From positions 1 to 38,962 of the IMG/VR virus record IMGVR_UViG_3300025828_000056: a stretch of 38,962 nucleotides of DNA, one strand, 5' to 3'. The stretch comes from a virus. Both the position numbers and the translations under genes were made by a program. The notes under the pieces were generated by a model. The model was given only the letters and a program-made list of their open reading frames with translations. It searched no databases and had not been told where the DNA came from. Within the stretch, counting starts at the first letter, position 1, and every line of letters begins with the position of its first letter. This document shows positions 1 through 38,962 of the stretch, piece by piece.

Positions 1-1584
1 CATACTAAACTTGTTGTATATGTGACAAGCTCCCTTCGAACCACGGCTATCTATCGTAGCGTCCAAGTCATAAGAGTCAACCCCACCGCAGCCTAGGTGT
101 GAGTTTGGGGGGACCCATTTACCTCTTTCAGAGCGAAGTATACTCCTGCTCTCCTTGTCCGGCATCCAACACACATGCCACCTGCCTTGAGGGTCTGGGT
201 TAAATGTCACCTTGGTATCCTTTACTCCGTTTGCCCACTGGAAATTCCCACGAACAACTGGGTTTGGGAACAGCTCATCGTTATGTTCTATCTGCTCGTA
301 AATCTTTCCAATGTTAAACAGACTACCCTCGATACTATCTCTGAATGCCTCGTCAGGTGTAAATGGAAACTGCCGAATTAATTCGTTTAGTTCTTTAGCG
401 TCTCCCCTCAATGAATCTCTTTCATTCTTGAGAAAGGTCTTAGCACCAAAAGACATAGTATCTCCCTCAAGAGTTTCTATGGGTTCTTCCGGGTCTTCTA
501 CTATGGGGTTTCCGAACTTGTCAAAGAACCCTTCGAGTGACTCGTAGGCAGGGATGAATAATCTGTACAGTCCTGATGTGGTTCGTCCGTTTGCGTTTCT
601 GTTCGCTGGGTCTGAATCACGCCAAATCTGTTTGTACTCTTCGCCTCCTTTGTCCATTGGGTTTACCGTAGAACCCACCATAGCCTTTCCTATGATTCGT
701 CTACCAACTATTAAGCAGGTCCTCTCTATCCTCCAAGCCTCTCGGATATCAGTAGGCTTCTCCCACTTGCCTGCCTCATCGAGATAAAGCATGTGCAGCT
801 TCTCACCGTCGTATGCGTTATTCGTTGTGTTCTTCCAGTTAAGTACTGTGTTCAGCGCATCACCAACACCGGTTGTCTTATTCTTTTTGGTGATTCTTTT
901 GGAGGGCTCTCTAAAGGCTAGCTCCACCCTTGGGTTGGTAGTACCATCTTGAATGGGTTTGAAGAAGAATGGGTAGTGCCGAAACATCGACACCACCTTT
1001 TTCATGAAGATGTTTTCCTGAGCATCCTTACCAGTCTTCGACTGAATGCCAAGAAGCTTGTCTTTAACTTGAGTAGCTTCATCAACAAGAACAGAGCTAC
1101 AGATATTAGTATACCCAGAGCGGCGACACTTAGTATAAAGCTGACCGATACAACGAGGGTCAGCTTCGCACGCAGCCATGTGAAGAAAGATGTCCCTTTG
1201 GAACGCGAGGTATGATGGGTATCCAATATCAATTTTCGTCCACTGTAAGAGCATGTAGTGTCTACCGGTAATATACGTAGGCTCACCCTTATTGTAGAAC
1301 CAAAAACCATCCCTACGCCTTCGAAACTCCTCTTCGATATATGAATGAAATTTCTCTCGAAACTCTTTCGGCGCTTCTGACCACTCATCCATACTTCTAA
1401 TACGGGACAATTCTTTTGGCATAGGTACTCTTTCCCACACCTGCATATTTGCCTCCAGCTCCTGTCCTTTGATTTTTCCTTTCGGAGTCTCGGGAAGGCC
1501 AATGCGAAGCCCACCAATCTCGATGATATCTCCGAGTGTACCGTTGGGACAAATCTTGATAACATCATCTTCCTTGTCCTGCAT
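1..1584 (-). CDS. terL: Terminase large subunit (3' end outside window)
   Basis: This is the DNA-packaging motor: an ATPase that pumps DNA into the prohead and a nuclease that cuts it. The 528 codons visible from the ATG at 1584 read open to the window edge, so the C-terminus is missing. Visible parts are a deviant Walker A at about residues 151-160 (TKCRRSGYTN, lysine moved to the front and no GK), a Walker B at about 264-270 (HMLYLDE), and the start of an RNase H-like nuclease with GVDSYD near residue 503, the usual first catalytic aspartate. These three in this order are typical of phage TerL proteins. The start overlaps the end of the 44-residue gene upstream by 20 nt, so the two are translationally linked. 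Portal and capsid genes are expected further left, outside the window. Confidence 0.93.
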   Translation of the reverse strand, partial: MQDKEDDVIKICPNGTLGDIIEIGGLRIGLPETPKGKIKGQELEANMQVWERVPMPKELSRIRSMDEWSEAPKEFREKFHSYIEEEFRRRRDGFWFYNKGEPTYITGRHYMLLQWTKIDIGYPSYLAFQRDIFLHMAACEADPRCIGQLYTKCRRSGYTNICSSVLVDEATQVKDKLLGIQSKTGKDAQENIFMKKVVSMFRHYPFFFKPIQDGTTNPRVELAFREPSKRITKKNKTTGVGDALNTVLNWKNTTNNAYDGEKLHMLYLDEAGKWEKPTDIREAWRIERTCLIVGRRIIGKAMVGSTVNPMDKGGEEYKQIWRDSDPANRNANGRTTSGLYRLFIPAYESLEGFFDKFGNPIVEDPEEPIETLEGDTMSFGAKTFLKNERDSLRGDAKELNELIRQFPFTPDEAFRDSIEGSLFNIGKIYEQIEHNDELFPNPVVRGNFQWANGVKDTKVTFNPDPQGRWHVCWMPDKESRSILRSERGKWVPPNSHLGCGGVDSYDLDATIDSRGSKGACHIYNKFSM

Positions 1585-1699
1585 AACGCTTCTTATACAG
1601 CTTAGAGCGCTTGTTCTTTGAGCTCTTGGTCTTGGAATGAACTCCCTTATTATTCGGCTTCGGCTTCCGAATGAATGTTACTATTTGATTCTTTGCCAT
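1565..1699 (-). CDS. Small basic protein upstream of terminase (44 aa)
   Basis: The gene reads from the ATG at 1699 to a TGA at 1565-1567 and is easily missed because of its size. The product is very basic (KPKPNNKGVHSKTKSSKNK, then RYAGQGR at the end), with about a third Lys/Arg. From memory, Bacteroidota phages often carry a similar short protein with a PGVHSKTKxSKNK...GQG pattern just before the terminase, which is why I call it real. Its job is unknown; a nucleic-acid-binding role in packaging would fit the charge and position but is inference. It overlaps the terminase start by 20 nt in another frame. Confidence 0.75.
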   Translation of the reverse strand: MAKNQIVTFIRKPKPNNKGVHSKTKSSKNKRSKLYKKRYAGQGR

Positions 1700-1704
1700 G
1701 AATT

Positions 1705-1998
1705 TTATTTTGAGAACTTCTCCGCAAACCCTCCGGAGTAGTCTTTTTGTTCCTCGATGTTTCCGTTTGAGTGTAGGTCTTTAACCATCTGTTCAAGCCG
1801 CTGCCGTTCCACCAGAAGCTCCTTGCAGTCCACCGCAGTCTGCTTGATACTTTGCAGCTCAGCCTTTCTAGCACTCCCTCCAGCTTCCGGGTCAACAGGT
1901 CTTTTAACTTCATCAATCATATTGTTTATAGCAATCTCCATAGACTTCATAAGTCTTTGGGCCGCTTCGACTGTGGTGAATTTAACTTGTCTTGACAT
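1705..1998 (-). CDS. Helical/coiled-coil protein, possible small terminase
   Basis: The 97-residue product is almost entirely charged helix, with heptad-like spacing in the middle and C-terminal parts (ELLVERQRLEQMVKDL). No catalytic motif or clear helix-turn-helix is visible. It lies two genes upstream of the terminase large subunit, the usual place for a small terminase subunit, but I see no sequence proof of that. Its start overlaps the end of the GroES-like gene by 17 nt, and its stop is 5 nt before the next start, so it is part of the same leftward transcription unit. Confidence 0.72.
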   Translation of the reverse strand: MSRQVKFTTVEAAQRLMKSMEIAINNMIDEVKRPVDPEAGGSARKAELQSIKQTAVDCKELLVERQRLEQMVKDLHSNGNIEEQKDYSGGFAEKFSK

Positions 1999-2569
1999 AA
2001 CTAATATCGTCTAGTCTCATTCTATACACAACAGTATCATCGTCAAGTTTCATCTTGTAGTCTGAGTCTCTGTCAAACCCAACGACATCACCAACCTTAA
2101 CGCCTTGACGAGCCAGCTCTTTATGCGGCATAAACACAATGGCCTCTCTGTCGTCCCTCTCCTTTACCTTGATGTCTATGATGATTCCGGATGAAGTCAC
2201 CTCTTCCTCAGTCTCGTCTTCAATCGGTTGTACGAACACCCACTCCGACAGCATATGAAGTTCCCCTTCCGAGTCCCGGTACGCAATAGCATGAGAGCCG
2301 CGAGGGTTCTCTTCATCGTACACAACAAGGTAGTTGTCGTCACCGAGCGATAGCGTCTTATTCTGGGTAACATGGTGATGAAAAAATAAAAGGTCTCCTT
2401 CCTTTACTCCTGTCTCAATAACATGAGGGGCAGACATGACGAGCCCATAACAGATGCGATGGTTAAACTCGTCGAATCTCGTGTCAAGGAAAATCTCTTT
2501 ATCGCCAAGCTTGATAGTGTCGTTAGTCTTGCTTGGCACGTTGACAATAAAATGTCTTAATGCTTTCAT
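1982..2569 (-). CDS. GroES-like co-chaperonin (virion assembly)
   Basis: The product has 195 residues. The C-terminal half looks like a GroES/Cpn10 fold: SGIIIDIKVKERDDREAIV, then VKVGDVVGFDRDSDYKMKLDD with the final beta strand VVYRMRLDDISYV, matching the GroES pattern of GD-V-F ... L-DG ... R-DIL. The N-terminal half (VMSAPHVIETGVKEGDLLFF) may be a second, more diverged copy, since the protein is about twice the length of bacterial GroES (about 97). By analogy with T4 gp31 it would adapt host GroEL to fold a large capsid protein. It overlaps the upstream gene by ATGA and the downstream gene by 17 nt. Placement next to packaging genes supports a morphogenetic role. Confidence 0.75.
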   Translation of the reverse strand: MKALRHFIVNVPSKTNDTIKLGDKEIFLDTRFDEFNHRICYGLVMSAPHVIETGVKEGDLLFFHHHVTQNKTLSLGDDNYLVVYDEENPRGSHAIAYRDSEGELHMLSEWVFVQPIEDETEEEVTSSGIIIDIKVKERDDREAIVFMPHKELARQGVKVGDVVGFDRDSDYKMKLDDDTVVYRMRLDDISYVKTS

Positions 2570-2802
2570 TCGAAGTTACAATCGTATTCAATTAGAATTG
2601 GCTGGTTCTCAACCGTCTTCCAAATATACGTTGAATCTTCGTCCTCTAGGTAAACATGGTAACGCCTTACGTTGTACTTGTACAGTGCCGCATCGTCCTC
2701 TTTGATTGCTGAGACCTTCGCTCCGCCCGCTTTCATTCCGACGTAGTACGCCATTGCGTCTTTGGGGTTTGGCCCAATGACAATCTTTCTAATTACGTTC
2801 AT
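2566..2802 (-). CDS. Hypothetical protein (78 aa)
   Basis: I do not recognise this product. It is a compact mixed alpha/beta protein beginning MNVIRKIVIGPNPKDAMAYYVG, with many aromatic residues in the second half and no signal peptide or membrane segment. The glycine-rich NPKDAMAYYVGMKAGGAK stretch could be a loop, but I cannot assign a family. Its stop overlaps the start of the GroES-like gene (ATGA at 2566-2569), a translational-coupling arrangement seen throughout this block. Confidence 0.7.
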   Translation of the reverse strand: MNVIRKIVIGPNPKDAMAYYVGMKAGGAKVSAIKEDDAALYKYNVRRYHVYLEDEDSTYIWKTVENQPILIEYDCNFE

Positions 2803-2807
2803 GGTAT

Positions 2808-3092
2808 TCAGTTTAGTGAGTAACCAATAAATTCTGGTGGCTCCTCATCCGTGGATTCGGTAAAAGCTTTTACCTGAAGGCTCATGAACTCTGTAAACTC
2901 ATCATCGTCTTTACAGTTGTATCCATAAGCTAGGCTCCAGCGATTCTCTTCCTCCCCTTGCTCTTCTAGCACCCCAAAGGCTGCGGTATACACCAAGTCT
3001 CCAGAGTAACCATACTTCTCAATAATCTCTTCAATCTGCTCCAGAACCACACTGACTTCTTGGAACATGGCTTTTTTAAGAATGTCATCCAT
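2808..3092 (-). CDS. Acidic hypothetical protein (94 aa)
   Basis: I do not recognise this product. The first 25 residues form an amphipathic helix (VVLEQIEEIIEKYGYSG). The rest is strongly acidic (LEEQGEEENRW, CKDDDEFTEF, ESTDEEPPEF). No membrane segment or catalytic motif is visible. It lies between the tail-fibre-like gene (16 nt upstream) and the 78-residue gene (5 nt downstream) in the leftward late block. The acidity would suit a DNA-mimic or scaffolding-type protein, but nothing in the sequence proves either. Confidence 0.68.
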   Translation of the reverse strand: MDDILKKAMFQEVSVVLEQIEEIIEKYGYSGDLVYTAAFGVLEEQGEEENRWSLAYGYNCKDDDEFTEFMSLQVKAFTESTDEEPPEFIGYSLN

Positions 3093-3108
3093 GTCATGAA
3101 GTTACTAA

Positions 3109-3948
3109 TTATGGGGTAGGGAATACATCGAGAGCTCCAACCGTAGCGCTAGAGGTGGTTAGGCTTGCGTTTACAAGCCAATTGTCAAAATCAACAGCAA
3201 GCAAGTCAATAACGTCTCCGGTATTTCCACCGGTATCAGAAACGTCCGCGTCTAAGTTAATTATATTTTTAGAAGCGTTCGCAGCTAATGTTTGAACGCG
3301 AGACTGACCAGTAGCAGCATTCGAGGTCACAACAGCTTTACCGAAGAAGTAGTCACCGCTAGCAGTTAAGATGTTAACCTGACCGCCTAATATATTCTTG
3401 AGGATGATTTTAAAGTTAACACCAATCGCAGCAGGTGGAAGTGTGATGTTAAGCGTACCACTAAGATTAGTAACGTAGTATATCTTTCCTGAATCACTGC
3501 TATTCAGGGTTGTGTTGACGCTGATATTGTTTATGGTTTCATCACCCCTTCCGATAGTAATTGTATTACCAGAACGAGTGTACCCCAATCCATTTCTAGC
3601 TGAAAGAGTGATAGTTGTGCTGGAGGCATCCGCAGCTTCAATGGTAATGGTTGGAGATGTAGTACCTCCAAGAGTTGTTGTTACTGTCTCATTAGAAGGG
3701 AATGCTCTATACTCTACAGCCTTACTGGTCGAGTTCCAAACCAATGCGTTGCCACTTGTGCTTCCGCTAGTAACGGTATTAATCTCAAGGCTCTCTGCCT
3801 TGACTGTTGTGGTAGAAAGAGAAAGCGCAGATGAGTTTCCTATGCCATCTTCGATTACCTTTAATGATGTGGTGAGAGATGATGCGTCGGATGTCTTGAG
3901 CATCCCTTGGTACGTATCCTTTACTCTAGTTCCAGCAAGAGTCGCCAT
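3109..3948 (-). CDS. Tail-fibre-like structural protein
   Basis: The 279-residue product is rich in Ser, Thr, Asn, Gly and Val and poor in Lys and Cys, with short alternating beta-strand segments, the usual make-up of phage fibre shafts. The segment GTLNITLPPAAIGVNFKI (around residues 163-180) resembles a repeat seen in many appended tail-fibre and host-contact proteins of marine phages. No enzyme motif is visible. A Bacteroidota -7 box (TATATTTG) lies 16 nt upstream of its ATG, so this gene probably starts its own transcript. The role in adsorption is inferred from composition and phage context. Confidence 0.68.
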   Translation of the reverse strand: MATLAGTRVKDTYQGMLKTSDASSLTTSLKVIEDGIGNSSALSLSTTTVKAESLEINTVTSGSTSGNALVWNSTSKAVEYRAFPSNETVTTTLGGTTSPTITIEAADASSTTITLSARNGLGYTRSGNTITIGRGDETINNISVNTTLNSSDSGKIYYVTNLSGTLNITLPPAAIGVNFKIILKNILGGQVNILTASGDYFFGKAVVTSNAATGQSRVQTLAANASKNIINLDADVSDTGGNTGDVIDLLAVDFDNWLVNASLTTSSATVGALDVFPTP

Positions 3949-3964
3949 GTTCTTAAATTTACAG

Positions 3965-3972
3965 CAAATATA
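3965..3972 (-). promoter_or_regulatory. Bacteroidota-type -7 box TATATTTG
   Basis: The leftward strand reads TATATTTG, a perfect match to the TAnnTTTG consensus used by the primary sigma factor of Bacteroides and Flavobacterium. It sits 16 nt ahead of the ATG of the tail-fibre-like gene, in the 30-nt space between that gene and the divergent winged-helix gene. I see no clear TTG box at the expected upstream distance. Confidence 0.6.
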
Positions 3973-3978
3973 CAGCTA

Positions 3979-4404
3979 ATGAGTAGACACCATCCGGGTC
4001 GTCAACGCAGACAATTCAGTAAACTCAACAAACGTTACGTCAAAAAAAATGAACTTAAAAAGCTATCACTCGTTCTCCGAGACGTAAAAGCTAACTATGA
4101 TATAGGGCAAGCCGAGGTTGAATTCCTTTTGTTTGCCTACGATTACGAGTTCTTCACCGTTAACCATATAGCTAAATCCCTTGCGAAGAGCAGGAAGAAA
4201 CTGTATGAAAGGACCGTCCTCCCCTTGAAAAACAAAGGGTATGTAGAGATAGTATATCATGGAAAGGGAGTAGATTCATACATCAACGCCCTATTCAATG
4301 AGAAGGTAGGTAATGAACATAGACTGGGGTTGAGTCAGTCTGGACGCTTGCTTGTACAACGAATATACAGGAAGCTTTACGGTGACGAGCCTATTGATTT
4401 TTAA
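3979..4404 (+). CDS. Winged-helix (MarR-like) DNA-binding protein
   Basis: The product has 141 residues if started at the ATG at 3979, which is preferred over an in-frame upstream ATG because that one would run through the divergent gene. The N-terminus is basic (MSRHHPGRQRRQFSKLNK). The middle looks like a winged helix: FFTVNHIAKSLAKSRKKLYE as the helix-turn-helix, then VLPLKNKGYVEIVYHG as the wing, and SQSGRLLVQRIYRKLYG as the last helix, a MarR-like layout. It is a lone rightward gene inside a leftward block, divergent from the tail-fibre-like gene and sharing its TTAA stop with the lytic transglycosylase. It may regulate late genes; that is inference. Confidence 0.72.
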   Translation: MSRHHPGRQRRQFSKLNKRYVKKNELKKLSLVLRDVKANYDIGQAEVEFLLFAYDYEFFTVNHIAKSLAKSRKKLYERTVLPLKNKGYVEIVYHGKGVDSYINALFNEKVGNEHRLGLSQSGRLLVQRIYRKLYGDEPIDF

Positions 4405-5021
4405 GAACCCTTCAAGTGATAGGTACCGTACTCTCCTTCGAACTTATCATTGTACCCTAGAATTTTTGATATGTAATCACGTGTTTCTAGCGGCAGCATT
4501 TCAGTCCAGTCGAGAGAGTCATAGATATCTATACCTTTTTCCTTCGCTTCATTTAGGATTCTCACTGTAGCCGTAGGTCCAAAATTATAAGCTGCTAAAG
4601 CTTTAGCATACTTTACCTCGTCACTACCCTTGTTCCAGCTCCTATCAAGTAAAGAACCCATGTAAGCTTGTTGAGCTTCTCTAGAATGCTCAGGATTAAA
4701 AGGGTCGAAGTCTTCTCTAATCAGCCCCTTTTCCTTAAGGTACGCTTCTGTGTTTGGCATAATCTGAGCAAGTCCCCTTGCTCCGGCGGGTGACTCAGCC
4801 AAGGGGTTCCCCCTAGACTCTTTATAGATTTGCCTGTCTAGAACTTCATCCAAGGTAAGTGCACCTGAAGGAGGCCACTCCTCTACCATGCCGCCTTCTT
4901 CCATATTCTGTTTGATGGCATACTCTTGGTTGATTGCTTCTCTTCTTGTGTCGTGAGTACCTAGTACTCTGTCGCTTCTCCGGGAGATAAGCTGATACTT
5001 GTTGCCTTTCTTAACAATCAT
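4401..5021 (-). CDS. Lytic transglycosylase (SLT domain)
   Basis: This peptidoglycan-cleaving enzyme acts during DNA entry or lysis. The C-terminal 140 residues show the SLT/goose-lysozyme signature: catalytic glutamate in IYKESRGNP (about residue 68), SPAGARGLAQIMPNT next, then AKALAAYNFGP. The N-terminal 40 residues (KGNKYQLISRRSDRVLGTHD) are a basic module of the kind I recall ahead of other Bacteroidota phage proteins; its role is unknown. There is no signal peptide, so it either travels in the virion or depends on a holin. It ends tail to tail with the winged-helix gene on TTAA (4401-4404). Confidence 0.87.
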   Translation of the reverse strand: MIVKKGNKYQLISRRSDRVLGTHDTRREAINQEYAIKQNMEEGGMVEEWPPSGALTLDEVLDRQIYKESRGNPLAESPAGARGLAQIMPNTEAYLKEKGLIREDFDPFNPEHSREAQQAYMGSLLDRSWNKGSDEVKYAKALAAYNFGPTATVRILNEAKEKGIDIYDSLDWTEMLPLETRDYISKILGYNDKFEGEYGTYHLKGS

Positions 5022-5097
5022 TTTTTTCGAGTCTTATGCAATATTACGAAATTGATGAACGTTGTAAGAGCAGACAAACCTTTAAACCCCTTCCATT

Positions 5098-5553
5098 ATG
5101 AAGAACATCATTTTAATTTTCGCCCTTATCGCAAACGCAGCTTCGGCTCAGTACATGCATTTCAGAATCATTCCTGACCACGACCACAACATGTTGTCAT
5201 CTTCTGACAACGATAGTGTGGAGTGGGTTGTATTCATCGACGACCTATATGAACCATCCGAAACTCCAGACTTCAAACCGTTGCAAGAAGCAGAGTGTAT
5301 TTTTGATTCAGGCTCTACTGTCCTGAACTACAAAACATACACACTTGGTACTCACCACCTGCTGCTACGCAACAAGATTAGTGGACAGAATATCGCATAC
5401 GCAGTCCTGCATATTGACCACACTACACGAGATGTGACTAATGGAATTTGGACTATGTGGATTTTCGAGCACGATGACCCATACGCAGTATATGCGCCTA
5501 CACGAGAAAATAAGTGGGACACCCCTTACTTTACTCCGGGGCTATTGAATTAA
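5098..5553 (+). CDS. Exported protein of unknown function
   Basis: The 151-residue product starts with a clear signal peptide (MKNIILIFALIANAASAQ), cleaved probably after SAQ or just before the Q, as in many Bacteroidota exported proteins. The mature part is rich in Asp, His and aromatic residues (DHDHN, EHDDPYAVYAP) and looks beta-rich, so metal binding is possible but unproven. It is a single rightward gene between two leftward genes and shares its TTAA stop (5550-5553) with the downstream leftward gene. No TAnnTTTG box is evident in the 76 nt ahead of it. The isolated, reversed position marks it as a likely accessory (moron-type) gene. Confidence 0.7.
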   Translation: MKNIILIFALIANAASAQYMHFRIIPDHDHNMLSSSDNDSVEWVVFIDDLYEPSETPDFKPLQEAECIFDSGSTVLNYKTYTLGTHHLLLRNKISGQNIAYAVLHIDHTTRDVTNGIWTMWIFEHDDPYAVYAPTRENKWDTPYFTPGLLN

Positions 5554-6785
5554 AAGGAGGCTCTTACCTTTTGTCTCCTCTTAAGCAATGCGTTTCTAAG
5601 CGGGCTGTATGAAACATCGTAGGTCTTCTTTCCGTCTTCATTGTAGCCACGGTGTCTAACCCTGAAGGGGCTGCTCGTATCAACAGTACGTGCGGCCTCT
5701 TCTCTCATTTCATCGCTAACCTCGGCTTTAATCGGACCGCCTTCCCCCATGTAAATCATACCACCGCCGGCCATCTCATCCCGAATTAAACGACCTCTCG
5801 AATCATATCTAGGTCGGTTTTGCTGCCTTGACCTCTGAGCCTGTTCTGCTCTTTGGAGTTGTTCTCGGGCAGCACGCTCATCCATGTCTATAAAGTACTG
5901 GTCAGCAGTGCCGTAATTCATACCATCCTGTGAAAACTCTCCGTCATCCTGATACCTCGGGCCTCTTTCCTGAGCGCCGTTTTTGTCCATGAATTTATTA
6001 AGGAAATCAACAGCATCGGGGTCTGGCGCACCGTCTGGGCCACCAGTCAAGTCAATACCTTCTGCTTCAGCTTGTCTCAAAAGGTCAACCACTTGCTCTC
6101 CTTTTACCGCCCTATTACCGACAGAGACCATGATTCCGGGACGTTCGATTGGACCCTTGCCCGCCTCACTTCTTGAAAAAGGAGTTCTGGGCGTATAGTA
6201 TGAAACATTAGGTACTGCCATTTTACCCAGCATCAACGCACCATGGAAGTCACCAATCTTTTTATCGGTCATGTATCTAGTAGCCATTGCAATCTTCTCG
6301 GCATCTGACTTACCCTTAAGGCCTTGAAAATTTTCATTCCCAGATTCAATCATTTGATTGATTGCGTTGAGAGCTTGGTCTGGGTTTCTTTTCATAAAGC
6401 CAACAACCTTGGTGGCGTACTTATTGTACTGCTGGTCAAGAGAGCCCTCACCAGACAAATAGTCTTTACCGAAATCAGACTTAATAAGGGTCTGCTTCAT
6501 ATCATCATCTAAGTCATCAAGGCTTCCTGAAGCGGGGAGCTGGAAGTTGTATGCGTCAATCTTACCGGGGGATTGCGCCTCCTGCATACCTTCGTTATTA
6601 CGAAAGTTGGCGGTAATAGTTTCTTGAGTTACAGGATTGTAAGGGCTTGCTGGAGTTTTCTTAGGGTCGCCTTCGTTGTTAATCTCAACCCCGTTCTCAC
6701 CGTAAACCATCTTACCACCGAAAGCCATTCTTAATCTGTCTTCTACAGAGCCTCCGTAGCCATACTTTTTTCTTCCATACTGCAT
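5550..6785 (-). CDS. Virion-associated-type hypothetical protein (411 aa)
   Basis: I chose the ATG at 6785 although the frame is open upstream, because that extension would run back through the DUF5824-like gene and because a -7 box ends 4 nt ahead of this ATG. The product has Gly/Met-rich patches at both ends (KKYGYGGSVEDRLRMAFGGK; MAGGGMIYMGEGG), a polar and helical middle, and a Gln/Arg-rich segment (QLQRAEQAQRSRQQNRPR). The GGxM patches are a habit of several virion and late proteins in this phage and in other marine phages. No enzymatic motif is visible. Its place beside the transglycosylase suggests a virion or morphogenesis role, by inference. Confidence 0.7.
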   Translation of the reverse strand: MQYGRKKYGYGGSVEDRLRMAFGGKMVYGENGVEINNEGDPKKTPASPYNPVTQETITANFRNNEGMQEAQSPGKIDAYNFQLPASGSLDDLDDDMKQTLIKSDFGKDYLSGEGSLDQQYNKYATKVVGFMKRNPDQALNAINQMIESGNENFQGLKGKSDAEKIAMATRYMTDKKIGDFHGALMLGKMAVPNVSYYTPRTPFSRSEAGKGPIERPGIMVSVGNRAVKGEQVVDLLRQAEAEGIDLTGGPDGAPDPDAVDFLNKFMDKNGAQERGPRYQDDGEFSQDGMNYGTADQYFIDMDERAAREQLQRAEQAQRSRQQNRPRYDSRGRLIRDEMAGGGMIYMGEGGPIKAEVSDEMREEAARTVDTSSPFRVRHRGYNEDGKKTYDVSYSPLRNALLKRRQKVRASF

Positions 6786-6789
6786 GATG

Positions 6790-6797
6790 CAAATATA
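6790..6797 (-). promoter_or_regulatory. -7 box TATATTTG, 4 nt before a start codon
   Basis: Leftward strand TATATTTG followed by CATC and then the ATG at 6785. The box lies in the 23-nt space between the DUF5824-like gene and the 411-residue gene. With a start point some 5-7 nt after the box, the mRNA would begin at or next to the AUG. Confidence 0.6.
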
Positions 6798-6808
6798 ACT
6801 GTTAGATG

Positions 6809-7198
6809 TTATCTTAAATCTGTGTCGTGTTTCTTTGAACCTCTGATAAAGCTGTTCACTCTTCCGAACGCCCATTGGTTCATGCTTGTTCCCTTTCTGC
6901 TTCCTCCGCTCATCCAAGCCCCCTGACCTCTCCGGAATACCTTCCTCAGTTTTCCTACGGAAATGCCTGAGGATTTCGCCTTGGCGTTCAGGGTTTTCAT
7001 CACAGCAGAGCTGAGGGCTTTGGCTGAGACTTTACCGCCTGCATCCATATTCTTCAGGTCAATCTTCTCGCCCTTCTCGTATGCCTCCTTTCTCTTGTTC
7101 ATGTTTGCCGCCCACTCTTGGTCGCTACCGCTATTGGGCATACCGGTGAAATATTTTTTAGGCCACCCCTTCTCATACGGTTGTGTTCGCTTACCCAT
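6809..7198 (-). CDS. DUF5824-like phage protein
   Basis: The 129-residue basic product ends with the pattern I associate with DUF5824 phage proteins: SSGISVGKLRKVFRRGQGAW, then SMNQWAFGRVNSFIRGS and KKHDTDLR. The N-terminal half is Lys/Gly/Met rich (YEKGWPKKYFTGMPNSG, NMDAGGKVSAKAL). Function is not known to me; such proteins are found in many phages, often near structural genes. Its start overlaps the upstream gene by 8 nt, so it belongs to a coupled set of three small genes (7588 to 6809). Confidence 0.72.
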   Translation of the reverse strand: MGKRTQPYEKGWPKKYFTGMPNSGSDQEWAANMNKRKEAYEKGEKIDLKNMDAGGKVSAKALSSAVMKTLNAKAKSSGISVGKLRKVFRRGQGAWMSGGSRKGTSMNQWAFGRVNSFIRGSKKHDTDLR

Positions 7199-7376
7199 GG
7201 CTAGCTACTTTGAAGCTGGCCTCTTCTACTGCCCCGGGGTGCGGCTTGTAGTCTCCCTTCATAAGGTAGTACCTACCTTGCTCCTCCATCCAGTGATACC
7301 CAGACGGCGGTGGGACAGATACTTTATCCGAAGAAACCTTTAGTTTGTTTCGCTCTGATTTCTTAGCCGCCTTCAC
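7191..7376 (-). CDS. Small basic hypothetical protein (61 aa)
   Basis: I do not recognise this product with confidence. It has a basic N-terminus (MKAAKKSERNKLKV) followed by an aromatic stretch (PPSGYHWMEEQGRYYLM) and ends KPHPGAVEEASFKVASHG. Similar GYHWM...GxYYLMxG peptides occur, from memory, in marine phage small proteins. It overlaps both neighbours (4 nt upstream, 8 nt downstream), which supports translation. Confidence 0.65.
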   Translation of the reverse strand: MKAAKKSERNKLKVSSDKVSVPPPSGYHWMEEQGRYYLMKGDYKPHPGAVEEASFKVASHG

Positions 7377-7588
7377 TTCTTCAATTTTTTAGCAGCGGAA
7401 TCCAACACGCTGGGATTCTTATTCGAGAGGGAATAAGTCGAAGCAACCTTAACAAGAAAGTCTTCGCTGGGCTTTGCGTTTGGAACGCGCTTAGCCAGTT
7501 CTTTTCTCACGAACTCAACTTGCTTCTTCGCCTCTGGTGATACAGCAGTGGACTTGGATAATGGGTCGCCCTTTCTTTTAACTTGCAT
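7373..7588 (-). CDS. Small basic helical protein (71 aa), leaderless start
   Basis: The 71 residues are Lys-rich, with two predicted helices (AKKQVEFVRKELAKRV and SEDFLVKVAST) and a basic tail (SAAKKLKK). I assign no family. It is the first gene of the unit 7588 to 6809. The -7 box TATATTTG ends 4 nt before its ATG and there is no alternative downstream Met, so a leaderless mRNA is the simplest reading. It overlaps the next gene by 4 nt. Confidence 0.66.
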   Translation of the reverse strand: MQVKRKGDPLSKSTAVSPEAKKQVEFVRKELAKRVPNAKPSEDFLVKVASTYSLSNKNPSVLDSAAKKLKK

Positions 7589-7592
7589 AGGG

Positions 7593-7600
7593 CAAATATA
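7593..7600 (-). promoter_or_regulatory. -7 box TATATTTG, 4 nt before a start codon
   Basis: Leftward strand TATATTTG, then CCCT, then the ATG at 7588. It occupies the 13-nt gap after the stop of the upstream 88-residue gene. The spacing is identical to the box at 6790. Confidence 0.62.
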
Positions 7601-7601
7601 C

Positions 7602-7868
7602 TTATTTAGTCAAACCCCATTTGTAGTTACTATCCCCTACATACTTCTTGAAGTCGATGTGTTTGATGAACAGACTAAGATTGTTCCTCTGCTTTTTAAT
7701 CTTAGCAGGAGTCTTAAAGGCATATTCAATTAGTCTGTCCCTATGGGTCTGGCTCCCCCATATAAGTTTCTTGTCGTTGCCGGACAGCACGACATCATTA
7801 ACTCTATATTCCTTTTTTGTCTTGCCGTCAAACAGAACGACATCGCACAAGTGTATTGGGTCTTTCAT
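7602..7868 (-). CDS. Hypothetical protein (88 aa)
   Basis: I do not recognise this product. It begins with beta-type sequence (DPIHLCDVVLFDGKTKKEYRV, allowing for one residue at each end) and continues with a basic, aromatic second half (LIEYAFKTPAKIKKQRNNL, then FKKYVGDSNYKWGLTK). No signal peptide, membrane segment or catalytic motif is visible. It lies 26 nt after the exported thioredoxin-fold gene and ends just before the -7 box that drives the next unit. Confidence 0.62.
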   Translation of the reverse strand: MKDPIHLCDVVLFDGKTKKEYRVNDVVLSGNDKKLIWGSQTHRDRLIEYAFKTPAKIKKQRNNLSLFIKHIDFKKYVGDSNYKWGLTK

Positions 7869-7894
7869 ACTACGCTAACGTAACTCTTTGCGAG

Positions 7895-8269
7895 TTATTG
7901 CGCAAGCTTGTAAACTACCTCCTGAATTTCCTCGAACGGTGTCTTGAGACTGAGCGTAATATCAGATGCCCATTGGTAAACCGGACGACCGTCCTTGTAT
8001 GCCACCACAACTGGAACTGCACTGATTGTTTTCTGAAGGTGTTCTGGCTGCTGCTCCAACCAACCAAATCTGTAGTCACACCCTCTCAATCGCTGAAGGT
8101 CTTCACGAGTGTTGTTCGAGTTCCATTCCGCGTTGATTTGAACGACAACAATTTCTGACGGTCCTACCAAGCCAGTGTACATCGAGGCCCTTGCCTCGTT
8201 AAAAAATACGGATTGTGAAAACGCGCTGAAGCATTGTAGCGCGAAAGCTAACGCAACTAGATGTCTCAT
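7895..8269 (-). CDS. Exported thioredoxin-fold protein lacking the CXXC motif
   Basis: The product has 124 residues. Residues 1-19 (MRHLVALAFALQCFSAFSQ) form a signal peptide. The mature part follows a thioredoxin layout: strand IVVVQINAEWNSNN, where thioredoxins have the WCxxC active site, then helices, then SAVPVVVAYKDGRPV with the cis-proline loop, strand turn and lysine-aspartate-glycine typical of the fold, then a C-terminal helix. The two active-site cysteines are replaced by AEWNSNNTRE, so it cannot be an ordinary disulfide oxidoreductase. It probably acts in the periplasm as a binding or protein-folding module. Its start overlaps the stop of the upstream membrane-protein gene (ATGA). 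Confidence 0.68.
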   Translation of the reverse strand: MRHLVALAFALQCFSAFSQSVFFNEARASMYTGLVGPSEIVVVQINAEWNSNNTREDLQRLRGCDYRFGWLEQQPEHLQKTISAVPVVVAYKDGRPVYQWASDITLSLKTPFEEIQEVVYKLAQ

Positions 8270-8550
8270 CTTTTTTTATTTGTGCTAAGGTCATACAAAC
8301 GTTCTTCGATAAGGTCAAGCTTTTGCCCGTTCTCCTCCACCTTAGTCTGGGTATTCATGATTGTCTCACGAACCAACTTGTCCTTAAGGTCATACTCTGT
8401 TCTTGATACCTCTGGTTCTGGGAGCTTCTTTGCCAGCTCAATCTCACCCTTCAAAGCGAACCACATACTCATTACAGTGACAACAAATGTAATGACCACA
8501 ACAAGTGTTTTGATATCAAGTGTCACCTCAGTCTTCTCGCTAATCTTCAT
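8266..8550 (-). CDS. Membrane-anchored coiled-coil protein (94 aa)
   Basis: The start at 8550 is chosen because a -7 box lies 27 nt upstream and the longer in-frame reading adds an implausible Cys/Trp-rich leader. The product has a short N-terminus, one membrane segment (LVVVITFVVTVMSMWFAL, residues about 15-32), then a charged helix and coiled coil (TKVEENGQKLDLIEERLYDL). This shape fits small phage membrane proteins such as spanin-like or holin-accessory proteins, but no specific motif decides. It is coupled to the exported thioredoxin-fold gene by ATGA overlap. Confidence 0.66.
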   Translation of the reverse strand: MKISEKTEVTLDIKTLVVVITFVVTVMSMWFALKGEIELAKKLPEPEVSRTEYDLKDKLVRETIMNTQTKVEENGQKLDLIEERLYDLSTNKKR

Positions 8551-8577
8551 GTGGTATGGTTGTGATGAATGGTTACA

Positions 8578-8585
8578 CAAAAATA
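8578..8585 (-). promoter_or_regulatory. -7 box TATTTTTG
   Basis: Leftward strand TATTTTTG fits TAnnTTTG and lies in an A/T-rich run, 27 nt ahead of the ATG at 8550. It would start the unit of membrane-anchored protein, exported thioredoxin-fold protein and the 88-residue protein. Confidence 0.5.
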
Positions 8586-8676
8586 TAAATAACCAGCCAC
8601 ACCAAATCAGACGAACAGAGTACTTAGGGTGTGGACGCAAGCATCCGCCGCTCACGTTTAATTACCTAGCAAATAG

Positions 8677-8716
8677 TTTGATAGCCATGTTTCCAAAACT
8701 GCTAGTAGCTATCAAA
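8677..8716. repeat. Perfect 9-bp inverted repeat
   Basis: TTTGATAGC at 8677-8685 and GCTATCAAA at 8708-8716 are perfect complements separated by 22 nt. It lies in the non-coding stretch 8656-8805 between the membrane-protein gene and the 30-residue peptide gene. It could be an operator, a hairpin ending leftward transcription from the divergent region, or part of an origin. The sequence alone does not decide. No T-run follows on either strand, so a simple terminator is unlikely. I see no gene in 8656-8805. Confidence 0.5.
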
Positions 8717-8805
8717 GCAACCGTGAATGCGGGCTACCGCATAGCATTCAACGTGTTGTGAACTACGCTAAGCTGATGCGAAGTTACACGAAAAAATTTA
8801 CAAAG

Positions 8806-8898
8806 TCAAGTCTTTTTGTGGTTGATTACGAATTCAAGTAATAGCTTGACTACCAGCAGGAAGTATGCTGAGATGACAGAATATGCTACATAAATCAT
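8806..8898 (-). CDS. Single-span membrane peptide (30 aa), leaderless start
   Basis: The leftward reading from the ATG at 8898 to TGA gives 30 residues with one hydrophobic segment (MIYVAYSVISAYFLLVVKLL) and a short polar tail ending HKKT. Support for translation is the -7 box TACATTTG exactly 4 nt before the ATG, the same spacing as at two other genes here, and the absence of any competing gene. It is the first leftward gene after the divergent control region. A role in membrane disturbance or host takeover is possible but unsupported. Confidence 0.5.
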   Translation of the reverse strand: MIYVAYSVISAYFLLVVKLLLEFVINHKKT

Positions 8899-8902
8899 TC
8901 TG

Positions 8903-8910
8903 CAAATGTA
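8903..8910 (-). promoter_or_regulatory. -7 box TACATTTG, 4 nt before a start codon
   Basis: Leftward strand TACATTTG, then CAGA, then the ATG at 8898. It is the third case with the same 4-nt spacing. Confidence 0.52.
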
Positions 8911-9245
8911 CGGAGTAAGCAACGTTAACTAGCTTATTTGCCTGAGTAATGTAGGGGTATGGGATTATACATACATGCGGACGGTTCGCCGGTCAACCCG
9001 AAACGCATCCCGTGACCCCACCCCCTAAAACATTTACAGCATCGGCCAAAACATTTCAGCTTTTTGGTCTGCGCTACCTGACTGGTTGCTGAATCCTGCC
9101 TACATGGTACGATACCAAAGGTGACAGACTTGGCAACGATTCACACCTACAGGCAGAAAGCCAAGGCACAATCAACACCCCAACCCAAAGGCTACCACAT
9201 ATACAACCCACCACCGGGTACGCACCAAAACTTTTTTCACCCATA
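8911..9245. other. Divergent control region, G-poor on the + strand; possible origin
   Basis: These 335 nt separate leftward and rightward transcription and hold no convincing gene. The + strand from about 9010 to 9245 is rich in A and C and poor in G (for example CAACACCCCAACCCAAAGG). AAAACATTT occurs twice, as AAAACATTTACAGC (9027-9040) and AAAACATTTCAGC (9048-9060). Such strand asymmetry with short direct repeats at a transcription divide is common at phage origins. That use is inference, and no DnaA-box array is visible. Confidence 0.35.
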
Positions 9246-9283
9246 CACAATAACACAAGAACGAGATACGTTATACTACTGAA
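9246..9283 (+). promoter_or_regulatory. Early promoter-like element, copy 1
   Basis: CACAATAA (9246-9253), 15 nt, CGTTATACTACTGAA (9269-9283). This copy has one base fewer than the consensus second box. It lies 17 nt ahead of the ATG at 9301 and is the most upstream copy, at the edge of the divergent control region. Confidence 0.65.
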
Positions 9284-9300
9284 CGCGATAGCTAAATAGA

Positions 9301-9717
9301 ATGTCAAACCAACCTAATACATTGAAAATGAGTGAGTTAACCAACAACAACAACGGAGTATCAGCATCTGTAGCAGTGGCTGAGAAGTCTCTGAAGAACG
9401 CCCGAGTCTTGGCTGAGACGGCTTTCGGACTGGCGAAATTCAACCTTGATTCTGTGGAGCGCGAGTTGCGTACCGCTGAGGCCTTGGCATTGTGCGACCA
9501 AACCATCGCCAACATCAAGGAGCGCATCGGCATCGCTAAGCGCGAGTTGGAAGCAAGCCGAGACGTGTTGCAGAGCATTCGCCGAGCGCACATCAACGTG
9601 AAGGCCACGATGGGTTACGGAGACCTCCAAGGCTTGCAAGACTGCCTTGAAGCAGATACGCACTTTGGAATCTTCGTTGATACCGAGAACATCGAAACTG
9701 ACTACAGCGCACAATAA
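9301..9717 (+). CDS. Helical early protein (138 aa)
   Basis: This is the first gene of the rightward early region. The product is Ala/Glu/Leu rich and largely helical, with probable coiled coil (SVERELRTAEALALCDQ, NIKERIGIAKRELEASRDVL). I know no family for it. The ATG at 9301 follows promoter-like copy 1; an in-frame ATG at 9328 would shorten it by nine residues. The gene ends ...TDYSAQ, and its CAA-TAA end is part of the first box of promoter-like copy 2. First-expressed phage genes often target host functions, but nothing specific is visible. Confidence 0.68.
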   Translation: MSNQPNTLKMSELTNNNNGVSASVAVAEKSLKNARVLAETAFGLAKFNLDSVERELRTAEALALCDQTIANIKERIGIAKRELEASRDVLQSIRRAHINVKATMGYGDLQGLQDCLEADTHFGIFVDTENIETDYSAQ

Positions 9718-9748
9718 ACAGGAAACGAAAGACGTTATCACTATAGAA
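9710..9748 (+). promoter_or_regulatory. Early promoter-like element, copy 2
   Basis: CACAATAA (9710-9717), 15 nt, CGTTATCACTATAGAA (9733-9748). The first box contains the TAA stop of the preceding gene. The end CACTATAGAA is identical to the core of the SP6 phage promoter. It lies 39 nt ahead of the ArdC-like start. Confidence 0.72.
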
Positions 9749-9751
9749 CAC

Positions 9752-9772
9752 GGGGAGGCAAAGGGTCTCCCC
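9752..9772 (+). promoter_or_regulatory. Leader hairpin before the ArdC-like gene
   Basis: GGGGAG (9752-9757) and CTCCCC (9767-9772) can pair with a 9-nt loop in the 5' leader, just after promoter-like copy 2 and 15 nt before the ATG at 9788. It could tune translation or protect the 5' end. No other early gene leader here has a similar stem. Confidence 0.4.
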
Positions 9773-9787
9773 ACAAATCCAATTCAA

Positions 9788-10702
9788 ATGAAGAAGAAAG
9801 TAGATGTTTACCAGAAAGTTACCGACCGCATCGTAGCTGGGTTGCAAACCAAAGGTCTCCAATGGTTCAAGCCATGGAGCATTAGCGGGAGCGGGTGCAT
9901 CGAGCACCCCATCAACAACGCCACAGGCCGAGCCTACACTGGCATCAATGAGCTGTTCCTCACCATCCATGGGCAGGAGCAAGGATACGAGCACAATGAG
10001 TGGCTCACCTTCAAGCAGGCTCAAGCCAAGGGAGGCAGTGTCCGCAAGGGAGAGTCAGGCACCGAGATTGTGTTCTGGAACATCGTCTTCAGGGGCGAGG
10101 ATGGCAAGTTCTACCGCAAGGTTCAGGACATCCCTCAAGGCATGGCGTTCGACAAGATTTTCAGCCCACGATTGTGGAATGTCTTCAACATCGCTCAGTG
10201 CGACGATATCGAGCCACGACGAGAGAAGGTCGAGCCTAGCGGAGACTTCAATCCCATCGAGGAGGCTGAGGCAGTGTACGCTGTCAAGTACCCTAAGAAG
10301 CATCGCCCAACGTTGGCTCACGGCGGAGCGAGCGCTTTCTACAGCCCAAGCAAGCACCATGTGCAGATGCCCAAGCCTGAGACGTTCGTCACCAACGATG
10401 ACTACTACAAGACGCTGTTCCACGAGTTGGTGCACAGCACAGGCCACGAGACCATCCTCAAGCGATTGGAGAAGGTAGCGGCATTCGGCTCCGAGGCATA
10501 CAGCAAGGAGGAGTTGGTGGCTGAGATTGGTGCTCAGTTCCTCGTAGGCCTGACAGGTATTCAGCCCAAGGACGATGAGGCCAACAGCCAAGCCTACATC
10601 AACGGATGGGTAAAGAAGCTACAGGACAAGCCGAAGATGGCTCTGTCAGCGGCAAACAAGGCTATGAAAGCCGTGAACTTCATCATGAGGGACGAGGAGT
10701 AA
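9788..10702 (+). CDS. ArdC-like anti-restriction protein with zincin domain
   Basis: The product has 304 residues and matches the ArdC family: an N-terminal ssDNA-binding domain (DVYQKVTDRIVAGLQTKGL, then NNATGRAYTGIN and KGGSVRKGESGTEIVFW) and a C-terminal zincin-like peptidase with FHELVHSTGH (HExxH) and a downstream EELVAEIGAQFL glutamate. ArdC proteins protect incoming DNA against host restriction; the peptidase domain is thought to cleave host factors in polyvalent proteins. I start at 9788 because the open frame upstream runs into the preceding gene and promoter. Early, promoter-proximal placement fits a defence-evasion role. Its GC content looks higher than in the late genes. Confidence 0.85.
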   Translation: MKKKVDVYQKVTDRIVAGLQTKGLQWFKPWSISGSGCIEHPINNATGRAYTGINELFLTIHGQEQGYEHNEWLTFKQAQAKGGSVRKGESGTEIVFWNIVFRGEDGKFYRKVQDIPQGMAFDKIFSPRLWNVFNIAQCDDIEPRREKVEPSGDFNPIEEAEAVYAVKYPKKHRPTLAHGGASAFYSPSKHHVQMPKPETFVTNDDYYKTLFHELVHSTGHETILKRLEKVAAFGSEAYSKEELVAEIGAQFLVGLTGIQPKDDEANSQAYINGWVKKLQDKPKMALSAANKAMKAVNFIMRDEE

Positions 10703-10715
10703 TCCTCCCCTCTTG

Positions 10716-10762
10716 GGGCAGGCGATGGCTCGCTTGCATCAGGTTCGATTCCTGACTGCCCA
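10716..10762 (+). ncRNA. Mini tRNA-like structure (47 nt)
   Basis: The sequence just after the ArdC-like gene folds like a shortened tRNA. GGGCAG (10716-10721) pairs with CTGCCC (10756-10761) as an acceptor stem, followed by A, CA. A canonical T-arm (TCAGG, loop TTCGATT, CCTGA; 10739-10755) abuts the acceptor directly as in real tRNA. In place of D- and anticodon arms there is one 4-bp hairpin (GCGA, TGGC, TCGC; 10722-10733). An overlapping alternative hairpin exists (CCTCCCC at 10704 with GGGGcAGG). It may be a tRNA mimic, a processing signal or a tRNA remnant. No anticodon is identifiable. Confidence 0.45.
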
Positions 10763-10792
10763 CAAAGCGTTAACAGATTTTTACAAGTAGGA

Positions 10793-10830
10793 CACAATAA
10801 ACCCAAAACTAAATCCGTTCTACTATCAAA
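10793..10830 (+). promoter_or_regulatory. Early promoter-like element, copy 3
   Basis: CACAATAA (10793-10800), 15 nt, CGTTCTACTATCAAA (10816-10830), one base short in the second box. It lies 10 nt ahead of the ATG at 10841. A GTTAAC palindrome lies about 18 nt further upstream. Confidence 0.62.
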
Positions 10831-10840
10831 CACAGACACT

Positions 10841-11077
10841 ATGAAAGGATACCCATGCACCCCAATCGAGTACGCGAGCCGCCCCTACAAGGGAGTTATC
10901 AACCTGAACGAGGCATTCGTGGCCACCATCCAGTTCTACACAGGTAAGGGCTACACAGGGCTGTTCGATGTGACTAACAGGTTCAACAACCAAGCGCACA
11001 TGGACAACTACATCAACCTGATGTGCCGTAAGAAGGGATGGAGTCTCGATGAAGTATGGATGCTTCGCAACATCTAA
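10841..11077 (+). CDS. Small early protein (78 aa)
   Basis: I do not recognise this product. It is a compact alpha/beta protein with several aromatic residues (YPCTPIEYASRPYKGVI; FVATIQFYTGKGYTG) and a C-terminal helix ending KKGWSLDEVWMLRNI. There is no membrane segment or known motif. It is a single-gene unit between promoter-like copies 3 and 4. Its own promoter and the early location suggest a host-takeover or accessory role, without further support. Confidence 0.66.
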   Translation: MKGYPCTPIEYASRPYKGVINLNEAFVATIQFYTGKGYTGLFDVTNRFNNQAHMDNYINLMCRKKGWSLDEVWMLRNI

Positions 11078-11093
11078 AAAAAATCAGTCCGCG

Positions 11094-11132
11094 CACAATA
11101 ACAAGAAACTCTTCTGCGTTATTACTATAGAA
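11094..11132 (+). promoter_or_regulatory. Early promoter-like element, copy 4
   Basis: CACAATAA (11094-11101), 15 nt, CGTTATTACTATAGAA (11117-11132), which I take as the consensus copy. It lies 20 nt ahead of the ATG at 11153. Confidence 0.75.
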
Positions 11133-11152
11133 GCCACTAAAAGAAAAGAAAT

Positions 11153-11446
11153 ATGGGACAGAAAGCAATTCAAATAGACACAATGACCTGCGGACAGCAG
11201 TTCCTCCCTGCAATCTTCAACGGAGACGTTGAGTGCCTGAGCGCACACGAAGAGTTCCTCTTGGAGCGTGAGATTGGGTGGTACAACGCGCAGGGAGAGG
11301 AGGACTATCCAGACTTCGTCAGCATCGAGTTCGAGTGCACCTCAAGCGAGCGACACATCTGCGGATGTGACTTGACGGGACTCCTTAGTGAGTGCGTAGA
11401 GGTGAAGGTCTTCGTGTACCTCAACGAGAACTACGTGAAAGATTAA
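11153..11446 (+). CDS. Small acidic early protein (97 aa)
   Basis: I do not recognise this product. It is acidic, with six cysteines (MTCGQQF; EFECTSSERHICGCDLTG; LSECVEV), enough for a small metal site, though the spacing fits no zinc-finger class I know. The middle (HEEFLLEREIGWYNAQGEED) is probably helical. It is a single-gene unit behind promoter-like copy 4, followed by copy 5. Confidence 0.65.
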   Translation: MGQKAIQIDTMTCGQQFLPAIFNGDVECLSAHEEFLLEREIGWYNAQGEEDYPDFVSIEFECTSSERHICGCDLTGLLSECVEVKVFVYLNENYVKD

Positions 11447-11465
11447 CAGCCGTTAACAAACCAAG

Positions 11466-11503
11466 CACAATAACAGCAAACCTGCCGCGTTATTACTAAA
11501 GAA
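11466..11503 (+). promoter_or_regulatory. Early promoter-like element, copy 5
   Basis: CACAATAA (11466-11473), 14 nt, CGTTATTACTAAAGAA (11488-11503). GTTAAC lies 8 nt upstream of the first box, as at copy 7. The next ATG is at 11531. Confidence 0.7.
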
Positions 11504-11530
11504 AGCAGTTCAATTTAATCCTTTTACATT

Positions 11531-12742
11531 ATGCAAGACAACGCATTGACACCCCAAGCCAAAGAAGTAATCCGCAATGCCGCGCGATTCGCAACGAACC
11601 TTGAGAACCACCAGTACGGCATCCGTCGGCGAATCCTCAACAAATACATCGAGGACACGTCAGATTCCATGGGGCGTATCAAGCACGACTACAACTACGT
11701 GCAGACTCCTGAGTTCAAGATGGCATTTAGCAAGGTCATCATGAAGGTCATCCCAGCCGAACTCTACGATGCCTGCAAGCAGTTCGCTGAACTCGCACCT
11801 GTAGACAACTGGGGCTACCTCACCGACGAGGCATCCGATGTCATCCGTGAGTTCAACAAGGACAGGCGTTACAGCGAGACGGTTAGCGAGTACCGCTTGA
11901 AGGACATGGTCGAGGAGGTTATGAACCCAAGGCTCGACAACAGCATAGCTCGTGAGTATATGGAGAATCAGGCCAAGAGCATGAAGCGAGCTACTTACCT
12001 CAAGAAGGTCAAGGAGGGTGACCCGCTCCGCGCAGGCTTGTCCGACGAGCAGACGTGCTACGAGTTCACGGATGCTATGTTCGACAATCACACCGACGTG
12101 TTCAGCGACGTTCTGTTCATCGGTCACCAACTCCGAGTTGTGAAGAACTCAGATGGCAACTACGATATCGAGAAGCTGAACGGCAAGTGGGTATACATCT
12201 CATCCCGTGAAACCTTGACCGAGTGCATCTTCGAGTTGGCTGATGCGCTACGATACATCGAGAGGTACGCTGTTGATAGTGCTGTCCAAAACTCCGAGCG
12301 AGGCTTGCCAATCCAAGACAGTCGATTCACTGCCGACGAGGTACGACAGCTCGCCGAGGCACGAGGCATCGTGTTGCCCGAGCAGAAGACTTTCTCGGTC
12401 ATCAAGACCAAGTCTTGGAAGTCTGTTGAGTCTGTGACCTGTGAGTCTGTGACCGAGCGCACAGATGTGGTCAAGGTCATCGCCGCAGGCCTCACCTTCG
12501 AGCAGGCGGACAAGCTGCGCGAGGCTCTCAACCTGACCGAGCACAAGGCAACCGTTCTCGAACGTGCCAAGCGTCGTCAGAAGAGCGCGGAGGAATCCCT
12601 CAAGGCCGCCAAGGAGGAAGTTTCCGAGGCAATGACAGCTTACCTCAGGTCAGTCCAAGGTGTCGCAGAAGTGCGCAAGGCCGCTGGTCTCGACCCTGAA
12701 GTGAACGTTGAGACAGAAGAAAAAGTGGAGGTAGCACAATAA
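11531..12742 (+). CDS. Early protein of unknown function (403 aa)
   Basis: This is the largest gene of the repeated-promoter region. I do not recognise a family. The N-terminal 200 residues are helical and charged. Residues about 200-230 (VLFIGHQLRVVKNSDGNYD, KLNGKWVYISS) look like a small beta domain. The C-terminal 100 residues are a long helix or coiled coil (RAKRRQKSAEESLKAAKEEV). The gene ends ...KVEVAQ, and the CAA-TAA end is part of the first box of promoter-like copy 6. Codon choice leans to G/C-ending codons compared with the late genes, as in the ArdC-like gene. An interaction or DNA-binding role is possible but not shown. Confidence 0.68.
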   Translation: MQDNALTPQAKEVIRNAARFATNLENHQYGIRRRILNKYIEDTSDSMGRIKHDYNYVQTPEFKMAFSKVIMKVIPAELYDACKQFAELAPVDNWGYLTDEASDVIREFNKDRRYSETVSEYRLKDMVEEVMNPRLDNSIAREYMENQAKSMKRATYLKKVKEGDPLRAGLSDEQTCYEFTDAMFDNHTDVFSDVLFIGHQLRVVKNSDGNYDIEKLNGKWVYISSRETLTECIFELADALRYIERYAVDSAVQNSERGLPIQDSRFTADEVRQLAEARGIVLPEQKTFSVIKTKSWKSVESVTCESVTERTDVVKVIAAGLTFEQADKLREALNLTEHKATVLERAKRRQKSAEESLKAAKEEVSEAMTAYLRSVQGVAEVRKAAGLDPEVNVETEEKVEVAQ

Positions 12743-12773
12743 GTGCTACTTCCTCACCGTTATAACTGTAGAA
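12735..12773 (+). promoter_or_regulatory. Early promoter-like element, copy 6
   Basis: CACAATAA (12735-12742), 15 nt, CGTTATAACTGTAGAA (12758-12773). The first box contains the stop codon of the 403-residue gene. It lies 21 nt ahead of the ATG at 12795. Confidence 0.7.
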
Positions 12774-12794
12774 ACCTTTAAAACCTTATCAATT

Positions 12795-13289
12795 ATGGGA
12801 TTAGATATGTTTTTGTACCGAGTGCACAACGTGCGCAATTGGGGTGGAGCAAACGAGAACTCATCCAACAAGAAGCAGTACGCTGTCGGGGTTGAGTTAA
12901 ACTACAAGCCGGTACCATTCATTGGTAGCATCGGAGAGATTCACGAGATTACCGAGGAGGTCATGTGCTGGAGGAAGGCGAACGCTATTCACAAGTGGTT
13001 TGTTGATAACGTTCAAGACGGAGAGGATGACTGCCGAAGTGCATACGTCTCCCTCGATAAGATTCAGGAGCTACGAACCCTGTGTCTGTCAGTGTTGCTT
13101 AACCGAGAGCGAGCACCTGAGTTGCTACCATGCGTGGAAGGGTTCTTCTTCGGAGGGACAGAGTACGATGAGTACTACTTCGAAGACCTTGAGAACACGG
13201 CCAAGGTGATAGAGAAGATAGTGAATGATGCTATCAAGGCGAAGCAACAGAAGCATTCAATGTACCTAGAATACAGGTCGTCATGGTAG
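12795..13289 (+). CDS. Conserved phage/bacterial protein of the MGLDM family
   Basis: The 164-residue product has a recognisable pattern that I recall from many phage and bacterial proteins without known function: MGLDMFLYRV at the start, then MCWRKANAIHKWFVDNVQDG with EDDCRSAYVS, and GFFFGGTEYDEYYFEDLENT near the end. The conserved Trp, Arg, His, Asp and Cys residues suggest an active or binding site, but I know of no tested activity. It has its own promoter-like element (copy 6), and its end overlaps a small open frame at 13283. Confidence 0.78.
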   Translation: MGLDMFLYRVHNVRNWGGANENSSNKKQYAVGVELNYKPVPFIGSIGEIHEITEEVMCWRKANAIHKWFVDNVQDGEDDCRSAYVSLDKIQELRTLCLSVLLNRERAPELLPCVEGFFFGGTEYDEYYFEDLENTAKVIEKIVNDAIKAKQQKHSMYLEYRSSW

Positions 13290-13426
13290 TAGATAGAGAG
13301 CGATATATGATGGAGTTGTGGAGCGCGATTGTGTCTCCCTCTCCCTCGCTCCCCGACTACGTAACTGAATGCAGATGCTTGGACTTCGAGGTAAAGCTGA
13401 GCCTCGGATGGCCTGACCCTCGTTAA
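13283..13426 (+). CDS. Possible small protein (47 aa)
   Basis: An open frame from the ATG at 13283 overlaps the end of the previous gene by 7 nt and stops at TAA 13424-13426, 19 nt before promoter-like copy 7. The product starts MVVDRERYMMELWSAIVS and ends CRCLDFEVKLSLGWPDPR. The tight overlap and the way it fills the gap argue for a gene, but length and lack of a family make it tentative. Without it, this 210-nt stretch would be the longest untranslated gap of the early region apart from the mini tRNA-like area. Confidence 0.45.
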   Translation: MVVDRERYMMELWSAIVSPSPSLPDYVTECRCLDFEVKLSLGWPDPR

Positions 13427-13445
13427 CATCGGTTAACAATCTCAG

Positions 13446-13483
13446 CACAATAAACAGAAACCCGTGGCGTTAATACTATAGAA
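13446..13483 (+). promoter_or_regulatory. Early promoter-like element, copy 7
   Basis: CACAATAA (13446-13453), 14 nt, CGTTAATACTATAGAA (13468-13483). Two GTTAAC sites lie just upstream, the nearer one 8 nt from the first box. The next ATG is at 13503. Confidence 0.73.
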
Positions 13484-13502
13484 CCCACATAATTTAATTC
13501 AC

Positions 13503-13718
13503 ATGAGCAAACCAATGGAACTTACCACATCGATAATGATGTACGAAAACGGAGAGATAAATGAGGTCAACGATGTACTTGAGCTGTTCTCAGCACTCAT
13601 CAAGACAGGGTTGGCTTGGCAACTCCAAGGCTTCTTCGGAAGGACTGCCCGACACCTGATTGACATCAATGCAATCGCCGAAGACGGCACAATAATTTAC
13701 GAAGAGCTGCCGTTCTAA
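13503..13718 (+). CDS. Conserved small phage protein (71 aa)
   Basis: The product resembles short phage proteins I recall with the pattern ...LFxxLIxTGxAWQLQGxxGRTAxxLI...; here it reads LELFSALIKTGLAWQLQGFF, then GRTARHLID. Function is unknown. The last 10 codons overlap promoter-like copy 8 completely, so the protein end (DGTIIYEELPF) and the promoter share the same bases. It has its own promoter-like element (copy 7). Confidence 0.74.
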   Translation: MSKPMELTTSIMMYENGEINEVNDVLELFSALIKTGLAWQLQGFFGRTARHLIDINAIAEDGTIIYEELPF

Positions 13719-13726
13719 CTATAGAA
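13688..13726 (+). promoter_or_regulatory. Early promoter-like element, copy 8 (inside a coding end)
   Basis: CACAATAA (13688-13695), 15 nt, CGTTCTAACTATAGAA (13711-13726). The element starts inside the preceding gene, whose TAA stop lies within the second box. It lies 21 nt ahead of the ATG at 13748. Confidence 0.7.
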
Positions 13727-13747
13727 ACACCACAAAAACAATTCACC

Positions 13748-14041
13748 ATGAGCTACGAATCATTTAAGAACAAAGAGACATGGCTACTCAATGTGTGGGG
13801 ATACCTAGACGAGATTGCCAACGAGTGGATAGAGACAGAGAAGCCGACAGGAGCAAAGCCTATGAGCATCTCAGCTGACTACTGCCTAGAGTCATTCACT
13901 TGGATGGTAGACCACACCTTGAAGAAGCTACCCAATGGAATCATAGCTGACTTCGTTAACGATAGTATCAGCACCATTGATTGGAGGGAGGTTGCCGAGA
14001 GCGTCAAGGACATTGTAATAGAGCAGGAGAATGACAGTTGA
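13748..14041 (+). CDS. Small early protein (97 aa), NKETW type
   Basis: The start MSYESFKNKETWLLNVWGYL resembles short phage and plasmid proteins with an N(R/K)ETWNVxLW motif near the N-terminus and a WxEIAExV motif near the end; here the latter is STIDWREVAESVKDIV. No function is known to me. The product is acidic and helical. It is the first gene behind promoter-like copy 8 and overlaps the next gene by 11 nt. Confidence 0.7.
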   Translation: MSYESFKNKETWLLNVWGYLDEIANEWIETEKPTGAKPMSISADYCLESFTWMVDHTLKKLPNGIIADFVNDSISTIDWREVAESVKDIVIEQENDS

Positions 14042-14243
14042 GGAGCTAAAGAAAAAGTACCTGATAGGGTACCACACATCGGTAGTACAGATAGACTGTA
14101 TCGCAATGCTTGATAAGGATTGGATAAAGCTATTCACCGATTCATTGGACGAGTGTCCGCAGCGTAAAGGCGTAGTCCTAGACTGTATAGAGTACAAGTT
14201 TAATGAGCTGACCCAGAAAAAAAATTCGGACACAGCACAATAA
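14031..14243 (+). CDS. Small early protein (70 aa)
   Basis: I do not recognise this product. It is a helical protein (MTVEELKKKYLIGYHTS; GVVLDCIEYKFNELTQ) with no membrane segment. It overlaps the preceding gene by 11 nt, so it is probably translated from the same mRNA. It ends ...SDTAQ, and the CAA-TAA end is part of the first box of promoter-like copy 9. Confidence 0.63.
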   Translation: MTVEELKKKYLIGYHTSVVQIDCIAMLDKDWIKLFTDSLDECPQRKGVVLDCIEYKFNELTQKKNSDTAQ

Positions 14244-14274
14244 ACAGAAACCAAAGACCGTTAAGTAGTTGTAA
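14236..14274 (+). promoter_or_regulatory. Early promoter-like element, copy 9 (degenerate)
   Basis: CACAATAA (14236-14243, holding the stop of the preceding gene), 15 nt, then CGTTAAGTAGTTGTAA (14259-14274), which keeps CGTTA but has lost ACTATAG. It lies 16 nt ahead of the ATG at 14291. It is the last copy; genes further right are not preceded by it. Confidence 0.5.
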
Positions 14275-14290
14275 TCAAAATCAAGTAAAC

Positions 14291-14518
14291 ATGAGTAAAG
14301 AAAACAATCGAGGCTTCAGCCTCAGCGCAAACGCAGGAACCAAGTCAGGAGTTCTGCAAATCGAAGTGGGCAACACCATCCTATCAGTGACAACCATCAA
14401 CGGAGTGAACGAGATGGTAGTGTTCAGCAAGGATAGCAATGACACCATCACTGAGCGCAAGGCAGTGACAGACTTTAGTGATGTCATCCACATGATATGG
14501 AACCTAGAAAGACTTTGA
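14291..14518 (+). CDS. Small early protein (75 aa)
   Basis: I do not recognise this product. It is beta-rich (SGVLQIEVGNTILSVTTING, VNEMVVFSKDSND), with a polar start and a C-terminal helix (FSDVIHMIWNLERL). It lies behind the degenerate promoter-like copy 9 and is followed after 3 nt by a 29-residue membrane peptide. Confidence 0.62.
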   Translation: MSKENNRGFSLSANAGTKSGVLQIEVGNTILSVTTINGVNEMVVFSKDSNDTITERKAVTDFSDVIHMIWNLERL

Positions 14519-14521
14519 GCC

Positions 14522-14611
14522 ATGAGCAATAAAAAGTTTCAGTACGACGTTGTCTATTACACAACAGCAGCAATGATATTCACCTTAATCCTAATCATAA
14601 TCCTAAGCTAA
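14522..14611 (+). CDS. Single-span membrane peptide (29 aa)
   Basis: Open from the ATG at 14522 to TAA 14609-14611. The polar start MSNKKFQYDVVYYTTAAM is followed by one very hydrophobic segment (MIFTLILIIILS) that ends the protein. It begins 3 nt after the previous stop, and its stop overlaps the next start (TAATG), so it fits exactly into the operon. That is the main argument for a real gene. Function unknown; a membrane effect is possible. Confidence 0.55.
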   Translation: MSNKKFQYDVVYYTTAAMIFTLILIIILS

Positions 14612-14826
14612 TGAAAGCCCAAGAAACAATCAGCGGAGTGTCTGTACAGCGACAGTTCCAACTCCATGACAGCGAGACCGTATGTAAGCTGTTCCTCAAT
14701 ATCTGTAAGCAGTACGACCTCGGTAACATAACCGAAGGAGAGTTCGTTCAGAAGTGTATGATGCTCAACGACGATGCGGAGAACCTAGGCCTTGTGAACG
14801 ACCCTTTTAAAGCTTGGGAATCATGA
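14611..14826 (+). CDS. Small helical protein (71 aa)
   Basis: I do not recognise this product. It is acidic and helical (SETVCKLFLNICKQYDLGN; EGEFVQKCMMLNDDAENL), with three cysteines in total and no known motif. Translation appears coupled on both sides: its start overlaps the stop of the membrane peptide (TAATG) and its stop overlaps the next start (ATGA). Confidence 0.62.
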   Translation: MKAQETISGVSVQRQFQLHDSETVCKLFLNICKQYDLGNITEGEFVQKCMMLNDDAENLGLVNDPFKAWES

Positions 14827-15107
14827 GGGCATACAAAATGTTTAAAACTTTATGCGCTAATCTGTTGAAAAGCTCAAAAAAAACCTCGAACTTTGTAAAC
14901 ACACAGCAAGCAGACAAGCAAGTGTACAGCAATCTTGTCATGAGGCAGAGTGTATTGTTAGACGAGTACGAAGACTTAATAAAAGCATATGATGAACAGC
15001 TTCTTAAAATTACCGCTGATGGTAGTATTATTAATCCTGATACTGATACTTCAGCCACTAGTAGACCTTCAGAGGATGCTAGCAAGGATAGCCGAGACAA
15101 TTGTTAA
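14823..15107 (+). CDS. Hypothetical protein (94 aa)
   Basis: I chose the ATG at 14823 because it overlaps the previous stop as ATGA; an in-frame ATG 9 nt earlier is also possible. The N-terminus is basic and may be amphipathic (MRAYKMFKTLCANLLKSSKK), followed by a helix (SVLLDEYEDLIKAYDEQLLK) and a polar, probably disordered tail of Ser, Asp and Thr. No family recognised. It precedes the recombination pair by 17 nt. Confidence 0.6.
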   Translation: MRAYKMFKTLCANLLKSSKKTSNFVNTQQADKQVYSNLVMRQSVLLDEYEDLIKAYDEQLLKITADGSIINPDTDTSATSRPSEDASKDSRDNC

Positions 15108-15124
15108 CCATTAATTCAGTACAA

Positions 15125-15664
15125 ATGAGTACCCATAAATTCAAGACCACAAACATTCGTGGTAAGCAGTACGTTGAAGTCAACGAACGCATTAAATTCT
15201 TCCGAAACGAAGAGCAGTACAAGAACTGGACTATCTCAACAGATATAACAGTCACGGATGATAGGGAAGAGTGCATATGTAAATGTGTAATCGGTGACCC
15301 TGAGCAGCGAGTCATAGCCACTGGTCATGCACATGAGGTGAAGGCATCGAGCAACATCAACAAGACATCTTTCATTGAGAACTGCGAAACATCAGCAGTG
15401 GGACGTGCCTTGGCAATGATGGGAATCGGAATCGACACTAGCATTGCTTCAGCTAACGAGGTAAAGGATGCAATCGCAAAGCAAGATGCTCCTGCACCAG
15501 CAAAGAAGGAACAGCCTACCACTGAGCAGGACTATCAGAAGGCAGTCACATTCCTTAAGAATGCAGTAGACCGTGCTGAAGCATGGAGTAAGATTGAAAA
15601 GCAATGCAAGGCTAAGTTTAATGATGAGCAGTACAACAAGCTCGTCGAATACGTAAAAGCATAA
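15125..15664 (+). CDS. Putative single-strand annealing protein (Rad52/ERF-like)
   Basis: The product has 179 residues from the ATG at 15125; the frame is open for eight more codons upstream, but that start would overlap the previous gene. The N-terminal 120 residues match a widespread phage family: NIRGKQYVEVNERIKFFR, a beta-sheet core, then NKTSFIENCETSAVGRALAM and MGIGIDTSIASANEV. This last part resembles the conserved helix and GI motif of ERF/Rad52-type annealing proteins. The C-terminus is a linker rich in Ala/Pro/Lys and a helical tail. It directly precedes a RecE-like nuclease, the usual exonuclease/annealase pairing. The annealing role is inferred from that context and moderate similarity. 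Confidence 0.62.
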   Translation: MSTHKFKTTNIRGKQYVEVNERIKFFRNEEQYKNWTISTDITVTDDREECICKCVIGDPEQRVIATGHAHEVKASSNINKTSFIENCETSAVGRALAMMGIGIDTSIASANEVKDAIAKQDAPAPAKKEQPTTEQDYQKAVTFLKNAVDRAEAWSKIEKQCKAKFNDEQYNKLVEYVKA

Positions 15665-16428
15665 TGCTTAGCATCAAGCTCGCAGAGTCAGTAGGTAAGG
15701 GTCACCTATCGTACAGCTCCATCAAGTACGCGCTTCAAGACATGAAGCTGTGGGAGATGTACATGAGAGGTCAGCTCTTTAAGGAGAGTGAGGCTCTTAC
15801 CTTCGGAAGTATGTACGACTGCCTTCTCTTCACTCCAGAAGACTTCGACAAGCAGTTCATGGTGCTCAATGACAGCACTAAATGTGAGGAGATTGGTGGT
15901 CGTGCACCACGTATGACCAATAAGTATAAAGCTTGGGTCAAAGACTTTCAAGAAGAAGCCGAGTCCAAAGGAGTAAAGCTCATTGGTGAGGATGACTTCA
16001 AGAAGGCACAAGAGATGATTGAACGACTCAAGGTGAGTGGTGTGTTGGAGACGTACTTAATTGGCGACTATCAACATGAGTTCAATCAGGAGATTAACGG
16101 TGTACCTGTTCGGGGATTCTTAGACTGCCTAAACAAAGAGTACATCAGCGACCACAAGACTACCCGAAGCTTGAATCAATTCCGGTATGCTGTTAGGGAC
16201 TATGGCTATGACATCCAAGCCTACATCTACTGCACCGTGCTCGGTCTCGACAAGTTCTATTGGGTAGCGCAGGAGAAGGCCTACCCTTTCGCCATCGGCG
16301 TTTACGAGGCAAGCGAAGAAACAATTGCGAACGGAGAGGTCAAGTTTAACAAGGCAGTAGAGAGAATATCAAACTACTTGGACAATAACATTGACACTGA
16401 GACGTTCTTCATAAAAGGAATCATCTAA
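15664..16428 (+). CDS. RecE/exodeoxyribonuclease VIII-like PD-(D/E)XK nuclease
   Basis: The product has 254 residues. Near residues 150-170 the pattern GVPVRGFLDCLNKEYISDHK holds the PD-(D/E)XK core (Asp in GFLD, then D-x-K in SDHKTT), followed by YGYDIQAYIYC, the QxxxY motif of the RecB/RecE nuclease group. The N-terminal part (HLSYSSIKYALQDMKLWEMY, then EALTFGSMYDCLLFTPEDF) matches the substrate-entry region of RecE-type exonucleases, where SxS and G...H/Y motifs lead into the core. It would resect dsDNA ends for the annealing protein encoded just upstream, with which it shares a TAATG junction. The next gene also overlaps by TAATG. Confidence 0.83.
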   Translation: MLSIKLAESVGKGHLSYSSIKYALQDMKLWEMYMRGQLFKESEALTFGSMYDCLLFTPEDFDKQFMVLNDSTKCEEIGGRAPRMTNKYKAWVKDFQEEAESKGVKLIGEDDFKKAQEMIERLKVSGVLETYLIGDYQHEFNQEINGVPVRGFLDCLNKEYISDHKTTRSLNQFRYAVRDYGYDIQAYIYCTVLGLDKFYWVAQEKAYPFAIGVYEASEETIANGEVKFNKAVERISNYLDNNIDTETFFIKGII

Positions 16429-16697
16429 TGACAGCTAACGAACTCATAGTAAAATCAAGTTTGCACTTTGGAATTGACGTAGCTCAACCATGTGCATTTG
16501 GAAAGGGTGCTTTTTCCGAGCGATGCATGACAGCATACTACGCAATCAAGGAACTACACATGCCTTACCGAGAGCTTGCTGATGCCATGGGTTCAGACAA
16601 CATCGAACTTAGGTTGATGTGGCTTTACGCAGAAGGAAACATGGGAGTTGTACAATCCCGTAACCGGTACAAGGAATACATTTCAAACCTTAAATAA
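16428..16697 (+). CDS. Small protein with a DnaA-domain-IV-like helix-turn-helix (tentative)
   Basis: The 89-residue product contains RCMTAYYAIKELHMPYRELA followed by DAMGSDNIELRLMWLYAEG, which resembles the helix-turn-helix of DnaA domain IV (R..A.YL..E....Y..IG..FG..DH..V). The match is partial and the DH signature is absent, so DNA binding is a suggestion. The gene overlaps the nuclease stop (TAATG). Confidence 0.5.
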   Translation: MTANELIVKSSLHFGIDVAQPCAFGKGAFSERCMTAYYAIKELHMPYRELADAMGSDNIELRLMWLYAEGNMGVVQSRNRYKEYISNLK

Positions 16698-16706
16698 TTC
16701 ACCATC

Positions 16707-16970
16707 ATGGCTGAAAAAAAAGAAAACGTGTATGTGGGGTACACTAATTCCCCACGAGTAACTCAGCGTATCTCGTTTACGCTTGAGGAATTGGAGAACC
16801 TGAAGCAGTATGCTACTGCAAAAGGTCGAGTATACATTGACGTGCTGTCCATCCCTGACCGGGAAGATGACCGTCGAATGAAAGCTTTCTGCTCTGTCTA
16901 TGACCCTAACTCCGAGTCTGAGCAGAAGCGTAGAGTAGAAAAGCAGGTTGTTGAAGAACCTATTTTCTAA
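16707..16970 (+). CDS. Hypothetical protein (87 aa)
   Basis: I do not recognise this product. It has a polar N-terminus, a middle with SFTLEELENLKQYATAKG (helix) and VYIDVLSIPDREDDRRMKAF, and an acidic, charged tail. It could be a small ssDNA- or protein-binding factor, but no motif shows this. It is the last gene before the strong terminator at 16980. Confidence 0.6.
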   Translation: MAEKKENVYVGYTNSPRVTQRISFTLEELENLKQYATAKGRVYIDVLSIPDREDDRRMKAFCSVYDPNSESEQKRRVEKQVVEEPIF

Positions 16971-16979
16971 CTGATGATT

Positions 16980-17006
16980 GGGAGGGGGGTTCGCCCCCCC
17001 TCTTTC
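16980..17006 (+). terminator. Strong rho-independent terminator
   Basis: GGGAGGGGGG (16980-16989), loop TTCGC, CCCCCCTCTT (16995-17004): 8 Watson-Crick pairs plus two G-T pairs. The T-rich part of the stem and following TTC serve as the tail. It ends the recombination operon 10 nt after the last stop and lies just ahead of tRNA-Arg. Confidence 0.78.
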
Positions 17007-17008
17007 AT

Positions 17009-17082
17009 GCTCTCGTAGCTCAGGTGGATAGAGCATCTGCCTTCTAAGCAGACGGTCACAGGTTCGAATCCTGTCGGGAGTA
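17009..17082 (+). tRNA. tRNA-Arg (anticodon UCU)
   Basis: This 74-nt cloverleaf is complete. Acceptor GCTCTCG (17009-17015) pairs with CGGGAGT (17075-17081; two G-T pairs). D-arm GCTC/GAGC. Anticodon stem TCTGC/GCAGA with loop CTTCTAA, anticodon TCT. T-arm ACAGG, TTCGAAT, CCTGT. Discriminator A. The CCA end is not encoded. It reads AGA/AGG codons and may supplement the host supply. It sits directly after the terminator, so it probably has its own promoter or depends on read-through. Confidence 0.93.
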
Positions 17083-17145
17083 CACTACCACCACATGGGA
17101 TAGTAAAACTTTACCTTGTCGGGTGAGGTGGGGTATCCAGCCATA

Positions 17146-17207
17146 TCAATCGCGTGTTACTTCGTGATTGACATTGGTCAAGTCGGGGCCTAGTGGTGGT
17201 GTCAATC
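17146..17207 (+). ncRNA. Two mutually exclusive hairpins between tRNA-Arg and the tRNA-like RNA
   Basis: TCAATCGCG (17146-17154) pairs with CGTGATTGA (17163-17171) over 9 bp. Alternatively GATTGACA (17166-17173) pairs with TGTCAATC (17200-17207) over 8 bp. The two structures share GATTGA, so only one can form at a time, as in attenuators or RNA switches. No T-run follows either stem. From 17083 to 17378 I find no convincing gene, only structured RNA. Confidence 0.35.
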
Positions 17208-17260
17208 ATATAACCCCGTTATGGATATCAAAGACTGACAGCTCGGAAAGACGGGCGCTA

Positions 17261-17345
17261 CGGTCATCGCGTGAGACAATTTGGTATGGCAACACGCAGG
17301 AACGAGGTTACGCAGCTCGTCTCGGTTCGATTCCGAGGATGACCG
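17261..17345 (+). ncRNA. tRNA-like RNA with atypical D-arm and no variable loop
   Basis: CGGTCATC (17261-17268) pairs perfectly with GATGACCG (17338-17345), a tRNA-like acceptor followed by CA. The T-arm is canonical: CTCGG, TTCGATT, CCGAG (17321-17337), abutting the acceptor. Inside are a D-like hairpin GCGTG/CACGC with a long loop containing TTTGGTA, and an anticodon-like hairpin ACGAG/CTCGT whose loop reads GTTACGCAG. With the closing G-G opposition, the 7-nt loop TTACGCA would give anticodon ACG (Arg). There is no variable loop between this hairpin and the T-arm, unlike functional tRNAs. It may be a divergent tRNA, a decayed one, or a mimic. Confidence 0.48.
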
Positions 17346-17378
17346 CAATTCATTAATCAATAAAAGCATCAGTAATCA

Positions 17379-17741
17379 ATGAAAGTAAAAGTATCAACTC
17401 GGGTAGTGTTTCTTATTGGAAGGTACGCCGTGAAAATCCCCATTGATAGGAGGGGGTGGCTACAAGGATTGAATGAGCGAAAGCTTTGGAGGAAGTACGG
17501 ATATCAAAGCAACCTCATCCCTGTCAAGTGGGGCTGTGGAGGTGTCGTCATTCAACAACGTGCTAAACCTATGGATAGGTTTAAAGGGAAGTATGTATTG
17601 GCAGTAAAGAAACGAATCCCAGAACTTGATATAAATGGTTGCGACCTGTACAACCCTGCAAATTGGGGTATCTACAGAGGTAACATATACTTGCTTGATT
17701 ATGGAATCACTGAGCGAGTATCAAGAATGTACACTAAATAA
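17379..17741 (+). CDS. Small protein with a degenerate kinase-like fold (tentative)
   Basis: The 120-residue product shows traces of a protein-kinase-like layout: VVFLIGRYAVKIPIDRRG, where AVKIP resembles the VAIK lysine strand, then a middle with IPVKWGCGGVVIQQRAKPM like a hinge strand, and finally DLYNPANWGIYRGNIYLLDY followed by G, resembling the catalytic-loop Asn and the DFG aspartate (LLDYG). It is far shorter than true kinases (about 250), so an active kinase is unlikely, but a pared-down or pseudokinase is possible. It follows the tRNA-like RNA and precedes the DnaA-like gene by 6 nt. Confidence 0.52.
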   Translation: MKVKVSTRVVFLIGRYAVKIPIDRRGWLQGLNERKLWRKYGYQSNLIPVKWGCGGVVIQQRAKPMDRFKGKYVLAVKKRIPELDINGCDLYNPANWGIYRGNIYLLDYGITERVSRMYTK

Positions 17742-17747
17742 AATCAA

Positions 17748-18341
17748 ATGTCACAACAGAACATCTTTCAAGAGACTCTTCAAGAGTATTGTTCGCGCAT
17801 CGGCCACACGCCAGAACGAAACAGACTAAGACACAACGTAGAAACGCGAGCTGCTTTTGCTAATGCAGTCAACCCATTCTTTCATCACGCTGACGTTGCA
17901 AACCTATTCGGGATGGAGCGTACAAGCGTGTATCACTACATCAGAAACCATGAGGTCTACTACCTATCAAGTCCGGACTATAGGAAGTGGTTTGTAATCG
18001 CGTCTGAAATTGTTCATGAAAAAGTAGATAAGAAAGTACCTTTGCATGTAAGGCCAGAAGGCAAAAGAAAAATCAATACTCATGAGCAAATTGATACAAT
18101 CAAAAGAACAATCGAAATCCTCGAAAGATTCCTCCAGCGATTCCAATACAAGGTTGCAGGACGTAAGGCCAAATCATTACAAGACAGCTGGGAAAGAGGT
18201 TTACCAGATGATGAAAGACATATGGGGAGTGGAGAAGTACATAGCATTTTGCGAGATGAACAGCTTCAAGTACAGGATGAGAGCGGGAAAAAAAGAGGGG
18301 CAGCCCTTAGAGACCGACATCCTGAAGGCGCAGTGGTATGA
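17748..18341 (+). CDS. DnaA-domain-IV-like replication protein; C-terminus overlaps the next gene
   Basis: The 197-residue frame begins MSQQNIFQETLQEYCSRIGH. Residues about 45-65 (FFHHADVANLFGMERTSVYH, then YIRNHE) resemble the origin-binding helix-turn-helix of DnaA domain IV. A charged helix follows to about residue 130 (TIKRTIEILERFLQRF). The last 87 residues are read from bases that also code for the DUF3310 gene in the +1 frame and look low-complexity and charged, so the true functional part probably ends near residue 135. Either the tail is overprinted or some ribosomes shift into the DUF3310 frame. A role in origin recognition is inferred. Confidence 0.62.
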   Translation: MSQQNIFQETLQEYCSRIGHTPERNRLRHNVETRAAFANAVNPFFHHADVANLFGMERTSVYHYIRNHEVYYLSSPDYRKWFVIASEIVHEKVDKKVPLHVRPEGKRKINTHEQIDTIKRTIEILERFLQRFQYKVAGRKAKSLQDSWERGLPDDERHMGSGEVHSILRDEQLQVQDESGKKRGAALRDRHPEGAVV

Positions 18342-18483
18342 GCAACAGGTAGAGGAGCTGCGTAATGAAAGAGAAGAGAGTAACGATATACCCAACAATC
18401 TATCGCACACAGGAGGCGGTAGTGACATCGTTGGATACAGTACTAAGAAGAATACGAGAAGGAAACAGTCGGCCAAGGGTTGA
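18082..18483 (+). CDS. DUF3310-type protein, overlapping both neighbours
   Basis: The 133-residue frame contains the DUF3310 pattern from about residue 29: VRPNHYKTAGKEVYQMMKDI, then EKYIAFCEMNSFKYRMRAGK and ILKAQWYEQQVEELRN. These phage proteins are often annotated as nucleotide kinase-like, but I do not know a proven reaction. The N-terminal 28 residues are Ser/Lys-rich linker. The frame overlaps the DnaA-like gene by 260 nt and the primase/helicase gene by 119 nt, so only its middle is free of overlap. The conserved part lies mostly inside the first overlap, which makes this frame the better-supported one there. Confidence 0.72.
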   Translation: MSKLIQSKEQSKSSKDSSSDSNTRLQDVRPNHYKTAGKEVYQMMKDIWGVEKYIAFCEMNSFKYRMRAGKKEGQPLETDILKAQWYEQQVEELRNEREESNDIPNNLSHTGGGSDIVGYSTKKNTRRKQSAKG

Positions 18484-20170
18484 GCTCGTAAGAAACGGAG
18501 ACAAGTCTGAGAAGCAAGAGCTACCTGCTGTCTGCTTCAGCGGAGTGTTCCCCAAGGGGAAGCGAAGCGATGATACACTTCAATATCATTCCGGATTAAT
18601 CATACTGGACTTTGACCATTGCGACGTGACGAGAGTCAAGTCCGCACTGGCGGGTGACAAGTATATCATGGCGTGTTGGGAGTCCCCAAGTGGCGATGGT
18701 GTCAAGGCGCTAGTCGAGATAACAAATACGGAGAGGCACCGAGACCACTACCGTTCCTTGGTCAAGTACTTTGACGAGCAATACGCTCTTGAATTAGATA
18801 TCACTGGTCAGAACGAGTCGAGAGCCTGCTTTGAATCGTATGACCCTGACATCGTAATCAAATCAGAGTACGATAAGTATGGTGGTATGCTGTCCGAGCG
18901 TTCTCAGAACCAAGAGGTTTTAGAGCGTGGTGGATGGACTGACTTTCAAAAGGTGAACGTTGCTTCACTCATGATAGCCAAGGCTACGGACGGTGAGAAG
19001 CATAACGTCCTTGTCAAGGCTTCCACTCTGATGGGAGGATATATAGCCAGTGGCATAGTTGAAGAGGAGGTAGCTCGATGGGTTCTTGAGCGAGAGATAT
19101 CCAAGAAGGATAACATTGAATCGCTAGAGGGTGCACGTAAGACCATTGATGATGGTATCAAGGCGGGAAAGATGATGCCAATTGGTGAGGTGGTCAACAC
19201 TGAAGAGAAGGCTAAGCGAGATATGCGATTGAACGATGGCGACATGTCATTCGTTAGTAGTGATAACGTTGACTATGATTGGATTGAGGACTACGTTGAT
19301 GGTAACATTCCGATTGGGTTAACTACCGGCAACAGTAGGGTGGACGAGAACTTCATGTTCAAGAAAGAGTTCGTCATGATTAATGGTCACAGCAACATCG
19401 GTAAGACTACGTTTGCTTTATGGATGATGGTAGCTAGCGCAATGAATCATGACTGGAGATGGGTTATCTACAGCTCGGAGAACAGGACAGCCGCCATCAA
19501 AATGAAACTCATGGTGTTTGCTTTGAACAAAAAGTTAACGAGCACGACCGTGCAAGAGAGAAAGGCAGCAAGGAAGTGGGTAGAGGAGCACTTCATAGTC
19601 ATTGACAACAGCAAGACATACAGCTACTCAGACATCATCATTTTCTGCGAGAAGATTCACAGACAGCAACCTATTGACGGGTTATTTGTAGACCCATACA
19701 ACAGCTTAAAGATTGAGATGAGTGCCGGTCGTGGAATCGGACCCCATGAGTACCATTACGAAGCCGCTTCAGAATTCCTTACCCTTAGTAACAACATGGA
19801 GATTGCTGTCTGGGTAAATGCTCACAGCATTACGGAGAGTCAACGTAGAAAGGGTGATGATGGACTGCAGGTTGCACCTTATGCTGAGGATACAGAGCAC
19901 GGAGGTAAGTGGGTGAACAGAGCGGATTGCTTCATCACTTTGCACCGAAAGATTCAGCACCCCGATGTACTACAGAGAAGGTGTATTGAGATGCACGTTC
20001 GAAAGGTGAGGGAGGTGGATACTGGAGGTAAGCCAACCCCATTTCTTGAGCCACTGATGTTTGAATTCAATAGTACGCAATCGGGATTTGCTTTATTCGG
20101 TCCGGAGCCTACACTTTTTCCAACACTTGGGGATAAGTTGAGAGGCCAACAAAGGCAACTTCATTCGTAA
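18365..20170 (+). CDS. VirE-N (primase-associated) / DnaB-like helicase fusion
   Basis: The product has 601 residues. Residues about 50-180 match the VirE N-terminal (BT4734-like) domain that accompanies primases in Bacteroidota: VCFSGVFPKGKRSDD, then HSGLIILDFDHCD and ESPSGDGVKALVEI. The C-terminal half is a RecA-like ATPase: FVMINGHSNIGKTTFALWMM with Walker A near 341-349, Walker B in DGLFVDPYN near 440, and AVWVNAHS as the sensor strand with the histidine typical of DnaB/RepA-type helicases. Such fusions serve as replicative helicase, perhaps with primase recruitment. No classical primase catalytic motif is evident. Its first 119 nt overlap the DUF3310 gene. Confidence 0.82.
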   Translation: MKEKRVTIYPTIYRTQEAVVTSLDTVLRRIREGNSRPRVELVRNGDKSEKQELPAVCFSGVFPKGKRSDDTLQYHSGLIILDFDHCDVTRVKSALAGDKYIMACWESPSGDGVKALVEITNTERHRDHYRSLVKYFDEQYALELDITGQNESRACFESYDPDIVIKSEYDKYGGMLSERSQNQEVLERGGWTDFQKVNVASLMIAKATDGEKHNVLVKASTLMGGYIASGIVEEEVARWVLEREISKKDNIESLEGARKTIDDGIKAGKMMPIGEVVNTEEKAKRDMRLNDGDMSFVSSDNVDYDWIEDYVDGNIPIGLTTGNSRVDENFMFKKEFVMINGHSNIGKTTFALWMMVASAMNHDWRWVIYSSENRTAAIKMKLMVFALNKKLTSTTVQERKAARKWVEEHFIVIDNSKTYSYSDIIIFCEKIHRQQPIDGLFVDPYNSLKIEMSAGRGIGPHEYHYEAASEFLTLSNNMEIAVWVNAHSITESQRRKGDDGLQVAPYAEDTEHGGKWVNRADCFITLHRKIQHPDVLQRRCIEMHVRKVREVDTGGKPTPFLEPLMFEFNSTQSGFALFGPEPTLFPTLGDKLRGQQRQLHS

Positions 20171-20178
20171 ATTGTAGT

Positions 20179-20652
20179 ATGAAGAATAGGAGTAGAAAAA
20201 ACTTAACCAAGCCGCAAAGAGGGAGGAAGCGACGCGACCTCTCTCGCGGTTCGGTTAAGCTGAAGTCTACCCTTGAGACTTATTGCTACGACAAGCTAAA
20301 GGAGGCGAAGCTTCAGTTCGGTTACGAGTCCGAGACATTCAGTCTTGTGGACTCGTTTCGTTATCCGGGTGTATATCACAAGTCAACTAGGGGTAAGGAT
20401 GTTCTTGTTGATGCTACTAACAAAGTTGTGTTAGCAATTAGGTACACCCCTGACTTCATTAGTCATGAGCATAGGTTTATTATTGAGACAAAGGGATATG
20501 TCCCATCTCAACACACGTTTCCAATTAGATGGAAGCTATTCCTAAAGTACCTAGAGAGCAATGACATGGATGACTACATGCTATTCATCCCAAAAAACAA
20601 GAAGCAAGTTGACCAAACCGTTGAAATTATTAAACGCCACCTGAATGACTGA
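20179..20652 (+). CDS. Endonuclease I-like (T7 gp3-type) junction nuclease
   Basis: The product has 157 residues. A basic N-terminus (KPQRGRKRRDLSRGSVKL) is followed by KSTLETYCYDKLKEAKLQFG with YESE, then AIRYTPDFISHEHRFIIETK with GY, the PD-(D/E)XK core in the arrangement of T7 endonuclease I (E...YTPDF...ETKG). The glutamate in TLE, the aspartate in TPDF (about residue 93), and E-x-K (about 103-105) would bind metal. In T7 this enzyme resolves branched DNA and degrades host DNA. It follows the helicase by 8 nt and overlaps the next gene by 8 nt. Confidence 0.8.
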   Translation: MKNRSRKNLTKPQRGRKRRDLSRGSVKLKSTLETYCYDKLKEAKLQFGYESETFSLVDSFRYPGVYHKSTRGKDVLVDATNKVVLAIRYTPDFISHEHRFIIETKGYVPSQHTFPIRWKLFLKYLESNDMDDYMLFIPKNKKQVDQTVEIIKRHLND

Positions 20653-20866
20653 AGAAAAACTTAGTCAATTGTACTCCTTTGCCACTGAGGAGATTCATAG
20701 ATTGACAACGGAGCTTTACGAAAGCATCCATACAGATGATGGTAATCCACAGAAAGACTGGGACACCACTGTTGACGAAGTCAGAAAATACAAAAAGCTT
20801 TTAATCATTGAGCTTGAAGGTATTAAGACTGCACTGAAAGAGTTCAATGAGCACTGTAGAGAATGA
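20645..20866 (+). CDS. Small helical protein (73 aa)
   Basis: I do not recognise this product. It is a charged, almost fully helical protein with probable coiled-coil segments (LSQLYSFATEEIHRLTTELY; KKLLIIELEGIKTALKEFNE). It lies between two nuclease genes and overlaps both (8 and 20 nt), so it may form a complex with one of them; that is inference. Confidence 0.62.
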   Translation: MTEEKLSQLYSFATEEIHRLTTELYESIHTDDGNPQKDWDTTVDEVRKYKKLLIIELEGIKTALKEFNEHCRE

Positions 20867-21434
20867 CAAAGCGATAGGCGATGCCATCGAAAAGGCTTGG
20901 GGTCAGTTCGTGCTCAACACCTACCCTGTCTCTGAGGTAACCTTCAGTTCCGGAAATGTTCCCGGCTGGGATTTAAAGTTAACGTCTGAAGAGGGGCGGG
21001 CTAAGTTCCATGAAGTAAAGTTCGACCAGTCTTCTGCTGCCCCATGGCTGAACTACAAAGGTGAGCAGCGCAGACCAACAGGTAATCTGTTCATTGAGTA
21101 CAAGAACCCTAAGATGGGCAGGCCTAGCGGCATAATGGTGACACGTTCTGACTGGTGGATTTACATAGTCAAGCAAGCCTACGAGTTGGTCACATTACAG
21201 GACGTGAACAAGTACAAAGCAAAGGCTTACATCATTCATGCCCAGCAGCTCAAAGATTTTTTGAATGGTGAGCACAATTTAAGGTCGGTTCCTACCGTTA
21301 GGGATACAGTTAACGGAAGGGTGAATGCAGAGGGCTGGCTTTTACCCATCCACACACTGAAGTCTTCTGGAATTCTGTTCTATGAAGAGGACTTTACTTC
21401 GTATATTAGAGCCCTTTTTTCTTCCACCCTTTAA
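20847..21434 (+). CDS. PD-(D/E)XK-type endonuclease-like protein
   Basis: The 195-residue product has a nuclease-like core: NVPGWDLKLTSEEGRAKFHE and VKFDQSS give D...(20)...E-x-K, followed by TGNLFIEYKNP and MGRPSGIMVTRSDWWIYIV. This pattern of D, E-x-K, then FIE and GxPSGI is known to me from phage proteins annotated as endonucleases or restriction-like nucleases. A role in recombination, repair or host DNA breakdown is likely, but the substrate is unknown. Its end lies 10 nt before the reductase start at 21445. Confidence 0.72.
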   Translation: MSTVENDKAIGDAIEKAWGQFVLNTYPVSEVTFSSGNVPGWDLKLTSEEGRAKFHEVKFDQSSAAPWLNYKGEQRRPTGNLFIEYKNPKMGRPSGIMVTRSDWWIYIVKQAYELVTLQDVNKYKAKAYIIHAQQLKDFLNGEHNLRSVPTVRDTVNGRVNAEGWLLPIHTLKSSGILFYEEDFTSYIRALFSSTL

Positions 21435-21444
21435 ACCATTTTAC

Positions 21445-23349
21445 ATGGATAATCAGCAGTTGGTGGACTCCATTCCGTGGGGTCCAGTAGGATACGTCAC
21501 CTATAAAAGAACGTACTCACGTCAGTTAAACAGTAAGCGCAGCGAGGAATGGCCTGACACGGTAGAGCGTGTGGTCAACGCATGCAGCAAGCAGTTAAAG
21601 GTAGGCTTTACTCCTGAAGAGGAGCAGGAACTCAGAGATATTATGATGAATCTCAAGGGTACTGTAGCCGGTAGATTCCTTTGGCAGCTAGGGACAAAGA
21701 CAGTTGACCGTCTTGGCCTACCATCCCTACAGAACTGCGCCTTTGTTGTTGTTGATTCCCCAATCCGTCCGTTCACATGGGCATTCGAAATGCTTATGCT
21801 TGGGAGTGGCGTTGGATTCAATATCCAAAGAGAGAATGTTTATCAACTCCCGAAGGTTAAAAAGAAAAAGATTAAATTAGTTAGGAACGATGAAAACGAT
21901 GCAGACTTTATCGTACCTGACTCAAGAGAAGGATGGGTTGAATTGCTTAAGCGAACACTCGAAGCCAGCTTTGAAACTGGTGAGGGATTTAGCTTCGCTA
22001 CTCACCTCGTCAGACCAGCTGGAGCTCCTATCAAAGGTTTTGGCGGAACGGCAAGCGGGGCGGAAGACCTAGTCAAAGGAATCATGAGCATCAATGAGGT
22101 GCTCAACGGAAGAGCAGGTCAGAGATTAAGACCCGTTGATTGTCTTGACATCATGAACATCATCGGAAGCATTGTTGTTGCCGGTAACGTAAGACGCTCA
22201 GCACAGATTGCATTAGGTGACCACGATGATATCGAGTACCTGCGTGCAAAGCGTTGGGACTTGGGCAGTATTCCCAACTGGAGAGCGATGTCAAACAACA
22301 GTGTAGTCTGTGATGATGTCGGTATGTTACCAGATGAATTCTGGGAAGGATACAAAGGCAATGGCGAGCCTTACGGTCTGATTAATCTAGAGTCGTCTCG
22401 CAGGATGGGACGAACAGGAGAAACCCAGTACCCCGACCCAGACGTGCAAGGATACAACCCTTGTGCTGAGCAATCACTTGCGAACTTTGAGACTTGCTGC
22501 TTGGCTGAAATCTATCTGCCGAATATTGAATCAAAGGAAGAACTATTAAAGGTTGCAAAGTATCTTTATAGAATCAATAAGCATAGCTTGGCAATCAAGT
22601 GTGCGGTTAAAGAAACTGAGGACATCGTTCACAGAAACATGCGAATGGGAATCGGGGTGACTGGATATCTACAGGCTACCGAAGAACAAAGAAGCTGGCT
22701 CGGTGAGGTGTACTCAAAACTCAGAGAATTCGATGTCGAGTATTCAAGAACTAGAGGATTTCCAGAATCAATTAAGCTCACGACGGTCAAGCCCAGTGGC
22801 ACGCTGTCTCTACTTGCTGGTGTTACACCGGGAGCTCACCCCGGATATTCAGAATACTTCATTAGACGAATTAGAATGGCTTCAGGTAGTGACCTTGTAC
22901 AAGCTTGCAGGGACAGAGGCTATCGCATAGAGTATGTCAAGAATTTTGATGGCACTGAAGACCACGGGACAGTTGTTGTAGAGTTCCCTTGCAAATTCCC
23001 AGAGGGTACTATGTACGCAAAGGACATGACTGCTATCGACCAGCTCAAAGTGATTAAGCGCCTTCAGCAAGAGTGGAGCGACAACAGCGTATCTGTTACT
23101 ATCTACTACAGAAAAGAGGAGCTCGATGATATCAAGTCTTGGCTAGCGCTGGACTACTTCAACATGAAGTCAGTTAGTTTCCTGCTCCACAATGAGCATG
23201 GGTTTGCTCAGGCTCCGTTCGAGGAGATTACAAAAGAGTTATACGATGAGATGTCATCAAAGGTTACACCAATCACCAACCTAGGTGTGCTTGACATGGC
23301 CGACATTGACATTCAAGATTGTGACACCGGAGCATGCCCAGTACGATGA
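21445..23349 (+). CDS. nrdJ: Adenosylcobalamin-dependent (class II) ribonucleotide reductase
   Basis: The enzyme reduces ribonucleotides to deoxyribonucleotides using a B12-derived radical, supplying DNA precursors in the infected cell. The start at 21445 is preferred over 21382 because the longer form would overlap the nuclease gene. The 634-residue product has the cysteines of the monomeric Lactobacillus-type enzyme: SLQNCAF (first redox Cys), YNPCAEQSL (radical Cys), FETCCLAEIYLP (second redox Cys, with the NPC-to-ETC spacing of 11), and a C-terminal CDTGACPVR with C-x4-C for thioredoxin exchange. It is somewhat shorter than the roughly 740-residue Lactobacillus protein. The loop TVKPSGTLSLLAGVTPGAHP is also typical. 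Confidence 0.92.
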   Translation: MDNQQLVDSIPWGPVGYVTYKRTYSRQLNSKRSEEWPDTVERVVNACSKQLKVGFTPEEEQELRDIMMNLKGTVAGRFLWQLGTKTVDRLGLPSLQNCAFVVVDSPIRPFTWAFEMLMLGSGVGFNIQRENVYQLPKVKKKKIKLVRNDENDADFIVPDSREGWVELLKRTLEASFETGEGFSFATHLVRPAGAPIKGFGGTASGAEDLVKGIMSINEVLNGRAGQRLRPVDCLDIMNIIGSIVVAGNVRRSAQIALGDHDDIEYLRAKRWDLGSIPNWRAMSNNSVVCDDVGMLPDEFWEGYKGNGEPYGLINLESSRRMGRTGETQYPDPDVQGYNPCAEQSLANFETCCLAEIYLPNIESKEELLKVAKYLYRINKHSLAIKCAVKETEDIVHRNMRMGIGVTGYLQATEEQRSWLGEVYSKLREFDVEYSRTRGFPESIKLTTVKPSGTLSLLAGVTPGAHPGYSEYFIRRIRMASGSDLVQACRDRGYRIEYVKNFDGTEDHGTVVVEFPCKFPEGTMYAKDMTAIDQLKVIKRLQQEWSDNSVSVTIYYRKEELDDIKSWLALDYFNMKSVSFLLHNEHGFAQAPFEEITKELYDEMSSKVTPITNLGVLDMADIDIQDCDTGACPVR

Positions 23350-23639
23350 ACAGGAAACCAAGCAAAGAGTTTGTTGCCAATATGAAAATGTTCCGACTGG
23401 AGCAGATTATGCAAGCCCTCGTGGACGAGGAGGCTCTGTTGGCAGACGGGTTTGAAGAAGCATTATTAGGCCACACCCAAGGCATGAATGTTGTAGCTGT
23501 TTATGACTACGACATGTGTGTACATGTTCTAATGGAGAGGGATGGAATGACGTGCGAAGAGGCCATCGAGTTCATGGACTTCAATGTTACTGGGTCATAC
23601 GTGGGAGAGAAGACACCAATCTTTATCTCTCTGATATGA
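23346..23639 (+). CDS. Conserved small protein after the reductase (97 aa)
   Basis: The start at 23346 overlaps the reductase stop (ATGA). The product matches a short phage family I recall with the pattern DGFEEAxxG...AVYDxxxCIxxLMxRDGMxYEEAxExxEFNVxGxxVGExTPIF; here it reads DGFEEALLGHTQGMNVVAVY, then HVLMERDGMTCEEAIEFMDF and VGEKTPIFISLI. Function is unknown to me. It is the last gene of the rightward region and is followed by two terminators. Confidence 0.76.
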   Translation: MNRKPSKEFVANMKMFRLEQIMQALVDEEALLADGFEEALLGHTQGMNVVAVYDYDMCVHVLMERDGMTCEEAIEFMDFNVTGSYVGEKTPIFISLI

Positions 23640-23654
23640 AACGAATGTCTTGTT

Positions 23655-23680
23655 GCTGGGTGAGCCAGCTTTATTATCTT
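23655..23680 (+). terminator. Rho-independent terminator (first of two)
   Basis: GCTGG (23655-23659), loop GTGAG, CCAGC (23665-23669), then TTTATTATCTT. It lies 15 nt after the last rightward stop, at the convergence with the late leftward unit. The stem is short, so this one is probably leaky. Confidence 0.6.
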
Positions 23681-24843
23681 GGTACTGTTACACCGGCTTG
23701 ATGCAGGAGTTTCATTACCTTACGGAGACCCTCGCCCCTCAAGGCGGGGGTTTCTTCTTCCCTGTAAAATGGGTCTAGCTCTGCACTGGCGCATACCGTC
23801 CCCCAGTACTGAAGCACTTGCTGGAAGTCTGTCACTGTGAAATACCCATCTCCATTCACATCTCCTTGCTCCCAGTCCAACTCTCCCCAATGCTCCATCA
23901 TGAGCAACAAGTCATTCGTACCCACAACAAAGTCACCACTTACGTCTCCGTAACACACGGGGTCTTCAGTTGGGTCGGTTAGGCCGGGCCGAAATACAGG
24001 CAGCACAGCGTGGGCACGCTGTATCTGACCGGGAGTAAAGTTTGTTCTACATGAATCCACATAATAGTCCATGTGATTGTTGGGTGTGTAGTCGTATAGT
24101 CCCGGTGGGCATATCGGATTCTCGCAACTCCAGTTCACCTTCGTTGGAGGGGTGTCGCATACGCCGTCGCCAGTTTCTTCACATGGTCCAAGGTCTTGGC
24201 CGCAATATTCCACGTCATTAAACACATGGTGCAGCCCAACGTAATGACCTACCTCGTGTATGAATGTCTTGTTCTCCATCCGTGTAGGCAGGGTAAGCTG
24301 TTCTCCAAACCTCCCGAACACATTTGTTCTGACCCAAACCCCCTCCATGTCTGTTGCCGCCGTGTAAGACAGCCATGCAAATCCAAGTATTCCAGAGCAG
24401 AACTGCGGGAAGATGTGTACGTTCATGTATTGAGTTCTATCCCAAACGATAGGAGATATGTACTCGTTCATTTGATACCAGCCAAATCCACTGTAGGGGA
24501 CACAAGTGTAGTAAGGTTGTAGTAGTTGCGGGGCTGTCTCCCACTCATCAAAGTCGTGGTACTCAATTGCCGCGAGTGAGAAGTTTATCATCACCTCCTC
24601 AAACTCTTCAATGAGGTGGTCATGCGCATCATAGATTACGTCCTCTGAAACATAGCTATCGGGGAAGCTGTCCGTGTGGTGTACGTGAACTACGTAGTTT
24701 ATAGTCTTCCAGAATACTGGGTTGTCATCAAACAATCCCATCGCTAAAACTACTGGTTGCTCATTACCGAAAACAGCACACGAGTCTTGAGCCGACACAT
24801 TAAATGTGATGGTTGCAATAACCAAGGCAATCAGCTGCCTCAT
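23674..24843 (-). CDS. Exported M43 (pappalysin-like) metalloprotease with dockerin-like repeats
   Basis: The product has 389 residues. MRQLIALVIATITFNVSAQ is a signal peptide. The catalytic part holds FIHEVGHYVGLHHVF (zinc motif HExxHxxGxxH, His196/His200/His206), then GDGVCDTPPT and NNHMDYYVDSCRTNFTPGQI, the Met-turn region of M43 peptidases, with several cysteines for disulfides. Residues about 298-350 hold two dockerin-type, EF-hand-like repeats (YGDVSGDFVVGTNDLLLMME; GDVNGDGYFTVTDFQQVLQY), which bind calcium and in cellulosomes mediate attachment. It lies last in the late unit after holin-like and DUF5675-type genes (ATGA overlap with the holin-like stop). It may attack host-surface proteins or polymers at lysis. 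Phage origin of such a protease is unusual. Confidence 0.82.
   Translation of the reverse strand: MRQLIALVIATITFNVSAQDSCAVFGNEQPVVLAMGLFDDNPVFWKTINYVVHVHHTDSFPDSYVSEDVIYDAHDHLIEEFEEVMINFSLAAIEYHDFDEWETAPQLLQPYYTCVPYSGFGWYQMNEYISPIVWDRTQYMNVHIFPQFCSGILGFAWLSYTAATDMEGVWVRTNVFGRFGEQLTLPTRMENKTFIHEVGHYVGLHHVFNDVEYCGQDLGPCEETGDGVCDTPPTKVNWSCENPICPPGLYDYTPNNHMDYYVDSCRTNFTPGQIQRAHAVLPVFRPGLTDPTEDPVCYGDVSGDFVVGTNDLLLMMEHWGELDWEQGDVNGDGYFTVTDFQQVLQYWGTVCASAELDPFYREEETPALRGEGLRKVMKLLHQAGVTVPR
23729..23760 (+). terminator. Rho-independent terminator inside the protease gene (second of two)
   Basis: CCCTCGCC (23729-23736), loop CCTCAA, GGCGGGGG (23743-23750), then TTTCTTCTTC: an 8-bp stem with one T-G pair. 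It acts on rightward transcripts although it lies within the C-terminal codons of the leftward metalloprotease. Together with the first terminator it would shield the late genes from antisense transcription. Confidence 0.65.
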
Positions 24844-25274
24844 TTCTTTGATTTTTCAATGGTGCGACCAGCGAAGTACGCTCCGAATGAGGTAAGCATA
24901 AGCACCTGAAGCAAATCAATATAGCTGTCCTTCACGTTAAACGGCCACTCATCTAGACTATCGAACACCATGGTCAGGCAGAACATAACCATAAGTGTGA
25001 TTAATGTCACAGGCCTGATGAGCTTGGCAAGCTTGACATCACTATTCATGTCTGCCTTCCATCGCTCAGTAACGTTGTTCTGGTAGGCAATCTCTGCATC
25101 TACCCTAGCCTTAGCTTCTTCCGGTGAGATACCGGGCTCCTTGTCTAGTAAATTCTTTACAATGCCTAGCGCTCCCTTATCTGGCAACAAATCGCCAACC
25201 GTATCCAAGACTCCGGGGGCTTTTTCTTTTAGCCATTGGCCAAGACCAGTGTCCTTAATCTTCTTCTGTTCCAT
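24840..25274 (-). CDS. 3TM-type holin-like protein
   Basis: The product has 144 residues. The N-terminal part is soluble and charged (KIKDTGLGQWLKEKAPGVLD), followed by YQNNVTERWKADMNSDVKLA, a pattern (NVT.RW.AD...D..L.K.IRP) typical of the 3TM phage holin group. Membrane segments follow: PVTLITLMVMFCLTMVFDSL and YIDLLQVLMLTSFGAYFAG. Holins form lesions in the inner membrane to release lytic enzymes at a set time. The gene is coupled on both sides: 20-nt overlap with the DUF5675-type gene and ATGA with the metalloprotease. Confidence 0.82.
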   Translation of the reverse strand: MEQKKIKDTGLGQWLKEKAPGVLDTVGDLLPDKGALGIVKNLLDKEPGISPEEAKARVDAEIAYQNNVTERWKADMNSDVKLAKLIRPVTLITLMVMFCLTMVFDSLDEWPFNVKDSYIDLLQVLMLTSFGAYFAGRTIEKSKK

Positions 25275-25734
25275 CGTAATCTATGTATGTAATTGTAACC
25301 TCGTCACCACAGTCGAGCGCTTCTGAAATTGTTTTATATATCCTTTTGTATGCATTGACTGAGCTACCAACGAACCCATCTGATTGAATGTTTTCCGTTT
25401 GTGTGTCTCCTACAAGTAGGCATCCACTTGTGTCATCATCATCGTTGCCTGCATGGATTAAGATGTATTCAAAGTTGGGCACGTTTCTAACCCATAGCAT
25501 TCCCTTATGCGTGTCTGGAAATCTTTTCGAGTACTTAGAATGAAACCCACCTACAGTGCGAAATGTAATGTCGTATGTGCCAGCTGGTATTCTGGTTTCA
25601 TGCATTACCTTTTTCTCTCTGTACTCATCCTCTAAGGTGTAGCACATAAACTTGCGGTCACCATCCGTGATATCAAAAAGCAGTCCGAGCGTGCTGTCCT
25701 TCTGACTGCTAAATCTAAGTACTTCTAATCTCAT
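25255..25734 (-). CDS. DUF5675-type protein of the lysis region
   Basis: The product has 159 residues. The pattern IPAGTYDITFRTVGGFHSKY, then KGMLWVRNVPNFEYILIHAG and DDDTSGCLLVGDTQTEN is the hallmark of DUF5675 proteins. The conserved His in ILIHAGN and the Cys in GCLLVG have the spacing seen in L,D-transpeptidase-like folds, so action on the peptidoglycan is plausible; the reaction is not established to my knowledge. There is no signal peptide. Position next to the holin-like gene supports a role in lysis. It overlaps the giant gene by 4 nt. Confidence 0.82.
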   Translation of the reverse strand: MRLEVLRFSSQKDSTLGLLFDITDGDRKFMCYTLEDEYREKKVMHETRIPAGTYDITFRTVGGFHSKYSKRFPDTHKGMLWVRNVPNFEYILIHAGNDDDDTSGCLLVGDTQTENIQSDGFVGSSVNAYKRIYKTISEALDCGDEVTITYIDYDGTEED

Positions 25735-28700
25735 TCTTCTTTCGATTCAATGTATTGACCCTCAGTGTAAAACGCAGGCCTAACAAGAGCAAGATACATA
25801 TCAGTGTAAGTCTTGAATTCAATGTATTCTTCTGGGCTCATAGTCTGTCTCTTACTTCTCATGAATGCGTAGTAATCCCTTGCGTTCTTGAGTTGCATTG
25901 GAAGCTTGCGCACCTCCCTGATATACTTTCTGTGCTGGTCTGGATACTGTTCCTCCATGTTCTTCTCAGCAACAATCGGCTTGATGCTTGACTTGAATGA
26001 GTTGACTGCTCGAACTTTATCGAATGGGTTGTCAGCTTTCGCTGCGATTTCTCTCAGCCTGTCCTCACCTTCGCCCTCGCCTAGTGTTCTTCCATACTTC
26101 TCTGCAATTGATTCATACGCAGCTAATGCCTCTTCGTTAGACAGTCTTCTGTCTTTAGGTAGGTTGTCCATATCCCTGACCAGTACATCAATCTCTTTAC
26201 TGGACAAGCCTGCAACCTGACCTGCAGTCAAGAAAATCTTGAGGTAGTAATGCATCATCATAGCCTCCTTGTCCTCTGGCCTTACGTAAAACTCCGTCCC
26301 TGTACTACTAACAACTTTGTTTTCAGGCATGGACAGATTATGGATTGTAGTTCTGGCATCATCAATGAAGTCCCCGTATGGCCCCATGAATCTGAGTAAG
26401 CCTTGCGTTGCATCCTTTGGTGCCCCCTTGTAATACAGTGGCACACCTTTATTTAACCTAGTCCACCTTTCATACCCGTCATCATCACCAAGATTAAAGT
26501 CACCTTCCCTCATTACATCTGTTGGGTACCATAGATATCTATTTAATGTTGATTGAATCTGCTTGTCAAAGACTCCAAGCGGTGGAAGCGGCTGGGCATC
26601 GACAATTACCTGTGTTGCAATTTGCCTCCACGCATTGTCCTTTGGAAGTTCATCTTCATCGTCACCTCTAAGCATCGCCGAAATTGCCGGAATCAAAACC
26701 TTACCCACATACGAGAACAGTGTAAGCTCCGCAGCGTGGCCAAGCATAGCTATGCTACCTTCCTTCTTGGCTTGCGCATCACCATACAATATGCGCATGA
26801 AGTCAGATGAAATGCTACGCTTTTTGTTCACGGCAAACCTAGAGAATGGGAGTAGGACATTCTGCGCCAAATAAGTGACAACTGCTTTTGACCCTTTCTC
26901 TTGCTGGTACAAGTCAGCAGCCTCTCTCGGTGTTGATGCGGCTTGGTCTTTATTAACCATCATATCTGCATAACTCAGCGCAATCTCATTTGGGTTTGCC
27001 GCCTCAGCATCCCAGTCAATTTCATCGAAGCTTTCGATAGCTCCTTCTGTCATCAAGGCATCGCCATAGAACGTAAACCAAGAGGCAACAGCAGCTACCT
27101 TATCGGTACCCTTCAAGTTCTTTAGGCTGATGTCGCTGAGCTTTCTTACAATCTCCTGCAGCTTGCCTTCATCCAAGCTCATTCTTCCGGTGTATGGGTC
27201 AATGTTGCCTGCCTCGTAATCCCTCTGGAATACAGGTGAGTTCTGCAACAACTTATACCTACCATCATCCAATGCTAACTTGCTGTCCTCTCTGGCTAAA
27301 GTTCTTAATGAGAACACAGCCATTTCGGATACAGTTTTAATCAGGTACGGAATTGATTGAATCGGATTATTTGTTTGGAACATAACCGACGTAAGAACTG
27401 TACTCTGTTTGAGGGTCTGAATTCCAAAGCTTCCAAAAGCTTTTACGATTACCGCATTCCTTAAAAGGTTTACTGGGTTCATGAACTTAACTCCTCTGAC
27501 CCTGAATGTAGGCTGGAATACTGGCGGAACTTTTCCCGTGTCCTGCTGAACATACAACATCATCTTTCTTTCAAGCTCCTTCCTAGCCTTAGCGTCCACA
27601 ATAAAGTTTTTCATTGCGTCGCTGTTCATAACGTAGTTCGCAGCAACCACATCACCAACGGTGTTAGACAATATGATGTTGTCCCTTAGCGTTCTCTCAT
27701 TAATTGAAAGGAAGTCAAGTCCAATTCGATTCTTTCCCTTGAGAGAGCGAGGGTTTCTTTCGAATGAACTACCAGCAACTTTTTTTGTATGAGATAGAGA
27801 TGAGCTAGCTAACGCTTCACTAATGGATACCCTCATCCGAATCAAATCATCTACGTTTCTAGCTCCGGTCTCTGGGATTACCTCGAACGCAGTGTAGTTA
27901 TCTTCTAGTTCTAGCTCCTTCCCAAGATATCTTTCCACGTAATTTCTAAACTGAGGCATGAGGCTGCTGTGGATGTCAGACATATAGTCAACCAGCCCAG
28001 TAATGTCAGACCTTTCCGACTCAACCCTTTGAATCATTTCAGGTAATGTTTCGGCTGCACCGAACAGGTAATTGAACGCATCTTCAAACTCATCAATCTC
28101 ATTCTGCTCAAAAGTCTTTTGCTCTACGTAGTAGTCGATACTTCTTCGCATAGCATTCCTTAGCTCGATATACCAAGCAGCTTCAGCACCTCCTTTCTCT
28201 CCTTCGAATTTGGGCAATTGCCTAGCCATAGAATACATCTGAGCAATAGCTCTGTCAGCCCTTGTCTTCACACTGCCGCCTTCACTTTCTATCCTGTCAA
28301 TCTCAGACTCAAGCATCTCCACTATCTGAGTATGAATGAAGTCAGCCTTAGCAAAGTTTGTAGTCATGGCGGACAAGCCGAAAGCAACTCTGAGTTTTGC
28401 AGTTGTAATCCTGTCGGCTGGAATTAAGTTCTGGATATAGGAATTGATAGTATCCAGTGGCCCCGACAATACACCAGACCTAGACTTTAAGTTCTTAGAC
28501 CGAACTAGTTTTGAAAGCGCGTTCGGCATGTCAATGTTTCCCTTGACTAGGGCGTGCATGTAACCGATACCATAAACCGAATCGTTTACAACGTAGTCGT
28601 CAAGCCGGTAATCAAGATTGATGATGTGATGCCGCTTAAGCTTTTGCAATCTGAGCGCAAGCTTATTCACGTCGAACTCCCCTTCGTTATACAAGCCTAG

Positions 28701-31700
28701 TATATCTGCAATTTGAGAATCCTCAAGCAGCTTGGTGAGGTTTGCGGCAATCCTTGGGATGAGAACGTCGTATATGATTGCGTCCTTTTGCAGCTCCTCT
28801 TTTAACGCAGCGTTCTCGGCGAGAATCTGAGTGACCAAATCCACATGCGCTGGGTTGCTCTCATCAAGGACTACCTGTTCCCCTGTTTCAGGATGAGTGA
28901 TAGTGGGGTTGTCGTCAATGAAGTCTAGGATAGCCCGTCTGCTGGAAGACAATCTACTCCGTTCGTAGTTCTTTACAAGCTTATCATACTCTTCCTCTAT
29001 GCTTGTTTTATTCTTAGCTGCTCTTACTTGAGCCTTAGCCATAAACAACGACTGCCTACCAATCTCCTCCATTGCGCTATAGCTGCTAAGCTTGCTTCGC
29101 AATACCTCTACCCGGGTTTTGTCAAACGATATGCCTGCATACCGCTCCTCCTCCGCATCGAACACGGCCTTAGATTTAGACATCGATGAGATGGTCTGCA
29201 TGAGCGTACCAACAAAGCTTTCAAGCTCATTCTGAGGAAGTAATGCTGGGTTTATTGCAGCCAATCCATTAGCTACCTTGGCATATGTCGTTACGTTCTT
29301 TGGTGCTGAGGCTCTGCCCCTCACCTTCGACATGCGCTTTAATCTGGCCTGAAGATTTCTTGCGTGCCGCACTCCTTCGAGATACTTCTGCATCTCTGCC
29401 TTGGCCTCACGCTTGTCAAAAATTACAGAAATCTTATCAATGAAGGACTGCATTGCATCCAACCCTTCTTCAGATGCACGCTTTGCATTTACGTTGTGCG
29501 CTTGTCTGATGTATTTAACAAGGTCTTTAAGCTGTCCTCTTGTGAAGGGTGTCTTTGAATCTTCCTTCATCCGCTCATCAATAAGATTGATTGCTTCTGA
29601 TAGGAACTCCTTAAATGTCTTTGATTTGTCCCTCAATTCCTCCAAGGACTTCTTGAGGTTCTTTGCTTTGGTAGACAGCTTACTGGCTTCCTTCGCGTTC
29701 ATCATGGCAACGCGCATACCCTCCCGCTTTCCTTGGGTTCTTCCCTGCTTGTAGGCTACGGCCTCTTTGAACATTCGTTCAGCCCCCTCTTTAGTAAACC
29801 CGTAGTCCATCAACGTCTTGATGACATCTGCCTTGACGTGCACAAAGGCATCCAGCTGCATGCTTTCGTCAATACTGGTAACCGGATTCTTTCTGCGCTT
29901 GTCTCTGGTGATTTTAGGTGACGGGTATTTTGCGTCAATCATTTGAGACACCAATCGGGTTATGTTGCCCTGAGCTTTTGCTTCCGCGTCTACTATGGCT
30001 TGAGCCTTGCCCTTGTATCGTGCTACTCCGTATGGCTGATTAAGCAGACCAAGTAATGCATTCCACGCGGATTCGGCTGCCTTGATAGGGTCTTTGAATG
30101 TGCCGTCCTTCTTCTGCCTTCCTTCATATTTACTAGAGAACGTCTCTATAAACTCCTTCTTTCTAAATCCTCTTTCAGTTGTAAGAATGTCTTTAGCCAA
30201 TGGAAAAACTTCGTCAGGCTTGACCTTCTTCTTGAACAGGTGCATTGTCACTGGCTTCTTATTCCCGTTCTCATCCAGCTGAAATACGGAGGCCGGGAAG
30301 ATAGGTGACGCTTCTGCGTCTTCCCCAAATGTGACATCCGAATCTATCTCGATTGCTGCATACGCACTTCCGGTATCTATATCAACTAAGAATCTTTCGG
30401 TGAGCAGTCTAGCTATGATTCTCTTTAAGGTGCTGCCAGTCTGCTTAGCCCCTATCTTGTCCGTTTCAAGCATCTTCTGAATGCCGTCTCTACCTGCCTG
30501 ATTGTCAGCGAAAGCTATCCCGATGTTGACAAGCATCTTATCAGTAAAGTACTTACGCTTACCGAAATCAGATGCCTTAACATCTGTCATGAAGCTCAAG
30601 ATTCTGTTTGCTGCGTCCAAAGTAGACCCATCAATCCTAACTGGCCTATTCTTAGGGAAGGTCTGCTTGAATGACTCTATGACTATCCTATTGAATGCCA
30701 CGTCAGTGAGCAGCCCCTGAGCCATCAACTTTCTGAGAATGAGTTCGGTGGTAGCTACCGCACCCGTATTACTAAATACCTTCTCGGGTCTTCCGGCCAT
30801 AAGCATAAAGAAAACTTTGCCGTCTGGCGATGCCTTCCTCAATGCGTTTAACTTTTCAGCTACAACTCTCGCCTCCTTAAGGTCAGCAAATGCCCACATG
30901 TTTCCAGTTCTCACTGGGTAATACATACCACCAGCACCTTCGAACACAAGCTCGTCGTCGAAATACAATGACCCCACCATAAGGTTGTCCGGAGACGATG
31001 TCATTATAACCCTATCCATGAGCAGTTCGTCCGGGTCTTGATTATGAACCACACTTTCGGCCATAAGTCTCTTGAACTCCTTGTCGTCCTCAGCGTATTT
31101 AGTAGACAACAAACCAGCCCTTTGAGCCTTGTTGGTCATCATTCTCCTCGTGTCAACACCAGACTCACCCGGCAAGGCATGTTGGAACTTCATCGGGGTT
31201 CCGTCCTTCCTGACTACGGTAAACCTTTCGTCTGAAGTAGATACCTTCTCTACGTCCTTAGCCAATACAAGCGCACCAATCTGAATTACCTCTGATGCAG
31301 ATACGACTGGGTTACCATCCCTCTTGTCGTAGAACCAACTGTGTCTGAATGGGTTCATACCCACTTGAATCCAGCCATCAAGTTTGCCTTCCGCTAGGTC
31401 TGACATATTGTACTGGTCACTATTCATAATCTCCTCTGCTCTGTCTCTGAGTTGTTGAGGGTCGTGATTATTCCAATCGCCAAACATTCTAGCGATTGTA
31501 GTCTTTCCTTTTTCAAGTGCAATATTGAGAGCTCCCTTTGGCACAGAATGAAACTCTACGTTGGTGGCTAGGGCTGTCTGCCCATACCCAATGGACTTAC
31601 CTCCTAGGTTGGGGGCTCGCTCCTCTCCTCTAGCACCTTGGTGTACAGACACCACCCACACATCGTAGTTATCATACGCGGGTATATCAAGCCGAAGGCC

Positions 31701-34700
31701 TACGTAGTATCCCTCTGGTATTTCTTTATTCAGGCCAATGATTCCTGACTCAAGCTTGTTGCTTGTAAGGGCTGCACCGATGTCAAGCGTACTCGGGACC
31801 TCGGGAACGTAAACAAATGGAGTGATTGGAGTCTCTTCTCTCACCACCTCGATATACTGTTCTTGAGTAATCTCTTGAGCTACATAATCCTGAAGCGCCT
31901 TGACAACTTTAGGACTCCTCTTCTGTCTCTGGCTCTCATCAAGCTTAAGCTCATCCCTTCTTTGCTCCAGCTGCTCTTCAGTTACCTGTTGTTTTTCGAG
32001 GTATGAATCCCTACCCGGCTTTTCCTCTAGCGACTTGATGATTGCCTGCGGTTTGCCGTTAGCAATTCTTTCGGCATACTCGTAAGCCTCCATGTAGTCT
32101 GTCATTCTGACTCCGTCACCGATATTCCCCTCCCCTCTAACAAAGAAGACTACATCTGGTTGGGTTTTAAGTGGCGAGTCAGCATCGTCCCACCCCTCTG
32201 GGGCAAACTCAGGATTGAAGTCAAGCCTTGCAACAGGTCTCCATCCATTACCAATGTAAAGGCTTTCAAGCTCGGTTGCAAAAGCATCATAGAACTTACC
32301 TCCGTTCTTGGCCCTAGCAGTTTGAAGTGGATTACTGACTAGCTTAAGCTCTGAGTCTGGATTCTTAAACAATCCACCCATATACCCATCAGCTTTTACA
32401 TACGCACCAGACAGTCCATCTTTGGTCATGAACAGCTTACCCCCGTCGTCAAGGATTTTTTGCGCATCCTCAGTGGTGAGAGGGTCTACCTGAAGGAACA
32501 TCTTCTTTTTCAGCTGCTTCATTCGCTCGGTAGCCTCTGCCATTGCACCCGCAAACCTTGCCGCGTCAGTGACCTCTTCTACGTCTCTGTTCCTTGCATA
32601 GATTCCTTGAGCCTTTGGATTCATATCCTCAAGCTCAATCATCATTGCATTGTAACCAGCTCTGATTGCAGCCTCCCTTAAGTCCTTCGTTCCTGTAACA
32701 GCCTCACCCTCAGCAAGTTGACCTGTAACTTTTTGCAGTGCATTAACTAGGTCTTGTATCTTTGGGTCAGCATCAACCATATCTACATTCACACCGGGGA
32801 TGGTGTTGAGTGTTGAGCCGACAAAGCCTTTGAATGAGTTAATCAAACCCTTCTTTACAGCTACATCCAAGTCTCCAGTAGTAATGTCTGCAAGGAGCTC
32901 AACAAGGAACTCTTCGGCTACGTCCACATTATTCTTTATGGCTTTGCGAATATTCCTAACGTCACCGTACTGAGAAATAAATCTTTCGTATTTGCCTATT
33001 GCATCAGCTGGGAGTGCTGACAAGAGTCTATCAGCCAATTGCTGCACACCCTCCGGTCCGATAGCCTCAAGTACCAAGTCATGGTACGCTTCGTGAAACC
33101 CGGTATTCTCCATAATGGCTGGAGCAAAAAGGTGAATCTCTCCTTTCCCAGACCACATGCCCCTAGTCAGTGTAGTCTGTCCTGTTGCTGATAGGAACGA
33201 GTCTGCTGTCTTGTGGATTGTGACTCCGGAAAACTTACCCGTCTTAGACAAAGACTTCACCACAGACACAACGTTAGCCATGGCTCTTCGCATCTGAGAG
33301 CCCGACTTAAACACCCCGCTTTCAGGCATTGGAGTGCCATCAAAGGTGGTGCTGTTGATTGCATCCATGACGGAATCAACATTCTCTGAAGTCACAGTTA
33401 CAGAGTCAGCTCCGCCCTGAAACAAATCACCATAACCATTGTATTTTTTATCTATTCTTGAGATACCACGGGCTACTCTGTTGAATTCGCTTTCAGCGTT
33501 TAACTCGTACTCTAAGCCAAGGTCTGTTTCCTGCTTTGTTCTTTGGTCTATTAAACCTACAATCTTTTCTTTTAAGCTGTTGCGAGCCTCAGGGTCTTGT
33601 GAGCGGCCATACTCAATGCCAAGTCTAGCAATCTGCTTTTGGATTTGCTCAAGCTTTTGGAAAGCTTCTGGGTTGCTTTGCTGAAGACTCTCGTAAAACT
33701 TTTTTCTGCCGAGTCTTTTATCCCAAGCCTTCATCACGGCATTGTTAATCTTGACCCCAATCTCCTGCCGAAGCTTCATCGTTGGGGCAAGCTCGTATTC
33801 CTTTGCTAGCTTGTTTATCTCAATTGAATCCCTGAGTCCGGGGATAGATGTAAGCGCCATTGCTCCAGCCCTAACACCAGCCGGAATGCTGGCCGTACCT
33901 GCGACACCAGCGCCAAGTACTACACCAGCGTACCACCCTTCTTTAGTAGCATCCCATAGCCCATCCATGGTGAAGTCTACGTTGGGATTTGCTAAAGAGT
34001 TTAGATAGTACTGACCTGCTGCCGTTGTTGCCTCAGTCATCCCCTCTTCAATAGCGCCAAAGCCTACAGCCTTAAGCATTCCTCTAGCAAATGACTCGGT
34101 GGCTGCCCTGCCTCCTGCTCTTAGTACCGAGGTTGCAATGGCTGCACCGACAAACGCCGGGGCCCCCTCCAAGAATCCCATTGCAGAGGTATACCCCGCC
34201 TTCTCAAAGCCGTTCATCTCTTGGAACCAGTCCTCATCTCGCACTGAGTTGTAGGTACTGGCTATGCCCATTGCGGTGGTAGCTCCAAGAGCACCTAAGT
34301 TCTGAGCTCTTCCTGCTTGCTTAGTAATTCTAGCTCCAGTTGTAGTCTTTTGAGCTGCACCAAACAGGTTGGTGGACCTTACGGCTCTGAGGTTTTTATT
34401 TGCCTCAATTATTTTTCTGGTGGCTGCAACTCTTTCGGCTCCTTTTAACCCTTTAAGAGAGCCAAGCCCCATGCCTTTCATAGACTTCCCTCTTGTGATT
34501 AAGCCTGCGGTAATTGCTGCGCCCATCATTGGTGCCGAAGCTCCGCCCAGTCTTAAGGATTCATCAACCCAGTCATCTAGCTGTTCAAATGGAATGCCTC
34601 CACCCATTTGCCTAGCCCTTCCAAGACTCGCAATCAGATTGTCTGTCTTTTCTGAATAGCTATTAAGGGAATATGGAAGTCTGCTCATTGCCTCCTCAGC

Positions 34701-35672
34701 CATCTTCCTGCTTTCCTCCCCTGATTCAACAGCCCACCTAGAGAAGAAGTTGTCTTCCCCAAACATGGAGGCAAAAGAATCACCGAGTAAAAGCTTACCG
34801 CCAGCCATTGCTTCATGCCAAGCCTTTGCTACGGATGTCCCAAATCCAGATGACCCCCCTTCCTTGAGAAACTCATACCCTCCGATGTATGTGTCACTGT
34901 TTAAGTCAACAGCCAATCCATATTCATCGAGAAGGTATCTCTCATAATTCATCAGGCTTTCGGGGTCGTTCTTTATATCATCGGGTAACAGTTCTTTAAG
35001 CCTTGCCCCCTCCACCTTAGAAACCTCATTCCCTAAACCTCTTATAGCCTTAGACATGGGTGCCGATAAACTAACCGGCTTCATTTCGTACTCCCCCTCA
35101 ACTTCAGGATTCCCTGTCAAATGTTGAAACACCCCATCGTCTATAGCGCCAACAAGATATCTATTGAAATCATAGTCAGCATCTGATTGTTCGCTCAGAT
35201 AGTCAACAACGGAGGACTTGACAGCATATTTTTCGTCCTCAGTTTTAGCCGCGTTGTAGTTGTCAATGAAAGCCATCTCCTCTTCGGTGGCCCCTCCATT
35301 GTATTCAACCAACTGTCTATACTTGTCCATGTCGAACCTGTCATAGAACAATTGGTTAAACGAGTTCTCTACATTGTCTGCGTATGATATGAGTAAGTCT
35401 GCCTGATAGTCTGGTACGTAAGCCTCACCTATCCTCGGTCTTGAAACCAAATCCGAAAATGAAGGACCTTCTCTTCCCTCCAGAAGTGAAACCTCCTTTG
35501 AATCCAATGAACCCATTTCCGAAGTGGATGGAAAGGTCGCAATGAGCGGGATTTGCTCTTGCTCTTCTTTTTTTTTTAATCCGTAGTAATCTTCCATGAT
35601 ACTACGAATCTCCGTCATTGATGCTCCGCGTTGGCGGGCCTCATCAATAAGTGCCTTCAATTCTGGATTCAT
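25731..35672 (-). CDS. Giant internal virion / large polyvalent protein (3313 aa)
   Basis: One frame spans 9.9 kb. Residues 1-60 form a small helical domain (LKALIDEARQRGASMTEIRS). About 370-640 holds Gly/Ala-rich, membrane-prone helices (GGASAPMMGAAITAGLI; AGVVLGAGVAGTASIPAGV). Near 860 is a zincin motif GFHEAYHDLVLEAIG (HExxH) with a supporting glutamate in EEFLVELLADI near 925. Around 1230-1475 is a polyvalent-type module (EGYYVGLRLDIPAYDNYDVW; MNPFRHSWFYDKRDGNPVV). Long coiled coils fill about 1900-2500, and a conserved C-terminal region (VKFMNPVNLLRNAVIVKAFG) starts near 2720. Length, layout and place after two internal proteins suggest it is packaged and ejected into the host like T7 gp16, carrying a protease. 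Confidence 0.85.
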   Translation of the reverse strand: MNPELKALIDEARQRGASMTEIRSIMEDYYGLKKKEEQEQIPLIATFPSTSEMGSLDSKEVSLLEGREGPSFSDLVSRPRIGEAYVPDYQADLLISYADNVENSFNQLFYDRFDMDKYRQLVEYNGGATEEEMAFIDNYNAAKTEDEKYAVKSSVVDYLSEQSDADYDFNRYLVGAIDDGVFQHLTGNPEVEGEYEMKPVSLSAPMSKAIRGLGNEVSKVEGARLKELLPDDIKNDPESLMNYERYLLDEYGLAVDLNSDTYIGGYEFLKEGGSSGFGTSVAKAWHEAMAGGKLLLGDSFASMFGEDNFFSRWAVESGEESRKMAEEAMSRLPYSLNSYSEKTDNLIASLGRARQMGGGIPFEQLDDWVDESLRLGGASAPMMGAAITAGLITRGKSMKGMGLGSLKGLKGAERVAATRKIIEANKNLRAVRSTNLFGAAQKTTTGARITKQAGRAQNLGALGATTAMGIASTYNSVRDEDWFQEMNGFEKAGYTSAMGFLEGAPAFVGAAIATSVLRAGGRAATESFARGMLKAVGFGAIEEGMTEATTAAGQYYLNSLANPNVDFTMDGLWDATKEGWYAGVVLGAGVAGTASIPAGVRAGAMALTSIPGLRDSIEINKLAKEYELAPTMKLRQEIGVKINNAVMKAWDKRLGRKKFYESLQQSNPEAFQKLEQIQKQIARLGIEYGRSQDPEARNSLKEKIVGLIDQRTKQETDLGLEYELNAESEFNRVARGISRIDKKYNGYGDLFQGGADSVTVTSENVDSVMDAINSTTFDGTPMPESGVFKSGSQMRRAMANVVSVVKSLSKTGKFSGVTIHKTADSFLSATGQTTLTRGMWSGKGEIHLFAPAIMENTGFHEAYHDLVLEAIGPEGVQQLADRLLSALPADAIGKYERFISQYGDVRNIRKAIKNNVDVAEEFLVELLADITTGDLDVAVKKGLINSFKGFVGSTLNTIPGVNVDMVDADPKIQDLVNALQKVTGQLAEGEAVTGTKDLREAAIRAGYNAMMIELEDMNPKAQGIYARNRDVEEVTDAARFAGAMAEATERMKQLKKKMFLQVDPLTTEDAQKILDDGGKLFMTKDGLSGAYVKADGYMGGLFKNPDSELKLVSNPLQTARAKNGGKFYDAFATELESLYIGNGWRPVARLDFNPEFAPEGWDDADSPLKTQPDVVFFVRGEGNIGDGVRMTDYMEAYEYAERIANGKPQAIIKSLEEKPGRDSYLEKQQVTEEQLEQRRDELKLDESQRQKRSPKVVKALQDYVAQEITQEQYIEVVREETPITPFVYVPEVPSTLDIGAALTSNKLESGIIGLNKEIPEGYYVGLRLDIPAYDNYDVWVVSVHQGARGEERAPNLGGKSIGYGQTALATNVEFHSVPKGALNIALEKGKTTIARMFGDWNNHDPQQLRDRAEEIMNSDQYNMSDLAEGKLDGWIQVGMNPFRHSWFYDKRDGNPVVSASEVIQIGALVLAKDVEKVSTSDERFTVVRKDGTPMKFQHALPGESGVDTRRMMTNKAQRAGLLSTKYAEDDKEFKRLMAESVVHNQDPDELLMDRVIMTSSPDNLMVGSLYFDDELVFEGAGGMYYPVRTGNMWAFADLKEARVVAEKLNALRKASPDGKVFFMLMAGRPEKVFSNTGAVATTELILRKLMAQGLLTDVAFNRIVIESFKQTFPKNRPVRIDGSTLDAANRILSFMTDVKASDFGKRKYFTDKMLVNIGIAFADNQAGRDGIQKMLETDKIGAKQTGSTLKRIIARLLTERFLVDIDTGSAYAAIEIDSDVTFGEDAEASPIFPASVFQLDENGNKKPVTMHLFKKKVKPDEVFPLAKDILTTERGFRKKEFIETFSSKYEGRQKKDGTFKDPIKAAESAWNALLGLLNQPYGVARYKGKAQAIVDAEAKAQGNITRLVSQMIDAKYPSPKITRDKRRKNPVTSIDESMQLDAFVHVKADVIKTLMDYGFTKEGAERMFKEAVAYKQGRTQGKREGMRVAMMNAKEASKLSTKAKNLKKSLEELRDKSKTFKEFLSEAINLIDERMKEDSKTPFTRGQLKDLVKYIRQAHNVNAKRASEEGLDAMQSFIDKISVIFDKREAKAEMQKYLEGVRHARNLQARLKRMSKVRGRASAPKNVTTYAKVANGLAAINPALLPQNELESFVGTLMQTISSMSKSKAVFDAEEERYAGISFDKTRVEVLRSKLSSYSAMEEIGRQSLFMAKAQVRAAKNKTSIEEEYDKLVKNYERSRLSSSRRAILDFIDDNPTITHPETGEQVVLDESNPAHVDLVTQILAENAALKEELQKDAIIYDVLIPRIAANLTKLLEDSQIADILGLYNEGEFDVNKLALRLQKLKRHHIINLDYRLDDYVVNDSVYGIGYMHALVKGNIDMPNALSKLVRSKNLKSRSGVLSGPLDTINSYIQNLIPADRITTAKLRVAFGLSAMTTNFAKADFIHTQIVEMLESEIDRIESEGGSVKTRADRAIAQMYSMARQLPKFEGEKGGAEAAWYIELRNAMRRSIDYYVEQKTFEQNEIDEFEDAFNYLFGAAETLPEMIQRVESERSDITGLVDYMSDIHSSLMPQFRNYVERYLGKELELEDNYTAFEVIPETGARNVDDLIRMRVSISEALASSSLSHTKKVAGSSFERNPRSLKGKNRIGLDFLSINERTLRDNIILSNTVGDVVAANYVMNSDAMKNFIVDAKARKELERKMMLYVQQDTGKVPPVFQPTFRVRGVKFMNPVNLLRNAVIVKAFGSFGIQTLKQSTVLTSVMFQTNNPIQSIPYLIKTVSEMAVFSLRTLAREDSKLALDDGRYKLLQNSPVFQRDYEAGNIDPYTGRMSLDEGKLQEIVRKLSDISLKNLKGTDKVAAVASWFTFYGDALMTEGAIESFDEIDWDAEAANPNEIALSYADMMVNKDQAASTPREAADLYQQEKGSKAVVTYLAQNVLLPFSRFAVNKKRSISSDFMRILYGDAQAKKEGSIAMLGHAAELTLFSYVGKVLIPAISAMLRGDDEDELPKDNAWRQIATQVIVDAQPLPPLGVFDKQIQSTLNRYLWYPTDVMREGDFNLGDDDGYERWTRLNKGVPLYYKGAPKDATQGLLRFMGPYGDFIDDARTTIHNLSMPENKVVSSTGTEFYVRPEDKEAMMMHYYLKIFLTAGQVAGLSSKEIDVLVRDMDNLPKDRRLSNEEALAAYESIAEKYGRTLGEGEGEDRLREIAAKADNPFDKVRAVNSFKSSIKPIVAEKNMEEQYPDQHRKYIREVRKLPMQLKNARDYYAFMRSKRQTMSPEEYIEFKTYTDMYLALVRPAFYTEGQYIESKEE

Positions 35673-35682
35673 ACGCTGTTAT

Positions 35683-37602
35683 TTATTCGGGAAAAACAAT
35701 CTCCCCATCTACTACTGCGGCGATATTACCTTTCTCTAAAATCTCTTCAAAGATACGATTTTCCATTGCTGTCTTCTCTTCGCCGGTCATAGATTCCAAT
35801 ACATCAAATACCTCCTCTACGTTTTTTAAGTTCGTCCTGATGTTTAATCGTTGAACAGCCATGAGGAGGTTGTGTTCCCTTTCAATTGACTCGTCTGTAA
35901 CTGGCTCTTCTTCAATCGTGGTCGCCTGATTTTCTTTTTTATTTTTCTTTTCTTCTATTGCTGCTTTTACAGCAGCTTCTGAGTCATATAGGAACTGAGC
36001 TCCACTCCTCTTTGTTTTAGATGGAGCCGCTATTTGCCTCATGGACGTGATAACCTCATCAAAGGCATCGCTACCCCTTGGTACTGTAATGTTCTTGATT
36101 GGCGTTCCGTCAATGCTTAACAAAGCTCCTTCAATTAGACCCGGCCCCGTGTTTAAATCAAATCCAAGAATCTCTCCAGTCTCTGAATTGTGAATGACAT
36201 TCTTGACTTCGACTTTAATGTCTCCAGTTAGTAGCTCTTTTGCCTTGTCTGAAACAGCACTTCCTTGACTATTAATCTCCGACTCAATCAAACGTCCGGA
36301 CATATTGAATCTGAACGTCCTGCCGGATACGCTAGCTTTTACTTTTACTGCATTGGTATTTTCCGCCCCTTCTTCTGTACTGACTTTAGTGCCGGGCTCT
36401 ACGAAAAATTCGATAGGTGGATACTCCACCTTGTTGGCTTCTGCCGCTGCTGCATCTAAAATGGCCTTGGTTTGAAGCCTTTCTTCTTCACGACGAATGC
36501 GTTCAGACTGGGCAGTCTCATCCTTTACTGGGATTAAATTGTATGCACGCTCAGCAGACTGCTCCATGTATACTTTTATCGCTTTTCTTTTTTGGACAGC
36601 AACCTCCATACCCACTGCTGAGTTCTTGACTTCCTCGTCACTCACATCGAACACCCATTCACCCCTATCGTTCAGCCTTCCGCTGGCAATATTTCTTCCA
36701 TCTGGAAGTACTGTGTTAAACAACTCTCCCTCAGTGTAGAATTTGGTTGCTTCGTCAATGTCGCTCTCACTAAGCTCAGTTTTCCCCGGGGCACGCAATA
36801 CTTTGTATCCTATAGCTTGCATAGCCTCAAGCATTTCTGGCCCCCTGAGACTCATTCTAGATTGAAGCTCATCATTAATCATTTGATAAGCTGTCTCTGA
36901 ATCTAAGTTGCCTGTAGCAAATCCATTGCCATCTCTAACCTGAAGAACCTCCGCCTGTTGAGCTAACAGACTATCATAAATATCCTTACCCATGTTCTCC
37001 GGCATGTAGTTGGTTCCTTCCCACATCATGGGTGGGATATACAAATCGTTTACATCCGATAAAAATGACTCAGCCCAGTATTTAAGCTCTCCTGTTTTTT
37101 TGTCTGCGACTACTAGCCTGCCATTCTCGTCAAATCTAACATCGGCTTTGTCATATTCGATAAAATCAGCGAGAGCTTCCTCTTGAGTGCCTGCCAATCC
37201 TTTAATGTTTCCGGCGACTATATTGGCCCTAATTTGGTTATTCTGCGCACTCTTGGCCGAAGCTATATTGGTGTAGGTCATGTACTCTTGTTTAGCTGCA
37301 TTAGCGGCAGCTATAGCTGATGGCTCTCCAGAAACAAGGGCAGCGCTTGACTTCTCTTGCATGTCATTGAGGAGTAACTGAGCCCCTTCCCTGTACATGT
37401 TGTTGAGCTTTCCGTCAACAGATTCCTGCATAGCTTTTGTGAAGCCATACTGCTGGTCTCTCTCTATTCTGTCCCTTCTTTCGCGCTCCCTTTTCCTTTC
37501 CACATCAGCAACAATCTGCATGCCGATGTTTCTGCCCGCTTGAGCAAAGTCAAAAGCAGGACCTACGTATCCTGTTTTAAATCTGATTCCTTCTTCAGCC
37601 AT
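35683..37602 (-). CDS. Internal virion (ejection-type) protein, 639 aa
   Basis: I recognise no domain with certainty. The product begins MAEEGIRFKTGYVGPAFDFA, is Ala/Glu/Arg-rich and mostly helical in the first 150 residues (RKRERERRDRIERDQQYGF), has a mixed alpha/beta middle, and a helical acidic end. Size and position between a short Gln/Ala-rich protein and the giant protein correspond to the gp15 place in the T7-type trio of core proteins (gp14-gp15-gp16). The function in DNA ejection is inferred from this order only. The gene overlaps the previous gene by 8 nt and ends 10 nt before the giant gene. Confidence 0.72.
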   Translation of the reverse strand: MAEEGIRFKTGYVGPAFDFAQAGRNIGMQIVADVERKRERERRDRIERDQQYGFTKAMQESVDGKLNNMYREGAQLLLNDMQEKSSAALVSGEPSAIAAANAAKQEYMTYTNIASAKSAQNNQIRANIVAGNIKGLAGTQEEALADFIEYDKADVRFDENGRLVVADKKTGELKYWAESFLSDVNDLYIPPMMWEGTNYMPENMGKDIYDSLLAQQAEVLQVRDGNGFATGNLDSETAYQMINDELQSRMSLRGPEMLEAMQAIGYKVLRAPGKTELSESDIDEATKFYTEGELFNTVLPDGRNIASGRLNDRGEWVFDVSDEEVKNSAVGMEVAVQKRKAIKVYMEQSAERAYNLIPVKDETAQSERIRREEERLQTKAILDAAAAEANKVEYPPIEFFVEPGTKVSTEEGAENTNAVKVKASVSGRTFRFNMSGRLIESEINSQGSAVSDKAKELLTGDIKVEVKNVIHNSETGEILGFDLNTGPGLIEGALLSIDGTPIKNITVPRGSDAFDEVITSMRQIAAPSKTKRSGAQFLYDSEAAVKAAIEEKKNKKENQATTIEEEPVTDESIEREHNLLMAVQRLNIRTNLKNVEEVFDVLESMTGEEKTAMENRIFEEILEKGNIAAVVDGEIVFPE

Positions 37603-38419
37603 TGTCGTCTTCTTTTTCGAATCTAGTAACGAGCTTATTTACAAATCTATGCAGGGATGTCTTCCCGCTACCCGCCAATTGCTTGAGTTTCTTAGCGTCC
37701 TTTGGGGCAATTACATACTCACCCCCAGTCAGAGCAATTCCCACGTCTCTTCCGTCCTCATCAACCACATACATTTCGTTGGTGTCATGATTAAATTCAC
37801 CCGGAGTCTTTTGAACCTCACCCCCTTCCTCCATGAATCCCGTTGCAACCTTCACGCCACCCTCAATAAACCCAGCTATTCCTTGCGCTAATTGCTGTTG
37901 CTTTTGAGCCAACCTAGCCTCAGCCATCGCCTTCTCGTCGTAAGCGTATTCTAAATTTCTACCGTACTGAGCGTCTTGCATTTGCTGCGTGAACTGCTGA
38001 GCCTGACCAAGATTACTCAAAGCCTGAGTCTGAGCTTGCTGTTGAGTAGCTGCCTCTGCCCTCATTTGCTGTTGAGCCGCTTGTTGAGCCTGCATCACAG
38101 CACCTAAGCCTCTAGAGCCATACTGCTGAGCCGCTTGCGTTGTAGTGGCTAAAGACCTGTTAATGTCTTGCGTTCTCATCTGCATGAGTCGCTGGTCATA
38201 GGCGTTCTTCACTGCATCGTAATACGCAGATGGTGTAGTAATAGACGGTTGAGTGGCCTTGATATTCTCCACGTTTTGTTTTGCAGATTCAATATCAGCT
38301 TTGATGGCTTTTCTTCCTGTTGCGCCAGCAATGATGCCAGCCAATCCTCCAGCGGCTCCAGCGATTCCAGCAATTTGGTCTTCACCAAATTGAAAAGTTT
38401 TCTCGTTCTCTTCCGGCAT
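37595..38419 (-). CDS. Internal virion protein, gp14-like position (274 aa)
   Basis: The product has 274 residues. An N-terminal Gly/Ala membrane-prone segment (IAGIAGAAGGLAGIIAGATG) is followed by a long Gln/Ala-rich helix (AVMQAQQAAQQQMRAEAATQ) and a C-terminal domain with EEGGEVQKTPGEFNHDTNEM and ALTGGEYVIAPKDAKKLKQL. This composition is typical of podovirus internal core proteins that embed in the host membrane during ejection, and the tail domain recurs in marine phage virion proteins as I recall them. It shares one base with the stop of the preceding gene and overlaps the next by 8 nt. Confidence 0.75.
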   Translation of the reverse strand: MPEENEKTFQFGEDQIAGIAGAAGGLAGIIAGATGRKAIKADIESAKQNVENIKATQPSITTPSAYYDAVKNAYDQRLMQMRTQDINRSLATTTQAAQQYGSRGLGAVMQAQQAAQQQMRAEAATQQQAQTQALSNLGQAQQFTQQMQDAQYGRNLEYAYDEKAMAEARLAQKQQQLAQGIAGFIEGGVKVATGFMEEGGEVQKTPGEFNHDTNEMYVVDEDGRDVGIALTGGEYVIAPKDAKKLKQLAGSGKTSLHRFVNKLVTRFEKEDDNG

Positions 38420-38962
38420 TATTTCTCTTGTTCGTTATGTAGTGGTGATGGAGTGAGTGATAAGTTTACGGCATATAACTCAACATCATCAGTATTATCG
38501 TTCGTTAATTCTACCTTGGCATAGTAGTCTCTAATGTGGTCTCCGTTGATTACGCTGTTAGAAACCGCGATTAACGTTTGACCAAACAACCCGATAGCAG
38601 AGGAGCTAGTCTTAATTGTCTTTCTGTCTAACACCTCAGTGACGGTCAGTCCTGTTGGACTGGTTGACGAGCTGCCGAGTATTCTTATTTCGTCGCCAAT
38701 TCCAAACGGCAAATTACTAATCCTCCCGTCAAACCCTACCTGATTAAGCGCCGAACCAGATAATGAGGTTACTTCACCAAGCACAATAATGTTTGAGCCA
38801 GAGGAATCAGAAACAGCAGAAGATGTATCCTTTGGGATAACAGAGTACCTCAGACCCTCCTTGGTTTCAAACATAGGTTCAGTGACATCCGTCGTCTGGG
38901 TTGAGTTTGATATGGTTGCTGACCAGCTATCGTTTCCCTCCAAGCTAATAGCGTCATAGACC
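38419..38962 (-). CDS. Structural protein, N-terminus outside window
   Basis: The frame is open to the right edge, so the start is not visible; 180 codons are present before the stop. The sequence is beta-rich with Ser/Thr/Asn/Gly (IVLGEVTSLSGSALNQVGFD; GIGDEIRILGSSSTSPTG) and ends HIRDYYAKVELTNDNTDDVE, then LYAVNLSLTPSPLHN, a C-terminal pattern I associate with tail or head-surface proteins of marine phages. It is the first visible gene of the packed late unit. Exact role (tail, neck or decoration) is not decided. Confidence 0.62.
   Translation of the reverse strand, partial: VYDAISLEGNDSWSATISNSTQTTDVTEPMFETKEGLRYSVIPKDTSSAVSDSSGSNIIVLGEVTSLSGSALNQVGFDGRISNLPFGIGDEIRILGSSSTSPTGLTVTEVLDRKTIKTSSSAIGLFGQTLIAVSNSVINGDHIRDYYAKVELTNDNTDDVELYAVNLSLTPSPLHNEQEK

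Follow-up and report, generated by a model that had tools for sequence, protein, structure and literature searches.

A repeated two-box element ahead of early-type genes, a putative clade-specific early promoter of uncultured Bacteroidota phages

The element and its setting in the window

The window, i.e., the whole stretch of 38,962 nucleotides of viral DNA analysed here, contains nine copies of an element in which CACAATAA is followed after 14 or 15 nt by CGTT, with all nine (9/9) on the + strand and each ahead of an early gene. The label 'early' is provisional: it reflects the strand and the kinds of genes present (ArdC antirestriction, replication) rather than timing. In 5' to 3' order, the element comprises box 1, (G)CACAATA[A/T], a spacer of 14 or 15 bp with an A-rich middle, box 2, CGTT, and a ACTATAGAAAC-like stretch, from which a short, A-rich leader extends to the ATG. 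The second box had earlier been given as CGTTATTACTATAGAA or close variants; CGTT is present in all nine copies, but the longer box is matched only loosely, with 6/9 copies falling within 3 mismatches and those at 9246, 10793 and 14236 keeping CGTT and diverging after it. The copies are 38-39 nt long and lie 9-39 nt from the ATG, which agrees with the upper end of the previously claimed 10-39 nt and corrects the lower one.

A position matrix trained without the window lineage and then scanned on the window and 20 randomised windows gives the nine copies 25.7-49.7 bits, far above the randomised maximum of 10.2 bits. Copy 1 (9246..9284, spacer 15, 30.0 bits) precedes gene 9301-9717, and copy 2 (9710..9748, spacer 15, 44.7 bits) precedes the gene for an ArdC-like antirestriction protein of 304 aa (9788..10702, + strand), whose orthologue L021:14391-15317 matches ArdcN and MPTase-PolyVal. 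Copy 3 (10793..10831, spacer 15, 32.3 bits), with TTAACA-N4-TTTACA upstream, stands before gene 10841-11077; copy 4 (11094..11132, spacer 15, 49.7 bits) and copy 5 (11466..11503, spacer 14, 42.0 bits; AATAAC, GCA/TGC, GTTATT), both of the hairpin type, stand before genes 11153-11446 and 11531-12742, respectively. They are followed by copy 6 (12735..12773, spacer 15, 32.8 bits) before gene 12795-13289, copy 7 (13446..13483, spacer 14, 48.3 bits) before gene 13503-13718, copy 8 (13688..13726, spacer 15, 40.7 bits), which begins within the end of that gene and precedes gene 13748-14041, and copy 9 (14236..14274, spacer 15, 25.7 bits) before gene 14291-14518. In copies 2, 6 and 9 the upstream gene (9301-9717, 11531-12742 and 14031-14243, respectively) uses the TAA of CACAATAA as its stop codon. 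A search for CACAATAA-N-CGTT with the spacer left free at 12-18 nt returns 9 forward matches, 0 reverse and 0 for the backward control, so that all nine claimed positions and their single strand are recovered, with none elsewhere in the window. CACAATAA alone occurs 11 times versus 1.4 expected, and the two occurrences outside the nine copies (27597 and 38782) are without CGTT.

The matrix additionally points to a degenerate tenth copy (TGCAATAT..CGTT; 5037..5076, + strand, 14.9 bits) ahead of gene 5098-5553, an isolated rightward gene within the leftward late arm. Such a copy before an isolated rightward gene is likewise found in G003 and G009, and in G008 at the same place; the copies that three relatives carry at the place of the window copy score 35.3, 34.5 and 24.8 bits. 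Since an isolated rightward gene inside a leftward arm needs its own promoter, a copy there counts in favour of a promoter. On the minus strand, a 21-bit match at 7902 was not counted, as it overlaps a start codon and the minus strands of the relatives have nothing comparable. Variants of the element that were not selected for include GACAATAT, TACAATAT, TGCAATAT and CGCAATAA.

The Bacteroidota primary-sigma -7 consensus is TAHHTTTG, 4-5 nt before the start site, and leaders in F. johnsoniae average 33 nt (PMC6847099). TAHHTTTG is absent from the + strand between 9246 and 14291, and on that strand of the window occurs only at 5298, 18037 and 32757. By contrast, the host-type -7 box TATATTTG recurs, conserved, on the late strand and is missing from the early block, which bears out the earlier claim that TAnnTTTG is lacking at the early genes and present at the leftward late ones; the example at 3965..3972 (- strand), before leftward gene 3109-3948, is kept in three relatives and forms a contrast to the element, not a part of it. 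The element shares with Bacteroidota primary-sigma promoters (-33 TTTG, -7 TAHHTTTG) a short A-rich leader without a Shine-Dalgarno sequence, a box 1 about where -33 would be, and a TACTATAG part that resembles TAnnTTTG at 4/6 positions (TA..T.G); that promoter class, however, has no counterpart of the invariant CGTT and CACAATA. In our reading, the element is a clade-specific early promoter that would escape recognition by the host primary sigma.

Conservation, upstream repeats and hairpins in related phages

At least 20 further viral contigs carry the same element ahead of their early genes, and it is kept in relatives with only about 70% DNA similarity. It is apparently a property of a family of uncultured Bacteroidota phages in which it is repeated before early genes. 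In ten related records, all 62 of the 62 matches have no other spacer length than 14 or 15 nt; because 11-18 nt were allowed, this is a result and not built into the search. In a profile of 75 copies, where the perfect CACAATA and CGTT follow from the way the search was constructed, the two lengths are nearly equal in frequency (36:39). The distance from CGTT to ATG clusters at 25-43 nt, with its mode at 34-36. Identical or near-identical elements also stand ahead of different genes in different relatives.

Just upstream of many copies are tandem TT[ACT]ACA repeats 10 bp apart, starting at -23 in 16/75 copies and at -13 in 21/75, with about 0.1 per position downstream. In the window, TTAACA-N4-TTAACA occurs on the + strand upstream of copy 5 (11443..11458) and copy 7 (13424..13439). 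Some pairs (TTAACATCCGTTAA) would fit an inverted repeat; TTAACA..TTCACA and TTAACA..TTTACA retain only the direct repeat, and we therefore take the repeats as direct. They presumably resemble the B. subtilis PhoP box, a likeness on which a literature search found nothing.

A compensating (covarying) hairpin is present in 18/75 copies, about a quarter, and absent from 57/75. In these hairpin-type copies, which tend to follow directly after a stop codon, the promoter boxes would also form the hairpin arms and the inner arms change together. The signal of the C9+CGTTAT subset is 8.07 versus 3.09 in shuffles, with 0/2000 shuffles reaching it, and the other 55 copies have no hairpin signal above shuffles (p 0.74). 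A distinct leader hairpin, GGGGAG..CTCCCC (9750..9773, + strand), lies between copy 2 and the ArdC start; its arms appear to co-change in relatives (GAGGGGG..CCCCCTC), as read from the sequences. An Rfam search returned no match.

A sister clade (L107, L123, L127, L129) likewise carries a repeated + strand element before its early genes, up to 3 copies per contig, that forms a hairpin with compensating changes. Its TATAC..ACC end stretch resembles TATAGAAACC of the window family, whereas its boxes, with a GAACGTAGTGA loop and AGAGAG/CTCTCT arms, are unlike those of that family. New here are the tandem upstream repeats, the covarying hairpin subset and the sister clade with its different hairpin-bearing early element.

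Gene content and the search for a reading factor

The sequence-only reading proposed an early regulon with a reader of its own, be it another sigma factor, a modified host polymerase or a phage polymerase. As to the regulon, the element is non-random, regulon-like, confined to early-type genes and conserved, with a nearly fixed distance to the ATG. As to the reader, the search for a phage-encoded sigma factor or polymerase found none: the sigma profiles PF04542 and PF08281 have no match at E <= 1 in G000, G002, G003, G008 and G009 (the controls match), the phage records searched yielded no multisubunit RNA polymerase, and a relative that is terminally redundant and apparently complete likewise yielded neither a sigma factor nor an RNA polymerase. 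The T7-like RNA polymerase profile PF00940 has no match in ten records and none in the control genomes either, so that this search has no positive control. The strict form of the element has 0 matches in 84,980 species genomes; host identification through genome contigs likewise gave no match.

Two gene products are relevant in this regard. The first is a winged-helix-like DNA-binding protein of 141 aa (3979..4404, + strand), related to the 'repressor protein' of MW202828; conserved in relatives and linked to the element only by conservation and position, it is a candidate regulator. The second is a giant virion-type protein of 3,313 aa in the structural arm, conserved in all relatives. Its examination as a polymerase by Pfam, PHROG, PDB profile search, Foldseek and motif search revealed no polymerase, the structure models being of low confidence (mean pLDDT 60 and 57 for two AlphaFold segments). 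In its central part it matches ART-PolyVal, PcfJ and phage proteins that bear a lysozyme, and it looks like a polyvalent ejection protein.

A putative early promoter, its alternatives and known systems

We consider it likely that the element is a clade-specific early promoter, distinct from the host-type late promoters. It would act as the core promoter of a dedicated early-gene class, one per gene or small gene group, with late genes served by host-type TATATTTG promoters. A transcription start at the TATAG in the 3' part, or close to it, would give a leader of about 20-25 nt and place box 1 at about -36 to -29 and CGTT at about -13 to -10, a geometry suggestive of a two-domain, sigma-like or activator-plus-polymerase contact. 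The comparable frequency of 14- and 15-nt spacers is easier to reconcile with two separate contacts than with a single rigid polymerase footprint. That host core polymerase is brought to the element by a factor other than the primary sigma has, in our estimate, roughly even chances. Such a factor is hypothetical, since the phage records yielded no sigma factor; it could be a phage activator (e.g., the winged-helix protein conserved in relatives), a factor that enters with the virion, or an alternative sigma of the host. Counting against this promoter, the window has no copies at the replication genes downstream of 14.5 kb, whose expression would have to rely on read-through. A plain promoter also leaves the hairpin subclass unexplained; in these copies the boxes would double as the arms of what is probably a 3'-end hairpin in the RNA of the adjacent upstream gene.

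Alternatively, the element might be read by a phage RNA polymerase that enters with the virion, in the manner of N4 or crAss-like phages, with the hairpin copies as its recognisable form and the late genes left to host polymerase. The giant virion-arm protein shared by all relatives, the covarying hairpins and the strongly hairpin-bearing sister-clade element speak for this, as does the 3' part of the element, which we take to resemble a T7/SP6-type initiation sequence. It is rather unlikely, given the lack of polymerase, sigma or conserved polymerase-motif matches described above, with the stated limits of the T7-like search and the structure models, the resemblance of the giant protein's centre to polyvalent ejection proteins, the hairpin-less majority of copies and the varying spacer.

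We regard as improbable that the element is an RNA signal, viz., a processing site or intergenic stabiliser in a polycistronic early mRNA, much like the RNase III sites that separate the early genes of T7. Its position between genes, the 18 hairpin copies, which tend to lie close behind stop codons, and the sister-clade hairpins would fit; however, most copies keep both boxes without a hairpin signal, one precedes an isolated, oppositely oriented gene in the late arm, the 14/15-nt spacing and tandem repeats look like protein-DNA contacts, no TAHHTTTG is available to start such a transcript, and Rfam has no match. T7-type sites, moreover, have a hairpin at every site, whereas most element copies pair no more than shuffles. 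Recombination or cassette sites, or replication iterons, lying between early genes by chance would account for like elements before different genes, but are highly improbable in view of the single orientation, nearly fixed ATG distance, overlap with coding ends and restriction to genes read in one direction.

If the dedicated early promoter is right, the element labels the early regulon of a phage group that has no isolate in the searched records, and offers a ready consensus for finding early genes; a phage without a recognisable polymerase or sigma would bypass the host primary sigma early and leave its late genes to it. Promoter boxes that double as hairpin arms with co-changing inner arms would be an unusual economy. 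More speculatively, and in our view doubtfully, these phages, the sister clade and a Manatee Spring relative might share a strategy of repeated, hairpin-capable, clade-specific elements before each early gene, read by an unrecognised kind of initiation protein that lies outside the known sigma and polymerase families and may be delivered alongside the genome.

Among known systems, N4 (Schitoviridae) has hairpin promoters and a virion polymerase of 3,500 residues, and its late genes are transcribed by host polymerase (PMC12633501). The present phages are similar in having few early genes with a private promoter, host-type late promoters, a giant protein in the structural arm and hairpins in some copies, and differ in that only about a quarter of copies have the hairpin that N4-type early promoters all carry, no polymerase was detected, the spacer is flexible, and there are 6-9 copies versus three in N4. 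Promoters of T7-like single-subunit RNA polymerases are rigid and continuous over about 23 bp, whereas the conserved positions of the element extend over about 40 bp and its spacer is either 14 or 15 nt. ECF-type sigma promoters combine GGAAC, 16-17 bp and a CGTT-like -10; the element shares CGTT as the -10-type core and a similar spacing to the upstream box, but is without GGAAC, and no sigma factor was found in the phage. In T4 MotA-type middle promoters, a conserved box near -30 replaces the host polymerase -35 contact. Although the sequences are unrelated and the activator here is only a candidate, the element resembles these promoters in its conserved upstream box near -30 and a -10-like region at a fixed distance from it.

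A two-box element probably serving as an early promoter

The best reading of the element is that it is probably a clade-specific early promoter. All nine window copies (9246-14274, + strand), comprised of box 1 (CACAATAA), a 14- or 15-nt spacer, and a CGTT box 2, were recovered where the sequence-only reading had located them. Its claim that they occur on one strand holds even with a free spacer: the pattern CACAATAA-N12-18-CGTT has nine forward and no reverse matches in the window (backward control: none), and CACAATAA alone shows an eightfold excess over expectation. Both boxes hold up, while the 3' part proved less strict than had been claimed, with CGTTATTACTATAGAA matched at up to three mismatches in only six copies. 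A weight-matrix scan, with the matrix trained on 61 copies excluding the window lineage, ranks the nine copies first (25.7-49.7 bits, against a maximum of 10.2 in 20 randomised windows). In the window ORF list, the copies at 9710, 12735, and 14236 provide the stop codon of the preceding gene, and that at 13688 lies inside a coding end.

A profile of 75 non-redundant copies displays a conserved G at -1, box 1, an A-rich mid-spacer, CGTT, and then ATAGAAAC-like letters 10-18 nt past the start of CGTT. The invariance of box 1 and CGTT in this set reflects a search that demanded both, and box variants exist among unselected copies. Spacers of 14 and 15 nt are about equally frequent (36:39). Of the 75 copies, 16 have the hexamer TT[ACT]ACA beginning at -23 and 21 have it beginning at -13, with a downstream occurrence of about 0.12 per position. 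An ATG-led ORF begins within the next 80 nt in 71 of the 75 copies versus 615 of 1500 random positions; the CGTT-to-ATG distances cluster at 25-43 nt, with a longer group near 55 nt that includes hairpin-bearing leaders of the antirestriction gene ardC.

The matrix also detects + strand copies inside the leftward arm of the window (5037, weak) and of three related viral records, viz., G003 (1349), G008 (28346), and G009 (11335), and a further G008 copy in the replication region (46941). The leftward-arm copy is immediately 5' of a lone rightward gene in the window, G003, and G009; G008 differs in its leader and in having an annotated ORF that starts later. As a gene opposed to its neighbors needs its own promoter, the copies before these lone genes argue against the element being purely a processing signal.

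The late genes point to a second class of promoters. The motif TATATTTG, a version of the Bacteroidota -7 element (consensus TAHHTTTG; mean leader of 33 nt in F. johnsoniae; PMC6847099), occurs at homologous leftward-strand sites in four phages, upstream of the start codon by anywhere from a few nt to about 50, and TAHHTTTG is absent from the window early block. Hence, the earlier proposal of separate early and late promoters is supported at the level of sequence classes.

Phyletic distribution and neighboring phages

Exact-pattern scans and a primase-based search uncovered many element-bearing viral contigs. Across ten records the spacer is 14 or 15 nt in 62 of 62 matches, though 11-18 nt were permitted. 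The record G008, which carries a 123-bp terminal repeat, is taken as complete. The window shares about 70% DNA identity with the main other lineages. Among 80 primase loci, the element is present at primase identities of about 60% or above, the exceptions being short contigs missing the early region; it is absent from a sister clade (54-58% identity), bar one isolated match in the contig L105. The terminase places these phages near Flavobacterium elemo phages, Cellulophaga phages, and the Manatee Spring podovirus (MW202828). The early block found no DNA match in 50,697 phage records, and the strict element pattern none in 84,980 species genomes.

In the sister clade, early genes are preceded by another repeated element, which contains a long hairpin, GTATATATACTCTCT-gaacgtagtga-AGAGAGTATATATAC, whose arms covary through compensating changes, followed by an CAAACTTCAA leader before the ATG (L107, 1222-1275 and 3262-3315; L123, 552-605, 1701-1754, and 2775-2828; likewise L127 and L129). 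In MW202828 (L133), the palindrome GTGTCGTTAACGACAC is present in 16 perfect copies, all within the rightward early region (43745-50000), and it recurs in L136 (740-5169); about half the copies are shortly 5' of start codons and the others within genes. Repeated clade-specific elements ahead of early genes may be general in this phage group.

A hairpin-bearing subclass and other features

Copies with a C after box 1 and CGTTAT show a spacer hairpin (mean score 8.07 versus 3.09 in shuffles, 0/2000), and the remaining 55 show none beyond shuffles (p=0.74). Compensating arms occur in two registers, GCA/TGC, GAC/GTC, and GGG/CCC in one and AGGA/TCCT and CCAGA/TCTGG in the other. The promoter boxes themselves make up the outer arms (AATAAC/GTTATT); they hardly vary and are hence uninformative for or against pairing. 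The inner arms, however, vary among copies within one genome with pairing retained, making a protein-binding dyad a poor explanation; the hairpin would better be understood as acting in a folded strand, either RNA or single-stranded DNA. A stop codon lies 16-25 nt upstream in 10 of 18 hairpin copies, as against about 5 of the 51 linear copies that have an ORF upstream, suggesting that hairpin copies might double as the 3'-end hairpin of the upstream mRNA.

Between ardC (9788-10702) and the third copy is a tRNA-like sequence (10715-10765) that has acceptor-like ends and a T arm, lacks an evident anticodon arm, and draws no tRNA call from ARAGORN. A second T-arm-like stretch (CTCGGTTCGATTCCGAGG) is found near 17322, and a tRNA-Arg (TCT) gene at 17009-17083 is present in most relatives examined. 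The window further codes for a 655-aa protein (21382-23349, + strand), which by eye we take to be ribonucleotide reductase-like, and a metallopeptidase of the M43/reprolysin type (23674-24843, - strand) that looks secreted and bears a dockerin-like domain, its gene adjoining that of the holin.

Candidate readers and comparison with N4

Sigma70 r2, Sigma70 r4_2, and RNA_pol_Rpb1_2 had no match in the phage records, and the controls all matched; the T7-like polymerase profile PF00940 matched neither the phages nor the control genomes, making this a weak search. A polymerase within the giant protein of the structural arm (3,313 aa; 25731-35672, - strand) is unlikely: a profile search found no polymerase relative, 17 homologs show no conserved polymerase motif, and AlphaFold models of two segments, built from 12-sequence alignments (mean pLDDT 60 and 57), had no significant PDB match. 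The protein displays a HEAYH metallopeptidase-like motif and a central segment whose AlphaFold model matches polyvalent phage proteins in BFVD. We favor a reading in which the host core polymerase would be directed to the element by some factor distinct from the primary sigma, given the sigma-like distance between the boxes, its one-base freedom, and the optional upstream tandem repeats. Were transcription to start near TATAG, box 1 would lie at about -36 to -29 and CGTT at about -13 to -10. A candidate for such a factor, by its position and conservation, is the winged-helix-like protein encoded at 3979-4404, which is conserved in relatives and, at 27% over 119 aa, akin to the 'repressor protein' of MW202828.

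The giant protein is like the giant structural proteins of the elemo phages and MW202828 in size and place. The layout proposed here resembles that of phage N4, which combines private early promoters, host-type late promoters, and a giant structural-arm protein (PMC12633501). Given, however, that most copies of our element lack N4's defining hairpin and that no polymerase was found, we do not class it as N4-type.
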